Notes under the pieces: generated by a model
Told to the model about the DNA's origin: nothing
The model's database searches: none
What the model saw: the letters and a program-made list of their open reading frames with translations, nothing else
Part shown: positions 1 to 64,000 of the stretch, in pieces
Numbering within the stretch: position 1 is the first letter of the stretch
Layout of the letters: each line of letters opens with the position of its first letter
Translations under genes and position numbers: made by a program
Assembly: GCA_016806715.1 (NCBI GenBank)
Contig: CP060531.1
Span: 729,966 to 793,965 of the forward strand
Source: Thermoplasmatales archaeon
GTDB lineage: Archaea; Thermoplasmatota; Thermoplasmata; Thermoplasmatales; Thermoplasmataceae
Direction of reading: 5' to 3'
Length of the DNA: 64,000 bases

Positions 1-212
1 TATGCAAGCAGTAAGGCACCAATGTAGATGAAAATGCTGTTGCCTGAGAAATTTGGTGGAATAGTGACATAAAGAGAAGCGAATGTGAATGCAAATATGC
101 CGACAGAGATAATCCCGGAAAGAATGGGATATAAAAAGACTCCCCTGTCTTTGGACACACTCTTTCTCACAAGTCTTGCAAGCCGCCATCCGGCCTTGAG
201 GTTCGCAAACAT
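1..212 (-). CDS. Membrane protein, DUF6159-like, 3' part beyond the window edge
   Basis: This is the first ~70 codons of a minus-strand gene that runs off the left edge. The ATG is at 212 and the frame stays open to base 1. The peptide starts MFANLKAGWRLARLVRKSV, then has the pattern FLYPILSGIISVGIF leading into a membrane segment (residues ~28-48) and a second hydrophobic stretch at ~60. A basic amphipathic start followed by a FPLLSG-like motif is typical of DUF6159 multi-spanning membrane proteins of unknown function. A TATA-like CTTTTAAT lies ~25 nt upstream (236-243), so the transcript may be leaderless. The family name is by eye from the N-terminus only. Confidence 0.6.
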   Translation of the reverse strand, partial: MFANLKAGWRLARLVRKSVSKDRGVFLYPILSGIISVGIFAFTFASLYVTIPPNFSGNSIFIYIGALLLA

Positions 213-466
213 TGAAACATTTATTTGAATAGGCTATTAAAAGATTACCTGCCCAATTTCGTTCCGGGAACTGAGTTGTTGGCGTATTGATTCTATTTCA
301 AGTGTTTTCGTATCTGACCGACTGCACGTCATCGTGTGTCATTTCACTTACTCGCATAAAAGGCGTTGATGGGGGCACACGTTTGACAACTCGAGTGCAC
401 TGGTTTTACCGCCTACCTCAATACTGATTTTATCATAGATACACATGCCAGTTACACCGGAAAACC

Positions 467-1441
467 TCATTTCTGTAACGAATCCCGCAATTTTCTTGCA
501 TTCTTTGAAAGCACCGCAAATTCTTCGACTGTCAATTGCTGTTTCGCGTCCGAAAGTGCATGGGCAGGATCGTTGTGCACCTCGATCTCAAGCATGTCAA
601 CGCCGGATACAACTGCAGCAAGGGCCATGGACTCAACGTACGCCCTGTTCCCTGCAGGATGGCTTGGATCAGCGCATACTGGAAGATGCGTTTTATCCCT
701 TAACACCGGCATCACGCCGATATCCATGGTGAACCTGGTACCGTCCTCGAACCCTCTCGTTCCACGGTAACACATAACAACATTGCCATTTCCTCCTGAA
801 AGAAGATATTCTGCCGAGTTGAGCCACTCCGACACCGTGTTGCCCATACCGTTTTTCAGGAGTACAGGTTTAGCTGTTTTACCCAGAAATTTCAGCATGG
901 AAAAATTCTGGGAGTTGCGTGATCCGACCTGCAACATGTCGACATCGTCCGCGAAGATGGGATAATCAGAGATGTCCATTATCTCGGAAACCACTGGAAG
1001 TCCTGTTGCATCTGACGCTCTCCTTAGAAGTTTTACTCCTTCCTTTCCAAGGCCCTGGAATGAGTATGGAGTTGTCCTGGGCTTGAATGCGCCCCCACGC
1101 AGCATGTCAGCTCCAAGATGCCTGACACTCTCGGCTATCTCCATTATTTGATCTTCGGATTCCACAGCGCATGGTCCTGCAGCGATGACCAGTCCTGTTC
1201 CTCCGACAGTTACCCCGCCAACTTCCACAGTTGTCCTTTCTGCCTTCATCTTTCTTGAATAGAGGCCGTTCTCCATTAAAATAGCCTCCATACCAACCAT
1301 TTCAGCCTGGTTTTCGGGAACGGAGTCTGTCAGGAATATGCGTTTTCCATAGAGCGTTAGTTCCCTGAAAGAGGAGGTTGAATCCAGGATCAAGTCCCTG
1401 ATCTTACCCTCAAACCTTTGACTAGCTGGAATCACGATCAA
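467..1441 (-). CDS. aroF: 3-deoxy-D-arabino-heptulosonate 7-phosphate (DAHP) synthase, type I-beta, with N-terminal regulatory-type domain
   Basis: Condenses phosphoenolpyruvate with erythrose 4-phosphate, the first step of the shikimate pathway. The barrel carries GPCAVE (residue ~89), GGAFKPRT, QVGSRNSQNF, PVLLKNG and DPSHPAG, the metal and substrate motifs of the type I-beta enzymes. About 75 residues precede the barrel. In relatives such as the Thermotoga maritima enzyme this region is a ferredoxin-like domain that mediates inhibition by Phe/Tyr. I chose the TTG at 1441 because a strong GGGAGGTG ribosome site sits just before it; a GTG at 1450 overlaps that site. The gene overlaps the end of the prephenate dehydrogenase gene by 20 bp, making it the last gene of a Tyr/Phe operon. 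A second, shorter DAHP synthase ends the trp operon at 42.1 kb. Confidence 0.93.
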   Translation of the reverse strand: MIVIPASQRFEGKIRDLILDSTSSFRELTLYGKRIFLTDSVPENQAEMVGMEAILMENGLYSRKMKAERTTVEVGGVTVGGTGLVIAAGPCAVESEDQIMEIAESVRHLGADMLRGGAFKPRTTPYSFQGLGKEGVKLLRRASDATGLPVVSEIMDISDYPIFADDVDMLQVGSRNSQNFSMLKFLGKTAKPVLLKNGMGNTVSEWLNSAEYLLSGGNGNVVMCYRGTRGFEDGTRFTMDIGVMPVLRDKTHLPVCADPSHPAGNRAYVESMALAAVVSGVDMLEIEVHNDPAHALSDAKQQLTVEEFAVLSKNARKLRDSLQK

Positions 1442-2093
1442 GAAATTCACCTCCCATATCAGCCAGGATTTCCCTGATCGTCGCATATGCCTTCCCTGAA
1501 AAGGGATTCAGCCTTATTGTATCCCGCATTACGATTTCACTCTGGAGTTCCGACACTTCAGCAAGTTTTGCAAGCGTATTCTTAGAACGCGTTGACACTA
1601 TCGTATCCTGGATCGACCTTGACGACAGTATTGAGATTATGTACGGGATGACCTGAAGCTGGATAGCCATTTCATCATGCTGCTGGGCACTCATAGGGAA
1701 AATATTGAACCCGGGAAAAAGGTCCTTCAACATGTCCAGGGTACCCTGCACTGAAATGTCAGAAATGAAGAGTATATTCCTTAGTGCCGGGTCACCAACT
1801 GAAAGAGGGCCAAAAAGTGGATGAATGCTGATAATCCCGTCTCTGAACTCCCTGAATGGTTCCTTCACCGAAGACATCTCAACTAGCAGCGCAGTTGAAT
1901 GGTAATTTTTAATGACCTTGATCGCAACCCGGACCGGGACTGCCAGGAAAACAATGTCTGAAGACCGAATTTCTGGTTCAAGCATATCGCTGTTATCCAT
2001 ATCTATTCCAACTACCGTATGGCCATTCTCCCTGAACATGGTTGAGAGCAGTCTGCCCAGTCTCCCTCCAGACCCGAGAACAATGATCCTCAT
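1422..2093 (-). CDS. tyrA: Prephenate dehydrogenase
   Basis: NAD(P)-dependent oxidative decarboxylation of prephenate to 4-hydroxyphenylpyruvate for tyrosine. The protein starts MRIIVLGSGGRLGRLL, a GxGGxxG dinucleotide fold, followed by an acidic residue after the second strand (VGIDMDN). The catalytic-region motif SIHPLFGP lies near residue 95, and QxHDEMAIQLQ matches the family's HDxxMAxxQ region. At 223 aa it is shorter than typical 270-290 aa enzymes, so part of the helical C-terminal dimerisation domain is reduced. Its start overlaps the chorismate mutase stop (2090-2093, ATGA), so the two are probably translationally coupled. Product: high confidence; cofactor preference is not visible. 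Confidence 0.88.
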   Translation of the reverse strand: MRIIVLGSGGRLGRLLSTMFRENGHTVVGIDMDNSDMLEPEIRSSDIVFLAVPVRVAIKVIKNYHSTALLVEMSSVKEPFREFRDGIISIHPLFGPLSVGDPALRNILFISDISVQGTLDMLKDLFPGFNIFPMSAQQHDEMAIQLQVIPYIISILSSRSIQDTIVSTRSKNTLAKLAEVSELQSEIVMRDTIRLNPFSGKAYATIREILADMGGEFLDRDSS

Positions 2094-2701
2094 TCTGTCA
2101 CCACCCTGACCGTTTTTATGCTTCCCCGCTTGGCGAAAATATCTGCGGGTATTTTCATTGCATTACTGTCCAGTATACTGATATTGCAACTGTTATCCGT
2201 TTTCCCAATGCACACCTTCACATCGTACGTGTTGCACTCACCGTCTATTATATGGGCACCGCGAAGTGATGCCTCAAGCAGGAAGGTGTTTTCACCGGTG
2301 CAGCTCGAGAAAACTTCCGATCCGGGGCTGCATAAGATCATTGCGCACATACGTTCGAGTGCTTCCCGATCACCATTCACACAGACGTTCCGTTCCGGAG
2401 TGTATTTTCCTGATTCTCCGGCCGATTCACGGGTTTCAGCCAGAATGGTCAGTTCAAAGAGCAGATTCAGGAAACTTCTTGCATCAGCGGAAATATCTCC
2501 AAGGCCCTGGATCACCTTCAGTTCCCTTTTCCTGTCTCTCACCGGCATCTTGAGTTCTTCCTTTGCCTTTAATATCCTGCCGGCAAGCTCCATCCGTTCC
2601 TGAAAAAGGGAAATCATGTCCCTTGTATTATTCAGCAGTTCATTCCTGAGTGTATCTATCGTTTCTTTGGGAAAAATCTCTTTGCCTATAAAGTAAACCA
2701 C
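2090..2701 (-). CDS. Chorismate mutase (AroQ class) with an unrecognised C-terminal domain
   Basis: The N-terminal ~90 residues match the AroQ helical chorismate mutase pattern: TIDTLRNELL, LFQERMELAGRILKAK, then PVRDRKREL, supplying the Arg/Lys/Glu residues that hold chorismate. Residues ~100-203 form a second part that I do not recognise. It is rich in Cys and beta-like, and contains VCVNGDREALERMCAMIL and KIPADIFAKRGSIKTVRVV. It is not the ACT domain of P-proteins as far as I can see, and no prephenate dehydratase motifs are present. The start is a GTG at 2701. It heads the minus-strand operon with tyrA and the DAHP synthase, giving a short branch to tyrosine. A mirror sequence lies in its promoter at 2716-2730. 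Confidence 0.82.
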   Translation of the reverse strand: MVYFIGKEIFPKETIDTLRNELLNNTRDMISLFQERMELAGRILKAKEELKMPVRDRKRELKVIQGLGDISADARSFLNLLFELTILAETRESAGESGKYTPERNVCVNGDREALERMCAMILCSPGSEVFSSCTGENTFLLEASLRGAHIIDGECNTYDVKVCIGKTDNSCNISILDSNAMKIPADIFAKRGSIKTVRVVTE

Positions 2702-2715
2702 TTCTTGTCTTTTCC

Positions 2716-2730
2716 ATTATCCGTGATAAT
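2716..2730 (-). promoter_or_regulatory. Inverted repeat in the chorismate mutase operon promoter
   Basis: ATTATC-CGT-GATAAT, two 6-bp arms with a 3-bp centre, lies 15-29 nt before the GTG start. On the minus strand a TATA-like TTTTATAG sits at about 2740-2748, so the repeat would fall at the expected transcription start. This placement suits a repressor site; the regulator is unknown. Confidence 0.4.
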
Positions 2731-2805
2731 GTTTAGCACTATAAAACTTTCTGTCTGCTTACACCCTGCATATGGTTACAATTGCCCGGAATGCAGCTTT
2801 TCACG

Positions 2806-3585
2806 CTAATTTGTCCGGGCTGGACCAGCTTCTGAGGGGAGTACTATGGTTTCACGCCAACTGGGAAAAGTGTTTCTTATCCTGAAGTGTATTCCAGTCG
2901 CGATCGCTATTTCTAGGGCTTTTCTGTGTATAAGCGTTGACCCGGAATCAACCATTGCCAGGAGATTTTCTGCACTTATCCTGTCCATGAAAACTGCATC
3001 GCCTGATTTTTTCGGGTCCGATGTCATGACGCCATCGACGTCCTTGAATAGGCATACGTATCCTGCCCCGAGCTTTGAGGCTATTGCCATTGCCGTTATA
3101 TCGCTGCCTCCCCTTCCGAGAGTGGTTACCTCTCCTTCACGGGTTATTCCCTGGAAACCGGATATTACGGGTACGTATCCATTCCTTATGGCAGCCAGTA
3201 TGCGTTCTTCCCCGATCTCAATTATGGAGGCTTTTCCATAATTAGAATCCGTGACTATCCCCGCCATCTGACCCGTCAGAGGCATGGCCCTTATTCCTGA
3301 TGAGCTCAGTATCCCTGAAAAGACCACAGCACTTATGATCTCTCCGCAAGAAAGCAGCAGGTCCAGATCTTTCCAGGGGATCGTTGATGTACCACTGACC
3401 AGTGAAAGCAGAGTGTCCGTAGAATATGGATCTCCGTTTCTCCCCATTGCAGAGACAACTACAACCGGGTTGAATTGCCTCGCAAGAGCATCTCTTACGT
3501 GGGATGCTGCGTATATTCGGCCCCGTTCAGACGATAGAGATGAACCGCCGAATTTAAGGACTGCAATATTTCCAAATGGGCTCAT
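2806..3585 (-). CDS. lysC: Aspartate kinase, short form without ACT domains
   Basis: Phosphorylates aspartate to start the Asp-family pathway (Lys/Thr/Met). The N-terminus carries VLKFGGSSLSS, the amino-acid-kinase signature. TLGRGGSDITAMAIA is the aspartokinase GRGGSD motif, and FKDVDGVMTSDPK is the nucleotide-binding loop. The frame stops at 259 aa, right after the catalytic domain. Usual aspartate kinases are 400-470 aa because of two C-terminal ACT domains that sense lysine or threonine, so this enzyme should lack that type of feedback. The gene overlaps the upstream semialdehyde dehydrogenase by ATGA (3582-3585), giving enzymes 1 and 2 of the pathway in one operon. Confidence 0.88.
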   Translation of the reverse strand: MSPFGNIAVLKFGGSSLSSERGRIYAASHVRDALARQFNPVVVVSAMGRNGDPYSTDTLLSLVSGTSTIPWKDLDLLLSCGEIISAVVFSGILSSSGIRAMPLTGQMAGIVTDSNYGKASIIEIGEERILAAIRNGYVPVISGFQGITREGEVTTLGRGGSDITAMAIASKLGAGYVCLFKDVDGVMTSDPKKSGDAVFMDRISAENLLAMVDSGSTLIHRKALEIAIATGIHFRIRNTFPSWRETIVLPSEAGPARTN

Positions 3586-4649
3586 CGTTCCTCCGGGATC
3601 TTAATACTCTCTTTACCATCAGATCTACTTCCCGCAAGAAGCTCGGCTATCTGAACCGCGTTCCATGCTGCACCCTTCAATATGTTATCTGCCACAACAA
3701 ACATCCAGATAGCCCTGCTGTCGGATAGATCCTGCCGTATACGGCCTATGTAGACATCCCCAGTGCTTTCGGCCATTCTTGGGTGCGGGAATACCTCATT
3801 CTTGATGTCGTCGGCGACTATTATACCCGGGGATGCAGCAAGAATTTCTCTTACATGTTCTGGCTTCACTTCATTCCTGAATCTTACCAAAACGGATTCC
3901 GAATGCCCTCGAATTACAGGCACCCGGACAGCAGTTGGGCTGATTCTCAGGTCTGGCATGGAAAGTATCTTCCTGGACTCGTTGACTATTTTTATCTCTT
4001 CCAGGGTGTATCCATTGCCTGTGAACGCATCACACTGCGGCAGGACATTGTACTCCATAGGGTAATGCCTGTGTTTTCCCGGCAGTGGAAAGATGTCATC
4101 TTCTATGCCTGCATTCAGAAGCCCATTTATTCCCTTCTGCCCCATTCCGCTCACTGCCTGGTACGTTGACAAATATACGCTGTCTATCCCCAGCTGCTTG
4201 AGCGGGTTCAGGGCAACAACAAGCTGTATTGTCGAGCAGTTCGGGTTGGAAATAATTCCCCGGTTGTAGAAGACAGCTTCCGGATTGACTTCTGGTACGA
4301 CGAGTGGAACGCTTTCATCCATCCTGTAAGCGCTGCTGTTATCTATGACCACGGCACCTGCCGATACCATGCGTCCTGCGTATGATCTTGACGCATCTGC
4401 CCCCGCACTGAAAAGAGCAATGTCAGTTCCTGAAAAATCCGCTTCTTCTGCATCTATTACAGGTATGTCTCTGCCACTGAACTGCAGAACTGTTCCTGCT
4501 GATTTACCACTCGCGAGCAGTAGCAGGCGCGCCACTGGAAAATGCCGGCGCTCAAGCGTCTGTATCATTGCCCTTCCGACAGCACCTGTAGCACCGAGAA
4601 TTGTGACATTATATGTATCTTTAGCGCTTATGCCCACAAGTCCAAGCAT
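3582..4649 (-). CDS. asd: Aspartate-semialdehyde dehydrogenase
   Basis: Reduces aspartyl phosphate to aspartate semialdehyde with NADPH. Visible are the Rossmann loop ILGATGAVGRAM (residues ~18-29), the SSAYRMDESVPLVVPEVN segment, and the active site NPNCSTIQ around residue 137, whose Cys carries the thioacyl intermediate. RVPVIRGHSESV near residue 245 is the conserved substrate-binding/catalytic His region. The length of 355 aa fits the family. The listed ATG at 4649 adds ~10 residues before the first strand; a start near residue 9 is possible. It precedes and overlaps the aspartate kinase gene. Confidence 0.93.
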   Translation of the reverse strand: MLGLVGISAKDTYNVTILGATGAVGRAMIQTLERRHFPVARLLLLASGKSAGTVLQFSGRDIPVIDAEEADFSGTDIALFSAGADASRSYAGRMVSAGAVVIDNSSAYRMDESVPLVVPEVNPEAVFYNRGIISNPNCSTIQLVVALNPLKQLGIDSVYLSTYQAVSGMGQKGINGLLNAGIEDDIFPLPGKHRHYPMEYNVLPQCDAFTGNGYTLEEIKIVNESRKILSMPDLRISPTAVRVPVIRGHSESVLVRFRNEVKPEHVREILAASPGIIVADDIKNEVFPHPRMAESTGDVYIGRIRQDLSDSRAIWMFVVADNILKGAAWNAVQIAELLAGSRSDGKESIKIPEER

Positions 4650-4914
4650 ATTTCAATGAATTTATCTTTCACTGATAATATTATTACTCACGCGAATACG
4701 TATCGGTGATTGCTTGAACGGCTGGAGTTGCGGCACCTGGGGTACTGGGTTCTTTCCTGCTCCGCCTAGATCATGAGCCATTTCAGTAGAATAGCGATTG
4801 ATTACGAACGGCGTAAAAGTTATATAACCTGTTAACTATGAATATATATGCCCTCCCAATATTGCTTATTGCGCGTTTCTGGGGAGGACATGCGGATTTT
4901 ATGGTAGTGAAATC
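4650..4914. promoter_or_regulatory. Divergent promoter region between asd and glyA
   Basis: Two TATA-like elements face glyA: AGTTATATAAC near 4817-4827 and GAATATATATG near 4840-4850. A strong Shine-Dalgarno-like GGGGAGG at 4881-4887 stands 2 nt before an ATG opening a five-codon ORF (4890-4907, MRILW then TAG), which ends 7 nt before the glyA ATG. CCTCCC at ~4852-4857 could pair with the GGGGAGG and mask it. Confidence 0.45.
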
Positions 4915-6090
4915 ATGGTTAGCATTCTGGATTATGTAAAGCAACACGATGCCTATAGAGACAAAACACTCAATCTGCAGGCATCCGAGAATATTATCAG
5001 CCCGGATGTGAGAACGGCGTTGTCGTCTGACCTCAATTCCCGTTACTCACTGATTGAGGAATCCACCGGAGAGAATGCCTATGGTGGGACAAGGTATTCC
5101 GAGGAGATACTTGAAGCCACGACTGGTCTTGCTTCGCATGTCTTCGGGGCAAAGCATGCCGAAGTGCGGCCCATGGGCGGGCACATAGCTGCAATAGTTG
5201 CTCTCCTCTCCCTTACAAAAAGGAAGAGGAACATAATGGCCATACCTGAAAAATTCGGCGGATATACCGGATACACGCAGGACTACCTGCCTGATATACT
5301 ATCCCTTCACAGTTACGACATCCCGTTCGACGCAGAGACGCAGTCAGTTGATGCCGAGAAGCTTGAGGAATCTATGGTCCAGGTGCAGCCAGATGTAATA
5401 ATCCTCGGGCAGTCATTCTTCCTCAGGCCCTATGACATGAAATTCATCAGGAAAATTTCTAGAGAATACAATTGTCATGTGATTTATGATGCCTCCCATG
5501 TTATGGGACTCATTGCCGGTGGAGCATTCCAGCCTGATGCCCTTGAAAACTCTGATATCCTGCTTGGCTCAACACATAAAACTTTCTTCGGGCCGCAGGG
5601 TTCCATAATGCTCACCAATGATGATGAGATTTATGCGAACATGGAGAAAAACCTGACCTGGAGGACAATAGACAATTATCATATAGCGAGGGTTGCAGGA
5701 TTGGGTGTTGCACTGGAAGAGATGTCCAGGCACGGGAAGGAGTATGCGGGGAGCGTGATCAGGAATTCAAAAGCGCTGGGAAAGGAACTCTCCTCACTTG
5801 GCATGCCCGTAATGCATTCACCCTGGTACTCTGAATCACACCAGCTTCACGTGAATCCCGAAGGCCTGGAAAAGTTTGGCCTGGACAGGGCATCCCTAAG
5901 CAAGAGGCTTGAAAAAAATAATATAATTGTCGACCGGGAAGGGAGAATCGGGACAGCGGAGATGACCAGGATGGGAATAAATGAAACGGGAATTGTTGCC
6001 GGTCTGGTGTGGGATGCAGCAAACGGAAAAGATGTAAAAGATCAGGTTAAAGAGTTAATTAGCCATAAAGAGTTGCAATACTGGAGATAA
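4915..6090 (+). CDS. glyA: Serine hydroxymethyltransferase-family PLP enzyme
   Basis: Most likely interconverts serine and glycine using a folate or pterin C1 carrier. The sequence has the SHMT hallmarks: LNLQASENIISPDV (residues ~19-32), ENAYGGTRYSEEIL, YDASHVMGLIAGGAF with the PLP-contacting Asp/His, and GSTHKTFFGPQG with the Schiff-base lysine at about residue 223. The 391-aa length is slightly below the bacterial norm of ~415. The ATG at 4915 has only a weak GTGA site; a strong ribosome site further upstream serves a five-codon ORF instead (see promoter entry). The CBS/HPF-like gene follows after 5 nt and tldD-tldE after that, so the four genes probably form one transcript. A related aldolase function cannot be excluded. 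Confidence 0.88.
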   Translation: MVSILDYVKQHDAYRDKTLNLQASENIISPDVRTALSSDLNSRYSLIEESTGENAYGGTRYSEEILEATTGLASHVFGAKHAEVRPMGGHIAAIVALLSLTKRKRNIMAIPEKFGGYTGYTQDYLPDILSLHSYDIPFDAETQSVDAEKLEESMVQVQPDVIILGQSFFLRPYDMKFIRKISREYNCHVIYDASHVMGLIAGGAFQPDALENSDILLGSTHKTFFGPQGSIMLTNDDEIYANMEKNLTWRTIDNYHIARVAGLGVALEEMSRHGKEYAGSVIRNSKALGKELSSLGMPVMHSPWYSESHQLHVNPEGLEKFGLDRASLSKRLEKNNIIVDREGRIGTAEMTRMGINETGIVAGLVWDAANGKDVKDQVKELISHKELQYWR

Positions 6091-6095
6091 TCATT

Positions 6096-7190
6096 ATGAA
6101 AGTGAACGAAGCTATGACAACAGAAACTGTGGTCCTGAACAAGGATGCACGGGTCTCGGAAGCCCTGTCAAAAATGAACGAACTCAGAATTCACCAGATA
6201 CCGGTTGTGTCCGGGAATGAATACCTTGGTGTCATAAGTTACTCTGAAATGCTCAGGAGAAGAAGCCTTCAGCTGATGGCAAAAGTTGAGAATTTTATCA
6301 TAAACACCCCTACAACTACGCCTTCCACGGACATACTTGATGTTGTGAAGATGTTAAGGGACTCTGGAGTCAATGCACTCCCGGTCATTGATAAGAAAAA
6401 GCTGGTCGGCATTATCTCAAGGCTTGACATACTCAGGAAGATAGAGTCCATATATGATCTCTCAGGGTCGAGAAATTCCCAGATCATGTCCGATAATCCA
6501 ATAGTTGTGGAGGAAGATGAAACGACTGATGTGGCTGCCGATCACATGAGGGACATGGGGGAATCAGAGATACCTGTGGTGGACAAAAACGGGAAGTTGT
6601 CGGGAATCCTCAGGATGGACAGCATAGTTGCTGCGGTCAAGCAGGGGAAGGACAGGGTCAGGTATGGAGAGTACATCGGTTACAGCGACAAGGTGAAGGT
6701 GGCTGCCGGATCGATCAGCGACTCCCCGCTGTCGGTGAAACTGTTCGATCCGGTAAAGGAATCCAGCGAGCTGATGGCAAAACACAACGTGCACATAGTA
6801 CCTGTTGTTGACGATGAACAGCGGGTTGTCGGCATAGTTGGAGTTTCAGACATTCTTGACCTTATCTCCCCTGGTGAAGAGAAGGAGGGTGTTCTGATAG
6901 AGGTTAGCGGACTCACACCGGATGATGATGACCTCTACGACATAACCTATTTCTTGAGCAGCAAGTTTACGACAAAATTTGCCAAATTATCGGGTCATAA
7001 CACCGGAAAACTGAATATACACGTAATAAAGTACAAGGAGTCCGGGGGGATAAAATACTCGATCAGGACACGCCTCATGTCTGGAAACATATCAATGACA
7101 GAAAGTTCAGCAGACTGGAACTTTGGTAAATGCCTCTCAGCGGTCTTTGACGGCTATGAGGCAAGGATAAGGAAGGAGAAGGAGAGGTAG
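6096..7190 (+). CDS. Four-CBS-domain protein with HPF/S30AE-like C-terminal domain (possible ribosome hibernation factor)
   Basis: Residues 1-265 hold four CBS repeats, each ending in a GIIS/GVIS/GILR/GIVGVSDIL-type strand-helix and each with the IPVV/ALPVID/IPVVD/VPVVD core. CBS pairs bind adenine nucleotides. The remaining ~100 residues (from VLIEVSGLTPDDDDL) lack CBS features. They show a beta-alpha-beta-beta pattern with a Lys/Arg-rich last helix (YEARIRKEKER), resembling the ribosome-binding HPF/S30AE fold. CBS-domain proteins have been reported as ribosome hibernation factors in other archaea, so an energy-sensing ribosome role is a fair inference, not proven here. It lies 5 nt after glyA and its stop abuts the tldD ATG. 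Confidence 0.75.
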   Translation: MKVNEAMTTETVVLNKDARVSEALSKMNELRIHQIPVVSGNEYLGVISYSEMLRRRSLQLMAKVENFIINTPTTTPSTDILDVVKMLRDSGVNALPVIDKKKLVGIISRLDILRKIESIYDLSGSRNSQIMSDNPIVVEEDETTDVAADHMRDMGESEIPVVDKNGKLSGILRMDSIVAAVKQGKDRVRYGEYIGYSDKVKVAAGSISDSPLSVKLFDPVKESSELMAKHNVHIVPVVDDEQRVVGIVGVSDILDLISPGEEKEGVLIEVSGLTPDDDDLYDITYFLSSKFTTKFAKLSGHNTGKLNIHVIKYKESGGIKYSIRTRLMSGNISMTESSADWNFGKCLSAVFDGYEARIRKEKER

Positions 7191-8576
7191 ATGCCGGGAG
7201 AACTCATAGACCGGATCGTCAGCTACACCTCCGGAATATCCAGGTTTTCCGATGCAAGGTTCATGAGTGTAGGATCCAAGGGAATTGCCTATCGGAACGG
7301 AGAGTTTGAGGGGATGGAATCCTCTGAGACCTCCGGTTATGCAATAAGGATGGTAAATGAATCCATGGCATTTGCGTATACCGATTCAGAAGACTGGGCC
7401 GACATAAAGGCAAAGATCGACTTGCTCCTCCCAAAGACGAGAAGACAGGGGAAGAACCGGATAAGTGAGACTGATCCTGTAAGGGCTTCGTGGAAAGTGG
7501 ATCAGAAGAAAAAGATCGAGGACATGTCGGTTGAGGAGAGGATAGAGATTGCCAGGGGGCATGACAGGCTGCTGGATGATCTCGGTGCAACAGTAAGGAT
7601 GAATTTCATCGGTGACAAGAAGATACTGCAGTCATACCGTGATTCCGGCGGAACCGCTATCGATGCCGAGATATCAAGGGTGTCTTACTACTATGTGTTC
7701 GGAGTTTTTGAAAATGGACAGTTTGAACAGTCAACAGGACAGTTCGGTTCAACATCAGGGTACGAGTACCTTGACTCACTGAAACTAGAGGATAGGCTAA
7801 GGTCTGAGGTTAAGGCACTCAGGGAAAACCTGTCCGCTCCATCACTCAAGCCGGGAAAGTATGATCTCATAGTAGGACCTGAGATTTCAGGCATCGTCGC
7901 TCACGAATCCTGTGGACATCCGACGGAATATGACCGTATAATCGGACGTGAGGGTGCCCTGGCGGGTGAATCATTTCTCACAGGAAAGGAATTCCCATAC
8001 AGGGTCGGGTCAGATGCAGTAAGCATAATTGATGATCCCACAATGCCGATGAGTTACGGTTTCTATGAATACGACGATGAGGGGATAAGGGCAAGGAAGA
8101 GGTACCTGTACAGGAAAGGCTACACGGACGAATTCATCCTGAACAGGGAAAGCGCAGCTATACTTGGCGTTGAACCAAACGGCGGCGGTCGATCCTCTTC
8201 CTGGAACATGGAGCCCCTGGCCCGGATGAGTACCACATATATCGAACCCGGAGACCATGAGATCGAGGAACTTTTTGAGGGCGTAAAGAGTGGAGTGTAC
8301 ATGAAATCCTTCACGGAATGGAACATTGACGACATAAGGTTTAACGAGAAATACGTTGGAAAAGAGTCATACCTGGTGGAAAACGGACAGATTAAGGGGA
8401 GGGTAAGGCGGCCAACCCTCGAGACCAACACCATCAAGTTTTACAGTTCAATAGATGCAGTGGCCAGGGACCTCGAGTTTACAGCAGGGAGTTGCGGCAA
8501 GGGAGAGCCCATGCAGGGCGTGGACGTATGGATGGGCGGACCGCACGCGAGACTTAGGGATATTTATCTGAAATAG
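7191..8576 (+). CDS. tldD: Metalloprotease TldD
   Basis: Catalytic half of the TldD/TldE heterodimer, a zinc protease that digests unfolded peptides inside a closed chamber. The zinc motif HESCGHPTEYDR (HExxGHxxExD type) is at about residue 237. The C-terminal region contains the family pattern around MQGVDVWMGGPHARLRDI, including the third metal-ligand segment (FTAGSCGKGEPMQG). The length of 461 aa is standard. The ATG directly follows the TAG stop of the CBS protein, and tldE follows after 6 nt, so the pair is co-expressed. Confidence 0.93.
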   Translation: MPGELIDRIVSYTSGISRFSDARFMSVGSKGIAYRNGEFEGMESSETSGYAIRMVNESMAFAYTDSEDWADIKAKIDLLLPKTRRQGKNRISETDPVRASWKVDQKKKIEDMSVEERIEIARGHDRLLDDLGATVRMNFIGDKKILQSYRDSGGTAIDAEISRVSYYYVFGVFENGQFEQSTGQFGSTSGYEYLDSLKLEDRLRSEVKALRENLSAPSLKPGKYDLIVGPEISGIVAHESCGHPTEYDRIIGREGALAGESFLTGKEFPYRVGSDAVSIIDDPTMPMSYGFYEYDDEGIRARKRYLYRKGYTDEFILNRESAAILGVEPNGGGRSSSWNMEPLARMSTTYIEPGDHEIEELFEGVKSGVYMKSFTEWNIDDIRFNEKYVGKESYLVENGQIKGRVRRPTLETNTIKFYSSIDAVARDLEFTAGSCGKGEPMQGVDVWMGGPHARLRDIYLK

Positions 8577-8582
8577 GGTGAT

Positions 8583-9890
8583 TTGTTGGAAACCATTGAT
8601 AGAATATATGAAAAACTCTCAAGAATGGGAATGGACGAAATAGTTATAAACGGTGTTTCAAGCGACACGGAACAGCTGAGGTTCTCCAATAACTCCAAGG
8701 ATCTTTTGAACCAGTGGTACGAAATTGAATATTCAGTGTTCGCGGCCAGAGGCAAGAGGATGGCTGAAGTTACCCTGAAGAGTGAGAATGAGGTCGACGC
8801 CAAGCTTGAAGAACTCAGGCACATGATAGAAAGGGTACCGGAAAACCCGTCATTCTTCGGAATAAATCCAAAGAAGGAGACATATGGTCACGTGGGAGTA
8901 GGGGAAGTAGCTGACATTGATCTGCAGGACCTGTGTGAAAGCGCCATAAATGGCGCAACTGACGCTGGAGCTGAGAGGTCTGCCGGATTTGCGTACCTTG
9001 TTAAATTCAGGCACACACTCAGGACAAGCTACAATGAGGCAAACTACAACAGCGGAGGAACAGAGCTGGTCATTCGATCCTTCCTGAGAAGCTCCACCGG
9101 CCAGGAATCCATTCATTTTGGGCCTGCGTTCAGGACTGGAAGCATTGATGCGGAATCCATAGGCAGGTCTGCAGGGGATATGGCAGTCTCAGGAAAAGAT
9201 GTCTCTCAGGGTGACGAGGGGAAATTCACTGTACTGATGTCGCCGTACCTTATCGGGAACATAATATCAAGCAGTTCAGAATTCCTATCCTATTATTCCG
9301 TAGATTCTGCTATGTCCTGCTTTGCAGGAAAACTTGGGTTCAGCGTATCTTCCGATTCCTTCACACTGGTGGACGATCCTCTCGACATGTCCGGCGTGGG
9401 TTTCCGGCCGTTTGACGATGAGGGAACGCCTACCAGGAGAAACGCCTTCATAGAGAAGGGTGTCCTGAAAAAATACATGCAGTCATATTCAACCGGGAAG
9501 AAAGCCGGAACAGAAAGCACAGGAAATGCCGGAGTCATTGCACCTTCTGCATGGCAGATGAGGATTGAACCCGGTACAAGGAGTTTCAGGGATATCTTAT
9601 CAGAAGTGAAGGATGGGCTGTTCATAAACAACACATGGTATACGAGGTACCAGGATTACAGGAATGGTGTATTTTCAACGGTACCACGCGATGGCGTTTT
9701 CAGGGTAAAGAACGGGGAGATAGTTGGCAGCGTCAGCGGCATAAGGATAAGTGACTCTGTTCCAGCCATCCTGAAAAACGTGGCGGAAGTATCGAAGGAA
9801 ATTAAGAACACCAAATGGTGGGAGGAAATCCAGCCATCCATGATGCCGTACGTCCGGGTTAATGGCGTTAACATCTCAAGATCGTTCTGA
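8583..9890 (+). CDS. tldE: Metalloprotease-associated subunit TldE/PmbA
   Basis: Partner of TldD. It has the same overall fold (PmbA/TldA family) but no HExxxH zinc motif, as expected for the non-catalytic subunit. Family patterns visible are FAARGKRMAEVTL near the N-terminus, VDDPLDMSGVGFRPFDDEGTPTRR (the PmbA signature region) near residue 263, and NGVFSTVPRDGVFRVKNGEIVG near the end. Two adjacent TTG codons (8583, 8586) are possible starts; GGTGAT at 8577-8582 is the ribosome site, so the second TTG is slightly better spaced. The upstream neighbour is tldD. Confidence 0.9.
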   Translation: MLETIDRIYEKLSRMGMDEIVINGVSSDTEQLRFSNNSKDLLNQWYEIEYSVFAARGKRMAEVTLKSENEVDAKLEELRHMIERVPENPSFFGINPKKETYGHVGVGEVADIDLQDLCESAINGATDAGAERSAGFAYLVKFRHTLRTSYNEANYNSGGTELVIRSFLRSSTGQESIHFGPAFRTGSIDAESIGRSAGDMAVSGKDVSQGDEGKFTVLMSPYLIGNIISSSSEFLSYYSVDSAMSCFAGKLGFSVSSDSFTLVDDPLDMSGVGFRPFDDEGTPTRRNAFIEKGVLKKYMQSYSTGKKAGTESTGNAGVIAPSAWQMRIEPGTRSFRDILSEVKDGLFINNTWYTRYQDYRNGVFSTVPRDGVFRVKNGEIVGSVSGIRISDSVPAILKNVAEVSKEIKNTKWWEEIQPSMMPYVRVNGVNISRSF

Positions 9891-10138
9891 AATCCGTGGC
9901 AAGAATAGTGCCTTTTAGTCACCCGGTAGCAATTCTTTGGCCTGTTGGGTAATGTGAATATAGAGATGCCGGCATAATTGTGCCTGAGAAACACGAAGCT
10001 GGATTGTTCCGCATAAAGTTGCCGAAGCAAAAGCTTTGTTGGGATATGGAAATGTAACTTTGACGGATGTGTATTTGAAAGGTTTGGCTTACGATTATCG
10101 AAATCGATATCGTTATATATATTGATAATCTTCAGACC
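9891..10138. promoter_or_regulatory. Intergenic region with PadR promoter and palindromic operator
   Basis: No gene is seen in 9891-10090. At 10093-10130 a GATTATC / GATAATC inverted repeat brackets a second perfect palindrome, CGATATCG (10105-10112), and the TATA box TTATATATATT (10113-10123). The TATA box is ~25 nt before the PadR ATG, so the gene is probably leaderless and the palindromes would block TBP/TFB binding. PadR proteins usually repress their own operon at such sites. Confidence 0.55.
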
Positions 10139-10672
10139 ATGAGGAACATGGAACCTGGAGAAAGGAAGTTGAATAGAGGCATCATCTTCTTCATAATTTT
10201 GATAATGGCCAAAGATGGTCCCATATACGGCAGCCAGGTGGCCAACAAGATATTCGAGAAGACGGATGGCACATGGAAGCCCAGCCCTGGGTCAATATAT
10301 CCTGCCCTGAAACATCTGGAACACAGAGGATTCATTCAAAAGTACGATGAGGACGGAAAGGTCATGTACAGCCTGACCAAGAAGGGTTCCGTCTTTACCT
10401 CGAAAATCACGGAAAGGCACTCGGAAAGGATGCACATGTTCAGGATGATGGGGCGCCTGTGGACAGAAATGATGAGCCCGGATGAGATGACGAAGTTCAT
10501 AATCAGTTCCACTAAAAACGTTACTTCATACCTGAATGAAAACCTGGAAAAAATTAAGGCAAGTATGGAAACGCCCAAGGAATACGAAGTATTCCTGATG
10601 TCGTGCGAAATTGAGCTGGAAAAGGCTCTCAAGTTAGTCAGGAACGAACGAAAGGAATTGGTTGAAATATAA
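10139..10672 (+). CDS. PadR-family transcriptional regulator
   Basis: A 177-aa winged-helix repressor. Residues ~12-90 match PadR: FFIILIMAKDGPIYGSQVANKIFEKT, then PSPGSIYPALKHLEHRGFI, the recognition helix with the invariant SxGSIYPxLxxLE, and the wing DEDGKVMYSLTKKG. The C-terminal helical part (residues ~95-177) is the dimerisation arm. It is the first gene of an operon with an ABC ATPase (11 nt downstream) and permease, a common arrangement in which PadR senses the compound exported by the pump. Three closely spaced ATGs exist; 10139 fits the TATA spacing for a leaderless message. Confidence 0.9.
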   Translation: MRNMEPGERKLNRGIIFFIILIMAKDGPIYGSQVANKIFEKTDGTWKPSPGSIYPALKHLEHRGFIQKYDEDGKVMYSLTKKGSVFTSKITERHSERMHMFRMMGRLWTEMMSPDEMTKFIISSTKNVTSYLNENLEKIKASMETPKEYEVFLMSCEIELEKALKLVRNERKELVEI

Positions 10673-10683
10673 GAGGGGATACG

Positions 10684-11688
10684 ATGGATGGCACAATAAT
10701 AGAAACAAGGAATCTGACAAAGATATATAGTGGAAACGTAAAGGCGGTAAGTGATCTGAACCTGTCGATCAGGGAAGGAGAGATCTTTGGCCTTGCAGGT
10801 CCAAACGGCGCAGGAAAGACAACAACAATTAATATGCTGGTAACCAGGATAACACCAACCTCTGGAACAGCAATTGTTGGAGGGTTTGACATTTCCAGGA
10901 ATTCCATTGACGTAAGAAGGCTGATTGGCGTGGTACCGCAGGATTTTACGGCAGATGAGGACCTGACCGGAAGAGAGAACATGCTGATGGTTTCACAGTT
11001 CTATGACGTTCCGAAGGAAAAGTCGCAGGAAACCTGCAATTTTCTACTGAAGATGGTAAACCTGGAAGAAGCTGCAGACAGGCTGGTCAGGACATATTCA
11101 GGTGGAATGAGAAAGAGGCTTGAGCTTATAATAGGGCTGGTCCATGAACCAAAAATACTTTTCCTAGATGAACCAACTCTGGGACTGGACATACAGACAA
11201 GAACTCAAATGTGGAGTTACGTCAGAGAAATCCAGTCAAAACTCAACGTGACGATAATACTAACTTCCCATTACTTGGAAGAAATAGACGAGCTTGCGAA
11301 CAGGGTATCTATAATCGATCATGGAAAGATATTGATTACGGGAACTCCATCGGAGCTAAAAGAATCCCTGAAGGGTGACGTAGTCAATATTAGCTTTACT
11401 GATCAGAAGGGTGCTGAGAAGATGAAAACTGTTCCGGATGTTGTGGAAGTAACTGAATCGGGCCCAAATGCATTAAGAATAAAGGTGATAAATGTGGATG
11501 AATCTCTTCCCAGGCTTATAAACTTCATTTCGCAGAACGAGCTCTCGATTTTGAAATTGTCGGTAGAAAAGCCAACCCTTGATGAAGTCTTCCTTGAGTA
11601 TACGGGCAGATCCATAAGGGAAGAGGAAGGAGCAAAGGGAGATGCAATGAAGATGGCAATGAATATGAGAAGGGTGAGAAAACAATGA
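10684..11688 (+). CDS. ABC transporter ATP-binding protein (drug/daunorubicin-type exporter)
   Basis: The nucleotide-binding subunit of an ABC-2 exporter. Walker A GPNGAGKTT (residue ~38), Q-loop VVPQDF, signature YSGGMRKRLEL, Walker B ILFLDEPTLGLD and switch-His TSHYLEE are all intact. A C-terminal extension (~residues 235-334) resembles DUF4162, which is common in DrrA-like ATPases. The ribosome site AGGGGAT precedes the ATG, and the stop overlaps the permease start (11685-11688). The operon partner is the PadR repressor. The substrate is unknown; drug, lipid or peptide export are all possible. Confidence 0.93.
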   Translation: MDGTIIETRNLTKIYSGNVKAVSDLNLSIREGEIFGLAGPNGAGKTTTINMLVTRITPTSGTAIVGGFDISRNSIDVRRLIGVVPQDFTADEDLTGRENMLMVSQFYDVPKEKSQETCNFLLKMVNLEEAADRLVRTYSGGMRKRLELIIGLVHEPKILFLDEPTLGLDIQTRTQMWSYVREIQSKLNVTIILTSHYLEEIDELANRVSIIDHGKILITGTPSELKESLKGDVVNISFTDQKGAEKMKTVPDVVEVTESGPNALRIKVINVDESLPRLINFISQNELSILKLSVEKPTLDEVFLEYTGRSIREEEGAKGDAMKMAMNMRRVRKQ

Positions 11689-12518
11689 GCGGACTTTGGC
11701 CACTTACGGTGAGGGAACTAAAGAAATGGGTAAGGAACCCGACATTCCTGCTGACCGGACTCATACAGCCTATCTTCTGGATAGCCCTGTTTGGCAGTGC
11801 ACTTGATTTTACAAAGATATTTGCAGGGAACCTGCCACCGGGCATTTCAGAAGCTACGGCAATTGCTACGGTTCTCGATGGAGCCCCGAACTACATAACA
11901 TTTCTCATAGGAGGTGTACTTACAACAATGGGCCTCTTCACTGCTATGTTTGCCGGCACACAGATAATATTCGACCGGAGGCTTGGACCAATGGGGAGAT
12001 TCCTATCCTCGCCCATAAGAAGGAGTTCCATAGTATTCTCCAAGATCGTATCTTCTGTAATAAGAATCATGCCACAGGTGGTAATCCTCATTGTTGCAGC
12101 CCTGCTTATACCGAATGGGCTGGTGTTTGCTCATGGCTTTACGATTCTTGATGTGCTGGTTCTTGTAACTGCAATAATCCTTGTAGCATTCATCTTTTCA
12201 TCCATTTTTTCCGTTATCGCTACAAGAATGACCAACATGCAGTCTATATTTGGCATTGTAAACCTGGTCAACCTGCCGCTAATGTTCATGAGTTACGCGA
12301 TGTTCCCGCCCACAATGATGGCGTCCTGGCTCTCCGACATTGCACAGTATAACCCGGTTTCATGGTCTGCAGAAGCTATCAGGACGGTCATTATAAACGG
12401 AAATCTCACTGCATCACAGTGGACAAGCGTTGGCTGGTGGCTAGGCGGGCTTGCTATCTTGGCTGCGTTTCTGCTGTTGCTGACTGCATTTCTTGTCGAA
12501 AAGGAGATAAGGGATTAG
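11685..12518 (+). CDS. ABC-2 type transporter permease
   Basis: The membrane subunit pairing with the preceding ATPase. The 277-aa protein has about six hydrophobic segments: FLLTGLIQPIFWIALFG, the region after NYITFLIGG, the segment after SVIRIMPQVVILIV, VLVLVTAIILVAFIF, and near the end LGGLAILAAFLLLLTAFLV. The central pattern FDRRLGPMGRFLSSPIRRSSIVFSK is the cytoplasmic coupling-type motif of DrrB/ABC-2 permeases. The ATG overlaps the ATPase stop (ATGA). A T-rich run (about 12550-12557) after the stop is a likely archaeal terminator. Confidence 0.9.
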   Translation: MSGLWPLTVRELKKWVRNPTFLLTGLIQPIFWIALFGSALDFTKIFAGNLPPGISEATAIATVLDGAPNYITFLIGGVLTTMGLFTAMFAGTQIIFDRRLGPMGRFLSSPIRRSSIVFSKIVSSVIRIMPQVVILIVAALLIPNGLVFAHGFTILDVLVLVTAIILVAFIFSSIFSVIATRMTNMQSIFGIVNLVNLPLMFMSYAMFPPTMMASWLSDIAQYNPVSWSAEAIRTVIINGNLTASQWTSVGWWLGGLAILAAFLLLLTAFLVEKEIRD

Positions 12519-12548
12519 GTACAGACGGGAAAATATACCATATCCCCT

Positions 12549-12558
12549 AATTTTTTTT
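12549..12558 (+). terminator. Poly-T terminator after the PadR-ABC operon
   Basis: A run of eight T lies about 30 nt after the permease stop. U-rich tracts without a hairpin are the usual archaeal termination signal. Confidence 0.5.
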
Positions 12559-12617
12559 ACGGATTCAGAAATCGAAACCCTCCATGAAAATATTATCCAG
12601 TTTGCAATTGTGGAATT

Positions 12618-12911
12618 ATGATAAACGTGGGATTCTTTTATAATGTCCTTCCAGGCAAGAACATCGAGTTTGAGAAATCTTTTGAAGGAGTGATTGAATA
12701 TCTGAGGGGAAACGTTGACGGCTTTGTAAGCGCTGTTCTTTACAGGGACGTCCATAAGCCGGATGAATACATGATATTCAGTGAGTGGAAGGATACCGAT
12801 TCATTCCGTGAATTCACTACCAGCAAACCATTTTTTGACACAACCGGAGCCGGGAAAAGCGTACTGGCTTCAAAGCCAAGGCACATTATACTCAGGGGAA
12901 GTACCCAGTGA
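12618..12911 (+). CDS. Antibiotic biosynthesis monooxygenase (ABM) domain protein
   Basis: A 97-aa dimeric alpha-beta barrel protein. It has the ABM order: strand INVGFFYNVLPGKNIEFEKSF, helix, VDGFVSAVLYRDVHKPDEYMIFSEWKD, then FREFTTSKPFF. The phrase YxxFSEWKDxxSF is characteristic. Members include cofactor-free quinone/polyketide monooxygenases and heme-degrading enzymes; the family alone does not decide. It is single and convergent with cydB (14 bp apart). A heme- or quinone-related role near a quinol oxidase is suggestive only. Confidence 0.8.
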   Translation: MINVGFFYNVLPGKNIEFEKSFEGVIEYLRGNVDGFVSAVLYRDVHKPDEYMIFSEWKDTDSFREFTTSKPFFDTTGAGKSVLASKPRHIILRGSTQ

Positions 12912-12925
12912 CGATGCAGCAACTC

Positions 12926-13897
12926 TCAGTGGGATGACTCTTCCACATCGGCCGGGCTGTTCTGGCCTGCCCTGTAGAATATCCTGAAAAAGACAAGGGA
13001 GAGAGTTATAAGTATTACCCCACCAATAATAGTGGTGTAGAATATCTGGGTCTGCATCGCACTGTTGTTTAGCAGCGATGTAATTCCCAGGGTCTTCCCG
13101 AACAACCACGGGTATACCGTGTAAACAAGGAAGAATGCAGATATGGCCAGTGCTCCCTGAAACACGAGCTTATTGGACGCAATCTTTCTCGTCCTGCCAA
13201 ACATCCACAGCAACGGCAGGATTAGTGTCAGGATCGCTGGTATCGCGAGAAAAGCCGGAGTAGTTATGTCACCGAGATACGCGAACGATGTCCCGGCGAG
13301 GATCATGCCAATTGCCGTTACTGCCAGCGGGAGGAACCGGTTCACTTCCAGGTCATAGAAAACCGCACCGAGGCCGAACAGCAAGATTGCAGATCCGACA
13401 ATAAAACCATCATCCGGCAGGAATGAGACAAATTTCAACAGGTCGAATGATTTATCTGCGAAATTCACACCAACTCCACTCAGGATTGACGTGTATATTA
13501 CGAGGATAAGTATTCCCAGTACATAGGTTATCAGCGCATATACCCGGTAGAGCAGCTTCCTGTTCACGACCCTGTTTTTCCAGATATATTCTGCAGCTAT
13601 AATCGACGCGTTCCTCCCGACATAGAGAATCAAGAATATGAGTATGTAACTAATGTATGCATAGGCAATCAGGGGCAGTGCATCGGGAACAAGGGCTTCG
13701 ACATTGACTGCATAAAATACGAAGAATGTTCCCGTTATCTCCCATATGGGCACCAGGAACCTGAATACTTTCTTTGTGCTCTCTTCATACTTGAATATTA
13801 TGGCCGAGGCTGCCATAAGCTCCGTGGCTATCATTGCAAAGAAGGCTGCGAATATAGCCGCATTGAGTGCAACTTCCGGCTCGATTATCTGTACCAT
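12926..13897 (-). CDS. cydB: Cytochrome bd-type quinol oxidase subunit II-like protein
   Basis: A 323-aa integral membrane protein with about eight hydrophobic helices, encoded directly after cydA and overlapping it by 13 bp. The N-terminus (EVALNAAIFAAFFAMIATELMAASAII) is in the place of the subunit II first helix. Sequence identity to bacterial CydB is not obvious by eye, so the name rests on the position, size and helix count. Archaeal bd subunits II are often divergent. With CydA it would reduce oxygen to water using quinol at the membrane without proton pumping. Confidence 0.75.
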   Translation of the reverse strand: MVQIIEPEVALNAAIFAAFFAMIATELMAASAIIFKYEESTKKVFRFLVPIWEITGTFFVFYAVNVEALVPDALPLIAYAYISYILIFLILYVGRNASIIAAEYIWKNRVVNRKLLYRVYALITYVLGILILVIYTSILSGVGVNFADKSFDLLKFVSFLPDDGFIVGSAILLFGLGAVFYDLEVNRFLPLAVTAIGMILAGTSFAYLGDITTPAFLAIPAILTLILPLLWMFGRTRKIASNKLVFQGALAISAFFLVYTVYPWLFGKTLGITSLLNNSAMQTQIFYTTIIGGVILITLSLVFFRIFYRAGQNSPADVEESSH

Positions 13898-15249
13898 TTG
13901 ACATCCCTCTCCTTTGCAAGTTCCTTCTCAACTGCCTCTTTCCCTATAACCCTGGCGGCAAAGTAAAACGTGAATGGCACTACTATGAGGTAAAATATTA
14001 TTATCCCGATACCAAGGGGTATAACTGAAGGTGAAGTGTTGGCAGCCTGTGATACGGTCATCACATTGTCATATATGATCCAGGGCTGCCTCCCGACCTC
14101 GTCCGTAACCCAGCCGGAATCATAGACTATCTCTGCAAGGACACCTGATACTATCATCCCATATAACAGAAGCCTGGTTGTCAGCGGCTTCCTTCTTATC
14201 AGCCTGTAAAGAAGAAAGAGGAGGAACAGTCCGAGCAGTGTTCCTCCGCCGACCATGGTGTCAAAGGTCAGGTGGACAAAGAGAGGGGGCCAGGGCTGGT
14301 TGGAATAGCTCAGGAGACCGGGGACAGCCTGCGGTGAATTTAAGGACAGGAATGCCAGCATGCTCTGGAGCCCGGGAATAGATATGTAGTACGCCAACTT
14401 TCCGTTTACAAGAATACCGCCAAGAAGCTCGGGAGCATTTGGCATTGTATGGAAGTAGTTCAACTCGATGACCGCATACTTCAAGGGCTGCATTGTGAGA
14501 AGCTCCCTCATTGCATTGTCTCCGGTAATACCGGCAAGGGCAATGGTTATGAGTCCTACCAGCGCCGTTATGTTTATGGCCATGGTGTATACTTTCCGCG
14601 CTTCGGGATTTCTTGATCTTAAGTAATTTACAGCAAAGTAGGCCAGCAAAGCAAACGATCCAGCTGCGACCGTTGTCGTGACAACGTGGCTGATCTCGCT
14701 GAACGCAGATGAGTTAGCTATTGCTGCAAGCGGGTTAATATCCGTGAGAACCCCTGTGCTGATGTATACCGGGATGTTGAAACCGCTAGGGGTATTCATA
14801 AATGCATTTATCATGGTTATGAAGACTGCAGACAGAACTGTTCCTGCAGCCACAAACAGTGAGAATATCCAGTGGTGGTACCGGTTCTTGAAATAATCCC
14901 AGTAGTAAATGTAGATGACGAGACAGATAGTCTCCAGGAAGAATGCAAATACCTCATAGTAAAACGGCAGGATGTCCACTTTTGCTATGAGAACCATGAA
15001 ATTAGGGAAAAGAGAAAACAGCTCAACGGCAAGTACCGTTCCGCTTGCAGTTCCCACTGCGAAGAATATTATGAGGGCTTTGGAAAGTCTCCTTGCTATG
15101 ACTCCATAATAGATATCCTTCTTCCTGATCGCCATGAACTCAGTAAGCGATACCATAATTGAAAGCGCTATGCTCAGGGTCACTATGAGAATGTGTGCAG
15201 CAAGCGTGTAGCCCATGAGAAACCTGTCGAAATTAACTATAGATACCAT
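13885..15249 (-). CDS. cydA: Cytochrome bd-type quinol oxidase subunit I
   Basis: The heme-bearing subunit. His19 (AAHILIV) corresponds to the classic heme b595 ligand, FFLETICLVIYIY supplies the conserved Glu pair in the next helices, SEISHVVTTTVAAGSFA (residue ~187) holds the second heme-ligand His, and GWVTDEVGRQPW near residue 385 is the CydA signature motif including the methionine-loop region. Nine hydrophobic helices are visible. The quinol-binding Q-loop is short, as in the CIO/short-loop type. A clear AAGGAG site precedes the ATG, and cydB overlaps its end. Upstream is a perfect inverted repeat at 15272-15289. Confidence 0.93.
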   Translation of the reverse strand: MVSIVNFDRFLMGYTLAAHILIVTLSIALSIMVSLTEFMAIRKKDIYYGVIARRLSKALIIFFAVGTASGTVLAVELFSLFPNFMVLIAKVDILPFYYEVFAFFLETICLVIYIYYWDYFKNRYHHWIFSLFVAAGTVLSAVFITMINAFMNTPSGFNIPVYISTGVLTDINPLAAIANSSAFSEISHVVTTTVAAGSFALLAYFAVNYLRSRNPEARKVYTMAINITALVGLITIALAGITGDNAMRELLTMQPLKYAVIELNYFHTMPNAPELLGGILVNGKLAYYISIPGLQSMLAFLSLNSPQAVPGLLSYSNQPWPPLFVHLTFDTMVGGGTLLGLFLLFLLYRLIRRKPLTTRLLLYGMIVSGVLAEIVYDSGWVTDEVGRQPWIIYDNVMTVSQAANTSPSVIPLGIGIIIFYLIVVPFTFYFAARVIGKEAVEKELAKERDVKWYR

Positions 15250-15672
15250 CAGGCTCCTTTGGTAATCTAAGCAACATTATTAAATGTTGATAGGCGCGGT
15301 AACTGCTTGTTTATCCGGAGCTGAAGCTGAACCTATAAGCAGTATCAAAAACTTAAAATTTGACGCTTTGTCAAGGTTCATAGATTCAATATCTTGTAGC
15401 AAATTGGCTCTGGGACACTAACTCCGAAATATAATATGTCCATTTATTTACCAATCGGGAGCAAAAATTTGCTCTTAAAATCACATTTTAGGTAAAAAGC
15501 CAGGTGTAGCTATGCCAGTTTTCAATTAGCCGTGCGTTTCACGACGTTGATTCAAATGTCCTTAAGCGGAGATGTGTTAGGCCACAAAGTAATATTACTG
15601 ATTCAGAAGAACTCGGTGCCTTCAGTATTTAAAGAACTTTCCTCATATATTGGTATATGCTAATATATAGAC
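15250..15672. promoter_or_regulatory. Palindrome-rich region between cydAB and the ferredoxin pair
   Basis: There is no gene in these 423 bases, but several symmetric sequences are present. CAACATT-ATTA-AATGTTG (15272-15289) contains a TATA-like core and lies just upstream of cydA. GAGCAAA-AA-TTTGCTC (15459-15474) is a perfect hairpin, enclosed by TTTACC (15447-15452) and GGTAAA (15491-15496). AGTAATATTACT (15588-15599) is a perfect 12-bp palindrome. ATATATT / AATATAT arms (15645-15668) overlap the TATA box of the first ferredoxin gene. Redox-responsive divergent control is a reasonable guess. Confidence 0.5.
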
Positions 15673-16065
15673 ATGCACCATGATTACCATATGAGTGGCG
15701 AGGGAACTTGGCACGGTGTTGATAGGCATCTTGTTGAATGGTATCCTACCGTGGATGCACAGAAGTGTGACGGGTGCGGAATGTGCCTGCTAACCTGTGG
15801 AAATGACGTATATCGGTGGGACTTTCAGGCTACACGGCCCGTTGTAGCGAATCCCGGCAAATGTGTGATTGGATGCACAACATGCGGAAAGCTCTGTGAA
15901 AAAGAAGCCATAGTATTTCCTGAGGATCCAAAAAAATTTGTCAGAAACGTAGTTATCAGGTACAAGGTTTTCCCAAAAGTGAAAGAAGACCTTGCTGCAA
16001 GGCTTGAGAAATTTCCTGAACACTCCGTTAGTCTGGAGGAGGGGGTTATACATGGCAAACAGTAA
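15673..16065 (+). CDS. 4Fe-4S ferredoxin-like protein (first of a tandem pair)
   Basis: A small iron-sulfur protein of 130 aa. It has one complete motif CDGCGMCLLTC (CxxCxxCxxxC, residue ~36) and a second CVIGCTTCGKLC (CxxxCxxCxxxC). This is consistent with two [4Fe-4S] clusters, the second with altered spacing. It shares the lead-in WHGxxRxxxxWxPTVDxxKCxGCGxC with the following gene, so the two arose by duplication. A TATA box lies ~25 nt before the ATG at 15673, suggesting a leaderless start; ATG 15691 is an alternative. The C-terminal ~45 residues are Lys-rich. The electron partner is unknown; these are not 2-oxoacid ferredoxins of the usual length. Confidence 0.85.
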   Translation: MHHDYHMSGEGTWHGVDRHLVEWYPTVDAQKCDGCGMCLLTCGNDVYRWDFQATRPVVANPGKCVIGCTTCGKLCEKEAIVFPEDPKKFVRNVVIRYKVFPKVKEDLAARLEKFPEHSVSLEEGVIHGKQ

Positions 16066-16438
16066 TTCAGGCAGTCCATTTGCAATATGGCATGGAACGG
16101 AAAGGGTGAATATAGACTGGCACCCAACAGTAGACGAGAGTAAGTGTACGGGATGTGGCCTCTGCGTGGTAACCTGCGGCGAGAAAAGGAACGTATTTGG
16201 CTTTGATCTGGTAAAGAATAAGTCAGTAGTCATGTTTCCCGAGAACTGCATGGTTGGATGTAACAATTGTGGAGTAGCCTGCCTCTGGAATGCAATCTCA
16301 TTTCCTGATTTATCATACCTCAAAGAAGTGGTGGAGAGAATTCCTGCCGGTCAGATCCAGAAGGAGTTCCAGAAAAAAATATCGGACAATCCTTCCTTGA
16401 TTGCTGCTCCAAGCAATGCCTCTGTTCCGAAGCAGTAA
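16052..16438 (+). CDS. 4Fe-4S ferredoxin-like protein (second of a tandem pair)
   Basis: A paralogue of the preceding gene, 128 aa, overlapping it by 14 bp. A strong GGAGGAGGGGG ribosome site just before ATG 16052 decides the start over the longer open frame. CTGCGLCVVTC and CMVGCNNCGVAC reproduce the two-cluster spacing of its partner, and AIWHGTERVNIDWHPTVDESKC repeats the shared N-terminal motif. The Lys/Glu-rich tail differs. Tight coupling suggests a heterodimer or two carriers made in equal amounts. No enzyme partner is adjacent. Confidence 0.85.
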   Translation: MANSNSGSPFAIWHGTERVNIDWHPTVDESKCTGCGLCVVTCGEKRNVFGFDLVKNKSVVMFPENCMVGCNNCGVACLWNAISFPDLSYLKEVVERIPAGQIQKEFQKKISDNPSLIAAPSNASVPKQ

Positions 16439-16758
16439 ACACGCTGTGATGGGATCCATTATGCGGTATAAGGAGTCTTTTCAAACAGGAATAATATACC
16501 GGTGCAAGAGGAGCGCAGTTACGCTAAATTTGCAACACCTGGAATGCCATCTACCCTAAATCCTACGAAATTTATTCGAGAGGAGTATTTCCGTGTGATG
16601 CAACAGAAGCCCCATGGCCGCTGCTCAACCAGTAATTCAAAATTACCTGACCTATTAAGCTAGTTCCGCACATAACTGGGGTAACAATACAAAATTAGCT
16701 TAAGAGACAGTGTTTATGATTCCTGCGCATGCTCCAGAAATTCAGATTTGTTTTGCAG
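16439..16758. other. Gap between the ferredoxin genes and the integrated element
   Basis: Some 320 bases with no convincing gene, terminator hairpin or repeat. It is the chromosomal flank left of the tRNA-Thr 3' copy, so in the empty chromosome it would lie directly behind tRNA-Thr. Confidence 0.5.
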
Positions 16759-16803
16759 AAGCCGCCGACGGGATTCGGACCCGCGACCTTGTGCTTACCA
16801 AGC
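16759..16803 (-). repeat. Left attachment site: 45-bp copy of the tRNA-Thr 3' part
   Basis: Identical to 32585-32629 and covering the anticodon loop to the 3' end of tRNA-Thr on the minus strand. The match ends abruptly after CCAAGC, where the left side continues as int(C) and the right side as the tRNA 5' half. It also encodes the integrase residues SRRRDSDPRPCAYQA. Confidence 0.93.
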
Positions 16804-17599
16804 CGCAATCCCAAGGGTTTCTGAGCATTTTTATAACCTTAACAAATGGATGAACGGCAAGGGTTACACAAAGGGCTATAAGACCCAGGTGAACAAATAT
16901 TTGAAGGAGAGTTTTGACGATAGGTCCATAGAAAACGTAAAGGAATTATCAAGGATAATATTAGCAGGTAGAACCCAATATATCAGGACCGTAGCCAGAG
17001 TTTATCTCAACTTCCTTGAGGAGAATGAAATACTGTCAGGTGAGGATGCTGATTATTTCAGGAAGGCCATACCGTCAAGAAAGACCTCTCCAGACGGTTT
17101 CATACCTTCAGATGAGAAGGTCAGGGAAGTATATTCTAAGATCGAAAGTGAGCCTATGAAAATAGCATTCTCAATTCTGGTAGCATCAGGAATACGCATA
17201 ATGGAACTTGTGAAGATGCTGAAAGAATTTGACAGGAACAAACTCATTGTGAATGGTGATATCGCAAAATATCCTCTGAACTATTTTAGGGGTCACAAGA
17301 AGGCATTCTATGTATACATGCCTAAAAAACTGGCCCTATCTCTAGAAAAAGCTGAATTGAACGATGACACAATTTCCCATTACTTCAGTGAGCTTGGACT
17401 TGCCCCGAAGTATCTCAGGAAGTGGCAGTACAATTTCCTCATTTATCAAGGAGTACCAGAGGGAGTTGCAGATTTCATCCAAGGAAGATCCCCAGAATCG
17501 GTTGGGTCAATGCACTATCTTTCGAAGGTTAAACAGGCAGATTACTGGTATAGCCTCATTGAGAATAAAATATATACAAAAATCATGACACTTTCCTAA
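16760..17599 (+). CDS. Integrase C-terminal part, int(C), of a split SSV-type tyrosine recombinase
   Basis: The catalytic portion (279 codons) of the element's integrase, separated from its N-terminus by integration. The recombinase residues are visible: VASGIRIMEL (first Arg), FRGHKKAFYVY (Lys region), APKYLRKWQ (KxxR box), QGRSPESVG (Gly-Arg) and SMHYLSKV with the nucleophilic Tyr. This pattern is that of archaeal SSV-like integrases. The frame opens upstream at 16748 but has no proper start; its first residues are translated tRNA sequence. Joined to int(N) at the core it gives 334 aa, close to SSV1 integrase. In this state the catalytic half has no N-terminal part, so excision needs a supplied enzyme. 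Confidence 0.9.
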   Translation, partial: SRRRDSDPRPCAYQAAIPRVSEHFYNLNKWMNGKGYTKGYKTQVNKYLKESFDDRSIENVKELSRIILAGRTQYIRTVARVYLNFLEENEILSGEDADYFRKAIPSRKTSPDGFIPSDEKVREVYSKIESEPMKIAFSILVASGIRIMELVKMLKEFDRNKLIVNGDIAKYPLNYFRGHKKAFYVYMPKKLALSLEKAELNDDTISHYFSELGLAPKYLRKWQYNFLIYQGVPEGVADFIQGRSPESVGSMHYLSKVKQADYWYSLIENKIYTKIMTLS

Positions 17600-17604
17600 G
17601 AAAG

Positions 17605-18540
17605 ATGGGGTCGAAGCAACTATATCCATTCAAATTATCCAAGAATATGGGAAGAAGTTCACTTATTGTAATACTCATAATTTTGTTTTTTGTCGTTATT
17701 CTATCGGGATTTTACTATTTTACAATTGTTTTCACTCTACTCGGAAGTGTTTTCGGTGCCTTTATTGCATTCGTGGTTGGTAACTGGGTCTGGAAATGGT
17801 TCATTGCTCCGAAAATTCGTATAAATATTGTGGAGCCACCTCAGACTATGAATGTATGTCAACCAAAACAGCCCGAAATACATGAAGGAAACTATGGCAT
17901 GCATCAGTCAGACTATTTCCAACCAATGCAATCTACTACAAATGTGTCAGGCACCATTACAAATTCTGGAACAGGGTGCAGGCAATTTGAAATGAAAAAC
18001 CCATCAGAAAGTTATTGTCAAGAAATACAAATATACGTACTGGAAGTAATTAACGAAGGCAAGTCGGCAGCTAGGAACTCTTTATTATTCTTCCGCATCA
18101 ATAATATCAATAAGATCTGCAAATGGAACTCCGTTCCTGAACCAACATTAGGTGGTTCACAACATTTCTATGATGTTTATCAAAGACTTACGCTGCTCCA
18201 GGGCCTATCTGATAGGGCAGCCTTTGTTTTTAGGTTCAGCGAAGATAAGCCATATCAGTTACGGCAGTATGACCTGACCCTTCTATACGGCTCAAACCCA
18301 GTTAGCATAGAGAAGTTAAAACAAGACTCTAATATGATAGATTGCAGCAAGGAAGTAAAAGGAGAACTGTTACTTTATTCGGAAGATTATCAAGGGAAAT
18401 GCAGTATATCATTTTCTTACAGTGAGGAGCAAAGTAAAATTACGATCTCCCTGAACCAATCGAAAACGCATGAGCGGGATGGTTATAGGAGTATACGGGT
18501 AAAAGAAAGCGATAAGTCTTTTGAAATACCCTCTCGATGA
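17605..18540 (+). CDS. Unknown membrane-anchored protein
   Basis: I do not recognise this 311-aa protein. Residues ~15-65 form one or two membrane helices (SSLIVILIILFFVVILSGFYYF and LLGSVFGAFIAFVVGNWVW). A hydrophilic, beta-rich domain follows from ~75, containing IRINIVEPPQ, IQIYVLEVINEGKSAARNSLLFF and DLTLLYGSNPVS. The stretch VINEGKSAA resembles Ig-like or CARDB-type folds with an N-G-K turn, but that is weak. It starts 5 nt after the int(C) stop; ATG 17647 is an alternative start just before the first helix. Being last before the element's left end, it was downstream of the integrase in the circular form. Confidence 0.75.
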   Translation: MGSKQLYPFKLSKNMGRSSLIVILIILFFVVILSGFYYFTIVFTLLGSVFGAFIAFVVGNWVWKWFIAPKIRINIVEPPQTMNVCQPKQPEIHEGNYGMHQSDYFQPMQSTTNVSGTITNSGTGCRQFEMKNPSESYCQEIQIYVLEVINEGKSAARNSLLFFRINNINKICKWNSVPEPTLGGSQHFYDVYQRLTLLQGLSDRAAFVFRFSEDKPYQLRQYDLTLLYGSNPVSIEKLKQDSNMIDCSKEVKGELLLYSEDYQGKCSISFSYSEEQSKITISLNQSKTHERDGYRSIRVKESDKSFEIPSR

Positions 18541-18688
18541 CTCGTAGAGCCAGTACAATAGCCTCGCAGAAGAGATTGTTTATGGGTGCCTTCCTACTTG
18601 TTATTTCTGGGAATGAATTATTGTTGTTGGGTGATGTAAGAGTAACAGTGAGAACCTACCTCTGAACATTTTTCACAGGAGTTGTATT

Positions 18689-18711
18689 TCAGTGACTTCA
18701 GGAGTCACTGA
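18689..18711. terminator. Perfect 9-bp hairpin between two element genes
   Basis: TCAGTGACT-TCAGG-AGTCACTGA forms a 9-bp stem with a 5-nt loop. It lies between the membrane protein gene and the convergent winged-helix gene. It may be a terminator, although no T-run follows on the plus strand. Directly after it comes GGAGGTAAAATG, which opens a 27-codon ORF. Confidence 0.45.
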
Positions 18712-18720
18712 GGAGGTAAA

Positions 18721-18804
18721 ATGGCCCTCAATTTAGTATGGAGATTGGGACTTAACTGGCACTCAGTTTTTTCAATGTCTGAGTTAGAGAATTCTTCAAT
18801 CTAG
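18721..18804 (+). CDS. Possible 27-aa small protein with a strong ribosome site
   Basis: The ATG at 18721 is preceded by GAGGAGGT at ideal spacing, just after a stable hairpin. The peptide begins MALNLVWRLGLNWHSVF and ends ELENSSI. It overlaps the antisense 3' end of the winged-helix gene. I cannot tell a real small gene from chance; the ribosome site is the only support. Confidence 0.25.
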   Translation: MALNLVWRLGLNWHSVFSMSELENSSI

Positions 18805-19660
18805 TCGCATCCCCCATCTTCTTTGGATCTTCAAACGAAAGGTCAATTTCCCTGTCCTCCAGCTCTATTAATTTTACTTCGAAGAGTGCAGTAATTTTCT
18901 CCATTCCATAGTGCTTGAAAAAAATTTCAGAAATATCTGAAATCAGTTTTGCCCTTATATCTGCCTGCTCTTTACTCGCATCAATGTTTCTTGTGAAGAG
19001 GGATTCAACCAGCTTTTTGGCTTCTTCATCCGTATAAACATAGCATAAGACATCAAAACTTGTTTTTGAATGTTCATTGATGTTAGTTTCCGTTGCTCCC
19101 AAAAGTCTATATGTACACGATTCAAATATGCTCCTCACGGCAGTCGACATGCTGTTTCTCTCATCTTTCTTGAGCAATGGGCTCAACCTTCTTATCTGCG
19201 GTTCCAGGAACTTAAAAAGCTCTCTCTCACAGTTGTAGATGTCCTCTTCAGGGATTTTTCCATAAAATCTTGCAATTTCTATAACATCTTCCAGTGATAC
19301 CAGTGGATACCCACTGAATTCTCTCTGGATAATAGTTAGAAAATTATATGGGGAATTTTTGCCGTCATAATCTTTGATTTTCTCCATTACTTTCTGCCAT
19401 TTCTCGGCTTTTCTTTTGTCTTTATGGAAGATATAATGTTCTTCGACGCCTAGCCCGAATAAATCTTTTTCCTCACTGGAAAGCTCATATATCAGGCCGT
19501 ATTCAAATCTCAATCTGTTATATGTTCTGTAGAATGTTGCCCTAGGTATTGCCTTTTCAACTTTCTTCTGTAATTCAGAGGTTTTCCATGGCCTATCTGT
19601 GTAGTAACGAAGGAGCGTCAACTCATTTTCACTTAACTTTTTCTCAAAATCTATTTCCAT
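18752..19660 (-). CDS. Winged-helix DNA-binding protein of unknown role
   Basis: 302 aa, with no family recognised for the whole length. Residues ~8-60 (LSENELTLLRYYTDRPWKTSELQKKV then PRATFYRTYNRLRFEYGLIYEL) look like a winged helix with a PxATFYRTYxRL recognition helix, similar in layout to PadR/MarR-type regulators. The rest is Lys/Glu-rich and helical (RRLSPLLKKDERNSMSTAVRSIFESC, EDREIDLSFEDPKKMG). It is divergent from the AbrB-like/primase operon across a ~130-bp A+T-rich promoter region, so it may control replication of the element. Inference only. Confidence 0.75.
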   Translation of the reverse strand: MEIDFEKKLSENELTLLRYYTDRPWKTSELQKKVEKAIPRATFYRTYNRLRFEYGLIYELSSEEKDLFGLGVEEHYIFHKDKRKAEKWQKVMEKIKDYDGKNSPYNFLTIIQREFSGYPLVSLEDVIEIARFYGKIPEEDIYNCERELFKFLEPQIRRLSPLLKKDERNSMSTAVRSIFESCTYRLLGATETNINEHSKTSFDVLCYVYTDEEAKKLVESLFTRNIDASKEQADIRAKLISDISEIFFKHYGMEKITALFEVKLIELEDREIDLSFEDPKKMGDATRLKNSLTQTLKKLSAS

Positions 19661-19788
19661 TTAGTATCAATATTATTGTAAGGTCTCATTGTATTTACTT
19701 TTTACTTGCATTAGTGATATCAATTTTTTACATTGTATAGTATCATATATTCACAAAAAACACATAAGATGACACCCGATAGGACATC
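19661..19788. promoter_or_regulatory. Divergent A+T-rich promoter region of the element's replication genes
   Basis: 128 bp between the winged-helix gene (minus) and the AbrB-like gene (plus). It holds TATA-like ATATTATTG near the left and CATATATTC near 19744-19752. It is the most A+T-rich short spacer next to the replication gene and is therefore a candidate origin, without further support such as iterons. Confidence 0.35.
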
Positions 19789-19959
19789 ATGGAATCATTA
19801 GTTATAGGTTCTAGGAAGATAGGGAGACGAGGGAAAGGACTCTGCATCATGTTGCCATCCATTTGGCTTAAAAATATAGACAGTACCGTTGGCAGCACAG
19901 TTACCTTAACAATTGAGGATAATAAGCTAATCGTTGAGCCGGAGGTGAAGAAGAAATGA
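19789..19959 (+). CDS. Small AbrB/SpoVT-like swapped-hairpin protein
   Basis: 56 aa, beginning MESLVIGSRKIGRRGKG and ending KLIVEPEVKKK. The pattern of a short strand, Gly-rich basic turn, PSIWLKNIDSTVGSTVTLTIEDNKLIVEP is that of AbrB-type swapped-hairpin domains (compare PxxxxxxLgixeGdxvxlxxxdgxlvi). Such proteins bind DNA as dimers, often as antitoxins or regulators. Its stop overlaps the primase start by ATGA (19956-19959), so the two are translationally coupled. This suggests copy-number control or a replication accessory role rather than a toxin-antitoxin pair. Confidence 0.8.
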   Translation: MESLVIGSRKIGRRGKGLCIMLPSIWLKNIDSTVGSTVTLTIEDNKLIVEPEVKKK

Positions 19960-22481
19960 GTTCGACAGTTTCGCCCCCGCCGAACTCAATACAAGAATTC
20001 ATAGAGCAAATTAAGCCTTTCGCAAGACATTTTTCGAGTAGGGTTGAAGCTGCCCTGTACTTTGCAGATAAAGGAATATCGGTTTTTCCAGTACATACTG
20101 TGAGAAATGGGAAATGCACCTGCCACAAAGGTGAATCCTGCAAGAATCCAGGAAAACATCCTATGCACAAGAACTGGCAGGATGAGGCCACAACAGATCC
20201 AGAGAAAATAAAAAGGATGTGGCTAGCGAATCCTGATGCCAATATCGGTCTGGCTATGGGGAATGGCCTAATTGGAACCGACATAGATGTGAAGAATGGA
20301 AAGGATGGGTGGAAAGAATGGCTGGAAATTCTGAAACTTTATAACAGTGACCAGATAGTTTCCTTGATTCAGGCCACTCCTTCTGGTGGATTGCACATCA
20401 TACTAAAAGTCAAGGACTCCTCGATTATCACTGGCGCTTCAGATGCCCTGGGAATGGGGATTGACATAAGAAGCGATGGAAATCTTCTTGTTGGAGGCGG
20501 CTCAGAGAACGATAAGGGCACATACAGGGTCTTTGACCTTCCTATTGGTAGCGCACCTGGATGGCTTGAATCCATAATGATTGGCAAATCGAATTGGGTC
20601 AAGTCCATGATAAAGAGGATAAATACAGGCGCAGTTTTCAATGAAGGTGAGAGGAACAAAGCGTGTGTTGCATACTCTGTTAAGCTAAACAGGGATGGGT
20701 ACACAAAGACCGACTTTCAGGAAAAACTCAGAGAATTCGCAAGAACCCGATGTGCCCCCTCATATGAAGATCCTGCACTGGAATACATTGTTGACCATTA
20801 TTGGAATCCTACGAAGATAATCCATGCGGAAACTCCGACTTTCATGGACCTTGGAAAGCCAGATTTTAAGATTTGGGAAGGTCCAGAAGAAAATGTAAAG
20901 GAATGTTTGACCACACTATACGAGTACATACCGCAAGGCCCTGATGAAACCTACGAGCTCGCGAAGCGGAATCTTCCAAACATGTTGATGCAGTATCTGA
21001 AACACTTTTTCCATGTCACAAGAGAAATAGCATTCGGCAAACCCACAGACCTTCTCTACTGGTACAATGGACGTTATTACGAATACGAACCCACTGACCT
21101 TGAATTGAGAAGTAAGATGGAATACCTTACATCCAATCACATCACCGGCAGCGAGAAAAATGAGGTGATTGCAAAGCTTATGGACAATGCCTATTTCGTG
21201 GAACAGCAGGAGAGGTATGTTTCGCTTGAGAATAAACTTCTTGACTGCGAGAATTGGAGAGTTATTGATTTCACACCGGAAATATTTGCCACAGTTCACC
21301 TACCTGTGAAATTCGACCAGTACGCAACGCATTCACTGTGGGACAAATTCCTAAGCGATGTTGTATCACCAGAAAGCATTCCGAGACTACAGGAGCGGGC
21401 CGGCTACACACTGATTCCAAGATATCCAATAAAGAAGAGCTTCCTTGCAATAGGACCAACAGATAGCGGTAAGACAACATTTCTCTTAGCGATTAAGAAT
21501 GTTCTTGGGTTAACCAACGTCTCGGCCGCAACTCTCCAGCTTCTCTCAAGCGTAGACCAGCGTTTTGCCGCCTCTAAGCTGTTCAAGAAGCTGGCAAATA
21601 TTGCGCCTGATATGCCATCCAACTCACTGGGTGACATCAGCACTTTCAAAGCAATAGTAGGAAGGGATCTTGTAAGCATTGAGTTTAAGTACAGACAGGC
21701 CTTCGACGCACAACTGAGGTCAAAACTTCTCTTTTCAGCCAACTCTCTGCCGCATGTAAAGGATGATGACGAAGCGTTCTTCAACCGGTGGGACATTATA
21801 GTGTTTCACAAGCCGCCATTGATTGACAGCCAATTGGACATGAAGCTAGCGAACGAGGCATCAGGCATCCTCAGCTGGATGATTGAAGGAGCGAAGAAGA
21901 TAACGGACAACGGAATGAAGTTCTCTGAGAGCACCCCAACAGCCGAAGCAATGCGGATATGGGAGATTGCCTCTAACCCAATAAGAGCGTTCTTCAATAG
22001 ATGCGTGGTAAAGGAAGGAGATGAAGAATGGCCAACTTCCGATTACTATGCAGCCTTCAAGAAATTCACAAATGCATACCATGCTAAGCTTGTGGATGAG
22101 GACGTCTTTGACCCGCAGTTCTCGAAAATCAGCAGGACTCAGATTATCACCAGGCAGAGAAACAATGAAAAGGCCAAGTTAAGGAAAGGCCTCAAAATCA
22201 GAGACGAAAGTGAGTGGTTGCAGTCAGATATGGCAAACTCAGAAGTTGATGAACAACAAGAATATGAGCCAAGTAAAATCTACGGGCTTGTAACGAAAAC
22301 CTTCTCCAATCTAAGTCCGGCGCCAAGAGAACGTGACAATATCGAGAGATGGATTTCATCTGAATTTGGCGTTACCATACAGAAAGCACAGTTACTTGTT
22401 GATGAATGGACCTCCAAGGGCCTGGTAACACTAAATGGAAAGCACCTTGAATTTCAAAGGGATGGCGATTCCGATGCTTGA
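19956..22481 (+). CDS. PrimPol-helicase replication protein (bifunctional primase/polymerase plus SF3 helicase)
   Basis: An 841-aa protein expected to start and drive replication of the element. Residues ~25-220 form an archaeo-eukaryotic primase-like PrimPol domain: a Cys/His zinc stretch (CTCHKGESCKNPGKHP), the catalytic DxD in LIGTDIDVK (~106) and the HxI/L motif in TPSGGLHIIL (~145). Residues ~340-690 are an SF3-type helicase: Walker A GPTDSGKTTF (~499), a Walker B-like LANIAPDMPS, and the C motif in LLFSANSLPHVKDDDEAFFNRW. A winged-helix-like tail follows (IERWISSEFGVTIQKAQLLVDEW). The architecture matches replication proteins of archaeal plasmids and viruses. Confidence 0.92.
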   Translation: MSSTVSPPPNSIQEFIEQIKPFARHFSSRVEAALYFADKGISVFPVHTVRNGKCTCHKGESCKNPGKHPMHKNWQDEATTDPEKIKRMWLANPDANIGLAMGNGLIGTDIDVKNGKDGWKEWLEILKLYNSDQIVSLIQATPSGGLHIILKVKDSSIITGASDALGMGIDIRSDGNLLVGGGSENDKGTYRVFDLPIGSAPGWLESIMIGKSNWVKSMIKRINTGAVFNEGERNKACVAYSVKLNRDGYTKTDFQEKLREFARTRCAPSYEDPALEYIVDHYWNPTKIIHAETPTFMDLGKPDFKIWEGPEENVKECLTTLYEYIPQGPDETYELAKRNLPNMLMQYLKHFFHVTREIAFGKPTDLLYWYNGRYYEYEPTDLELRSKMEYLTSNHITGSEKNEVIAKLMDNAYFVEQQERYVSLENKLLDCENWRVIDFTPEIFATVHLPVKFDQYATHSLWDKFLSDVVSPESIPRLQERAGYTLIPRYPIKKSFLAIGPTDSGKTTFLLAIKNVLGLTNVSAATLQLLSSVDQRFAASKLFKKLANIAPDMPSNSLGDISTFKAIVGRDLVSIEFKYRQAFDAQLRSKLLFSANSLPHVKDDDEAFFNRWDIIVFHKPPLIDSQLDMKLANEASGILSWMIEGAKKITDNGMKFSESTPTAEAMRIWEIASNPIRAFFNRCVVKEGDEEWPTSDYYAAFKKFTNAYHAKLVDEDVFDPQFSKISRTQIITRQRNNEKAKLRKGLKIRDESEWLQSDMANSEVDEQQEYEPSKIYGLVTKTFSNLSPAPRERDNIERWISSEFGVTIQKAQLLVDEWTSKGLVTLNGKHLEFQRDGDSDA

Positions 22482-22803
22482 GCAGCGGGGGGCCTATCTT
22501 TACAGGAATGGATATGTTGTCGGAAAACTCCAAAAGCCGTATTGCATTGCGGTGCGTGACAGGAGGCACTATTTCAGGAAGTATGATGGTTTTGCCCTTG
22601 CTGTTGAATCTTATGAATGGTTGATTGAAAATGGGTTCACATACTTCCAGATAAGATACCAACCCGAAAACAGAATCTTTATCTACAGAATTTCAGATTT
22701 CGTGATTGGTTACAGGATTGATTATCCTCCTCATGGTGAGCAGTATGTCTTGTCAAAATCAAAGAGCCTCGTGATACCCAAAATATCAAATTTGGATAGG
22801 TAG
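22462..22803 (+). CDS. Unknown small protein downstream of the primase
   Basis: About 113 aa, not recognised. It overlaps the primase end, with possible ATG starts at 22462 or 22474. The sequence is rich in aromatic and basic residues (RGAYLYRNGYVVGKL, RRHYFRKYDGFALAVESYEWL, FTYFQIRYQPENRIFIYRISDFV), suggesting a compact alpha/beta protein. It ends convergent with the metallopeptidase gene, overlapping by 18 bp. An open reading frame in operon with the primase is the main support. Confidence 0.65.
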   Translation: MAIPMLEQRGAYLYRNGYVVGKLQKPYCIAVRDRRHYFRKYDGFALAVESYEWLIENGFTYFQIRYQPENRIFIYRISDFVIGYRIDYPPHGEQYVLSKSKSLVIPKISNLDR

Positions 22804-23223
22804 CCTTCTCTGACTGCCCCCTATATACCGTACTGCCATCTGAAATTTCTCGTCATGGTGCTTGGAAAATACATGGGCAAGCTCATGGATGAGAATTTCC
22901 CTTATGTCAACTCTGGCTAGTTTAATGGCATCTTCTCTGACTAAAATAGTTGAACCTTTAAGCATGGAGAGTATGGACTTATCCCTGAATTTCTTGACAA
23001 GTTCAAAATCTATTTCCCCTACAAGGTAGAATTTACCGTTACCTGACAGTTTGGAAAATTCTGATTTTAGAACCCATTTCAATCTCATTCTCAGATAATC
23101 TCTGAGTGCGTACTCGTCAAAGGAAACTGGAACGTAAAGAATCTGGCCAATTTGTTTGGGCATTTTCCTTTCAGATCGAAGGATTCTAGTCTTTCTGCCT
23201 AAGATGGTGATTTCAGAATCCAA
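22786..23223 (-). CDS. YgjP/WLM-like metallopeptidase associated with the type I restriction locus
   Basis: 145 aa with the zinc motif HELAHVFSKHHDEKF at about residue 110 (HExxH followed by a His six residues later), preceded by IREILIHEL, the layout of YgjP/DUF45-type metallopeptidases. Such small peptidases are frequently encoded beside hsdR. The N-terminal part (ITILGRKTRILRSERK, then YVPVSFDEYALRDYLR) is shorter than in the usual ~230-aa family members. It overlaps the end of hsdR by 11 bp, so it is the last gene of the hsdMSR operon. Confidence 0.8.
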   Translation of the reverse strand: MDSEITILGRKTRILRSERKMPKQIGQILYVPVSFDEYALRDYLRMRLKWVLKSEFSKLSGNGKFYLVGEIDFELVKKFRDKSILSMLKGSTILVREDAIKLARVDIREILIHELAHVFSKHHDEKFQMAVRYIGGSQRRLPIQI

Positions 23224-26197
23224 AGGTCTCCCTCAAGCCCTTGTATATAAGTTCCACAATAGTGTCTTCCTCTGGAACACTGGCAGGGTTAAGCACTTTA
23301 ATAGCAGAATATCTTATGGACTTCATAATATCTTTCCTATCTACTTTCCTTACATTTCTTTCTCCCTTCAGAAGGAGTTTTATGCCCTTTCTATCGGCCA
23401 AATTCTCGCAGAATAAGTTGAACACATTATCCCCCATGTCACTGATAGCAGCCTTTATTGCTTCCTTGAAGGCAGTCTTTGTTTCACCCTCAACTGATTC
23501 CGCAGAATCGATTGAGTCCATCCTTTCTTTTATTGATTTTATTTCATTGAGGATCTCTTCATTTACGGCTTTGGCCTTCATCAATCTCTGATATGCGTTC
23601 ACTATCCTCTCCAGAAGGCTTGGATACCTGAATCTTCTGTTTGAAACATCCATATGCCATGTATTGAGTACTCTCAGGGCAGCCGCATAATCCCTAGTCT
23701 TTCCTAGTCTTTCCAGATAGGTTCTGTCTATGGTGAAGTTACCCTTATTCTCCACCTCTAAAAAGAAATTTTCGCTGACAATCTTCTTGACCCTTTCATA
23801 GGCTTCCTGCACCTTCTGCTCATTAACGCCACCCAGCTTCAGATTGTTAATATACACACCATATGCCTTGGCAAGAACCTTGTATCTATTCATGTGGGCC
23901 ATAAGGTATGTTTTTGCCCTTGGCAGGTTAAGGATTGCAGTCAGCTTTCTGAAATTCTTCTCAAATCTGTCAGATATCTCTGAGTCGGAGAGAATTTTTA
24001 TCAGTCTGTCTAGGTTTTCATGACTGTCATTTGAGAAATCGAAATCTCCAAAGATAGCATATGTCTCATCCAGCAACTGAACAAAATCTTTTTCAATTTC
24101 CTCTCTTGATATAACTATACCCCGAATGCCTGCCTCCGATGACATGCCTTCATATTTTTTCAGCGTCTTGTTGAGTGTTTCAAGAAGATATACGTAATCA
24201 ATAACGTAACCGTAATCCTTAGTGGTGAATGGTCTGTCAGTCCTCCCTATGGCTTGAAGAAGGCGTTCTTCGAACAGAGGTTTAGCAAGATACATGACCC
24301 ACAGCCTTGAGGAATCAAAACCCGTGAGGAGCATATCCGTCACGATGAGAATTTTCGGATTATAAGATAAATCAAAATTCGCAGCGAATTCCTTGCACGC
24401 TTTCTTTACGTCCTTCCCTGTTCTACTTTCAAGTTCGTCTTTGTATTCTTTAATAAGATCTGAGGTTTCATTATAGCCAAAGGTCATTACAACCTCAGAT
24501 GCCTCGGGAGAAAGCAGTGTGTCCAGCTTTCTCTTGTACATGACACACGCCTCTCGGTCAACGGCAACCAGCATTGCTTTTAATCCATTATTGCTGTTTT
24601 CCACTTCATTCTGGAAATGACTGGCCACATCTCTTGCAATGGTTTCCACATTTGCCTCTGTTTTATACAGTTCCTTGATGACCCTTATCTTTCTGTTCAG
24701 GAGTTCTTTTTCCGTTTCGGTTAAATATTCTACTTCTTCATCGTGGTTAAGTGCTTCCTTGATTATCTGGTCTTTTACAGCAGGAATCGCAGCATTGTAC
24801 TCATAGGCTATCGGAACTGTGAAGCCATCATCCTGAGCGTCCTTCATACTATACCTGTCGAGGTACAGTTCTCCTGGAGGGCAGAATTCCTCGAATGTGT
24901 TCCTGATCTTTCCTCCTGTGCTTTTTCTGATTGGGGTACCTGTGAAACCAAAGACGAAGGCATTAGGAAATGCGTTTCTGAAAGTCCCAGCCATCAGACC
25001 GTACTGAGTCCTGTGGCTCTCATCAACCAGGCATATCACATTCCCCCTTTCCAAGGAAGGATTCTTTGCTACAGATCTGAAATTTTCCGGGCTAAATTTC
25101 TGTATCGTAACAATGAAGATTCCTGGTTTCCCGTTTCCGTTGTTGTAAGAAATAAGTTCTGCCAGCTCTGTTGTGCTGCCTATACTCTGAGTAACCTCCA
25201 AACCTTGTATGTCAGAAAAATGTGTTAGGGCCTGATTGTCGAGGTCTTTCCTGTCTACCACAATGAGGAGCGTGGCATCTGGTAATTTCTTTCTTATCTG
25301 ATATGCCGTGTTAGCCATTATTAAGGTTTTGCCTGAACCCTGCCAGTGCCATATTAATCCGGTTTTCACTGATTCCTTTTGGGTTCTGTTCAGATTATCA
25401 TCTATTCGCCTGAGTATCTTCTCAGTGGCCCTGAACTGCATATATCTGGCCATTATCTTCTCATTCCTGTCGCCCTTCTTCCTTATGTGAATATAATTTG
25501 TTAGAATCTTTACAAAGTTGTCAGGATGAAAAACCCCGTATAGAAGCACTTCAACCTCATTTTCCGGTGTTGGTTCGAGCGGGTACGATGTTTTCCATTT
25601 TGCCAGTGTGTCATCTCCTTTCTGATTGAAGAACAGAGGAAAGAGCTCGCCCTTTACGCCATTGTTTATTACTGCAATCTGAAGGTAAGTGAACATTTCC
25701 CTTACACTTTCCTCATATCCCTTTATCTGGTTATATGCAAGTTCAAGAGTGCCCATATTGTAGGGGTTCTTGTTTTCCATAATCACAAGAGGCATTCCGT
25801 TGACAAACATTACAATATCAGGCCGCTTGTTTGACTTTCCCTTTATATTAAACTGATTTGTGACAATAAAGCTATTGTTGTGTATCTTTGTTTCGTCAAG
25901 CAATCTGATTGTGTGAATCTGCCTGTTTTCGTCCACAACGTTAATTCCGTGCTTCAGAAAGTCCAGAAATTTGGAATTTCCATCCTTTGAGGGCGTCAGT
26001 TCATCCAATTTTGAAATTGCATCTGAAATCAGTGTTTCAGGAACGGAATTAATTTTCCTTACACTTTCCAGGAGATTCTCTTTCAGCAGAAAGACGTAAT
26101 TATTCCTTTCTTCGAGTTCTTCCGAGGAGTTGTAAATCCATCCGTAATCCTGGAGTTTTCTTATAATCCAGTTCTCATTGGAAGCCTCGCTAACCAT
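23213..26197 (-). CDS. hsdR: Type I restriction enzyme R subunit (HsdR)
   Basis: A 994-aa motor and nuclease subunit that translocates and cuts DNA lacking the host methyl mark. The N-terminal nuclease shows RPDIVMFVNG and MENKN (PD...ExK, residue ~140). The SF2 translocase has Walker A WQGSGKT (~288), LVDESHRTQ (DEAD-type box, ~392), FGFTGTPI (motif III) and QAIGRTDRPF (motif VI). The long helical C-terminus (EFCPPGELYLDRY onward) would contact the HsdM/HsdS core. The length is typical and no break is visible, so it looks functional. hsdS ends where it starts (single-base overlap at 26197). Confidence 0.95.
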   Translation of the reverse strand: MVSEASNENWIIRKLQDYGWIYNSSEELEERNNYVFLLKENLLESVRKINSVPETLISDAISKLDELTPSKDGNSKFLDFLKHGINVVDENRQIHTIRLLDETKIHNNSFIVTNQFNIKGKSNKRPDIVMFVNGMPLVIMENKNPYNMGTLELAYNQIKGYEESVREMFTYLQIAVINNGVKGELFPLFFNQKGDDTLAKWKTSYPLEPTPENEVEVLLYGVFHPDNFVKILTNYIHIRKKGDRNEKIMARYMQFRATEKILRRIDDNLNRTQKESVKTGLIWHWQGSGKTLIMANTAYQIRKKLPDATLLIVVDRKDLDNQALTHFSDIQGLEVTQSIGSTTELAELISYNNGNGKPGIFIVTIQKFSPENFRSVAKNPSLERGNVICLVDESHRTQYGLMAGTFRNAFPNAFVFGFTGTPIRKSTGGKIRNTFEEFCPPGELYLDRYSMKDAQDDGFTVPIAYEYNAAIPAVKDQIIKEALNHDEEVEYLTETEKELLNRKIRVIKELYKTEANVETIARDVASHFQNEVENSNNGLKAMLVAVDREACVMYKRKLDTLLSPEASEVVMTFGYNETSDLIKEYKDELESRTGKDVKKACKEFAANFDLSYNPKILIVTDMLLTGFDSSRLWVMYLAKPLFEERLLQAIGRTDRPFTTKDYGYVIDYVYLLETLNKTLKKYEGMSSEAGIRGIVISREEIEKDFVQLLDETYAIFGDFDFSNDSHENLDRLIKILSDSEISDRFEKNFRKLTAILNLPRAKTYLMAHMNRYKVLAKAYGVYINNLKLGGVNEQKVQEAYERVKKIVSENFFLEVENKGNFTIDRTYLERLGKTRDYAAALRVLNTWHMDVSNRRFRYPSLLERIVNAYQRLMKAKAVNEEILNEIKSIKERMDSIDSAESVEGETKTAFKEAIKAAISDMGDNVFNLFCENLADRKGIKLLLKGERNVRKVDRKDIMKSIRYSAIKVLNPASVPEEDTIVELIYKGLRETFGF

Positions 26198-27465
26198 CAG
26201 ACCTTCACTCTTACCTTCCCTGTCAGGAGATGGTTCATCAGGCCTTTTTTCAGAACCTCAAGTTTTTCTTTTTTCCTTCTTAGCAGTTCCAATTTACTAT
26301 CTACCGTGGAGAGAATTTCAGCTATTTTCTGCTGCTCAGCCATAGGGGGAAGAGCTATACATAATTTCGTGACGATATTAGCATTAAGATTGTCTTGAGT
26401 GGTGGTTCTTAAGTACGGTCTTAACGAATCCTTCTTGTTTTCCAGTTCATAATAAAGAAAATCAACGGACACATTACTTTCGTTCGGAATAAGAGATAGT
26501 ATGGCTTGATTAGTAGCCACTGGAATTTTATTTATGGATACTTTCCCATAACTGGCATACATAGAGTACAAAATAGAATCGACAGGCGTCAACCAAGAAC
26601 TGCTGTTCCTGAGTCCGTATTCTGTTATAAATTCGGTGGTTTTTACAATAAATTTTGGAGAATTTACCATATCTTCTATCTTTACAAATGGTATTGTCCC
26701 GTTTTCATAATATTCTTTAACAGACCGAAGTGGTGTGCCACCTGCACGGGCTTTTACTGTTATCCTAGGATCGCCTAGTTCGACACATCCCCATTCCTCA
26801 GGTATCTCCCCAATCTCAGTCTTCTTAAATCTTGTATGACTGATTCCTCTAGTGAGAAGTTTCTGCATCAGTCCCTTCTTGAGCTGTTGGGTCAGAGCTA
26901 TCTGTTCATTCACTTTATGTATTGCATCATCTGCCGTGGAGAGGATATCTGTAATCTTGTTCTGTTCTGTGATAGTAGGAACTGGAAACATTAAATTGAA
27001 AAGGGAATCCTTGGGAACTCTTTGCCGTCCCGTTGTTCCAACCATGCTGTTGATTAGTGGTTTTCTGAATAAATCCATCTTCAGCAGATAAAATGTAAAT
27101 AGATTTGTGAGAGTATTTCCTGGGACTATCGGGTATACTTCAGAAGTTGCAAGAGCAAATCCGGTTGGTAGATTTGGGACAATCCCCAGTTTTCCGTTTT
27201 CAACAGATGGTGTGATTTTGGGAAGAAGAATATCGCCAGCCTCGCAATAGGTGGGAGGTATTACTTCGTTTGATTCTATGGCTTTGTATTCGCAATATGT
27301 GCCATTTTCGGGAATCAGATCCATAGGAATAGTGTATAATTTTTCCAATTTTTCACTGGTCTTTCTCTTTCTAATCTGCAGTATTTCGCCAAAAGGTTTT
27401 AAATCCCACTCTTCAGGTATCTCCCCAATCTCGCATATTTTGTATCCGGTCTTAGTCAATATAAC
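26197..27465 (-). CDS. hsdS: Type I restriction enzyme specificity subunit (HsdS)
   Basis: Sets the DNA sequence recognised by the methylase and nuclease. There are two half-subunits, each starting with the classic EIGEIPEEW phrase (residues ~10 and ~232), each with a target-recognition domain followed by a conserved helix (PTITEQNKITDILSTADDAIHKVNEQ and PPMAEQQKIAEILSTVDSKLELLRRKKEKL). I favour a TTG start at 27465, which has AAGGAG 10 nt upstream and matches the usual family N-terminus. Longer starts at ATG 27486 or 27501 run further into hsdM. The two TRDs differ, giving a bipartite site that cannot be predicted by eye. Confidence 0.92.
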   Translation of the reverse strand, partial: VILTKTGYKICEIGEIPEEWDLKPFGEILQIRKRKTSEKLEKLYTIPMDLIPENGTYCEYKAIESNEVIPPTYCEAGDILLPKITPSVENGKLGIVPNLPTGFALATSEVYPIVPGNTLTNLFTFYLLKMDLFRKPLINSMVGTTGRQRVPKDSLFNLMFPVPTITEQNKITDILSTADDAIHKVNEQIALTQQLKKGLMQKLLTRGISHTRFKKTEIGEIPEEWGCVELGDPRITVKARAGGTPLRSVKEYYENGTIPFVKIEDMVNSPKFIVKTTEFITEYGLRNSSSWLTPVDSILYSMYASYGKVSINKIPVATNQAILSLIPNESNVSVDFLYYELENKKDSLRPYLRTTTQDNLNANIVTKLCIALPPMAEQQKIAEILSTVDSKLELLRRKKEKLEVLKKGLMNHLLTGKVRVKV

Positions 27466-28972
27466 CGAGCTCCTTGAGATAACCATTGAGCTTATTCTCA
27501 ACCTCGCCTAAATCCATGTTTATCTCATTCAGTTCCTCAATAGCGGCCGACATATCAATAGAAATCTCGTTGTTCACTGGATTTACAAAGGCGCTGACAT
27601 TTAAATTGTAATCTTTTGCTTTAATCCCGTCCACACTAACAACTTTTGAAAATCCACCGTTCGATTCGAATTTTCTATAAGCAGAAACTATGTGGCTGAT
27701 ATTATCATCAGTGAGAATATTCAGTTTCCGGATACTTGGGTGCTTTCCGCATTCCTTAGAGGCATCTATGAACAGAATTTCATCCTTGTGATCTTCGGGT
27801 TTGTGCCTGTTGAAAATAAGTATAACTCCGGCTGCTCCTGTGTTGTAGAATATCTTTTCAGGTAACAAAATGACGGATTCCAGAATCTTTTCCTCAACTA
27901 TCTCCTTCCTGATGATTTTCTCTGAGTTGCTTCTGAAGAGTGCACCTTGGTCCATGATTACTGCAACCTTGGTTTTTGCCGTATACAGCATGTGCTGGAT
28001 CCATGCCCAGTCTCCGTATCTCTGGGGAACTGACCCATATGAATATCTGTCTTTGAATTCCGCCTGCTTCAACGTATCTTCACCATACCCTTTCTGGGCC
28101 CATGGCGGATTTGCTAGGACAAGATCGAAAGACTTCAACCCTGAGGCAGTCTTGAATTTCGGATAAAGAAGGCTATCTCCGACTTTCAGATGAGATTCAG
28201 ATATCCCATGAAGAATTGTGTTCATTTTTGCAAGGGCATATGTAGTTGGGCTTCTCTCCTCTCCATAAAGACCAACACGATTTGCGCTGTCTTCACCTAT
28301 CTTGCGTTTGACATGCTCATACGCCTCTATGAGCATACCACCTGAACCGCAGGCCGGATCGTATATGCTCTGTCCAGGTTGGGGATCCAGGATATCAACC
28401 ATCAGCCTGACCACTTCCCTTGGGGTATAAACTTCGCCCTCCTTTGCCTTCTCAGGTGCAAAACGCATAAGGATATGCTCATAGGCGTCTCCCATGGCAT
28501 CCCCTTCGATGCACTTATTTGAAAAATTGTACTTATCGAATAGGGCAAATAATTGCTCAAGAAGAATCCTGTTCTCCCTGCTCTTTGTGAAATCTATGAA
28601 ATCTATCCTGTTGACTACGCCGTCAAGTTCCCTGTTCTCCTTTGCGATGTCGTTTATGGCCCTGGACAGGTTTTCCGTGAGCTTTTCCTTATCTTTCTTT
28701 ATGTTGTCCCAGAGTACATTCTCAGGTACCATGAAACTATGATATTCTTCTCTTACTGCACGTTTGATTGCCTCAGATTCATCAATCCCGGTTTCTTCCA
28801 TGATTTCGATCTTAGCGTCCTCAACTTCCTCTTTCCACCGGTCACTCAGTCTTTTAATAAATAGAAGAACCAGAATGTACTTGTAATCAACGGAAGTTCT
28901 TATCAAATCTGCCGCATCGTCCACCAGTTTGATAAGATCGTTCTTTGTGACTTTTCCAAAACAATCAACCAT
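27452..28972 (-). CDS. hsdM: Type I restriction-modification methyltransferase subunit (HsdM)
   Basis: An adenine-N6 methylase, 506 aa from ATG 28972 (ATGs at 28978 and 28987 also exist). HsdM features: an N-terminal helical domain (LIKLVDDAADLIRTSVDYKYILVLLF), YTPREVVRLMVDIL, the SAM-binding DPACGSGGMLIEA and the catalytic LANPPWAQKG (NPPW/Y). It heads the operon hsdM-hsdS-hsdR-metallopeptidase on the minus strand. The complete set suggests an active restriction system carried by the element, which may protect both host and element and enforce retention of the element. Confidence 0.95.
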   Translation of the reverse strand: MVDCFGKVTKNDLIKLVDDAADLIRTSVDYKYILVLLFIKRLSDRWKEEVEDAKIEIMEETGIDESEAIKRAVREEYHSFMVPENVLWDNIKKDKEKLTENLSRAINDIAKENRELDGVVNRIDFIDFTKSRENRILLEQLFALFDKYNFSNKCIEGDAMGDAYEHILMRFAPEKAKEGEVYTPREVVRLMVDILDPQPGQSIYDPACGSGGMLIEAYEHVKRKIGEDSANRVGLYGEERSPTTYALAKMNTILHGISESHLKVGDSLLYPKFKTASGLKSFDLVLANPPWAQKGYGEDTLKQAEFKDRYSYGSVPQRYGDWAWIQHMLYTAKTKVAVIMDQGALFRSNSEKIIRKEIVEEKILESVILLPEKIFYNTGAAGVILIFNRHKPEDHKDEILFIDASKECGKHPSIRKLNILTDDNISHIVSAYRKFESNGGFSKVVSVDGIKAKDYNLNVSAFVNPVNNEISIDMSAAIEELNEINMDLGEVENKLNGYLKELGYID

Positions 28973-29142
28973 GACCATACAACTCAAAAAGATAAACGCA
29001 ACAAGATGATATTAATGTTCGTGGCAAATTAACCAGAATTGTTTTTGATTTTAAGCTCAGGCACCACAGTAATTCCGGTAAGATTGACAAATAAACAAGC
29101 TTCACCAAATTTATTAATACCAAAGAATGTATTATTCTCTGA

Positions 29143-29697
29143 ATGACCACCTGTTGCCATTGTGGTAGAGATCTCACTTACAAAAGAAGCGTGAGTAGAG
29201 GCTGTGGTTCTTGGTGTTATTACAATAAAGGTGATTGTGGCTTTGGTGATAATTATCAGGACGATATGCCTGACAACCAACCAGAAAACCTCCGGGGGAG
29301 GGTAGTAAAGGGGTTGATTAAAGGAGCGATTATAGGCGCTGCACTAGGTGTTACCTGTGCACTCGCACATGTAGTTTGCATAATCGCTGCTTTCAACCAA
29401 CATTATCCCTATTTAAAAACGGCAGCATATTCAGTTTATTCTGTATTGAAGAACAAAACTGAACATTCTGAACATCCCGTTAAAGAGGCTGCCTTATCAG
29501 GAACACTGAAAACATCAAATGCCGCTGGCATCGATGCGCTAGCTTCTAAGCTCGGTGCCAAATTTGCCGAAGTTGCCCACGAGAGGTTCGGTGCATCATT
29601 ATCTTGGGCAGGAGAAATAGGAAAGGAAACAGGCAGAGGAATGCTTGAGCATGGTTCTAGTGCCGTAATTGATTGGTTCTCAAAGGCGGTAGTGTGA
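29143..29697 (+). CDS. Zinc-ribbon membrane protein of unknown function
   Basis: 184 aa. The N-terminus TTCCHCGRDLTYKRSVSRGC plus GSWCYYNKGDC offers Cys pairs for a small zinc ribbon. Residues ~50-85 contain a Gly/Ala-rich membrane helix (LIKGAIIGAALGVTCALAHVVCIIAAF). The C-terminal part is soluble and Ala-rich (SNAAGIDALASKLGAKFAEVAHERF). A TATA-like TTTATTAATA ~25 nt upstream suggests a leaderless start. The protein is divergent from hsdM. No family recognised; the Gly-rich helix recalls zinc-ribbon stress or bacteriocin-like proteins, which is weak. Confidence 0.7.
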   Translation: MTTCCHCGRDLTYKRSVSRGCGSWCYYNKGDCGFGDNYQDDMPDNQPENLRGRVVKGLIKGAIIGAALGVTCALAHVVCIIAAFNQHYPYLKTAAYSVYSVLKNKTEHSEHPVKEAALSGTLKTSNAAGIDALASKLGAKFAEVAHERFGASLSWAGEIGKETGRGMLEHGSSAVIDWFSKAVV

Positions 29698-29702
29698 TAG
29701 AA

Positions 29703-30017
29703 ATGGAAGATACAAATGATAGAGATATGAACTTCTCAGAAAATTTTGTCATCATATCATCAAGGAAGACGGATTTTTTAACTATATTTATTAAGATATT
29801 TATCCAGAAATTGAAATCAGAAGGTAAAGTCCACATAACTCCAGGCATCATTTCAAAAATTGTGCATATAGTGGCTTCATTGGATCCTTTGCTGTTTGTA
29901 AGCCCGAGTGAACTCGAAGAAGGGCATCTTCATCTAGATACCAAGCTGGAAAAGCTTGATAGAGAAAAGATAGGAGAAGAAGTGTACAGAAAAATGAGTG
30001 AAGAGGGCGAAAAATAG
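29703..30017 (+). CDS. Unknown small protein following the zinc-ribbon gene
   Basis: About 104 aa from ATG 29703, 5 nt after the previous stop; the frame is open from 29673. It begins MEDTNDRDMNFSENFVIISS. It has a helix-rich, charged sequence (FIKIFIQKLKSEGKVHITPGIISKIVHIVASL) and an acidic end. No membrane helix and no motif known to me. Close spacing suggests a joint transcript with the zinc-ribbon protein. Confidence 0.6.
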   Translation: MEDTNDRDMNFSENFVIISSRKTDFLTIFIKIFIQKLKSEGKVHITPGIISKIVHIVASLDPLLFVSPSELEEGHLHLDTKLEKLDREKIGEEVYRKMSEEGEK

Positions 30018-30084
30018 AAAGTGCCACATAAGTTTTATTTTACTAATCGCTTGTTAAGCTCTTAACGACACTACTGCCTCCGTA

Positions 30085-30300
30085 TCAATTGTAACCGTAC
30101 TTCGAGTCGAATAAATACAGAAACAGGTCAGCTCTATAAACAACTTTGACCACATCCAATGCATCTGGCTCTACGTGGCCTGGGTGACTAACACGATTCC
30201 TGGCATCTCTGAGACATTCAAGATCCACATACGTGTCGTTTCCATATTCGTCCTGAATAATCTGCCTGAGCTTATTCAGTAAAGCAGCAAACTCCTTCAC
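30085..30300 (-). CDS. HEPN-type C-terminal half (RxxxxH motif)
   Basis: 71 aa starting at a GTG that overlaps the stop of the upstream gene (30297-30300). LRDARNRVSHPG has the Rx4H motif (Arg34-His39) of HEPN ribonucleases, followed by helix DALDVVKVVYRADLFLYLFD. A full HEPN domain needs two more helices before this; those are at the end of the upstream frame (IIRKATLGVERLLYAIYWKIF). The pair therefore looks like one domain cut by a one-base frame change, or two coupled chains that assemble. HEPN RNases act in toxin-antitoxin and antiviral systems. Confidence 0.7.
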   Translation of the reverse strand: MKEFAALLNKLRQIIQDEYGNDTYVDLECLRDARNRVSHPGHVEPDALDVVKVVYRADLFLYLFDSKYGYN

Positions 30301-31205
30301 TTCGGCTCTTCATTGAAGATCTTCCAGTAGATCGCGTAAAGCAGCCTTTCCACACCCAGAGTGGCTTTCCTGATGATGTCCTCTGTTTCATATCTGTCAG
30401 GTTCCCTGGATCTGTGCACTGAATCTTGAATTTCTTTTCGTGCTCTGGATATCTCCTGAAGCTGCCTAGAAACGGAAAGGAACGGAAATTTTTTTTCAAT
30501 ATGCCTCTTAGCGGAATTTATCAGGTCTCTGAACTCTCCTCTGTAGTCCTTCTGTTCGTCTGAGAGATATCTATCAACGAACTCTTCCACTGACAGAAAC
30601 TCCCATCCTGGTAACTCGCTTTTCAGTCTCTTCTTAGTCTCGTACATCTTTTCTTTGAATAGCCTGAAGAGGAACGGGTCCGGGATGATATAACTTGCTG
30701 TGTGCTGCATTTTCCCTTCATTCGTATTATGGGAAATATCCTGTATCAACCTATCCGTAGCCCATTCAACACTAAAACTCAAATGACCATCAGGGTCAAG
30801 CATTGGTCTGTCTCTGATTAGATGGATAGATACGTAATCTGTGGGGTCATAAGCTTTACTGAAATCTAGGCTTTCTTGTACCTCCTCACCTCCTCCTGTA
30901 ACCGCGGCATCTCGATAGTGCCATACCATGTCTTCATGGCTCAGGCCAGACTCTTCCAAGGACTCATCGATATATCCCTTTCTGAGAAGAGCCAAGGCTA
31001 GGTATGATTGAAGAAGGTTTTCGTATATTCTCATTAGGTTGTCATATAGGCTCGCCACACTCATAATGCTTGCAGAGAATTTTGAAGGCAAATCATGGGG
31101 TCTCACGGTCAGAAACTTCTGCAGGTCACCGTAAACGTCAAACTCCTTTCGAAGGGTTTCATCGAGTTGTTCGAGACTCACCGTATCAAGGCTATAAATC
31201 TTCAT
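30297..31205 (-). CDS. Unknown helical protein ending in the first half of a HEPN domain
   Basis: 302 aa with a good GGAGGG ribosome site 6 nt before the ATG. The main body is all-helical and unrecognised (LYDNLMRIYENLLQSYLALALL, SVEWATDRLIQDISHNT, YETKKRLKSELPGW). The end KATLGVERLLYAIYWKIFNEEPK matches the first HEPN helices. The next frame continues without a gap as KEFAALLNKLRQII...RNRVSHPG. Read together the product would be ~370 aa, consistent with a larger HEPN effector. I cannot tell from one sequence whether the break is real, a read error or a programmed shift. Confidence 0.7.
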   Translation of the reverse strand: MKIYSLDTVSLEQLDETLRKEFDVYGDLQKFLTVRPHDLPSKFSASIMSVASLYDNLMRIYENLLQSYLALALLRKGYIDESLEESGLSHEDMVWHYRDAAVTGGGEEVQESLDFSKAYDPTDYVSIHLIRDRPMLDPDGHLSFSVEWATDRLIQDISHNTNEGKMQHTASYIIPDPFLFRLFKEKMYETKKRLKSELPGWEFLSVEEFVDRYLSDEQKDYRGEFRDLINSAKRHIEKKFPFLSVSRQLQEISRARKEIQDSVHRSREPDRYETEDIIRKATLGVERLLYAIYWKIFNEEPK

Positions 31206-31751
31206 TACATTCCCTCCACAGCTTAAACAGATATATCTCTTGCTGTAGTGTATCTATCTCTAAAAAACCCTCTCAACAACTTGCAAACCCTGTAATAGAG
31301 CCTTCCACTGAAAAATGTTCGGGAGTGCGTTTCTATTGTTACTTTCTACAGTCCCAATATAATTTTTCCTAGCGAGAAATAACAAGTAGAAAGACATCCA
31401 TCAAGACTTTAATGAAGAACCGCTATTTCATTGACTCTACATGTTGTTGACTGGGTAATTGTTGAATCTCCACTCCTCAATTTCTGTATCAGGCATTTTG
31501 TTGTTTTTTGAAAATAATTTCCGACATTGTCGGGGTGCCTAAATCGGAGAAGGCTTTGTAGGAACTGCAAGGTCTGAGTGCATCTTTTCGGTCATGAATA
31601 CCACACATCTGGAGATTCGGGTGAGGTCCTAATTATGCTACAGAAAACTTATTTTTCTCAAAATAAATAGCTATAGAACAGATATGTGGCTTATAGACGA
31701 CCATTATGTGATTCTGTAAATGTTGATATATGTGAAATTCAATGGTTACTT
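31206..31751. other. Long non-coding stretch in the element
   Basis: About 545 bases with no convincing gene on either strand. It contains the perfect 13-bp palindrome CCGACATTGTCGG (31521-31533) and several T-runs. It separates the HEPN operon (minus) from the RHH/zinc gene (plus), so both promoters must lie here; a small RNA is possible but unsupported. Confidence 0.4.
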
Positions 31752-32390
31752 ATGCCAAAGAGTAAACATTACCCGCCTTCTTACATAAGGTACCAGATCG
31801 AGCATCCTCCCGTGACGGTGCATCTAAGCAGGAAAGTGAAAGAGAACCTGGATTCCGTTAAGGGAAACCGGTCATATGCGGAAGTAATCACAGATATCAT
31901 GAACGAAACATTCAACCTGGAAAAGGAAATAAAGAAATTGCCAGCTAGTGAAGCCGTCATATCTTATCGCAGAGGGTTCAAGGAGGCAAAAGCCAGGTAT
32001 GCGCAGTGGGGAACCTGCAATAAATGTGGGGAAGAGTGGGTTATATGGGAAGACGGAAAATGCGATCGTTGCCACAATAAAGGCCCCGGGCCTGATTATT
32101 CATATTTCAGGGATAGCGAAACTGCCAAAGTTGTGAATGAAGAGGATTTCTCAAAGGCAGGTGTGAAGCTTCCAAGTCTTGAAAAACTATCATACGAGAA
32201 CGGCAAGAAGAGCGGGCAAGCCAAAGGCTGGGAAGATGGTTACAAAGATGGAGAAGAGGACTTCAAGATAACGTATCCTTGCAGCATCTGCGGAAAGTCT
32301 ATTGAAATGAAACCGGGTGGTGATGACCATAAGGCCATGGCTGAATACATGAGGGAGCATGGATGGCAACACGGAAGTTGTGGAAAGTAA
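31752..32390 (+). CDS. Ribbon-helix-helix and zinc-finger protein of unknown function
   Basis: 212 aa from ATG 31752 (an open frame extends to 31686). Residues ~18-57 (PVTVHLSRKVKENLDSVKGNRSYAEVITDIMNE) have the strand-helix-helix layout of RHH DNA-binding proteins. Next comes a zinc ribbon CNKCGEEWVIWEDGKCDRC (residues ~88-106). A Gly/Lys-rich linker repeats the phrase GKKSGQAKGWEDGYKDGEED. The final CSICGKSIEM with HGWQHGSCG supplies another Cys/His set. Such RHH plus zinc proteins are common on archaeal plasmids and viruses. It lies 30 nt before int(N) and may regulate integration. Confidence 0.75.
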   Translation: MPKSKHYPPSYIRYQIEHPPVTVHLSRKVKENLDSVKGNRSYAEVITDIMNETFNLEKEIKKLPASEAVISYRRGFKEAKARYAQWGTCNKCGEEWVIWEDGKCDRCHNKGPGPDYSYFRDSETAKVVNEEDFSKAGVKLPSLEKLSYENGKKSGQAKGWEDGYKDGEEDFKITYPCSICGKSIEMKPGGDDHKAMAEYMREHGWQHGSCGK

Positions 32391-32419
32391 CTATGGGAGT
32401 ATTTAAATCCATAAATAGA

Positions 32420-32435
32420 CATGTGCATGCACATG
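32420..32435. promoter_or_regulatory. Perfect 16-bp palindrome over the integrase start codon
   Basis: CATGTGCATGCACATG reads the same on both strands and includes the int(N) start ATG at 32421 and the next in-frame ATG at 32427. A TATA box, TATTTAAAT (32400-32408), lies ~20 nt before it. Because the integrase carries an RHH DNA-binding domain, self-repression at this site is plausible. Confidence 0.6.
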
Positions 32436-32648
32436 CAGAAGAATTTGACTTTGAAAGTCGATGAAGAGCTCGTAGAAAAGGCACACAGGTACGGCATCAA
32501 CATCTCTAAATTCCTTGAGTACTCACTCGACAACGCCTTCAGGCATGGTTTTGAAAACCTCTCCAAAACACAAGAAAATACTGTAAGCCGCCGACGGGAT
32601 TCGGACCCGCGACCTTGTGCTTACCAAGCACACGCTCTACTAGGCTGA
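32421..32648 (+). CDS. Integrase N-terminal part, int(N), with ribbon-helix-helix domain
   Basis: The first part of the split integrase. MQKNLTLKVDEELVEKAHRYG and INISKFLEYSLDNAFRHG form a typical ribbon-helix-helix domain (residues ~5-42). Then come a short linker and the 45-bp core encoding SRRRDSDPRPCAYQA. After the core the frame continues only seven codons in tRNA-Thr sequence to a stop at 32646-32648. In the circular element residues after the core would be AIPRVSEHFYNLNKW from the int(C) side. Codon phase is identical at both cores, which supports a single ancestral gene of 334 codons. An RHH domain fused to the integrase is not a feature I know from SSV1 itself. Confidence 0.88.
   Translation: MCMHMQKNLTLKVDEELVEKAHRYGINISKFLEYSLDNAFRHGFENLSKTQENTVSRRRDSDPRPCAYQAHALLG
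32585..32629 (-). repeat. Right attachment site: 45-bp core within tRNA-Thr
   Basis: Identical to 16759-16803. Here it is joined to the tRNA 5' half and restores a complete tRNA-Thr gene after integration, as is usual for tRNA-targeting elements. Confidence 0.93.
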
Positions 32649-32659
32649 GCTACGGCGGC
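32586..32659 (-). tRNA. tRNA-Thr (anticodon GGT)
   Basis: 74 nt. Acceptor GCCGCCG pairs with CGGCGGC, D-arm GCTC/GAGC, anticodon stem TGTGC/GCACA with loop TTGGTAA giving anticodon GGT, and T-arm GCGGG/CCCGT around TCCGAAT. CCA is not encoded. It is complete and should be functional; its 3' part from the anticodon loop on is supplied by the integrated element. Confidence 0.95.
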
Positions 32660-32866
32660 AATGAGCATGGGAAAGCTACAACGTATTTAATTCCTTTCCG
32701 ATGTGGAATCAGAACTTATGAAAAGCGTTTTCCCTGCGGGAGCCAATACAGAATTAGAGGTTCTGATAGGCGAAATGTGCATTTCAAAATTCACGACATA
32801 AAAAATTTCCGCATTTCAATATCTGACATCGGTAAAGTCTAATATCGAGCGTCCATATGATCCGTC

Positions 32867-34978
32867 ATGATATCCGTAGGAGAGGAGGAAGTTGATCTTA
32901 TTAAGCAGCACTGGGCTGACTTTTTCAGTAAGTACAACTACCGGACGGCAATAAACTTCCTCAGCACCCAGTATCCCGATGAGAAATCCCTGAAAGTCTC
33001 CTTCAAGGATCTATATGACTTTGATTCAGAGGTTCCATCTTTTTCATCAAACATCCTTCAGGCACCGGAACTCTATCTGGGGATCGGAGAAAGCCTCATA
33101 TCAGAAAATATGCCGCAGAAGCGGGTGGCTGACTCAAGGAGGGTGAACATCAGGCTCACGGATCTTCCGGAGAAAGGAGTCACGACGGAGATCAGGAACA
33201 TCAGGAGTTATCATGTCGGCACACTGATCAGCGTGAACGGGATCATAAGAAAAAATACAGAGGTTCTTCCCCGGCTGCAGAATGCTGCATTTGAATGCCA
33301 GGTGTGCGGCACGATAAATTACGTGAAGCAGGAACGCGGCAGGCAGGACGAACCCGTAAGGTGCAGAAACGAGGAGTGCAACCTTGACCGCACAAAGACG
33401 CGATTCAAGCTGCTGACGGGAGAATCGGAATTTGTTGATGTCGAGAAAATAGAAATACAGGAAAACCCGGAAACGCTGGATGGAGGAGCACAGCCACAGA
33501 GAATCACGGTTATCCTTGAGGACGACCTGACTGGACGGCTCTTTCCTGGCGACAGGGTGATAATAGACGGCACCCTGAAAGCAGAGCAAAAGAGGGCGGG
33601 AACGATTCTCCTAACCGAATTCAGTGTGTATCTTTATACAATTAATTACAGGAAGGAGGCAAAGGAGGTAGAGAATATACACATCACAGAGGAGGACGAA
33701 AAGACCATCCTGGAGCTTTCAAAGGAACCAAACATAATAGAGAAGTTCGCCGGTTCCATAGCACCCACCATCTTCGGCCTTGAGATGGTGAAGACAAGCC
33801 TTGTCCTGCAGATGTTCGGGGGAGTCAGGAAGACCATGCGTGATGGCACAACAATCAGGGGTGACATACACATACTCATGGTCGGAGATCCAGGTACTGC
33901 GAAATCCCAGCTCCTGCGTTATATGACAGAAATATCTCCCAGGGGCGTTTTTGCCTTCGGCAGGGGTTCCAGTGCAGCAGGACTGACTGCAGCCGCCGTG
34001 AGGGACGATTTCGGAGAGGGAAGGTGGACACTTGAGGCCGGCGCGCTGGTTCTTGCGGATAACGGTTTTGTTGCCATCGACGAACTTGACAAGATGGACG
34101 ACCGGGACACCGCTGCCATGCACGAGGCCATGGAGCAGCAGACAGTGACAATTTCCAAGGCGGGAATAATGGCTACCCTGAAATCAAGGTGCTCCATACT
34201 GGGTGCCGCAAACCCGAAATTCGGCAGGTATGACCAGAACAAGACCATAGTGGACCAGATAGATTTCCCTCCGCCACTGCTGTCCAGGTTTGACGTCATT
34301 TTCAAGATGGTTGACGTACCGGAGAGGAACAACGATTCCAAGCTGGCAGAACATATACTCAAGGCGCACAGGGTCGGCGAAATTTTCAGGAGCCTTGAGC
34401 AGAATGAGCTTTCGGACGTTGAGATTCCGGAAGAAAAAGGGTTCAAGCCTCCGATTGAGAAAGAGATGATACGGAAATATGTTTCATACGCAAAGAGCCG
34501 AATCTTTCCAAGACTTTCTGATGAAGCCATCTCGTTACTCAAGGACGAGTATGTCAACACAAGAAATACCGGAACTGAATCCATACCGATTACTGCTAGG
34601 CAGCTGGAGAGCACAATCCGTTTGGCTGAAGCAGCAGCAAAAGCCAGGCTGTCGGCAATAGTCTCCTACAACGACGCCCTTCTCGCCAAAAAGATAGTTG
34701 ATTACTACCTGAGGGACGTTTCGACAAGCAATGGTGAGCTGAATATTGACATCCTGTACACAGGAATGAGCTCAAAGCAGAGGAATGAAGCAGAAAAAGT
34801 CCTTGACATAATAAAAGAGCTCAAAGATGAGAAGAAGGTGGCAGACATCGAGGAGGTTATCAAGGTGGCAGTATCGAGAGGTATATCAAAGGAGAACGTG
34901 GAAACTGCTATTACAAAGCTGAAGAACCAGGGGCAGATTTACGAGCCTGGCTACGGAAAGATTGGTGTAATAAAATGA
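32867..34978 (+). CDS. mcm: Replicative DNA helicase MCM
   Basis: A 703-aa chromosomal MCM that unwinds DNA at the fork as a hexamer. The N-terminal part has a zinc finger CQVCGTI / CRNEECN (residues ~144-172). The AAA+ domain carries Walker A GDPGTAKSQLLR (~344), FGRGSSAAGLTAA (presensor hairpin region), Walker B LADNGFVAIDELDKM and the arginine finger LLSRFDVIF. The C-terminal ~80 residues form the winged helix (DIIKELKDEKKVADIEEVIKVAV). The length is standard for archaea. The stop overlaps the DUF424 ATG by 4 bp. Confidence 0.97.
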   Translation: MISVGEEEVDLIKQHWADFFSKYNYRTAINFLSTQYPDEKSLKVSFKDLYDFDSEVPSFSSNILQAPELYLGIGESLISENMPQKRVADSRRVNIRLTDLPEKGVTTEIRNIRSYHVGTLISVNGIIRKNTEVLPRLQNAAFECQVCGTINYVKQERGRQDEPVRCRNEECNLDRTKTRFKLLTGESEFVDVEKIEIQENPETLDGGAQPQRITVILEDDLTGRLFPGDRVIIDGTLKAEQKRAGTILLTEFSVYLYTINYRKEAKEVENIHITEEDEKTILELSKEPNIIEKFAGSIAPTIFGLEMVKTSLVLQMFGGVRKTMRDGTTIRGDIHILMVGDPGTAKSQLLRYMTEISPRGVFAFGRGSSAAGLTAAAVRDDFGEGRWTLEAGALVLADNGFVAIDELDKMDDRDTAAMHEAMEQQTVTISKAGIMATLKSRCSILGAANPKFGRYDQNKTIVDQIDFPPPLLSRFDVIFKMVDVPERNNDSKLAEHILKAHRVGEIFRSLEQNELSDVEIPEEKGFKPPIEKEMIRKYVSYAKSRIFPRLSDEAISLLKDEYVNTRNTGTESIPITARQLESTIRLAEAAAKARLSAIVSYNDALLAKKIVDYYLRDVSTSNGELNIDILYTGMSSKQRNEAEKVLDIIKELKDEKKVADIEEVIKVAVSRGISKENVETAITKLKNQGQIYEPGYGKIGVIK

Positions 34979-35283
34979 GCGGTCCGGCTGTAATGAAAAT
35001 AGTGAGGGCTCAGGGCGAGATACTTCTCTCTGCTGCAGATCATGACCTCCTCAACACAGACCTGAGGGAGGGCATACTGCATCTCCACATTTCTGAGGAT
35101 TTCTACGGAAACGTCAGGGTGCCGGATGAGACAATAAGGTCATCCCTTGATCTGTGTACAATTGCAAACCTTGTGGGAAAGCATGTCGTGGAAATTGCGC
35201 TTGAAATGGATCTAGTCTCACCCGAGAACATTATTTACATACAGGGAGTTCCGCACGCACAGCTTGCAAAGATAATCAATTAG
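34975..35283 (+). CDS. DUF424 family protein
   Basis: 102 aa, a conserved archaeal protein of unknown function. Matching features are the N-terminal VRAQGEILLSAADHDLLNTDLREG, the central LHISEDFYGN, and ATIANLVG-like TIANLVGKHVV followed by VSPENIIYIQGVPHAQL. The ATG overlaps the MCM stop (ATGA), so it is translated together with the helicase. In other archaea the gene is often near translation or replication genes, but no role is established. Confidence 0.85.
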   Translation: MSGPAVMKIVRAQGEILLSAADHDLLNTDLREGILHLHISEDFYGNVRVPDETIRSSLDLCTIANLVGKHVVEIALEMDLVSPENIIYIQGVPHAQLAKIIN

Positions 35284-35314
35284 GTTTATTCACAAGCATA
35301 AAATTATCTCAACA

Positions 35315-35980
35315 ATGGAAGACGCAGTCAGGGGAGTCTTTGAGTCGATCCAGGACAAGTATGATTTCCTGGACTCAATGATCAGTTTCGGGCTTGACCA
35401 GTCATGGAGAAGGAAGATGCTTCGCCTGATTGATGTCCATCAGGGCCTTGATATCCTTGATTGCGGCGCAGGCACGGGCAAGCTGACTATGCTTGTTAGA
35501 GAGAATTGCGAAAAATGCTCCATAACATCGCTGGACATAACGGAAAAAATGTTCCGGAAATCCCTGCTTTCTGAAACAAGATTCATTGTGGGAAGCGCAG
35601 AAAAACTTCCATTCAAGGATTCTTCAATGGACCGGATCGTATCAGCTTTCCTGACGAGAAACCTGGCAAGCCAGGAGAACTATTTCGGGGAAGCTTTCAG
35701 GGTGCTCAGGAAGGGCGGGCTCTTCATAAACATGGATATCTACAGGCCGGGGATTCCTGTTTACAGGGAATTGTTCTCACTTTACTTTTACCATATAGTC
35801 CCATTCATTGGAGACCGCGTTACCAGCTCAAAATCGTACTCATACCTTGCGAAATCCGTGATCCGCTTCAAGACGGTGGATGAGATATCCTCTCTTCTTG
35901 CCCAGGCCGGATTCAGCGTGGAAAAAGTCCTGAAACTCATGCTTGGCACTGTTGTCATACACGTTGGCAGAAAATTATAA
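35315..35980 (+). CDS. UbiE/MenG-family SAM methyltransferase (probable demethylmenaquinone methylase)
   Basis: 221 aa. The N-terminus VFESIQDKYDFLDSMISFGLDQSWRRKML matches the UbiE/MenG start (FxxIAxxYDxxNxxxSxGxxxxWR). LDILDCGAGTGKL is SAM motif I, ITSLDITEKMF motif post-I, GSAEKLPFKDSSMDRIVSAF motif II, and RVLRKGGLFINMD motif III. It would methylate demethylmenaquinone, giving the quinone used by cytochrome bd. It begins 31 nt after DUF424. Another small-molecule methylase is possible. Confidence 0.82.
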   Translation: MEDAVRGVFESIQDKYDFLDSMISFGLDQSWRRKMLRLIDVHQGLDILDCGAGTGKLTMLVRENCEKCSITSLDITEKMFRKSLLSETRFIVGSAEKLPFKDSSMDRIVSAFLTRNLASQENYFGEAFRVLRKGGLFINMDIYRPGIPVYRELFSLYFYHIVPFIGDRVTSSKSYSYLAKSVIRFKTVDEISSLLAQAGFSVEKVLKLMLGTVVIHVGRKL

Positions 35981-36007
35981 ATTCTATATGTATAAATAAT
36001 AATCATA

Positions 36008-36028
36008 AATGTTTATATATTATACATT
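36008..36028 (+). promoter_or_regulatory. Promoter and candidate operator of the trp operon
   Basis: AATGT and ACATT form an inverted repeat separated by 11 bp, which contain the TATA box TTATATATTAT. The trpB ATG is 12 nt after the repeat (TATA centre ~23 nt upstream), so the transcript is leaderless. A repressor on this repeat would occlude TBP, a logical place for tryptophan control. Confidence 0.5.
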
Positions 36029-36039
36029 AATCCAAAATT

Positions 36040-37293
36040 ATGCTCACAACCGATAAGATGGACATAATTCCTGAGAACTGGTACAATATTATTCCCGATC
36101 TCCCTGAACCGCTACCCCCTCCAAGGGACAATAACAAAGATTCCTCCTCCATAGATCTCCTGAACAGGATCATTCCGCACGAAGTGCTGAGGCAGGAGTT
36201 TACTGTCAGGCGTTACGAGAAGATCCCGCAGGAGGTGATTGAGGGTTATGAACAGATTGGCAGGCCCACGCCGCTGATCCGTGCAAGAAACATGGAAGCT
36301 GCGCTCGGATATGGTGGAAAGATCTTCCTCAAATTCGAGGGCGCCACGGTTACCGGGTCCCATAAGATAAACACGGCCCTTCCGCAGGCATATTATGCAA
36401 AAAATGAAGGGATTAGCAGCGTAGTGACCGAAACAGGGGCCGGCCAGTGGGGAACGGCAACTGCACTTGCTTCATCACTTTATGGAATGAAATCCAGGAT
36501 TTTCATGGTCAGGACCAGTTACGATCAGAAGCCATTGCGGAAGCAGATCATGTCCCTTTACGGAGCTGATGTCTTTGCAAGCCCCTCCAATGAGACTGAC
36601 TTCGGCAGGAAGATCCTGGCTTCCGAGCCGCATCACCTTGGAACGCTGGGAATTGCGATCAGCGAAGCCGTTGAGTATGCCCTGAAGAACGATGCAAGGT
36701 ACATGCTCGGCAGCGTGATGAATTCGGTAGTGACGCATCAGAGCGTAATTGGCCTGGAAACCAAGAAGCAGCTGGAGATCGCAGGCGAATATCCTGATGC
36801 ACTCATAGGGTGCGTCGGCGGCGGAAGCAACTTTTCAGGGTTCACTTTCCCATTCATTCCCGATGGCGGTGAAATAGAGTATGTGGCATCGACCGCGGAG
36901 GAGGTCCCGAAATTCACGCACGGAACCTACAAGTACGATTATATCGACACCGCGGGCATACTGCCCTCCCTTAGAATGTATACCCTTGGCGCGGATTTTG
37001 TTCCACCCGGGATATACGCCGGGGGCTTGAGGTACCATGGGGCAGCCCCGACGCTATCCATGCTCATAAACCGTGGCATAGTCCGGGCAGAGGATGTCCC
37101 ACAGGCCGAAGTCATCAACGCCCTGAGGTTTTTTGCCAATCACCAGGGAATAGTTGCAGCGCCTGAATCCGGGCATGCGATCGCATCCGCCATCAGGTAT
37201 GCAAAACTTCACAATACGGAGAAAAAGACCATTGTTGTCAATATTAGCGGGCATGGCCTGATGGACATGAAGATTTTTGAGGGTGAAAAATAG
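36040..37293 (+). CDS. trpB: Tryptophan synthase beta chain, TrpB2 type
   Basis: Condenses indole with serine. The 417-aa protein has the N-terminal [10 protein letters not shown] motif that marks TrpB2, and the PLP lysine in [11 protein letters not shown] (residue ~110). [13 protein letters not shown] is the indole/PLP loop and [11 protein letters not shown] the phosphate cup. TrpB2 enzymes generally pair poorly with TrpA, yet trpA follows directly (next codon). No second trpB copy is in the window, so this TrpB2 may serve the pathway here. It is the first gene of the trp operon, behind a palindromic TATA region. Confidence 0.93.
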
Positions 37294-38028
37294 TTGGCAA
37301 AACTGATCCTCTACTTTACTGTGGGATATCCTGACAGAACCACATTTACGGATTTCATGACGTCCCTGAACCCGGAAGTTGTGGACTACGTTGAGTTCGG
37401 CTTCCCTTCCATGGACCCGAAATATGACGGGCCGACAATACGCAGAACTCATTCAGCGGCTGAATATGAAGGCGGGGAAGATTATTCCGGGATGTTTCGC
37501 CGGCTGTCAAAATCCGGCATAAAGACGTATTCACTTGCTTATGTATCCGACATAATCGGCGATTTCAGCAACAGAATGGCATTCCTCAGAACATCGGGAT
37601 TTTCAGGCATATTGATGCCTGACCTGCTGATTGATTATTTCGGCAGGAGTGAGGAACTCATTTCCACGGCTCATGAAGCGGGACTGGAGGTTATACCATT
37701 CTTCAACCCCTCGACTCCTGACAGGGTTATAATGAATATTGCGGCCCTCACGCATTCCTGGATCTATTATGGCATCCAGCCATCCACCGGCATAATCATG
37801 CCCATGGATATGGGAGACATCGTCGACAGGATAAGAGATATTCTACCGGACAGGGAGATAAACTTCGGCTTTGGAATAAGGAGCGGAGACCAGGCAGGGG
37901 AAATAATACGTGCCGGAGGAAGCGGAATTGCCATAGGATCCGCACTGGTCGGCATGATGGAAAAGAAGGACATTAGCGGATTTTCATCTTATGTTTCAAC
38001 CATGAGGGAGGTTATCAATGCAAACTGA
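37294..38028 (+). CDS. trpA: Tryptophan synthase alpha chain
   Basis: Splits indole-3-glycerol phosphate to indole. It starts at TTG 37294 immediately after the trpB stop, with GGGTGA as ribosome site. The 244-aa barrel shows VDYVEFGFPSMDPKYDGPTI (catalytic Glu, family ELGIPFSDPxADGP), the region AYVSDI, and FGFGIRSGDQAGEIIRAGGSGIAIGSALV (phosphate site). The catalytic Asp loop is VSDIIG. It is slightly short but complete. Overlaps the trpD start by 11 bp. Confidence 0.92.
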   Translation: MAKLILYFTVGYPDRTTFTDFMTSLNPEVVDYVEFGFPSMDPKYDGPTIRRTHSAAEYEGGEDYSGMFRRLSKSGIKTYSLAYVSDIIGDFSNRMAFLRTSGFSGILMPDLLIDYFGRSEELISTAHEAGLEVIPFFNPSTPDRVIMNIAALTHSWIYYGIQPSTGIIMPMDMGDIVDRIRDILPDREINFGFGIRSGDQAGEIIRAGGSGIAIGSALVGMMEKKDISGFSSYVSTMREVINAN

Positions 38029-39004
38029 TTATGAGGGAAATGGACAGGCATCAACCAACGCGGAGGAGGATGCATATTCAAGGATGATTCACCTGGTCTC
38101 CGGAAGCGCAACTGAAGAGGAGAGAGACGAGTTCCTGCGATACACTGCGGACAATAAACTCTCTGCTCAGGAGATAACCGGGTTTTCCAGGGCCATAAGA
38201 TCGCGATCATCCCTGTCACCTGTTCCGGGGCTTATGGATATCGTAGGGACGGGAGGAGACGGCAAGAACACGGTTAATGTAAGCACAGCGTCTGCCATTA
38301 CAGCTTCTTCGCTTGGGATACGGGTTGCAAAGCACGGAAACAGGGCAATAACAAGCAGGCATGGCAGCGCGGATTTCATGAGGTTCCTTGGTTATGACCT
38401 GGAATTCGGCAAGGACCAGGCACTTATGCGATTGAATAGGAGCAATTTCATATATCTGCTGGCACCACACTTCAACACTGCTTTCTCGACGTTCTCTGAG
38501 GCAAGAAAGAGGATAGGGCGAAGAACGGTTTTCAACATCATGGGCCCAATTACCAACCCACTCGACCCTGACTTCATGATCCTTGGTTCATACAACCTGG
38601 ATACTGCAGAAATTTATTCACAGGTACTGGCCATCGGGTCGAAGACGGGAGCATGCTTTTCATCCGAGAGTGGCATGGATGAGATTTCCCCGGCTGGCAG
38701 AACGCACATATATTACGTGAGGGATGGCAGGATATCAAAATCCGTGATAAACGGAGAATCGGTCACGGGCGAGCGCACAGACATTGCAGAGATAACGGAG
38801 CCGGATCCAGTCAGGTGCTTCCAGAAAACGCTAGACGGGCTTTATGGAAGGAACCTGCATGTTTCGCGGTTCATTGCACTGAATACCGCCCCAGCCCTTG
38901 TTGTCAAGAACCTGGCACGAAACCTGGAAGATGCTTATGATATGGTTATGCAGGCAATCACGTCGGGAATTGTTGCAGACCATGCCAGGAGAATAGTGGA
39001 GTAA
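38018..39004 (+). CDS. trpD: Anthranilate phosphoribosyltransferase
   Basis: Joins anthranilate with PRPP. The 328-aa protein has the PRPP-binding GTGGDGKNTVNVSTAS (residue ~78), KHGNRAITSRHGSADF (family KHGNRSxSSxxGSADxLE), RRTVFNIMGPITNPLDP and the SGMDEISPAGRTHIY (DE motif for magnesium). GGGAGG precedes the ATG. Third gene of the trp operon. Confidence 0.95.
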   Translation: MQTDYEGNGQASTNAEEDAYSRMIHLVSGSATEEERDEFLRYTADNKLSAQEITGFSRAIRSRSSLSPVPGLMDIVGTGGDGKNTVNVSTASAITASSLGIRVAKHGNRAITSRHGSADFMRFLGYDLEFGKDQALMRLNRSNFIYLLAPHFNTAFSTFSEARKRIGRRTVFNIMGPITNPLDPDFMILGSYNLDTAEIYSQVLAIGSKTGACFSSESGMDEISPAGRTHIYYVRDGRISKSVINGESVTGERTDIAEITEPDPVRCFQKTLDGLYGRNLHVSRFIALNTAPALVVKNLARNLEDAYDMVMQAITSGIVADHARRIVE

Positions 39005-39008
39005 TAAT

Positions 39009-39620
39009 ATGCCCGTGGGAAGGTCAGGAGTTATGGTCAAGGTTTGTGGCGTCACACGCGAGGAGGACGCGCTGAAGGCACGGGACATGGGAGCGGACAT
39101 AATAGGCCTTGTATTCTCTGACAGATCTCCAAGGGCAGCGGAGAAGTCGCTCGTGCAGAGAATAAGGGATCACTCGATACCTGTTGCTGGAGTGTACACA
39201 TCTATGGATGACATTATCAGGACCTATTCCGGGGAGGACTATGTGCAGATGCACTTCCCGCATACTTTTTCAGATATAGTTAAGATCAGGGAAGTGACCG
39301 GTTCCAGGGTGATTTCCGTTATTCAGTATGAAAGCCTGGAGCAGACTAAGAGGCTCATAAGGGAGTACAGGGATGCAGGAAGCGACATAATACTCATAGA
39401 GAACAGAGCCGGGATAGTGAAGATTATCGGTTCCCTGAACCAGCTTGTGAAGTCTCATGAGGTGGGGCTGGCCGGAAGGATTTCAATCAGCAACATTCGT
39501 GAAGTGATGGAATCCAAGCCGTCGATCATTGACCTGAGCAGCTCCATCGAAAGCTCACCTGGAATAAAAGACTACGAAAAACTATCCGGCTTCTTTTCAG
39601 AGATAAGGAGGTATGCATGA
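39009..39620 (+). CDS. trpF: Phosphoribosylanthranilate isomerase
   Basis: Amadori rearrangement of PRA. VMVKVCGVTREEDAL (general base Cys), ADIIGLVFSDRSPRAAEK and VQMHFPHTF (family VQLHG) are present, and AGRISISNIREVM matches the phosphate-binding end. The catalytic Asp region is less canonical than usual: IILIENRAGI stands where LLDS...GGTG is expected, and the last glycine-rich phosphate loop is weak (LSSSIESSPGIKD). It is 203 aa, within the family range. GGAG is 7 nt upstream of ATG 39009. Overlaps the trpE start by 4 bp. Confidence 0.88.
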   Translation: MPVGRSGVMVKVCGVTREEDALKARDMGADIIGLVFSDRSPRAAEKSLVQRIRDHSIPVAGVYTSMDDIIRTYSGEDYVQMHFPHTFSDIVKIREVTGSRVISVIQYESLEQTKRLIREYRDAGSDIILIENRAGIVKIIGSLNQLVKSHEVGLAGRISISNIREVMESKPSIIDLSSSIESSPGIKDYEKLSGFFSEIRRYA

Positions 39621-40801
39621 AAATATACAGGGAACTGGAGACCCTCACGACCAGTTACGACAATTTTGCCTATTTCTGCAGGTTCGACCGGGAGACTCGC
39701 CGGATTGGCAGAGAACAGTTATTCATGTCTGGATCGGGGCCTGTGCTCATTAACTACGAACCGGGGAGCGACGCAAAAAAAGCAGCTGGAGATATTGAGT
39801 CGATAGCCGCGCATTCCGGTGTGCCGCAAATCCCTGTATTCATCGGCTTTGATTTCGTCAATTTCATCTATCCGGACCTGGGTGTCAGGGAATCCGGATG
39901 GCCTGCATTTGCCTGCCTAATCCCCGACACTACTCTTGAGTCCGAAGTAATACGAAACGGAAATCCCGGAAATTACCGGAAGGATGAACCTGAAAGGGAC
40001 ATCGCTATGGAAAAAACCATAATGGAACTCAGGGAAAGAATAAGATCAGGAGAGATACTCCAGGTTGTTGTGTCAAGGGAGTATCCGGTGGATATACCGG
40101 ATAAGTTTGATCTCCTTCGGGAGTTCATTGAGAACGATACTTCCCTGTACGTGTTCTATTACAGGTTCGGAAAGTACGAGATAATAGGAAGCTCCCCGGA
40201 AAACATGGTATCCGTTGAGGGAAACAGCCTGATAATAAACCCCATCGCCGGAACGAGACCCCGGGGGGTCAATGAAGCCCAGGATCAGATGCTTGCCGAA
40301 GAACTGTCTGCCGATCCTAAGGAGCAGATGGAACACAGGATGCTGGTTGACCTGGCGAGGAACGACCTCGGAAAGATATCTGTACCGGGGACAGTGAGAG
40401 TGACCATGGATATGCGCATACAGAAATTTTCCACTGTCCAGCACCTTGTAAGCACAGTCACTTCCACAAAGAGGCCGGGCGTGGGATTCATGGAGATCAT
40501 AATGGCTGCATTCCCTGCAGGAACGGTAAGTGGTGCCCCAAAGAAAAGAGCGATCAGGATCATTGACCAGTATGAGGAGAGCCCACGCGGCGCCTATTCG
40601 GGATGCATAGGGCTGATCGGAGAGGGGAGCATGGATCTGGCCCTCCTGATCCGGTCTGTATACGGTATTTCCGGGAAATACTCTGTCAGGGCCGGTGCAG
40701 GAATAGTGAAGGACTCGGACCCGGAAAGGGAATGCAAGGAAATGTTCTCAAAGGCAATGACGGTGATTGGAGGTATAAAAAATGAAAGTTCTGGTAATTG
40801 A
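39617..40801 (+). CDS. trpE: Anthranilate synthase component I
   Basis: Makes anthranilate from chorismate. The 394-aa protein is a compact archaeal form. The chorismate-binding core is intact: QVVVSREYPV, SSPENMVSVEGN, NPIAGTRPRG, HRMLVDLARNDLG, KFSTVQHLVS, PAGTVSGAPKKRAI and YSGCIGLIGEGSMDLA. A GGAGGT site precedes the ATG and the gene overlaps trpG by 20 bp. The N-terminal LETLTTSYDNFAYFCRF region is where tryptophan feedback residues sit in relatives. Confidence 0.95.
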   Translation: MKIYRELETLTTSYDNFAYFCRFDRETRRIGREQLFMSGSGPVLINYEPGSDAKKAAGDIESIAAHSGVPQIPVFIGFDFVNFIYPDLGVRESGWPAFACLIPDTTLESEVIRNGNPGNYRKDEPERDIAMEKTIMELRERIRSGEILQVVVSREYPVDIPDKFDLLREFIENDTSLYVFYYRFGKYEIIGSSPENMVSVEGNSLIINPIAGTRPRGVNEAQDQMLAEELSADPKEQMEHRMLVDLARNDLGKISVPGTVRVTMDMRIQKFSTVQHLVSTVTSTKRPGVGFMEIIMAAFPAGTVSGAPKKRAIRIIDQYEESPRGAYSGCIGLIGEGSMDLALLIRSVYGISGKYSVRAGAGIVKDSDPERECKEMFSKAMTVIGGIKNESSGN

Positions 40802-41339
40802 TAATTTTGACTCGTTTGTCTATAACATAGTGCAGTCCGTTGAAGCAATGGGCCATTCGGCCATGGTGGTTGATAACCTTTCCCTGAAAGATATCAAGGA
40901 GGACTACACCCATGTGATAATTTCCCCGGGGCCCGGCAATCCGCTGAACAATTCTGACCGGGGCGGCCTTTCAGCTTTTGTTCAGGGCCAGGGTAAGAGA
41001 AAGATGCTCGGCATATGCTTTGGGCACCAGTTCCTTGCATATTACCTCGGATCAGGCATTTCCGTTGGCCGCAGACAATATCATGGGGAACTGGACACAA
41101 TAATTCACGGCGATTCACCCATATACGAAGGCATACCTGAGAAGTTCAGGTCAATGAGGTACCACTCACTCACTGTTTCCCCTTCCGCCGGAATTGTTGT
41201 GGACGCTGTCTCTGCAGCTGATGGAAGCGTTATGGGTTTCCACAACCGTGAAGGAAACATTTTTGGTGTACAGTTTCACCCTGAAAGCTATTATTCCGAA
41301 TTCGGTGACAAAATTATAGAGAATTTCCTGGCGGTATAG
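40782..41339 (+). CDS. trpG: Anthranilate synthase component II (glutamine amidotransferase)
   Basis: Provides ammonia from glutamine to TrpE. 185 aa with the class I triad: LGICFGHQFLAYYLG (Cys), VQFHPESYYSE (His, Glu), and the oxyanion segment SPGPGNPLN. The N-terminus VLVIDNFDSFVYNIVQ is the family signature. GGAGGT lies ~8 nt upstream of the ATG. Its TAG stop abuts the trpC ATG. Confidence 0.95.
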   Translation: MKVLVIDNFDSFVYNIVQSVEAMGHSAMVVDNLSLKDIKEDYTHVIISPGPGNPLNNSDRGGLSAFVQGQGKRKMLGICFGHQFLAYYLGSGISVGRRQYHGELDTIIHGDSPIYEGIPEKFRSMRYHSLTVSPSAGIVVDAVSAADGSVMGFHNREGNIFGVQFHPESYYSEFGDKIIENFLAV

Positions 41340-42092
41340 ATGAACAGTACTGTGGAAGAGATATACAGAAGGAATGCCGGCAGGCCAAAATTCACCGGAC
41401 AGGGTCGTATTGACAAGCCTGCCAGCTTCTCAGGCGCACTTGAAAGGGCAAACATGAGCGGAAAGCTGGGGATAATTGCCGAGTTCAAGCGTTTTTCCCC
41501 ATCCGGGTTTTCAAACAGATCCAGTCTCGTTATGCTTGAATACCAGAGAAGAGTGCTTGATGCCGGGGCCGATGCACTCAGCGTACTGACTGAGCCGGAT
41601 TTCTTTGGCGGGAATTATGAAAATATTTCAGCATCGCGGCAGCACGGGGTCCCATTACTTGCCAAGGACTTCTTCTCTGACAGCGCGATGATTCACAGTG
41701 CCTACAATTGCGGCGCAGACGCGGTACTGCTCATAGCAGATTTCCTGAGCGGGGAAACACTGATGAAGCTGTGCGACAGTGCACATGGGCTGGGGATGGA
41801 GGTAATCGTTGAGTTCCACGACATCGGCATCGGCAAGGACGTGGCAAAGGTTAACCCGGACATGATCGGATACAACCGGAGGAATCTCCGGACCCTTACA
41901 ATGGAAGGGCGTGAACAGGACGCATTAAGGGCAATTGAAAACTTTGATGGAATAAAAATATTGGAGAGTGGAATAAATATGAACAATTTTGATAAAGTTA
42001 TAATGCCAGGATACGATGCAGTATTAATCGGAGAGGCATTATTAGGCAATCAGGACTTGATAAGCAGGCTACACGATATCAGGGTGTCATAA
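41340..42092 (+). CDS. trpC: Indole-3-glycerol phosphate synthase
   Basis: Closes the indole ring. The 250-aa barrel has IIAEFKRFSPSGF (catalytic Lys, normally EhKrxSPS), ALSVLTEPDFFGG, PLLAKDFF (second Lys), GADAVLLIADFL, MEVIVEFHD (catalytic Glu), IGYNRRNLRTLTM (family GiNnRdLxT) and AVLIGEALL. Immediately follows trpG and is followed immediately by the second DAHP synthase. Confidence 0.94.
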   Translation: MNSTVEEIYRRNAGRPKFTGQGRIDKPASFSGALERANMSGKLGIIAEFKRFSPSGFSNRSSLVMLEYQRRVLDAGADALSVLTEPDFFGGNYENISASRQHGVPLLAKDFFSDSAMIHSAYNCGADAVLLIADFLSGETLMKLCDSAHGLGMEVIVEFHDIGIGKDVAKVNPDMIGYNRRNLRTLTMEGREQDALRAIENFDGIKILESGINMNNFDKVIMPGYDAVLIGEALLGNQDLISRLHDIRVS

Positions 42093-42875
42093 ATGCGAGG
42101 ATTCCAACTAACGGAAGAAATTAACCTGGAAGATAACAGTTTTTTAATGATTGCGGGGCCATGCGCTGTAGAGGACAGGGAACAGATCATAGACACTGCC
42201 AGGTTCCTCAGGAAGCTGGGAGTAAGAGTGCTGAGGGGAGGAGCCTTCAAGCCCAGAACTTCCCCGGATTCGTTCCAGGGATTGGGGGTGGAAGGCCTCA
42301 AGCTTCTTGCCGAGGCACGGGACGCCACGGGCATGGCAATAGTGACTGAGGTAATGGATACATCAGTGGTCGAGGAAGTCTCAAAATATTCTGACATACT
42401 GCAGATCGGGTCCAGGAATTCACAGAATTTTGCGCTGCTGAAAAAGGTTGGAAAACTGAAGAAACCCGTCCTGCTCAAGAGAGGGTTCGGGAATACAGTT
42501 GAAGAGCTTATAAGCTCCGCCAGGTACATTACAAGCGCCGGAAACTCCAGGGTTCTGCTCGTTGAGAGGGGGATCAGGACCTTTGAGACCTCAACGAGGT
42601 TCACGCTTGACATAGGAGCGGTCCCGGTGCTGCATTCCCGGGTGGATTTCCCGGTACTTGTTGATCCAAGCCATCCCGCCGGAATAGCCAGGTATGTTGA
42701 ACCGCTTGCGCTGGCAGGGATAGGAGCAGGAGCCGATGGCCTGATGATTGAGGTCCACCCTGATCCGGAGAAGGCAAAAAGCGATGCGGCACAGCAATTG
42801 AATTTCAGCCAGTTTGGATCGCTTTATGAGAGGGCTGGCAGGCTTGTTGCAGCCATGGATAGGACAATGGTCTGA
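42093..42875 (+). CDS. aroG: DAHP synthase, type I-beta, second copy without regulatory domain
   Basis: 260 aa, the same barrel as the first copy (GPCAVEDREQI, GGAFKPRTSP, QIGSRNSQNF, PVLLKRGFGNT, DPSHPAG) but starting only ~28 residues before GPCAVE, so no ferredoxin-like/ACT regulatory domain is present. It is the last gene of the trp operon and starts one base after the trpC stop. An unregulated enzyme made together with the trp proteins would supply chorismate when tryptophan is short, independent of Tyr/Phe inhibition of the other copy. That division is inference from gene context. Confidence 0.92.
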   Translation: MRGFQLTEEINLEDNSFLMIAGPCAVEDREQIIDTARFLRKLGVRVLRGGAFKPRTSPDSFQGLGVEGLKLLAEARDATGMAIVTEVMDTSVVEEVSKYSDILQIGSRNSQNFALLKKVGKLKKPVLLKRGFGNTVEELISSARYITSAGNSRVLLVERGIRTFETSTRFTLDIGAVPVLHSRVDFPVLVDPSHPAGIARYVEPLALAGIGAGADGLMIEVHPDPEKAKSDAAQQLNFSQFGSLYERAGRLVAAMDRTMV

Positions 42876-42911
42876 TCGACACATACTTTAAACTAAAATA
42901 TATGTGGATTC

Positions 42912-44594
42912 ATGCCCCAGACCAAAATTATTGCAACAGTAGGACCGGCAAGTGATCGTAAGGAAATAATATCCGGCATGATGGACAGGGGGCTCTCATG
43001 TGTCAGAATAAACACCGCCCATGTTGAAAGCGGGTACATTGCAAAGATCTGCAGCCTCATTTTCTCCCTTAACAGGGAGAAGGGGAAACACGTGGCCGTA
43101 ATGGTGGATCTCAAGGGTCCTGAACTCAGGACATCGTCTTTCCCCGGTGGAAAAAAGAGTATACAGGCTGGAAAGATTTTCAGGCTTGTTCCGGAACCGG
43201 AATCTGACAATGATATAGGGATAAACTACCCCGGCATACTTTCTTCCCTGGAGCCGGGAGACGCAGTAAGGATGAGCGATGGACGTGTCAGCTTCAGCGT
43301 CACTGGAAAGGGAAAGGACTCGGTTGAAATCACTGCTTCCGACGACGCGGAAATCAGGGACAGAAGCAGGATCAACATCCCCGGGCGGGTCATAGACCTG
43401 GGCACCCTGACAGACAGGGACCGGCAGTTCCTCAAGGAAGGCATAGACAGCCAGGTAGACTATTTTGCACTCTCATTCGTCCAGTCAAAGGATAATGTGC
43501 AGAGCCTCCAGAATGCAATAATGGAACTGGGAGGGACACAGGGGATCATATCCAAGATAGAGACGAAGAGCGGATATTCAAACATCGAGGAGATTTCTGC
43601 GGTTTCTGACGTCATTATGGTAGCCAGGGGAGATCTCGGGGTCGAGTTGCCGCTAACTGAAGTGGGGCTTGCACAGAAAAATATCATATATCACTCACAC
43701 AGGAGGGGAAAACCTACCATCGTGGCAACGCAGATGCTTGAGAGCATGGTACTGTCAGATTCACCCACCAGGGCAGAGGTGTCGGATGCAACAAATGCGA
43801 TCCTGGACAACACAGACGCCCTGATGCTTTCCGAAGAAACCGCAATGGGAAAGTTCCCGGTTGAGGCGGTGAAGTACCTGAGCGAGATTTCAGAATACGT
43901 GGAGAGCCAGAGGAAGGAATTCCCGGAACCCGAAGAATTCATAGGAAACAGGGTAGCTTACTCCATTGCGGTTGCATCGAAGGTTATCTCCAGGGACTCA
44001 AGCGCGGAGGGGATAATCGCCTTCACCCGTACGGGAAACACGGCAAGGATGATCTCTGCAGTCAGGCCATCAGTGCCTGTATACGGCGTTGTGAGTTCGG
44101 AGGAAATAGCTAGGAAACTGAGTCTTTACAGGGGGATAACCCCGGTTTACATGCCTGCCGGGGATGAAAAAATAACTGACGTAAACACAATGACGAGGAA
44201 CTTCCAGAAGGCAATGGGCATCAGAAGGGGGCTGCGATATGTCGTTACATCAGGTGCCCCGTATTTCCTCTTCGGCGGAACAAATGATGTCAGGGTCCTG
44301 ACCATGGGCAATTACCTTGGGGTGGGACATACGAATGGAATTTCCGCAGAAGGGAAGCTTGCAGTAGATAAGGGCAAAGCAGGAGAAATTCTTCTCGTTG
44401 CCGGTTCAGACCAGATCCCGGACTCCCCGGAAGCCTACAGGGGAATAATATGCTGCAGCGGAGTCAGCAGCAGCATGCGGGAAAAGCTCAGGAATTCAGG
44501 CACCGCACTGCTTGCGAACACCGAGCTGTTTTCAAAATTAAGTGGCGGGGAGGATATATTCATGGATGGATATACCGGCCTGATCGTTTCATAG
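42912..44594 (+). CDS. pyk: Pyruvate kinase with extra C-terminal domain
   Basis: Converts PEP and ADP to pyruvate and ATP. The barrel shows IATVGPASD at the start, VMVDLKGPELRT, ISKIETKSGYSN (catalytic Lys), MVARGDLGVELPLTEVGLAQK, TIVATQMLESM and DALMLSEETAMGKFPVEAVKYL. At 560 aa it is ~90 aa longer than the basic enzyme. The tail (GEILLVAGSDQIPDSPEAYRG through IFMDGYTGLIVS) resembles the PEP-utilising mobile-domain tail of Bacillus-type pyruvate kinases. A TATA-like TTTAAACT lies ~24 nt before the ATG. Convergent with the aldehyde dehydrogenase, overlapping by 6 bp. Confidence 0.94.
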   Translation: MPQTKIIATVGPASDRKEIISGMMDRGLSCVRINTAHVESGYIAKICSLIFSLNREKGKHVAVMVDLKGPELRTSSFPGGKKSIQAGKIFRLVPEPESDNDIGINYPGILSSLEPGDAVRMSDGRVSFSVTGKGKDSVEITASDDAEIRDRSRINIPGRVIDLGTLTDRDRQFLKEGIDSQVDYFALSFVQSKDNVQSLQNAIMELGGTQGIISKIETKSGYSNIEEISAVSDVIMVARGDLGVELPLTEVGLAQKNIIYHSHRRGKPTIVATQMLESMVLSDSPTRAEVSDATNAILDNTDALMLSEETAMGKFPVEAVKYLSEISEYVESQRKEFPEPEEFIGNRVAYSIAVASKVISRDSSAEGIIAFTRTGNTARMISAVRPSVPVYGVVSSEEIARKLSLYRGITPVYMPAGDEKITDVNTMTRNFQKAMGIRRGLRYVVTSGAPYFLFGGTNDVRVLTMGNYLGVGHTNGISAEGKLAVDKGKAGEILLVAGSDQIPDSPEAYRGIICCSGVSSSMREKLRNSGTALLANTELFSKLSGGEDIFMDGYTGLIVS

Positions 44595-46067
44595 GCCGGA
44601 AAACAGGTCATCTCTCATTGATTCCACCACAACCTTTCCAGAATAGTCGATGTAAACGTTTTTCAGTTTCACATATTCCTCTATTCCATATCTGCTGCCC
44701 TCTCCAGCCTGACCGGTCATCCTGAAGCCTGTATGATACCCCTGGGATGATTCCGGGCCCGTCTGGTTCACGTAAAGCTCCCCGAACCTTATTTCATCTG
44801 ATGCCCTGAAAATGAGCTTCTGGTTCTCCGTGAAAAGATAGGATGCAAGGCCGTACCTTGAGTTGTTTGCTTCCGCAATGAGTTCGTCCTCATCGGTGAC
44901 CTTCTTCACACCAATTACAGGGCCGAAAATCTCCTCCTGGAATATCTCAGAGCTCTGTTCCGCACCTTCTATGATTGTAGGTTCCAGGAAATACCCGTTG
45001 CTGAACTTTCCATGGAGTTCAGGCTTCTTCCCGCCTGCTACCACTTGCATTCCACCTGACTCGGCATCTGATATGAACTTCTGGGACCCGTCGAGCGCAC
45101 CCCTGTTGATCAGCGGACCCATATCGGAAGTTTCCGGGTCTCCCACCCTGATAGACTTCGTCAGTGCGATAGCCTTCTTCATGAACGAGTCATATATATC
45201 TGCGTGCAGGTAAAGGCGTTCTGCCGCAATACAGGATTGCCCGGAGTTCCAGAATTTTGCCCAAGCGAATGCTTTCAGGGCATTCCCGATGTCCGCATCC
45301 TTCCAGACCATGAACGGTGCTTTTCCCCCCAGCTCAAGAATGAGCTTTGCCATGTTGCTGGAGGCTTTCTGCATTATCCTCTGGCCTGTTGCCGTCGATC
45401 CTGTCATGGTGATGAGCGAAACTTTCGGATGCATCACTATATAGTCGCCGATCTCGCTCCCCTTCCCCGTTATGAAGTTCAGGACTCCTTTCGGTATTCC
45501 GGCTTCGACAAATTTCCTGACTATGAATTCAGCGCTTCCTGGTGTGTCGGTACTCGGCTTTACTATCACTGTGTTTCCTGTCAGAAGTGCAGGTGCGAGT
45601 TTCCTTGCCACCATTGCGGCTGGAAAGTTCCATGGAGTTATTGCCACAACAACCCCGTACGGTACCTTGTACTGGTAAATGTGCCTCCTGGAATTTTCGC
45701 CCTCAACCACGTCCCCCGTGATTTTTCTGGCAAATTCAGCATAGTATTGAAGCTGATCAAGCACGCCGTCAACCTCCTGGCGTGCCTCTATCCTGATCTT
45801 TCCATTTTCGCTGGTCAGTATATGTTCAAGAGCCAGGCGATCCTGCTGTATCAGCTCCTTTGCCCTGTATATTATTTTTGACCTCGCCACTGATCCAATT
45901 GAAAGCCATTTCTGGAAACTCTCGTATGCGGCATCCACTGCTGCATCCACGTCCTCCTTCTTCGAAGCAGCCATTTTTTCTAACAGTTCCCCGGTTGAAG
46001 GGTTATATTTCTCTATTTCCTCTCCGTCTTCGGAGCCTCTCCATTCTCCGTCAATAAAATTATTCAT
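44589..46067 (-). CDS. NAD(P)-dependent aldehyde dehydrogenase, probable glyceraldehyde dehydrogenase
   Basis: 492 aa, class ALDH. Catalytic residues: NSGQSCIAAERLY (nucleophilic Cys, residue ~280), LELGGKAPFMV (general base Glu), AITPWNFPAA and TMTGSTATGQ (cofactor fold). In Thermoplasma a related enzyme oxidises glyceraldehyde in the non-phosphorylated Entner-Doudoroff route, and the position facing pyruvate kinase, the end of that route, fits. Other aldehydes (succinate semialdehyde, lactaldehyde) are equally compatible with the motifs, so the substrate is inference. Confidence 0.88.
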   Translation of the reverse strand: MNNFIDGEWRGSEDGEEIEKYNPSTGELLEKMAASKKEDVDAAVDAAYESFQKWLSIGSVARSKIIYRAKELIQQDRLALEHILTSENGKIRIEARQEVDGVLDQLQYYAEFARKITGDVVEGENSRRHIYQYKVPYGVVVAITPWNFPAAMVARKLAPALLTGNTVIVKPSTDTPGSAEFIVRKFVEAGIPKGVLNFITGKGSEIGDYIVMHPKVSLITMTGSTATGQRIMQKASSNMAKLILELGGKAPFMVWKDADIGNALKAFAWAKFWNSGQSCIAAERLYLHADIYDSFMKKAIALTKSIRVGDPETSDMGPLINRGALDGSQKFISDAESGGMQVVAGGKKPELHGKFSNGYFLEPTIIEGAEQSSEIFQEEIFGPVIGVKKVTDEDELIAEANNSRYGLASYLFTENQKLIFRASDEIRFGELYVNQTGPESSQGYHTGFRMTGQAGEGSRYGIEEYVKLKNVYIDYSGKVVVESMRDDLFSGL

Positions 46068-46304
46068 GCATTTTCATTTCCTTATGCCTTAAAAAGATGT
46101 TCATTCACAAGGGCCATAATGAAGCAGGCATTGCCGGCAGACGCGATCTGGCGGCACCGAGGGAAATATACAGAGGTAATGGAGTGAGCCAATTCAGTGC
46201 CGGAATCTGGTGCAGGGGCTTTGTGCGCAGACTTCCGGTAATCCGTATCAAAATTTAAATACAATCTTGGATTTCCCGGCATACACGATCAATTCGGTGA
46301 TCCA

Positions 46305-47066
46305 ATGAACAATGGTGATTTTTTAAAAATCGATTACGAGGTAAGAGCAGGCGAGGAAAAGAAACTAGTTGATACCAGCATAGAGACGCTGGCAAAGGAA
46401 AATGACATCTATCACGAGCACAGGAAATATGGGGACGAGGTCATTATAGTAGGTTCGGATAAGCAGTTCCCTGAGATCAATGAGTCGCTGGAAAAGTCAG
46501 AAGAGGGAAAGGAGTTTGAAGTTGTAATACCCGCAGAAAAGGCATATGGACTCAGGGACAACAAGAATATCAAGGTGCATACTGTCCGGGAATTCCAGAG
46601 GCAGGAGCTGAACCCTGTTGTTGGCCAGGAAATAACCCTGAACAACAGGAGGGGAAAGATCCTTTCAGTCACACCCGGCAGGGTACTTGTGGACTACAAC
46701 CATCCTCTAGCCGGAAAGACCATATATTACAAATACAAGGTCAGGGAGGTCATAAAGGACTCGGCGGAGAAACTCCTGTCAATAATACACATGTATTATC
46801 AGACAGAAAAAGAAGATTTCACGTGTTCAGCAGAAGATGGAAATGCCATAATCAACGTTCCCGAAGATGCAAAGTTCGACCCGGTCTGGCTCAACGCGAA
46901 ATACCTGGTGGTTAACGATATTAGAAAATACCTCCCTGAAGACGACGTCTCCATAAGGGAACTCTATAAGAAATCTCCAAAGGAAGAGGAACACAAGGAA
47001 GAGACCAAGGAAACGGCAGAGGAGATTAAGGAAGTCCCAGAGACAAAGGAAGAAACTCCCCAGTAA
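46305..47066 (+). CDS. FKBP-type peptidyl-prolyl isomerase, long archaeal form
   Basis: 253 aa. DFLKIDYEVRAGEEKKLVDTS is the FKBP start, with the long insert typical of SlyD/archaeal FKBPs (residues ~85-130, ending GKILSVTPGRVLVDYNHPLAGKTIYYKYKV). IPAEKAYGLRDN is the second conserved half. After residue ~160 there is an additional region (DFTCSAEDGNAIINVPEDAKFD, LVVNDIRKYLPEDD), and the protein ends in a very acidic, Lys/Glu-rich tail. Chaperone and prolyl isomerase in the cytoplasm. The GGTGATCC site and a TATA box (AAATTTAAATAC, 46250-46262) support ATG 46305. Confidence 0.9.
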   Translation: MNNGDFLKIDYEVRAGEEKKLVDTSIETLAKENDIYHEHRKYGDEVIIVGSDKQFPEINESLEKSEEGKEFEVVIPAEKAYGLRDNKNIKVHTVREFQRQELNPVVGQEITLNNRRGKILSVTPGRVLVDYNHPLAGKTIYYKYKVREVIKDSAEKLLSIIHMYYQTEKEDFTCSAEDGNAIINVPEDAKFDPVWLNAKYLVVNDIRKYLPEDDVSIRELYKKSPKEEEHKEETKETAEEIKEVPETKEETPQ

Positions 47067-47079
47067 TCCCTTTTTTACG

Positions 47080-47829
47080 ATGAACATTGATTTTCCTGAT
47101 GAACCCCATAAATTAGCCGGACGTGTCAGGGTTATCCTGGTTGGACCGAAATATGAAGGCAATATAGGTGCTGTCGCAAGATCCATGAAGAACACCGGAC
47201 TTAGCGATCTGGCAATGGTCCAGCCTCCGGAGATAGGCGATGAGGCAATTGCAAGAGCTATGGGCGGCAGGTCCATCCTCGCCGCAAGGCAGGTATACCC
47301 CACGCTGGAAGCAGCTGCCGAAGGTTTTGCCATAATTGCGGGAACGTCCAGCGTTGCGACCTCCAGCAGGAAAAAGTTCAGGCGCATACCGGTAACCCCC
47401 GAGGCTTTCTGGAATGAGTTTTCGCAAAGGCCTGACCGGATCGCAATCGTCCTGGGAAGAGAGGACGACGGATTGAGGAATGAGGAACTCGAGCTGTGCA
47501 ATTATTTCATCAACATCCCTGCATCCCCGGATTATCCCGTATACAATCTGTCCCACGCTGCAGCAATAATATTTTACGAAATGTTCAAGCATGCCGGGGC
47601 TGAGAGCAATGATTCGGGAAAGGACCCGATTTTGCCGGAGAACTATGCCATGCTCATGGATAGGCTGAGTGATCTTCTTGATGAAGTTTCCTATCCAAAA
47701 TCAAAGAGGAGGAACATTGATACCATGCTACGCAGAATAACGGCCCGGGCGTCGCTTTCTGAAACTGAATATTATAAACTTATGGGTATAATAAGGATAG
47801 TAAGGAAGCATCTGGATAAGGACGAATGA
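47080..47829 (+). CDS. trmJ: SpoU-class RNA 2'-O-methyltransferase, TrmJ-like
   Basis: 249 aa with the SpoU/TrmD knot motifs: ILVGPKYEGNIGAVARSMKNTGL (motif 1), IAIVLGREDDGLRNEELELC (motif 2) and VYNLSHAAAIIFYEMF (motif 3, family YPsLNLSqA). In archaea TrmJ methylates C32 of tRNA. The C-terminal extension (LMDRLSDLLDEVSYPKSKRRNIDTMLRRI) matches the small helical tail of TrmJ. 13 nt after the FKBP gene, likely in the same transcript. Position 32 specificity is by family only. Confidence 0.88.
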   Translation: MNIDFPDEPHKLAGRVRVILVGPKYEGNIGAVARSMKNTGLSDLAMVQPPEIGDEAIARAMGGRSILAARQVYPTLEAAAEGFAIIAGTSSVATSSRKKFRRIPVTPEAFWNEFSQRPDRIAIVLGREDDGLRNEELELCNYFINIPASPDYPVYNLSHAAAIIFYEMFKHAGAESNDSGKDPILPENYAMLMDRLSDLLDEVSYPKSKRRNIDTMLRRITARASLSETEYYKLMGIIRIVRKHLDKDE

Positions 47830-47907
47830 GTGAAAAATTAATCTGCAGCAAAGTAAAAATGTTTATTAACGAATCTTAATTAACGGCTTACACAACGGAT
47901 GTTCACA

Positions 47908-48276
47908 ATGTCGTTACAAACAGTAAGAAAATCAAGTCCTGCCATGAAAGGGACCATAGAAAAGTTGATCACGATTTCACGGGAAAATAATTCAGTTTTC
48001 TGGAGAGACATAGCGGAAAGACTGCTTGCGGGAAGCAGAAGATACTCTTCAATTAATGTAGGAAAGATCAACAGGTTAGCCAGTGATGGTGAGACTGTTG
48101 TTGTTGCCGGTTCGGTTCTTGGAAGCGGATTTGTGGAAAAGAAGGTCACGGTATCAGCGCTTTCGATTTCCGAAAATGCCAGAAAGAAACTGGAGGAGAA
48201 TGGTTCGACTTTCAAGAGCCTGGAAGAGCTTGCGTCCGAAAATCCCAAAGGAACGAATCTTAGGATACTGAGGTAA
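47908..48276 (+). CDS. rpl18e: Ribosomal protein L18e (eL18)
   Basis: 122 aa from ATG 47908; the ATG at 47899 would add three residues. VFWRDIAERLLAGSRRYSSINVGKINRL and VVVAGSVLGSGFVEKKVTVSAL are typical of the archaeal L18e/L15 fold. First gene of the archaeal operon L18e-L13-S9-RpoN, 4 nt before L13. Part of the large subunit. Confidence 0.95.
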   Translation: MSLQTVRKSSPAMKGTIEKLITISRENNSVFWRDIAERLLAGSRRYSSINVGKINRLASDGETVVVAGSVLGSGFVEKKVTVSALSISENARKKLEENGSTFKSLEELASENPKGTNLRILR

Positions 48277-48280
48277 AAAT

Positions 48281-48700
48281 ATGATCTATATTGACGCAGA
48301 TAATGCAATTTATGGAAGGCTGTCAACCTATGTGGCAAAACAGCTGCTTAACGGAGAAGGAGTAGTAATCATCAACGCGGAAAAGGTTGTGATAACAGGC
48401 ACAAAACCATTCCTGATCAACAGGTTCAAGGAAAGGCGGGAAATTGGCAGTGTGAGAAAGGGTCCTGACTATCCTAAGACAGCTGATCAGATACTGAGAA
48501 GATCAATCAAGAATATGCTTCCATCCAAGAAGACAACCGGAAAAGAGGCACTGAGCAGATGCATCGTATACCGCGGAAAGCCGGATTCACTTGAAGGCGT
48601 GGAATTCACTAAAATAGAGTCTGCAATCAACCACAAGATGAGTGGTTATGTTACATTGCAGGATATCACCTTCCAACTTGGACAGAGGTCAATTCAATGA
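48281..48700 (+). CDS. rpl13: Ribosomal protein L13 (uL13)
   Basis: 139 aa. IYIDADNAIYGRLSTYVAKQLL is the uL13 start, INAEKVVITGTK follows, and RRSIKNMLPSKKTTGKEAL is the conserved RxxxGMLPxK...G region. The last 4 bp overlap the S9 ATG. Large-subunit protein. Confidence 0.97.
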   Translation: MIYIDADNAIYGRLSTYVAKQLLNGEGVVIINAEKVVITGTKPFLINRFKERREIGSVRKGPDYPKTADQILRRSIKNMLPSKKTTGKEALSRCIVYRGKPDSLEGVEFTKIESAINHKMSGYVTLQDITFQLGQRSIQ

Positions 48701-49107
48701 AGAACACTGGAACATTTATTGTTACATCGGGAAAGAGGAAAACTGCCATTGCAAAGGCAGTAACCAAGAAGGGGAAGGGACAGGTAACCATCAATGGATA
48801 TCCCGTTGAACTCCATCCTGTTGCAATACTTCGGGAAAAGATAAGGGAGCCAATCATACTCCTCGGCGAGAAAGCCAATGATATCGACATTGAGGTTACT
48901 GTATCCGGAGGAGGAATCACCGGACAGGCGGATGCTTCCAGGACCGCCATTGCAAAAGGAATTATAAAATACGTTTCAGACGACGCGCTTGAAGAGAAAT
49001 TCAGGCAGTATGACAGGACAATGCTGGTAAATGACATAAGGCGCAAACTTCCAAAGAAGCCAATGGGAAGGGGCGCAAGAGTAAAGAGGCAGAAATCGTA
49101 TAGGTGA
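48697..49107 (+). CDS. rps9: Ribosomal protein S9 (uS9)
   Basis: 136 aa. The SGKRKTAIAKA start and the C-terminal RRKLPKKPMGRGARVKRQKSYR are diagnostic; the basic Lys/Arg tail reaches the P-site tRNA. It overlaps the L13 stop by 4 bp and is followed 4 nt later by rpoN. Confidence 0.97.
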   Translation: MKNTGTFIVTSGKRKTAIAKAVTKKGKGQVTINGYPVELHPVAILREKIREPIILLGEKANDIDIEVTVSGGGITGQADASRTAIAKGIIKYVSDDALEEKFRQYDRTMLVNDIRRKLPKKPMGRGARVKRQKSYR

Positions 49108-49111
49108 TTGA

Positions 49112-49330
49112 ATGATTATACCTGTTAGATGTTTCAGCTGCGGCAAAGTTGTCGCATCTGATTACGTAAAATTTACGGACAAGCTGAATGAAATCCGGTC
49201 ATCGGGAAGGGAACCAACCTCTGAAGAAGTCAGCAAGACCCTTACGGATCTCCACGTTGACAGATACTGCTGCAGGAGAATGATACTGTCTCACGCTGAT
49301 CTCATAGACGAAATCCTGCCATTTTCGTGA
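49112..49330 (+). CDS. rpoN: DNA-directed RNA polymerase subunit N (Rpb10)
   Basis: 72 aa. The atypical zinc site is complete: VRCFSCGK near the N-terminus and DRYCCRRM in the middle. IIPVRCFSCG is the family signature. It is part of the assembly platform of archaeal RNA polymerase. Its stop codon abuts the tRNA-Pro gene, so the tRNA may be cut from the operon transcript. Confidence 0.97.
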   Translation: MIIPVRCFSCGKVVASDYVKFTDKLNEIRSSGREPTSEEVSKTLTDLHVDRYCCRRMILSHADLIDEILPFS

Positions 49331-49403
49331 GGGACCGTGGGGTAGCTTGGTATCCTACCAGCTTGGGGTGTTGGTAACTTGAGTTCAAATCTCAACGGTC
49401 CCA
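49331..49403 (+). tRNA. tRNA-Pro (anticodon GGG)
   Basis: 73 nt without CCA. Acceptor GGGACCG/CGGTCCC, anticodon stem CCAGC/GTTGG with loop TTGGGGT (anticodon GGG), and T-arm TTGAG/CTCAA around TTCAAAT. The D-arm GGGT/ATCC leaves two bases before the anticodon stem, slightly unusual. The 3' end overlaps an integrase remnant on the other strand, marking it as an old insertion site. Confidence 0.92.
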
Positions 49404-49669
49404 TCATATTCATGTTCAGTCCCGAGAATTATTTGAACATTAATGTTCGAATCCATCATTTTTTCACTTAGGCGAAAAAAAGGCTCCATATGCTCAGAAC
49501 TATGGTCCGCAACCTCCCTTTCCTTAATGTGAGTGTACCACTGGGTGGAAGAAAGGGACTTGTGGCCCAGATGGATTTGAACCTCCCTGATATCCGGCTT
49601 GTTTCTCTCATTTGTTCTTTTCAATAGTCTTGTGGCGCTTGCCATCTTTGAAACTGAAGGAGGCCTGGC
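49385..49669 (-). pseudogene. C-terminal remnant of a tyrosine recombinase at tRNA-Pro
   Basis: Only the last ~95 codons remain open, up to a stop at 49670-49672. PDIREVQIHLGHKSLSSTQWYTHIKE holds the HxxLGH box and the nucleophilic Tyr of Xer/phage-type integrases; the upstream Arg and HxxR boxes are gone. The final residues (DGTVEI) are read from the tRNA-Pro 3' end, so the recombinase once used this tRNA as att site. Unlike the tRNA-Thr element no second tRNA-Pro repeat was found, so the element has decayed or its other end is lost. Confidence 0.8.
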
Positions 49670-49759
49670 CTAACGGATGTTTAAGGCAGCCCATTTTTTC
49701 CGCAGAAATGTTTATCAATCGTTTGTATGTATGACTTACTGATAATAATAAAGTGAGAC

Positions 49760-49925
49760 ATGGAAATAGTGATGGAATTTGATGTTCAGGCGGGCTACGA
49801 AGAATACATACAGGTTCCAGGAGAAGGCTTCCGGTGAGCCTTAAATGGGGACGTTGTATGTGCAGAAATCGGTATTCGGACCTAGGGAGCCTAAGAAGGT
49901 CAAGGTAACAGTGGAATGGGAGTGA
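49760..49925 (+). CDS. Two very small ORFs upstream of the 50-kb cluster (doubtful)
   Basis: 49760-49837 (25 aa, MEIVMEFDVQAGYEEYIQV...) and 49845-49925 (26 aa, MGTLYVQKSVFGPREPKKV...) follow each other and the second overlaps the next small ORF by one base. The chain of closely spaced starts suggests translation, or the remains of a single gene broken by frameshifts. No family recognised. Confidence 0.3.
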
Positions 49926-50071
49926 TGGATATGCCTCGAGCTCTTTGCAGGAAAGATGACAGCAAGGAATGCATCTATGTTAGCTTTAACTGGTCACCCC
50001 CACACAGTAGGGCATTGATTGCGGAATACACCAAGGAAGGGAAGAATAAGGAAGTTGGGAGGGTAGAATGA
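49925..50071 (+). CDS. Small protein coupled to the downstream pair
   Basis: 48 aa, beginning MDMPRALCRKDDSKECIYV and ending GKNKEVGRVE. Its stop overlaps the next start (ATGA at 50068-50071), the best evidence that it is translated. It contains the phrase VSFNWSPPHSRALIAEY. Not recognised; it could be the antitoxin-sized first member of the following operon. Confidence 0.45.
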   Translation: MDMPRALCRKDDSKECIYVSFNWSPPHSRALIAEYTKEGKNKEVGRVE

Positions 50072-50556
50072 GTATCTACTTAACCGATTTGGAAATTGAT
50101 AATATAATAACGCTTCCGAAATACTACTATACTGAAGACCTAATGAGAGCTCGATGGAATCCCCAGGATGGCCACAGGAAAAAGGATTTGCCGCTCAGGC
50201 TAGATGAATCGACCATGCAGCTTAATATCTTCTGGAGGCAAAACTTAGAAGATCAACTCGATTTTACTGTTGGGTTGGCTTATCGTTTTCCTGATTCAAA
50301 CGTTATAATAAATCTTATAAGATGCAACGGAAATAGTCATACTCACAAAAATTCTCTCGAGAACACTAAATTTGACCGTACTTTCCATGTGCACAAAGCG
50401 ACGCGAAGATATATGGAACTTAGTCCATTAAAAGCCGAGAATTTTGCCCAAGTTACTAATGCGTATAGAGAAATAGAGGGAGCATTTAGATATCTGAAAG
50501 AAATCGCCCATATAGCCGAAAGGAAACAAGGCATGAGGCAGCTCTATGATTTTTAA
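50068..50556 (+). CDS. Unknown 162-aa partner of the DUF1828 gene
   Basis: Begins MSIYLTDLEIDNIITLPKYY. It contains HRKKDLPLRLDESTMQLNIFWRQ and the central segment INLIRCNGNSHTHKNSLENTKFDRTFHVHKAT, with several His residues, then a helical end AYREIEGAFRYLKEI. A protein of this type often precedes DUF1828/DUF1829 genes (two-gene modules). It overlaps its downstream neighbour by 11 bp, so the two probably act together. The GNSHTHKN stretch could be catalytic or metal-binding. No function is known to me. Confidence 0.75.
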   Translation: MSIYLTDLEIDNIITLPKYYYTEDLMRARWNPQDGHRKKDLPLRLDESTMQLNIFWRQNLEDQLDFTVGLAYRFPDSNVIINLIRCNGNSHTHKNSLENTKFDRTFHVHKATRRYMELSPLKAENFAQVTNAYREIEGAFRYLKEIAHIAERKQGMRQLYDF

Positions 50557-51349
50557 TATTGACCAGTTGTATAAACAACTTAAGACTCTTATTTGTGACG
50601 AAATTGAGTTCACGCCAAAGGGGGTAGAGACTTACCTCGTGACAACTCCATTTTGCTTTGATGACGGAGATGGCTATGTAATTTACATTAAAAGGGGTCT
50701 TGATGGTTTGTACCTGACAGATGGTGGTCACACAATGATGCATCTGTCCTATTGGATGGATACGAATCAACTCATACGCGAAGAGGGAGAAAGATCAGAC
50801 CTATTTAATGGGATTTTGAGAGCATATCATGTTGCATATTCCGATGGAAGGCTTATCATGCAGCTCCCTGAGAACACTGAGTCTTTTGGCAATTATTTCT
50901 TGACGTACATTCAAGCTATAACTAAAATCACTGATATTGATTATCTCAGCAAAGAAAGGGTTCGCAAGTCTTTCCTGAATGACTTGGTCATATTTCTAAG
51001 GGAAAAATATGGTGAACGAGCTAGAGAAAAATGGTCAAACCCTGAATATGATAAAGCTGGGACTTATTCCGTTGACATTCGACTTGATTTAGCTAAAGTT
51101 CCAATATATGTTTATGCAGCTTGGAGTAACGAGAGGGCACTCAGTGTCGTGGTCTCCATTCTTACCCATAGAGAACGGCGTGAAAGGTTTCGTTCACTGG
51201 TAATCCATGAATATGTTGAGGAACTTTCCAAACCGACCCTAAAAAAGATAATGGATGCATCTGATAAACAGATTTCAGGATTCTACGGTAAGCAGGAAGA
51301 AATAGCCGAATACATTAAAACAGAGATTGAGTACATTGGAGGAGGGTAG
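50546..51349 (+). CDS. DUF1828 / DUF1829 domain protein
   Basis: 267 aa. Residues ~20-75 match DUF1828 (TPFCFDDGDGYVIYIKRG, LYLTDGGHTMMHLSYWMD); the C-terminal half matches DUF1829 (DIRLDLAKVPIYVYAAWS, then VVVSILTHRERRERFRSLVIHEY). Both are domains of unknown function found in prophages and defence islands. Its overlap with the preceding gene suggests a two-component toxin-antitoxin-like or antiviral module. Location behind tRNA-Pro and near nuclease genes supports a defence role, as inference. Confidence 0.78.
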   Translation: MIFNIDQLYKQLKTLICDEIEFTPKGVETYLVTTPFCFDDGDGYVIYIKRGLDGLYLTDGGHTMMHLSYWMDTNQLIREEGERSDLFNGILRAYHVAYSDGRLIMQLPENTESFGNYFLTYIQAITKITDIDYLSKERVRKSFLNDLVIFLREKYGERAREKWSNPEYDKAGTYSVDIRLDLAKVPIYVYAAWSNERALSVVVSILTHRERRERFRSLVIHEYVEELSKPTLKKIMDASDKQISGFYGKQEEIAEYIKTEIEYIGGG

Positions 51350-51471
51350 CCAATCTGTTTCCTCAAGGCAAGGTCCGCTAGTATAAAATTGGTTGTCCCC
51401 AGAGAGCGAATGCGATCATGAAATCTTCACAGGAGTTGTAACCCGGACACAATTTGGAAAACAGAAAAAAT

Positions 51472-53358
51472 ATGGCAAAGAGAATTAGTTCATTCTCGTC
51501 TAAATCTGAGCAACAGCTTTCCGTCGAAGAAAGCGGCCTTAGGCAGGCTTTCAAAATACTCGGAGAACGCCAACAAAGACCTGTAACTTTTAGGGATTTT
51601 CTAGACCATGTAAGAGAAGGGCTGGAGTACAATGAATTTGAAGAAGTCGGCCTCACGGTGAAAATACACTTTGAGACCGTTGAGGCGGTGAAACTGTACA
51701 TGAAGGATTATGCAGTAGGTCGACGCTATCTGCAAATGATTTCTGAACTTGAGGGGCATCCCACACTAATGGGTGCAGTCAAACATTCTGTAATTGAGAT
51801 TTTTAAGAATAAAGGAATACCTGAGTCCAGCCCATATTACAAGAGCAATGTAGGCGCTTTTAGGCTCCTAATGAAATATGAGTTAATCAATCAGAATAGG
51901 TCGTATGATGGTGACTTATTCAAGTGGTATTTGACTCGAGATTTGATTCAAGCATTATATAACACCAGTCAGAAAATAAAGGTGAAGATATCAAGGGTTC
52001 TACAGTCAATGTTTGAAGAAGAAAGAGTTCTTAGAGATGCTGAACCAGAAACAATCTATAGCGAAACAAAGCGAAAGATTTCTTCCCTATTGACCACTTG
52101 GAGTGATTCTTTTCCCAGAATCTCGGAGCTGTTGAAGCTAATACCACCAGCATTGGACTCTATAAACTCAAAATTGTCGCAAAATGGGGCTCTCGATGTT
52201 CAGTCTATAAACATATCAACAAACAATATCATAAAAGCAATAAATGAGATAGTCTATGACGTCGACTCTGCCTCATCTGCTGACCAATCTGAACTTTTTG
52301 CCAGAGCTTGGATTGCTCCAGAAAACGTGGATGACATTCGACGTTATACTAAGAGCTCGTTCAGTGAAATAGGAACTAACAAGATTTATGGGATTATGCA
52401 TAATCATAATAAGATCTTATCCCAACTCATCGATGTGTTGAATGACTTGGTCAGGGCCGAGGGCATTTCCAAATTGCGTGGCAAGAATCTAGCCGTCACG
52501 CAATTAAGTTCCTTGCATGATTTGAGGATGAAGTTCTTTGCTCTAAAGTATGAAAATATTGTAGACGGCTTGGCGAGACTTTTGGAGGAGGTGATCAGAA
52601 ATAACGTGTTTTTTGTAATGAGGGCAATTTGGGGAGAGAGAGTTATGGAGTCCCTTCCAACAGATATTTCTGATAAACTCAAAAACTTAAAGGTGCAGGG
52701 TCAAATGAATGTAAAACGTGGGCCATCTTTCAATTTTCTTTACGATGTATCCAGAAGTGAGTATTCCAAAATAATATTTTATTCAAAAGTTTACCCGGCT
52801 CTGCTTCTGGACGATTACGATAAAGAGGAGCGGTTAAAAATAAAGCACTACATGGAATTGGTTTTTTTGCTAGATGATAGACATGCCCATAGAGACGAAA
52901 AGTCATATTTCAGCGAGCACGCGAATGACATTGCCGATGCTCTAAGAAATGCACCACAAGTGTTAGAGATCTTCCAAGATTTAGCCAAGAAATACTTGTC
53001 AACCGTTCCTGTTGAATTTTTGACTTCTGACAAAAGCCTAAAAGTGAAGTTTCTGCCGAAATCTTCATCAATAAGTTCAAGTGAATTTACAGTCACAAAG
53101 GCAGAATTAAAGCTCTTTTCTAAGAATATTTTGGAGGCTATTCTCTTTAAAGAGAAGCCTGTGGAAAGTATATCTGATGCCTTTTTATTAATAAGGGGAT
53201 CCCCGGAACAATTGATAGGCACCTTCAGAGCCTTACTTTCTAAAGGATTTTTGGAGGTATTCAGTGAACAGTTTAGACCTATAGTAATAAGAATCACAGA
53301 AGAAGGTAAAAAGTTGTTCAATACATATGCAAATGATCCTTCAATGTTTTTACCATAA
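51472..53358 (+). CDS. Large protein with a possible HEPN-like C-terminal domain
   Basis: 628 aa from ATG 51472 (a TTG start at 51454 is possible). Not recognised as a whole. It is mostly helical; the part near residues 380-500 (RAIWGERVMESLPTDI through ELVFLLDDRHAHRDEKSYFSEHANDIADAL) resembles Swt1/HEPN-like modules that end in an RN/RHxxAH-type motif followed by a helix. The C-terminus (AELKLFSKNILEAIL, FRALLSKGFLEVFSEQFRPIVIRITEEG) looks like a winged helix. Stand-alone gene between the DUF1828 pair and the nuclease gene. An antiviral role is a guess from the neighbours. Confidence 0.65.
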   Translation: MAKRISSFSSKSEQQLSVEESGLRQAFKILGERQQRPVTFRDFLDHVREGLEYNEFEEVGLTVKIHFETVEAVKLYMKDYAVGRRYLQMISELEGHPTLMGAVKHSVIEIFKNKGIPESSPYYKSNVGAFRLLMKYELINQNRSYDGDLFKWYLTRDLIQALYNTSQKIKVKISRVLQSMFEEERVLRDAEPETIYSETKRKISSLLTTWSDSFPRISELLKLIPPALDSINSKLSQNGALDVQSINISTNNIIKAINEIVYDVDSASSADQSELFARAWIAPENVDDIRRYTKSSFSEIGTNKIYGIMHNHNKILSQLIDVLNDLVRAEGISKLRGKNLAVTQLSSLHDLRMKFFALKYENIVDGLARLLEEVIRNNVFFVMRAIWGERVMESLPTDISDKLKNLKVQGQMNVKRGPSFNFLYDVSRSEYSKIIFYSKVYPALLLDDYDKEERLKIKHYMELVFLLDDRHAHRDEKSYFSEHANDIADALRNAPQVLEIFQDLAKKYLSTVPVEFLTSDKSLKVKFLPKSSSISSSEFTVTKAELKLFSKNILEAILFKEKPVESISDAFLLIRGSPEQLIGTFRALLSKGFLEVFSEQFRPIVIRITEEGKKLFNTYANDPSMFLP

Positions 53359-53534
53359 TGGATATTATCCCGAATTTTGTGTAATTCTGGTAGCAGATAT
53401 TACTATAATAAGGGGGTGTTCGAAGTGAGGTTTCATTTATTGTAATCTCACAAGATTTGGGATGCTATGCAACACTCTTGTAAATAAACAAAATTTATAA
53501 GCCGAGCTGATTAAACATACTGCAGGGGTAATCA

Positions 53535-54581
53535 ATGTATTCTAAAGAAATGATATCAAGGTACGTAGATAGGGGAGCAAAAATAAACACTAGTTCCGAG
53601 CGTAATTTCAGAGAAATTGTTGTAGGAAATCTATTAGAGGCTATGGGCTGGGATATGGGAAACGAGAATGAGGTCGCCACATATTTCAATATCCAAGTCG
53701 GTACCCAAACTTCTCAAGCAGATTATCTAATCAGCAACGAACGCTCTAAATTTATACTTGAAGTGAAACAGCCCAATCACGAAATCGAAGAAAATATTAC
53801 TGACTATGGTCAGACCCACAGCTACGCAAGGTTAACCGGTGCCCCGTTTGGTGTTTTGTACAACGGGAGAAAGATGATAATATTTCGGGATTCCTCCAAG
53901 CAGCCTGTTTACATCTGGAAATCTAGCCCAGATACAAAAGATCTCTTAGTTTTTGAATGCCTTGCAAAAGAAAATTTCCCAGATATGCTGGAAGAGTTTC
54001 TTGCTTCTCAGGAAAAACTCGTAAAACTGAAAACATATATAGATGAAAATTCAGAAATGTTTACAAAGGAAATGGTAAAAATTATAAATACAAACACAGG
54101 ACTCAACCCTGAGTTTGTGGACTCCCATATATCTGTTTTAGTCGATTTCAACATAGAAGGTGAAGGTCCGCAAAGTTCCGATATCCCTAATTCTGACGAC
54201 TTGGTACTTATCAGATCTTTCAGGTATTATGGTCCAGGCACTGGATTGGATTTTGCGAGAATTCATAGAGCCTGGGGGTTCATCAGAGTTCGTACTGTAC
54301 CAAAATACCTTGCGCTTTATGATATCGATAACAAGGAGATTTCTAAATTATACGCAGTCCGTGGTGTGGAAGAACTAAGCAGTCATAATATTCCAGAATT
54401 CGAGGATTATCAAAATAGACGTGAGTTGGAAAATCTTAGTAATGAAGGGTACAAAATTGTGAGACTTGGAGAGGAAATTAGCATCAGACCAATACCCAAG
54501 GGTCACAAACAGACATTCAGAGGAGGAAAATTCACTACTTTAGATAAGGTAAGAAATGCCAGAACAATGGATGACCTGTAG
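53535..54581 (+). CDS. HSDR_N-type nuclease-domain protein
   Basis: 348 aa. Residues ~12-150 form the type I restriction R-protein N-terminal nuclease fold: SSERNFREIVVGNLLEAMGWD, then TSQADYLISNERSKFILEVKQPNHEI with D...ExK catalytic residues, and FGVLYNGRKMIIFRD. There is no helicase part, so it is a free-standing PD-(D/E)XK protein, as often seen in defence islands. Its C-terminal half (SFRYYGPGTGLDFARIHRAWGFIRV) is unrecognised. A TATA-like region (AAATTTATAAG near 53490) lies ~40 nt before the ATG. Confidence 0.82.
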   Translation: MYSKEMISRYVDRGAKINTSSERNFREIVVGNLLEAMGWDMGNENEVATYFNIQVGTQTSQADYLISNERSKFILEVKQPNHEIEENITDYGQTHSYARLTGAPFGVLYNGRKMIIFRDSSKQPVYIWKSSPDTKDLLVFECLAKENFPDMLEEFLASQEKLVKLKTYIDENSEMFTKEMVKIINTNTGLNPEFVDSHISVLVDFNIEGEGPQSSDIPNSDDLVLIRSFRYYGPGTGLDFARIHRAWGFIRVRTVPKYLALYDIDNKEISKLYAVRGVEELSSHNIPEFEDYQNRRELENLSNEGYKIVRLGEEISIRPIPKGHKQTFRGGKFTTLDKVRNARTMDDL

Positions 54582-54715
54582 TGATCCACACGCAAGTGAT
54601 ATCAGCGTGTCCATCCATTTCCATTTTAAGATTCATATAAGAACCGTGGAAAATATTATAACTATACGGCATATATATCTGCAGCGTATTCAAAACCTCA
54701 AAATGGAAGTGTAAA

Positions 54716-55372
54716 ATGGATAGAGAAATTCCTTTATTGACATGGGAGCTCCTTGACAAAGCCCACATAAAGTTTTTAGAGGCGGAACCGAGAGATGCAA
54801 TGTATAAAGTGTCTACAAGCTTGATTGAAGATTATTGGGGGAGCGATGAGGAAATGTCTAATGCACTGGGTGTCCTTCTATTGACTTGGAATTCAGCATT
54901 TTACAGGTACGGGAAACTCGATCTCGATTCGATTCAAAACACGCTATCCAAAAATATGAAAGTACTCAACAGATTTAGATCGAGAGATATCACTACTTAC
55001 CAGGAACACGAAAAAGGTGAAATTGAGCAGCTATACGGACAATTTCTAGTTTCTTTGGAGAATACTGGTAAAATAGGTAGGAAGAATGAGGGAAAAAAGA
55101 CTCAAAGCCCAGTGTCTGTTGCTAAAGCACTTCATCTCCTTTGCCCAAATTTTTTCCCTTTGTGGGATGATAGGATAGCGAGGGGATATGGATGCAAATG
55201 GCGTAAAAGTGAGGAGAGTTTTAACAATTACTGGGAATTTTTAGGTTTAACAGCAAATCAAGTCAGCAAACTTGGATCGGATAGGAACAATGACCTTCAG
55301 AATGCTAAATTGAGCACTTTAAAACTCGTTGACGAATATAACTATGTTCACTTTACCCTACAAAGGATATGA
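54716..55372 (+). CDS. Unknown 218-aa protein
   Basis: A helical protein containing AKALHLLCPNFFPLWDDRIARGYG, a phrase found in some conserved hypothetical proteins with a KxLHxLxPxxFPxWD pattern that I cannot assign. The first half (MYKVSTSLIEDYWGSDEEMSNALGVLLLTWNSAFYRYG) is rich in aromatic residues. Last gene of the putative defence cluster; a T-rich run near 55510-55520 may terminate it. Confidence 0.65.
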   Translation: MDREIPLLTWELLDKAHIKFLEAEPRDAMYKVSTSLIEDYWGSDEEMSNALGVLLLTWNSAFYRYGKLDLDSIQNTLSKNMKVLNRFRSRDITTYQEHEKGEIEQLYGQFLVSLENTGKIGRKNEGKKTQSPVSVAKALHLLCPNFFPLWDDRIARGYGCKWRKSEESFNNYWEFLGLTANQVSKLGSDRNNDLQNAKLSTLKLVDEYNYVHFTLQRI

Positions 55373-55651
55373 AAAATTATCCTCTTTCATTTCGATTAGG
55401 CTAACTTGTCGAATGTATAGTACAGAAAGTTAACATACATACTTGATGGATCCCACATACCAGTGCATCAGTTGTATGCAATTATTGAAATTTGTTGCAT
55501 TTCCATAGCACATGAATTTTTTTTAATATTGGCTGTTATTCAAAATTCTTAATGCAATGACTGACTCCATTAAAAGTCTAGATTTATGATGTCCTACGAA
55601 TCGATTCATACTCCGTAGTTAAATAATTTTAAGACACCATTGACATTTTAA
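55373..55651. promoter_or_regulatory. A+T-rich intergenic region before the sedolisin
   Basis: 280 bases without a gene. A T-run near 55510 may terminate the upstream gene. TTAAATAATTTTAAG at ~55619-55633 is a TATA-like element at leaderless spacing from the TTG at 55652. Confidence 0.35.
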
Positions 55652-58600
55652 TTGTTAGTTTTATATAGGACTTCCTACTATTTATTAGTGAGATTTTCAG
55701 GTCCCATTACTTTTCTTCTCATCATCATATTAATTCTCTCCGGGATTTCTTTGTTGGATTTGGGTTTACAGCATCCAGGGTTTGTAAGTAATGCAACACA
55801 TATTGAACCTTATTACATCCCCCTAATGCAATCTGGAGTTATTTTATCGGGTTTTCATCGGGAAAGTGGAGTAAATACTTCGATGCCCATGAATATTCTC
55901 GTAACTCTCACCTATCGGAACCAGTCCGGACTCGCTTCACTGCTTTATGAACTTCAAGATCCAAGTTCTCCTTTCTATCATAAATATTTGACAACTCACG
56001 AATTCATTTCAAAATTTTCTCCATTATTGACTGAGTATGATTCTTACTTAAATTATTTCAGAAATGAAGGAATGAATATCACAGACACTTATTCAGACAG
56101 ACTTTCCATAGCCATATCCGCTACCGCAGGGCAGGTAGAAAGAGCGTTTCATACTAACATTATATTCTTCAGTTCGTCAAATGGAACTTTTTATGCGCCA
56201 GATTCCCAACTTTACTTGAGCAGAGATCTTGGGGCTATCTCTGGAATTAGCGGAATAAGTGACGAATTCAAGGCTAAGGTTTATCCAATGTTTACAGGCA
56301 GCGGTTCAGGCCAATACCTTTTTGGTGCTGATCTCCAAACTGCATATCAGCTTAATATGTTGTACCAGAGTAGTGGATTCCCAACGGGCGAGACTGTTGC
56401 AACAATTCTATGGTCTGGCACAGATTATGGAACTCCTGTTGGTCCATTTGTTCCTTCAGATATTTCAACTTACCTGACTGATAACTTGCCGGCAAGTGAA
56501 CCTAAATCAACTTTCTATGGGCTTCCAGTTGGAGGTGCGCCTCTTCCAGGATCCTCATCCCAATATGATACAACAGGCGCAAATATCGAAAGTACTCTAG
56601 ATTTGGAGATGGCTGGAAGCACTGCTCCCGGAGCAACCCTTGTGGAAGTTTATGGCCCACAACCATATCTTAATTACCTTGACGAGGCGTTTGCGGAGAT
56701 ATTAAACCCTAATTACAACACAACTCTTGACAGTGCACTTTCGCATGTGGTGGCGATATCCAATTCCTGGGGTTCTAATGACATGTATAATTCTGCGTGG
56801 TCTCAGTACGAACAGGAAGCAGCAGCGAGAGGCATAACTGTGCTTGTTTCATCAGGAGACGACGGAAACACCAATAGCGCATACCCAAGTTTCCCAGCTA
56901 CGGTTGGATATGACAGTTATGGTTCCCTTGCTGTAGGCGGAACTCAAACGATATTAAGCGGTACTCAGTCAAGTGATGGATCAGGCACTACTGGGATTTC
57001 CTCTCAGTCAGTCTGGTATAATACCCCTAATTCGGGGGATGGATCACAAGGAGGGGTAAGTACAATGTACTCCGAACCAAGCTGGCAACTCAATAGCCCT
57101 GACGCAAATGGTGTTATAACGGGTTCAAGTTCTATCACAGGAATAGCCTCCGGTCGAGGCACACCTGACGTTGCCGCGGTTGGCTCCAACATGCTCGTCT
57201 ATCTTTCTTCCGTGTCAGGTGGTGGAACTGGTTATTACAGAATTTGGGGGACAAGCATCGCATCTCCACTTGACGCTGGTTTGATAGCCACAATAGACCA
57301 CTACATGAATTCACCAGAGGGGTTCGTGAACTCTTTTATTTACAGTATCGGGCAGGAGCAATACCAAGGTATATATGCTGGCCCCCCTCCATTCTATTTC
57401 ATTCACAATGGCTCAAACGGGGCTTTTTCCACATCTAATGGCTATAATCTTGTAGATGGCTGGGGGAGCATTAATGCCTACAATTTTGTTCTGGCCCAAG
57501 AGGGCACTAAAGAAGTCACTTTCACTGAATCAGGGCTTCCCACTGGTGAAAAATGGTATGTTAACTTCAGTGGTGGTCAATCACTTTCCAGCACGACATC
57601 GTCTATTTCCATCCTTCTTCAGGATGGGACCTATTCATACACTTCCTCGGTGACCCTGCCCGGATATAGCGTGTCAAATGGGACCTTTACAGTGAGCGGT
57701 TCCTCTGTCAGCATTCTTGTCAAATTCACCTATTCTTCCTACAATGTAGGTTTCACAATGGTTGGCCTGCCAACTGGATCTTGGTACATTAACGTCACGG
57801 GAAACTCTTTATCTGAAGATTTTGGTAGCATATACAGTGACCTTGGAATTTCTATATCACTTCCAAACGGAACCTATGAGTACACTGTTGCTACCAGTTA
57901 TAAGAACTACGCACCATCAATTTCCTCAGGCATATTCACGGTATATGGCAGCAATCTGCTTATGTCTACAATAATATTTTCGCCAGTAGAATATAATATT
58001 GGATTTGTGGAAATCGGTCTCCCAGCGGGTTCTCAGTGGGAAATAGGCCTGAATGGCACTAATTATACAGGCAGCACAGGCACCATAAGTATAAGTCTTC
58101 AGAATGGTACCCACCATTTTACTGCATTAAGTTTATCCAACAGCTCCTATTCTTCTCATGGGGGCTCTTTTACCGTAGATGGCAGTGCCACTACAATACA
58201 AGTTGTTTTCAAAGAGGTAACACGCATATATTTCGCTGAAACTGGTTTGCCTGATGGAGGGAAATGGTCAGTCAGCCTGAATGGAGTTATGAATTCCTCC
58301 ATTGCCCCGGGCGAGATAAGTTATACCATGCCCAATGGAACCTACAGTTACTACATACCGGGCACCCCAGGGTACCACCCTGCAGCTTCGGCTGGCACAA
58401 TAGAAATAAATGGGTACGGTCAAAGTATAACGGTTATTTTTGTGGTAACAACATATAATGCAGTTTTTACTCAATATGGTCTCCCATCAGGCGATTCATG
58501 GTATGTCAATTTCACATCCGGGCCTGGTTCATACGGTAACTTAAAATTGACTTCATCGGGAACTTCAGTATCCGTGAACCTTCCGAATGGATCTTATTCA

Positions 58601-59974
58601 TATGCCATTGCATCCAGTGATAAGAGATATGAAGCATACGGATCGAGTTTTACCATTCAGGGACAAAATGATTATCTGTGGGTCTACTTCAGCCCTGTAA
58701 CTTATTCTGTGGTATTTCATGAAAATGGTCTCCCTTCTGGAATGAGCTGGAACCTCACTATAAGTGGCATCCGGTACCAGACTTCGTCTAATATGCAGTC
58801 CATATATGAAACAAACGGAACATTCTCATACACTGTAAGCGGCCCCACAGGGTATCATCCCGCTCCCACCTCCGGAGAATTCACCTTAAATGGTGAGCCT
58901 CTAAGTATCAACATTTTATTCCAGGCTTACACATACAACATTACTTTCTCTGAGGGAAATCTACCCAATGCTACGGAATGGTGGGTCAACTTTACCAACG
59001 GACATAGCCTTAGCTCGACAACAAACACAATCAATTGTTCACTGTCGAATGGTACGTACTATTTCTATGCTGGAACTTCAAACAAGAGCTGGATAAACAC
59101 AAATTCACACTTTGGCTTTGGGGATTATGAATTATTTGTTGATGGGTACTCATACACTTATTTTTTCTCTTTCATGCTCATGACTTATAACATAACTATT
59201 TTTGAGAGCGGATTAAGTCCCGGCGCTCAATGGATCGGATACATTCCAAATTCATATGGTTTTTATAGTGGCACCGCCAATAACCTGTCATCTTTCCTCC
59301 CTAACGGTACATACGAATTCAACTTCACCGCATGGCAGAATGGGATTGAATATGAACCCACTACAATTAACATAACAGTTAATGGTGCAAATGCCACTTA
59401 TTTTGTTTTATTCCACAGATATTACATCATTACATTCGAAGAAATTGGCCTTCCTACTGAACAATCTACCTATTCTTGGGGCGTTAATTTTAGCGGTGCA
59501 AACTACGTCGGCTTCGGTGTACTTGAAGTAAATGTATCTGCGCTTGATGGAAATTACAGGGTGGAGCCGATAAACAACACCTTGTATTATGGTGTCCTCG
59601 GTAATCCTTTCATCAAGGTACAAGGCTCCAACTTAACCGTCACGGTGAAATATGAACCGTATGCATTTATTACCGTTTATGTGCAGCCCCAAAACGCCAC
59701 TGTGTTTATCGATGGGGTCCAAGAGGCCGTCTCGAATGGTTACCTGAATGTATCTGTATTCCCTGGAAACCACAGTATCGTTGTTCAAGATAGAGGGGAT
59801 GTTACATATTACAAAAACACAACTTTAGCTGGCGGCATGGACATTACACTACAAGTAGACTTGAATTCCAAAGTCAGTGCTAAAGCATCAAATGAAACTA
59901 GTCTTGCTCTTATTGGTATTGCGGTCACTGTTCCTACGGTGTTAATTGCATACTACTTCATGAGGAAAAAGTAA
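55652..59974 (+). CDS. Secreted sedolisin (S53) protease with nine surface repeats and a C-terminal membrane anchor
   Basis: 1440 aa. A signal/anchor helix (FLLIIILILSGISLL) is near residue 22. Then comes a pro-kumamolisin activation domain (~60-220; LASLLYELQDPSSPFYHKYLT). The peptidase domain has Glu313 and Asp317 (ESTLDLE), oxyanion Asp ~403 (SSGDDG), Ser ~535 (GTSIASP) and the calcium-site end VDGWGSINAYN. Residues ~620-1335 hold nine ~78-residue beta repeats, each beginning like VTFTESGLPTGEKWYVNFSG and ending with NGTYSY/FTV. A PEGA-like domain (TVYVQPQNATVFIDGV) and a final helix plus RKK follow. Sedolisins act at acidic pH. Start TTG 55652; GTG 55688 is an alternative. Confidence 0.93.
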   Translation: MLVLYRTSYYLLVRFSGPITFLLIIILILSGISLLDLGLQHPGFVSNATHIEPYYIPLMQSGVILSGFHRESGVNTSMPMNILVTLTYRNQSGLASLLYELQDPSSPFYHKYLTTHEFISKFSPLLTEYDSYLNYFRNEGMNITDTYSDRLSIAISATAGQVERAFHTNIIFFSSSNGTFYAPDSQLYLSRDLGAISGISGISDEFKAKVYPMFTGSGSGQYLFGADLQTAYQLNMLYQSSGFPTGETVATILWSGTDYGTPVGPFVPSDISTYLTDNLPASEPKSTFYGLPVGGAPLPGSSSQYDTTGANIESTLDLEMAGSTAPGATLVEVYGPQPYLNYLDEAFAEILNPNYNTTLDSALSHVVAISNSWGSNDMYNSAWSQYEQEAAARGITVLVSSGDDGNTNSAYPSFPATVGYDSYGSLAVGGTQTILSGTQSSDGSGTTGISSQSVWYNTPNSGDGSQGGVSTMYSEPSWQLNSPDANGVITGSSSITGIASGRGTPDVAAVGSNMLVYLSSVSGGGTGYYRIWGTSIASPLDAGLIATIDHYMNSPEGFVNSFIYSIGQEQYQGIYAGPPPFYFIHNGSNGAFSTSNGYNLVDGWGSINAYNFVLAQEGTKEVTFTESGLPTGEKWYVNFSGGQSLSSTTSSISILLQDGTYSYTSSVTLPGYSVSNGTFTVSGSSVSILVKFTYSSYNVGFTMVGLPTGSWYINVTGNSLSEDFGSIYSDLGISISLPNGTYEYTVATSYKNYAPSISSGIFTVYGSNLLMSTIIFSPVEYNIGFVEIGLPAGSQWEIGLNGTNYTGSTGTISISLQNGTHHFTALSLSNSSYSSHGGSFTVDGSATTIQVVFKEVTRIYFAETGLPDGGKWSVSLNGVMNSSIAPGEISYTMPNGTYSYYIPGTPGYHPAASAGTIEINGYGQSITVIFVVTTYNAVFTQYGLPSGDSWYVNFTSGPGSYGNLKLTSSGTSVSVNLPNGSYSYAIASSDKRYEAYGSSFTIQGQNDYLWVYFSPVTYSVVFHENGLPSGMSWNLTISGIRYQTSSNMQSIYETNGTFSYTVSGPTGYHPAPTSGEFTLNGEPLSINILFQAYTYNITFSEGNLPNATEWWVNFTNGHSLSSTTNTINCSLSNGTYYFYAGTSNKSWINTNSHFGFGDYELFVDGYSYTYFFSFMLMTYNITIFESGLSPGAQWIGYIPNSYGFYSGTANNLSSFLPNGTYEFNFTAWQNGIEYEPTTINITVNGANATYFVLFHRYYIITFEEIGLPTEQSTYSWGVNFSGANYVGFGVLEVNVSALDGNYRVEPINNTLYYGVLGNPFIKVQGSNLTVTVKYEPYAFITVYVQPQNATVFIDGVQEAVSNGYLNVSVFPGNHSIVVQDRGDVTYYKNTTLAGGMDITLQVDLNSKVSAKASNETSLALIGIAVTVPTVLIAYYFMRKK

Positions 59975-60385
59975 TAGGGGATTGGAAAGAGGTAAATTTG
60001 AGGACATTGCCCTGCTCATTGCTAACACTTCTACGGCTAAAAATAGATTCCAGAATGAATTCTATTTATTGCTATCTGACAAGCGCCTTATTGTACAAGA
60101 ACCATGCTTTTTCATTAATATTCTTTCCAATAACCATAGGTTTGTCGTTTTGCTCGAACAATTCAGACCATATTCTCAAGAACAATCCTTCTAAGAGTTA
60201 GACAACGATCTTGAAATATCTACAAAAAATCTCAAATCTCCATACCCACTCGCAAAAAGGGATTTCTTAAGAATGTCTTCATTGGTTTTGAGTGAGGGCA
60301 TGTTTGCCATTAGGCTTTCACCCCTCCCGATCCTGCGTCCTTTGTTTTAGAATTTTCTGTCTTTATGGTACTGTTGTACTGAATC
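59975..60385. other. Gap after the sedolisin, with one doubtful ORF
   Basis: About 410 bases. A 70-codon frame from a TTG at 59982 (59982-60194) and an overlapping one at 59998 exist, but neither resembles a known protein, and the sequence is A+T-rich. I see no promoter or terminator beyond T-runs. Confidence 0.3.
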
Positions 60386-60780
60386 TTAAGGAAAAATTAG
60401 GGAATTGGTCTGATTGGAATCGGTTTTTAAGCCTGATTTCAGGTACAGAGAATGACCAGGCTGGCCATCCCCTTGGGTTGAACAAGGCATTTCACTTCGG
60501 GAGTCAACCTCAGGGCTGCCTTTCCCCTGTTAAGATGTGCACCATTGAAACCCAATGCTGCAATCGTTAAGTCCGCCTTTTTGTAGATATCCAATATGGT
60601 CTGGTCATTTTCAAGGCCTATTGGATCTTCTACTGAATATAAAAGGGCAGGGTCTGTGTTCATTAGGCCAAATATATTTCTAACTTCCAGGGTTCCATAC
60701 CCACACTTTTTGGCTTAGTCCATACACCTTCTGACAGTTGCGTCGAGGATCCGAGAATCTGCTTTAGACGGATTCAACAT
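60386..60780 (-). pseudogene. Broken DUF1643 gene
   Basis: On the minus strand from ATG 60780 the frame reads MLNPSKADSRILDATVRRCMD, stop (60715-60717), then AKKCGYGTLEVRNIFGL and DPIGLENDQTILDIYKKADLTIA continue in the same frame. After LVQPKG (about 60470) the reading shifts to another frame giving DGQPGHSLYLKSG. This order (MLNPSxADxxxxDxTxRRC, GYGxLxVxNxF, DPxGxENDxxL, GxPxHxLYL) is that of DUF1643 proteins, so both the stop and the frameshift have broken a formerly intact gene. DUF1643 has no known function. Confidence 0.75.
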
Positions 60781-61096
60781 TATGAATGATAGGACTTGCT
60801 TATCTGCATCCCACATTCTTCACAGCCTGTACCTGTTTTTCCTGTCGAAACTGAAGATGGCTCCTGCCCTGTTATCGAATTGCTGGAGATCAATCATCTC
60901 AGCGAACACTGGTCTAAAGCAAGAGGCTACGGACATCAATGGTGATGAGAATGAAGTTGATTCCAAGTATTTGGTATAATTTAAGGATGATGTCGTAGAC
61001 TACCCAGATCAGAGACCCTATAATTCCAGCTACCTATCCAATGTAGCTGGAATTTACAAGAATCAACAGGGTAAATCGGGACTGTTAGACGACCTG
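60781..61096. other. Gene-poor stretch with possible coding remnant
   Basis: No intact gene. One plus-strand frame near 60830-60945 reads VPVFPVETEDGSCPVIELLEI and more before a double stop, which looks protein-like, but there is no start and no family. It may be another decayed gene of this accessory zone. Confidence 0.3.
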
Positions 61097-61735
61097 ATGG
61101 CAGTCTTTTCGTTGCAGCGTATCTACAGTGAGTCGTTCCTTCAGGATTTTCTTGCGAGTCCCGGGTGCAATATTTCAAAGCATACCGCGGATAAACTGCT
61201 GAGCTCAACGGAGATGCAGCAACCTCTGGTCTATCATTCGCGTGGTTCTGGAAACCTGATCAGTGAGCTATCGCAATGGAGATATTTAGGGCTGAACAGT
61301 GGAACATTTTCCGTGGAGGAGGTGAATGGAGGCAAACACATTCGTTATATTGAGACAAGAGCGGACAACCTTGGAAGGCTATACCTGCAGTTTGATGATC
61401 TCATAAATGAAGGCAAGCTGAAAGATGGCAGGGAATATATTCTGAGCGGCAGGATAGGCACAGTGAATGTCACCACTAAAACAGTGACGGACAAATTTGG
61501 CGCAGTTGTTGGGGTTGCATATGTTGACGATGCCGGATGGACTCCAAGGAGAGATGCCTTCCAGTGCGAAATTGGTTTTGTAGGCGGTACGAATGAAGAG
61601 ACTGAGTATAGATCACGATTCGTTCTTGGTGCTATGCCGCCAGGGTGCACCAGCCTAATTCTTTACCTGGTTAATGTAGTAGGCGTTGGTGAAGCTTATT
61701 TCAGCGATATAAAACTGGCAAAGGCCGGAGACTGA
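61097..61735 (+). CDS. Unknown protein with a beta-sandwich-like C-terminal domain
   Basis: 212 aa from ATG 61097. The last ~140 residues are beta-rich (GKHIRYIETRADNLGRLYLQFDD, YILSGRIGTVNVTTKT, SRFVLGAMPPGCTSLILYLVNVVGVGEAYFSDIKL). This pattern resembles carbohydrate-binding or phage-structural beta sandwiches, where the final YFSDIKL strand closes the fold. The first ~70 residues are unlike it and a later start is possible. No signal peptide is seen. Given the decayed surroundings it may be a remnant of a longer gene. Confidence 0.55.
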   Translation: MAVFSLQRIYSESFLQDFLASPGCNISKHTADKLLSSTEMQQPLVYHSRGSGNLISELSQWRYLGLNSGTFSVEEVNGGKHIRYIETRADNLGRLYLQFDDLINEGKLKDGREYILSGRIGTVNVTTKTVTDKFGAVVGVAYVDDAGWTPRRDAFQCEIGFVGGTNEETEYRSRFVLGAMPPGCTSLILYLVNVVGVGEAYFSDIKLAKAGD

Positions 61736-61981
61736 ACCTTGATCTCAGCAGATTCGATACGATTAAGGAAGCGAATATTCCAATGAATTCTGATAGGCCA
61801 TTTTGAGTCGACCCCTATCTCCAATGCAATGAAATCACTCCATTCAGGCATGGAGTCTATGTCCTTTTGATCCTCGACTGAACCAGGAATTGGAGGTGGC
61901 CAGGTTTACAAACATTATTCCTAGGAGCCTTTGATTCTTTATCAAGAATAATTAAATAGTTCTATTATAATTGATATCAAC

Positions 61982-62155
61982 ATGTCACAAGTCAGATTTG
62001 GAATGATCAATAAAAGGTTCCAGATTGCAGTAGGGCTGGTAAAAGGCGGGAAGATAACCAATGAAAATATAGATCGGATAGAAACAGCAAATAACGTATC
62101 CAGGAAGCTGGACAGGAAGGTCCTGGAATACGCAAGGGAGCTACTGGGAAAATGA
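61982..62155 (+). CDS. Small hypothetical protein, first of a coupled pair
   Basis: 57 aa, MSQVRFGMINKRFQIAVGL... ending RKVLEYARELLGK; basic and helical. Its stop overlaps the next start (ATGA at 62152-62155). A TATA-like AATTAAATAG stretch ~25-30 nt before ATG 61982 supports a leaderless start. It may be a DNA-binding or regulatory partner of the membrane protein downstream; no family recognised. Confidence 0.6.
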   Translation: MSQVRFGMINKRFQIAVGLVKGGKITNENIDRIETANNVSRKLDRKVLEYARELLGK

Positions 62156-62463
62156 TCCTCAATTACTATGACATACTAAGTGCAGCGGGTATAATCCCAT
62201 CTTTCATGGCAACAGGACTCAACCTGTCGGGAGTCATTGGGGCCAGGATCTACATTTCCCTTTCTCTGAAGCTAAGCATGCTCATAATTGTCCCGGCAAT
62301 CGTAACAATATTACTAGCGTTATTGAACAGCTGGATCTCGATTATTTTTCTGGTTGCAACGTTTATCCTGATCGTATTCTCCTACGTATATCTCGCAGTT
62401 ATTGTAGATGAACTTTCACATAATGAAAGAGTAGTTGACGAATTGCTGAGAACTAAGCAATAA
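62152..62463 (+). CDS. Small membrane protein, second of a coupled pair
   Basis: 103 aa with two or three hydrophobic helices (LKLSMLIIVPAIVTILLALLN and WISIIFLVATFILIVFSYVYLAVI) and a charged C-terminus (DELSHNERVVDELLRTKQ). It is translationally coupled to the preceding small gene. Its function is unknown. Confidence 0.6.
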   Translation: MILNYYDILSAAGIIPSFMATGLNLSGVIGARIYISLSLKLSMLIIVPAIVTILLALLNSWISIIFLVATFILIVFSYVYLAVIVDELSHNERVVDELLRTKQ

Positions 62464-62486
62464 GGTTATGATTTCTGTTAAGCGTA

Positions 62487-62801
62487 TTAACATCCAAGAC
62501 TTGGCGGTCTTGTCTCAAATGAGGAGTGGCAGTCATTGCACCTGTATCTCTGGATTTTGATCAATGTTCCTGTTTCAAGCTTCCTGATGAATGTGCCGTT
62601 ATTCACAATGTTGTGGGATCCGCGCTGTGAACAGGTCGGTTTTCTATAATAGATAAGATCAGGATCATCGCCGAGAGAAATGTGAACATCCAGTACATTT
62701 GGAACGACGATGGTATTCGTCGTGGGTGGATCCACACCGAAGTCGTCCACGTTGAATGTGATTACACGCCGGGATAGGAAAGGATACTTTCGGAAACGCA
62801 T
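62487..62801 (-). pseudogene. Truncated transposase N-terminal fragment
   Basis: 104 codons resembling the start of zinc-ribbon transposases: PTCSQRGSHNIVNNGTFIRKLETGTLIKIQRYRCNDCHSSFETRP. Intact proteins have CPxCGS then RYxCxxC; here the first pair is altered (CSQRGS). The frame ends right after the ribbon and the catalytic DDE part is missing, so it is a remnant. No inverted repeats of an insertion sequence were found around it. Confidence 0.7.
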
Positions 62802-62926
62802 GTCATGTAATGCTTGAGTAGTATTTCATGATTTCACTTGAAGCGTTCATTTCTTTAAAAAATCAACAAAAAGTTGACAATGTCCGCAGATAACAATGTT
62901 TATGAATTCATTGAGATAGTGTTCTA

Positions 62927-63856
62927 GTGAACCAGGACTATCTGAAAGCATTTGTTGATCTTGCAAGATCGCGTAATATGCGGAAAACAGCTGCAAACTT
63001 GGGGATCACAGAAGCCACTGTGAGCTACAGGTTAAAGCAGCTCGAAAAAATGATCGGACATACCCTCTTTTCTCGCGAGTCAAAAAAATTGGAGATCACA
63101 CAGTTTGGCAAGGAATTCTACCCTGATGCCATACAAGTAGTTTCCATACTGGACAAGTACTCGGCCAACCACACCCTTAACATAGCTTCAAAGGTAATCA
63201 AGGTTTCGTCAGGTGAGATAGCTGCCATATATGTGCTTCCAGGACTTATCAAGAGTTTCAAGGATAAGAACAGGGATATTACAGTAGACATGGAGATCGG
63301 AAGTTCCTACGAAATTGTCCAGGAACTTGTAGATGCAAACTCAGATGTTGGTTTTGTCGTTAGCATCAACTTTCCAGAATTCCACTCTATCTTATCAAAA
63401 ATGAGTGTTACCGAGCTTACTAGCATAGACCTTATATTCATTGCGCCAAGGGACTGTAAGTTCCTTGACAGGAAGATTGTTGCTCCAAAGGACATTGTTG
63501 GTATGCCATACATATCACGGTATGCCAATTCGGGGGTTCAGTCTCAGGTAGAGCAGATTCTCGCAAAGGCAGGGATAACGGAGAACGATCTGAACATTGT
63601 ATTCAGGTTGGAAAATTCCTCGTCGGTAATTAGTGCGGTCTCTGAAGGGCTTGGGGTCTCAATAGTGGCCATGGTTCAGGCCGAGAAACACATAAAGAAT
63701 GGATCCATAGGCTGGCTCCCTCTCGATACGGATCTTAAAACCAGTCTCTATCTGGTGGACAGATGGAATGGAACAAACGACACAGTTAACAGGCTGGTCG
63801 CATTCACAAAATTCTATATGGATAACTATATAAATAAAAAAGAAGTGATAAACTGA
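62927..63856 (+). CDS. LysR-family transcriptional regulator
   Basis: 309 aa starting at GTG 62927. The N-terminal helix-turn-helix (YLKAFVDLARSRNMRKTAANLGITEATVSYRLKQLEKMIGHTLFSRESKKLEITQFG) is the LysR signature. Residues ~90-300 form the two-lobed effector domain (IKVSSGEIAAIYVLPGLIKSFKDK, DVGFVVSINFPEF, SVISAVSEGLGVSIVAM). The gene faces convergently the dehydratase at the window end, so it may or may not control it; LysR targets are usually divergent, here the truncated transposase side. Confidence 0.93.
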   Translation: MNQDYLKAFVDLARSRNMRKTAANLGITEATVSYRLKQLEKMIGHTLFSRESKKLEITQFGKEFYPDAIQVVSILDKYSANHTLNIASKVIKVSSGEIAAIYVLPGLIKSFKDKNRDITVDMEIGSSYEIVQELVDANSDVGFVVSINFPEFHSILSKMSVTELTSIDLIFIAPRDCKFLDRKIVAPKDIVGMPYISRYANSGVQSQVEQILAKAGITENDLNIVFRLENSSSVISAVSEGLGVSIVAMVQAEKHIKNGSIGWLPLDTDLKTSLYLVDRWNGTNDTVNRLVAFTKFYMDNYINKKEVIN

Positions 63857-63860
63857 ATCA

Positions 63861-64000
63861 CTACAGAACCAAGTACTTCTTCACTGTCGCTTCATTGAGT
63901 TCTATGCCTAATCCTTCCGTTTTTGGAACCTTGATCATACCGCCAGACTGTGAATCGAGATTAGTCTTCAGCAAATCACTCTTGAGAGGATTAGACTGCT
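63861..64000 (-). CDS. Enolase-superfamily sugar-acid dehydratase, C-terminal end
   Basis: Only the last 46 codons are in the window, with stop at 63861-63863. GGMIKVPKTEGLGIELNEATVKKY matches the end of mandelate-racemase/gluconate or galactonate dehydratase-type proteins (G.I.VP..PGLGiE.d). Such enzymes feed the non-phosphorylated Entner-Doudoroff route, in line with the aldehyde dehydrogenase and pyruvate kinase at 43-46 kb. The exact sugar acid cannot be read from this part. Confidence 0.7.
   Translation of the reverse strand, partial: QSNPLKSDLLKTNLDSQSGGMIKVPKTEGLGIELNEATVKKYLVL

Follow-up and report, generated by a model that had tools for sequence, protein, structure and literature searches.

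A suicide integrase from a Thermoplasmatales element with a ribbon-helix-helix head and a candidate operator over its own start

Ribbon-helix-helix (RHH) proteins such as CcdA and CopG bind their own promoters through an N-terminal domain at start-proximal palindromes or repeats, and lambda Int carries a small N-terminal DNA-binding domain that binds arm sites for recombination. The archaeal integrase described here likewise places a small, putatively DNA-binding domain at the N-terminus of a tyrosine recombinase, but its candidate site lies within the int promoter, and it differs from the CcdA/CopG autoregulators in having no toxin partner and a C-terminal recombinase rather than a toxin-binding tail. 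Its closest described counterparts are the PF16795 integrases of SSV1, SSV2, pSSVi and the pT26-2/pTN3 families, in which, as here, att lies inside int, tRNA-targeted integration splits the gene and the catalytic fold is SSV1-like. The heads of the SSV1, SSV2 and pSSVi enzymes are of the PF07935 type, whereas that of the present element is RHH; an RHH-like head is also found in the integrases of plasmids pT26-2 and pGE2. In the accessible part of the main review (PMC8371274) suicide integrases are given as PF16795 proteins with no mention of an RHH head, and their persistence and any role of the Int(N) and Int(C) fragments are presented as debated. The head is also not mentioned in the pT26-2 family paper (PMC6972569), and our full-text literature search returned no account of a fusion between RHH and a suicide integrase, although Badel et al. 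2020 (Mol Biol Evol, pT26-2) could mention one. A DNA-binding domain was earlier proposed to regulate transcription in the case of the pNOB8-like integrases with HTH (Erauso et al. 2006, cited in PMC8371274), which unlike the present enzyme belong to a different family, use a different DNA-binding fold and are encoded by a gene that does not split itself. F55 of SSV1, which represses the viral early operons and also its own promoter, shows that an RHH protein acting on that promoter and on the int operon can hold an archaeal provirus quiet (PMC9608457). F55, however, is the product of a separate 55-aa gene and binds repeated 11-mers, whereas here the RHH domain is fused to the integrase and would be freed by integration.

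The window, that is the whole stretch of 64,000 nucleotides analysed, is part of a single-contig genome of 1,959,588 bp and contains the following features.

16759-32629: integrated element of 15.9 kb, bounded by an exact 45-bp direct repeat
16748-17599, + strand: int(C), comprising the linker end and the core-binding and catalytic domains (PF16795, E=8.5e-51)
16759-16803: attL, copy of the 45-bp repeat
19956-22481, + strand: primase-polymerase/D5-type helicase, the replication protein of the element (PF09250, E=1.2e-25; TIGR01613, E=1.7e-45)
23213-28987, - strand: type I restriction-modification cargo HsdR, HsdS and HsdM (PF04313/PF18766, PF01420 and PF02384)
31686-32390, + strand: gene immediately upstream of the int promoter (sequence inspection)
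32400-32408, + strand: TATA-box-like TATTTAAAT of the int promoter, conserved at fixed spacing in four relatives
32420-32435: perfect 16-bp palindrome CATGTGCATGCACATG, the proposed RHH operator, with its centre 5 bases ahead of the 32433 ATG
32421-32648, + strand: int(N) open reading frame of 75 codons, beginning MCMHMQKNLTLKVDEELVEKAHRYGINISKFLEYSLDNAF
32433-32648, + strand: int(N) from its third ATG, comprising the RHH domain (about 32433-32555), the linker and a tail encoded antisense to the tRNA
32585-32629: attR, copy of the 45-bp repeat, equal to the 3' part of tRNA-Thr
32586-32659, - strand: tRNA-Thr(GGT) (ARAGORN), intact at attR and the gene targeted by integration

Beside the primase-polymerase and the type I restriction-modification set, the element carries genes of no assigned function. 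A scan of IMG/VR for relatives confirmed none. The product of 31686-32390 shows by eye an RHH-like N-terminus (VTVHLSRKVKENLDSVKGNRSYAEVITDIM) followed by a CxxC zinc ribbon, and gave no significant match in a Pfam search. Elsewhere on the chromosome (1348284-1348421, - strand; L002 1501-1589) there is a second RHH int(N), decayed by two stop codons and 61% identical, which is the leftover of an older related element.

The 45-bp att core lies within both the int(N) and int(C) frames, and joining them in frame gives 335 codons including the stop. The joined protein has 334 aa with the start at 32421 and 330 aa with that at 32433. The joined product is a PF16795 (Phage_integr_3) tyrosine recombinase in which the catalytic residues R197, K231, K268/R271, R294 and Y304 are invariant in an alignment of relatives, so that with att inside int and a tRNA gene as target it belongs to the suicide, SSV-type class. 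The first-pass annotation had held that the N-terminal part is an RHH fold not known from SSV1 integrase, and both halves of this claim are supported. A Pfam search of int(N) did not find the PF07935 (SSV1_ORF_D-335) head that SSV1 and SSV2 carry instead, while the first ~40 residues match CcdA (PF07362) above the cut-off (E=7e-6, 26.8 bits against 22.4). Seven of eight distant int(N) sequences match CcdA as well. With a profile of these distant sequences CopG and CcdA were the only DNA-binding RHH chains matched in the PDB, weakly so (E 0.07-0.3). The likeness to CcdA does not extend to the traits of a CcdAB antitoxin: the C-terminal part of Int is a recombinase and not a toxin-neutralizing tail, the preceding gene (31686-32390) gave no match to a toxin, and downstream of int(N) there is nothing that resembles one.

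An AF2 model of the int(N) monomer has two helices and no ribbon, the latter being an intersubunit feature that a monomer cannot display, and a Foldseek search with this model found no significant structural match. A longer view is offered by L081 (75-17613), an Archaeoglobaceae MAG locus with two tandem integrated elements, where the middle junction between int(C) and int(N) restores an intact RHH suicide integrase of 330 aa; such tandem copies could regain excision. The AF2 model of this relative (pLDDT 86) comprises a two-helix head (17-46), a disordered att-coded linker (50-67), and then core-binding and SSV1-like catalytic domains, with the SSV1 integrase structures 3uxu and 3vcf as its best PDB matches. 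It therefore places att in a flexible linker between head and recombinase.

The perfect palindrome noticed over the int start by the first-pass annotation is there at 32420-32435, beginning one base before the 32421 start assigned to the gene. It covers three in-frame ATGs, and the int(N) frame is open from 32421 too. In the DNA preceding 221 genes of the genome, TTTAAA, TTTATA and TATTTA hexamers peak at -30 to -26, and TTTAAA at 32402-32407 falls at -31 to -26 of the ATG at 32433 but at -19 to -14 of the first ATG. Translation therefore most likely starts, leaderless, at the third ATG (32433), which puts the palindrome at -13 to +3; were the first ATG used, the operator could be kept partly as coding sequence. 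By itself the palindrome proves nothing, since about 1.15 perfect palindromes of at least 16 bp are expected by chance in 64 kb and two are present, a difference that is not significant; the second, TTCTCTTTAAAGAGAA at 53141-53156, is unrelated to the element. It is position and conservation that carry weight, because the exact 16-mer is tied to RHH int(N) starts.

A PF16795 search across the phylum at E<=1e-10 returned four genomes only, so a class-wide protein search was used instead. The exact 16-mer occurs in three of 300 genomes of the class, always at an RHH int(N) start, and a protein search of the family yielded a fourth identical copy in relative G313; a scan of IMG/VR for the palindrome gave four contigs. 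The palindrome is identical in G190, G261 and G313, and a decayed copy persists at an int(N) pseudogene in G067. Between the four 16-mer loci identity is 19-36% from -80 to -34, rises to 89-100% in the TATA box, falls to 40-70% in the ten bases between TATA box and operator, and is complete over the operator (19/19 bases, 100%). The int(N) tails of these loci are of at least two different sequences and thus point to different tRNA targets. The RHH coding DNA of the four relatives has dS of 0.37-1.48 with dN/dS of 0.04-0.16, a low ratio that cannot distinguish selection before integration from selection after it.

From this comparison we consider it probable that Int uses its RHH head to repress the promoter of its own gene, and that integration leaves a free RHH repressor. 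The suicide integrase would consist of a repressor head, a flexible att-coded linker and a recombinase; dimers formed by the heads would bind the palindrome over the start of transcription and translation and repress the int promoter, so limiting the dose of integrase in the free element by negative autoregulation. Recombination at att in the linker cuts int exactly between the RHH head and the recombinase, the integrated copy retaining the promoter, the proposed operator and an RHH-only Int(N) of 71-75 aa while Int(C) loses that promoter. If made, the stand-alone Int(N) would hold the int promoter down, and could also repress int of incoming relatives, guarding the provirus against excision by them.

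The second half of this scheme is the less secure. There is not far short of an even chance that after integration Int(N) is mere debris, autoregulation being relevant in the free element only. The int(N) copies of G067, G148 and G264 are decayed, as is the second copy in the present genome, whereas G000, G190, G261 and G313 keep int(N) with promoter, operator and RHH all intact. Transcripts of int(N) are also known in S. solfataricus, being present for pXQ1/XQ2 and absent for pSSVi (PMC8371274). As many int(N) are decayed, any function of Int(N) after integration would be at best transient or not universal.

The first-pass annotation had treated the RHH head as particular to this integrase. 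The head is indeed there, but it proves to be the rule among those PF16795 suicide integrases that were sampled from lineages other than Sulfolobales. An RHH head precedes the tRNA-coded linker in Thermoplasmata, DHVE2/Aciduliprofundales, Archaeoglobi, Thermococci, Woesearchaeota and one Bathyarchaeon. In Archaeoglobi and Thermococci 60 RHH fragments were retrieved, of which 56 overlap a tRNA gene in antisense and so represent real int(N) ends. A second Bathyarchaeal int(N), at L088 13794-14081, has a non-RHH head (MLSKAEIEFLKNPEKFDANYSRVLRHRIKVK). At L061 (9977-10933; G243:C5) the RHH integrase is intact, with 319 aa, and no tRNA-coded linker can be recognised in it; it may be a non-suicidal form, and it too has a start-site palindrome of its own.

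Each lineage of RHH integrases has its own type of repeat at the int start. In other clades TGCATGGTAATAATTATCATGCA and TGTGTATCTATGCGCATAATGACACA occupy the corresponding position: clade B (G243, G276) has TGC(A/G)TG.TAATAATTATCATGCA over the start codon, and clade C has TGTGTATCTATGCGCATAATGACACA there, with several of its sites imperfect. The clade C loci L105, L107, L114 and L120 have a second palindrome, CATGAATTTCATG, in the TATA region 27-39 bases upstream of the int start, the L107 copy differing by one base. In Archaeoglobi the palindromes are centred on ACGT and most are situated 11-14 bases upstream of the start; they come in the versions CCACGTGG, ACACGTGT and ATACGTAT, and their symmetry is held by paired changes (shuffle P=0.01 for pair 3 and <0.0005 for pair 4); between the close relatives L197 and L201 the strand residues change from NLTLY to KLTLW along with the site. 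Stop counts in int(C) and int(N) of Archaeoglobi are not fairly comparable as a measure of decay, the two being unequal in length. In Thermococci TGGGCC/TGGGAC motifs lie over the start in either orientation with 10-bp spacing, and motifs of the TGGGCC type are 19.5-fold denser there than elsewhere in these loci. Perfect palindromes of at least 8 bp centred at -16 to -2 are present at 20 of 34 RHH-int starts against 6.9% of shifted windows, and after reduction of redundancy at 10 of 20, where a set of 572 gene starts gave 5.2% (P=1.8e-8 in a binomial test), figures to be read in the knowledge that the window was set after the first cases had been seen, that the starts are inferred and that the lineages share history. 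Among the non-redundant int(N) starts, then, one in two lacks a perfect palindrome of 8 bp. SSV2 (L151, around 515), whose head is non-RHH, has an int start palindrome, CATTCTTAGAATG, at -10 to +3.

The proposal that the palindrome is an operator site for the RHH head, already made by the first-pass annotation, thus gains from the conservation and placement of the site, from compensatory changes and from the comparable sites of relatives, and negative autoregulation by the head is, as a reading of sequences, well supported by comparison. It explains the position and symmetry of the sites, their co-variation with the RHH strand and their promoter-anchored spacing. The last of these also bears on the view that the palindrome serves in recombination as an arm-type site, at which RHH, in the manner of the lambda Int N-domain, anchors Int beside attP to guide assembly or direction and has no part in transcription. 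The RHH domain does belong to the integrase itself, the palindrome remains with attR, some 150 bp away from the core, and the N-terminus of IntSSV2 governs multimerization (PMC8371274). Nevertheless we think this unlikely, as the place of the site is fixed relative to the TATA box and start codon, the distance from operator to tRNA end varies over 150-176 bp without helical phasing, and attL has no further copy in its vicinity, the core 12-mer recurring nowhere else in the element with up to two mismatches. We find it highly improbable that RHH is a dimerization module only, beside a palindrome that arose by coincidence or is left over from coding sequence (MCMHMQ): RHH domains are known to dimerize, the ATG codons of the palindrome can be coding and chance alone yields a perfect 16-mer roughly once in 64 kb, but chance or coding would account neither for a 16-mer restricted to RHH-int starts in 300 genomes nor for the different palindromes, with compensatory changes, that other clades have at the equivalent position. 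Scarcely credible is an action of the repeat in RNA, as a 5' hairpin of the int mRNA masking the start codon, for although a fully transcribed 16-mer can form a 6-bp hairpin, the TATA spacing sets the RNA start within the repeat so that the hairpin is lost, folding is no better than that of shuffles (z=0.37) and many thermococcal sites are direct repeats unable to pair.

Autoregulation by the RHH head, the reading we prefer, would provide a concrete answer to how integrase dose is controlled and possibly to how provirus immunity arises, and suggests that a built-in off-switch is common to many archaeal elements. It is a more tentative idea that in euryarchaeal and DPANN suicide integrases integration itself acts as a switch, the placing of att in the linker letting recombination turn an autoregulated integrase into a stand-alone RHH repressor that confers silence of the element together with superinfection immunity or protection from excision in trans; if true, this would explain the selective stability of integrases that disrupt their own genes. 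The RHH head and its operator also constitute a motif for locating unannotated int(N) ends, and hence the exact borders of archaeal elements.
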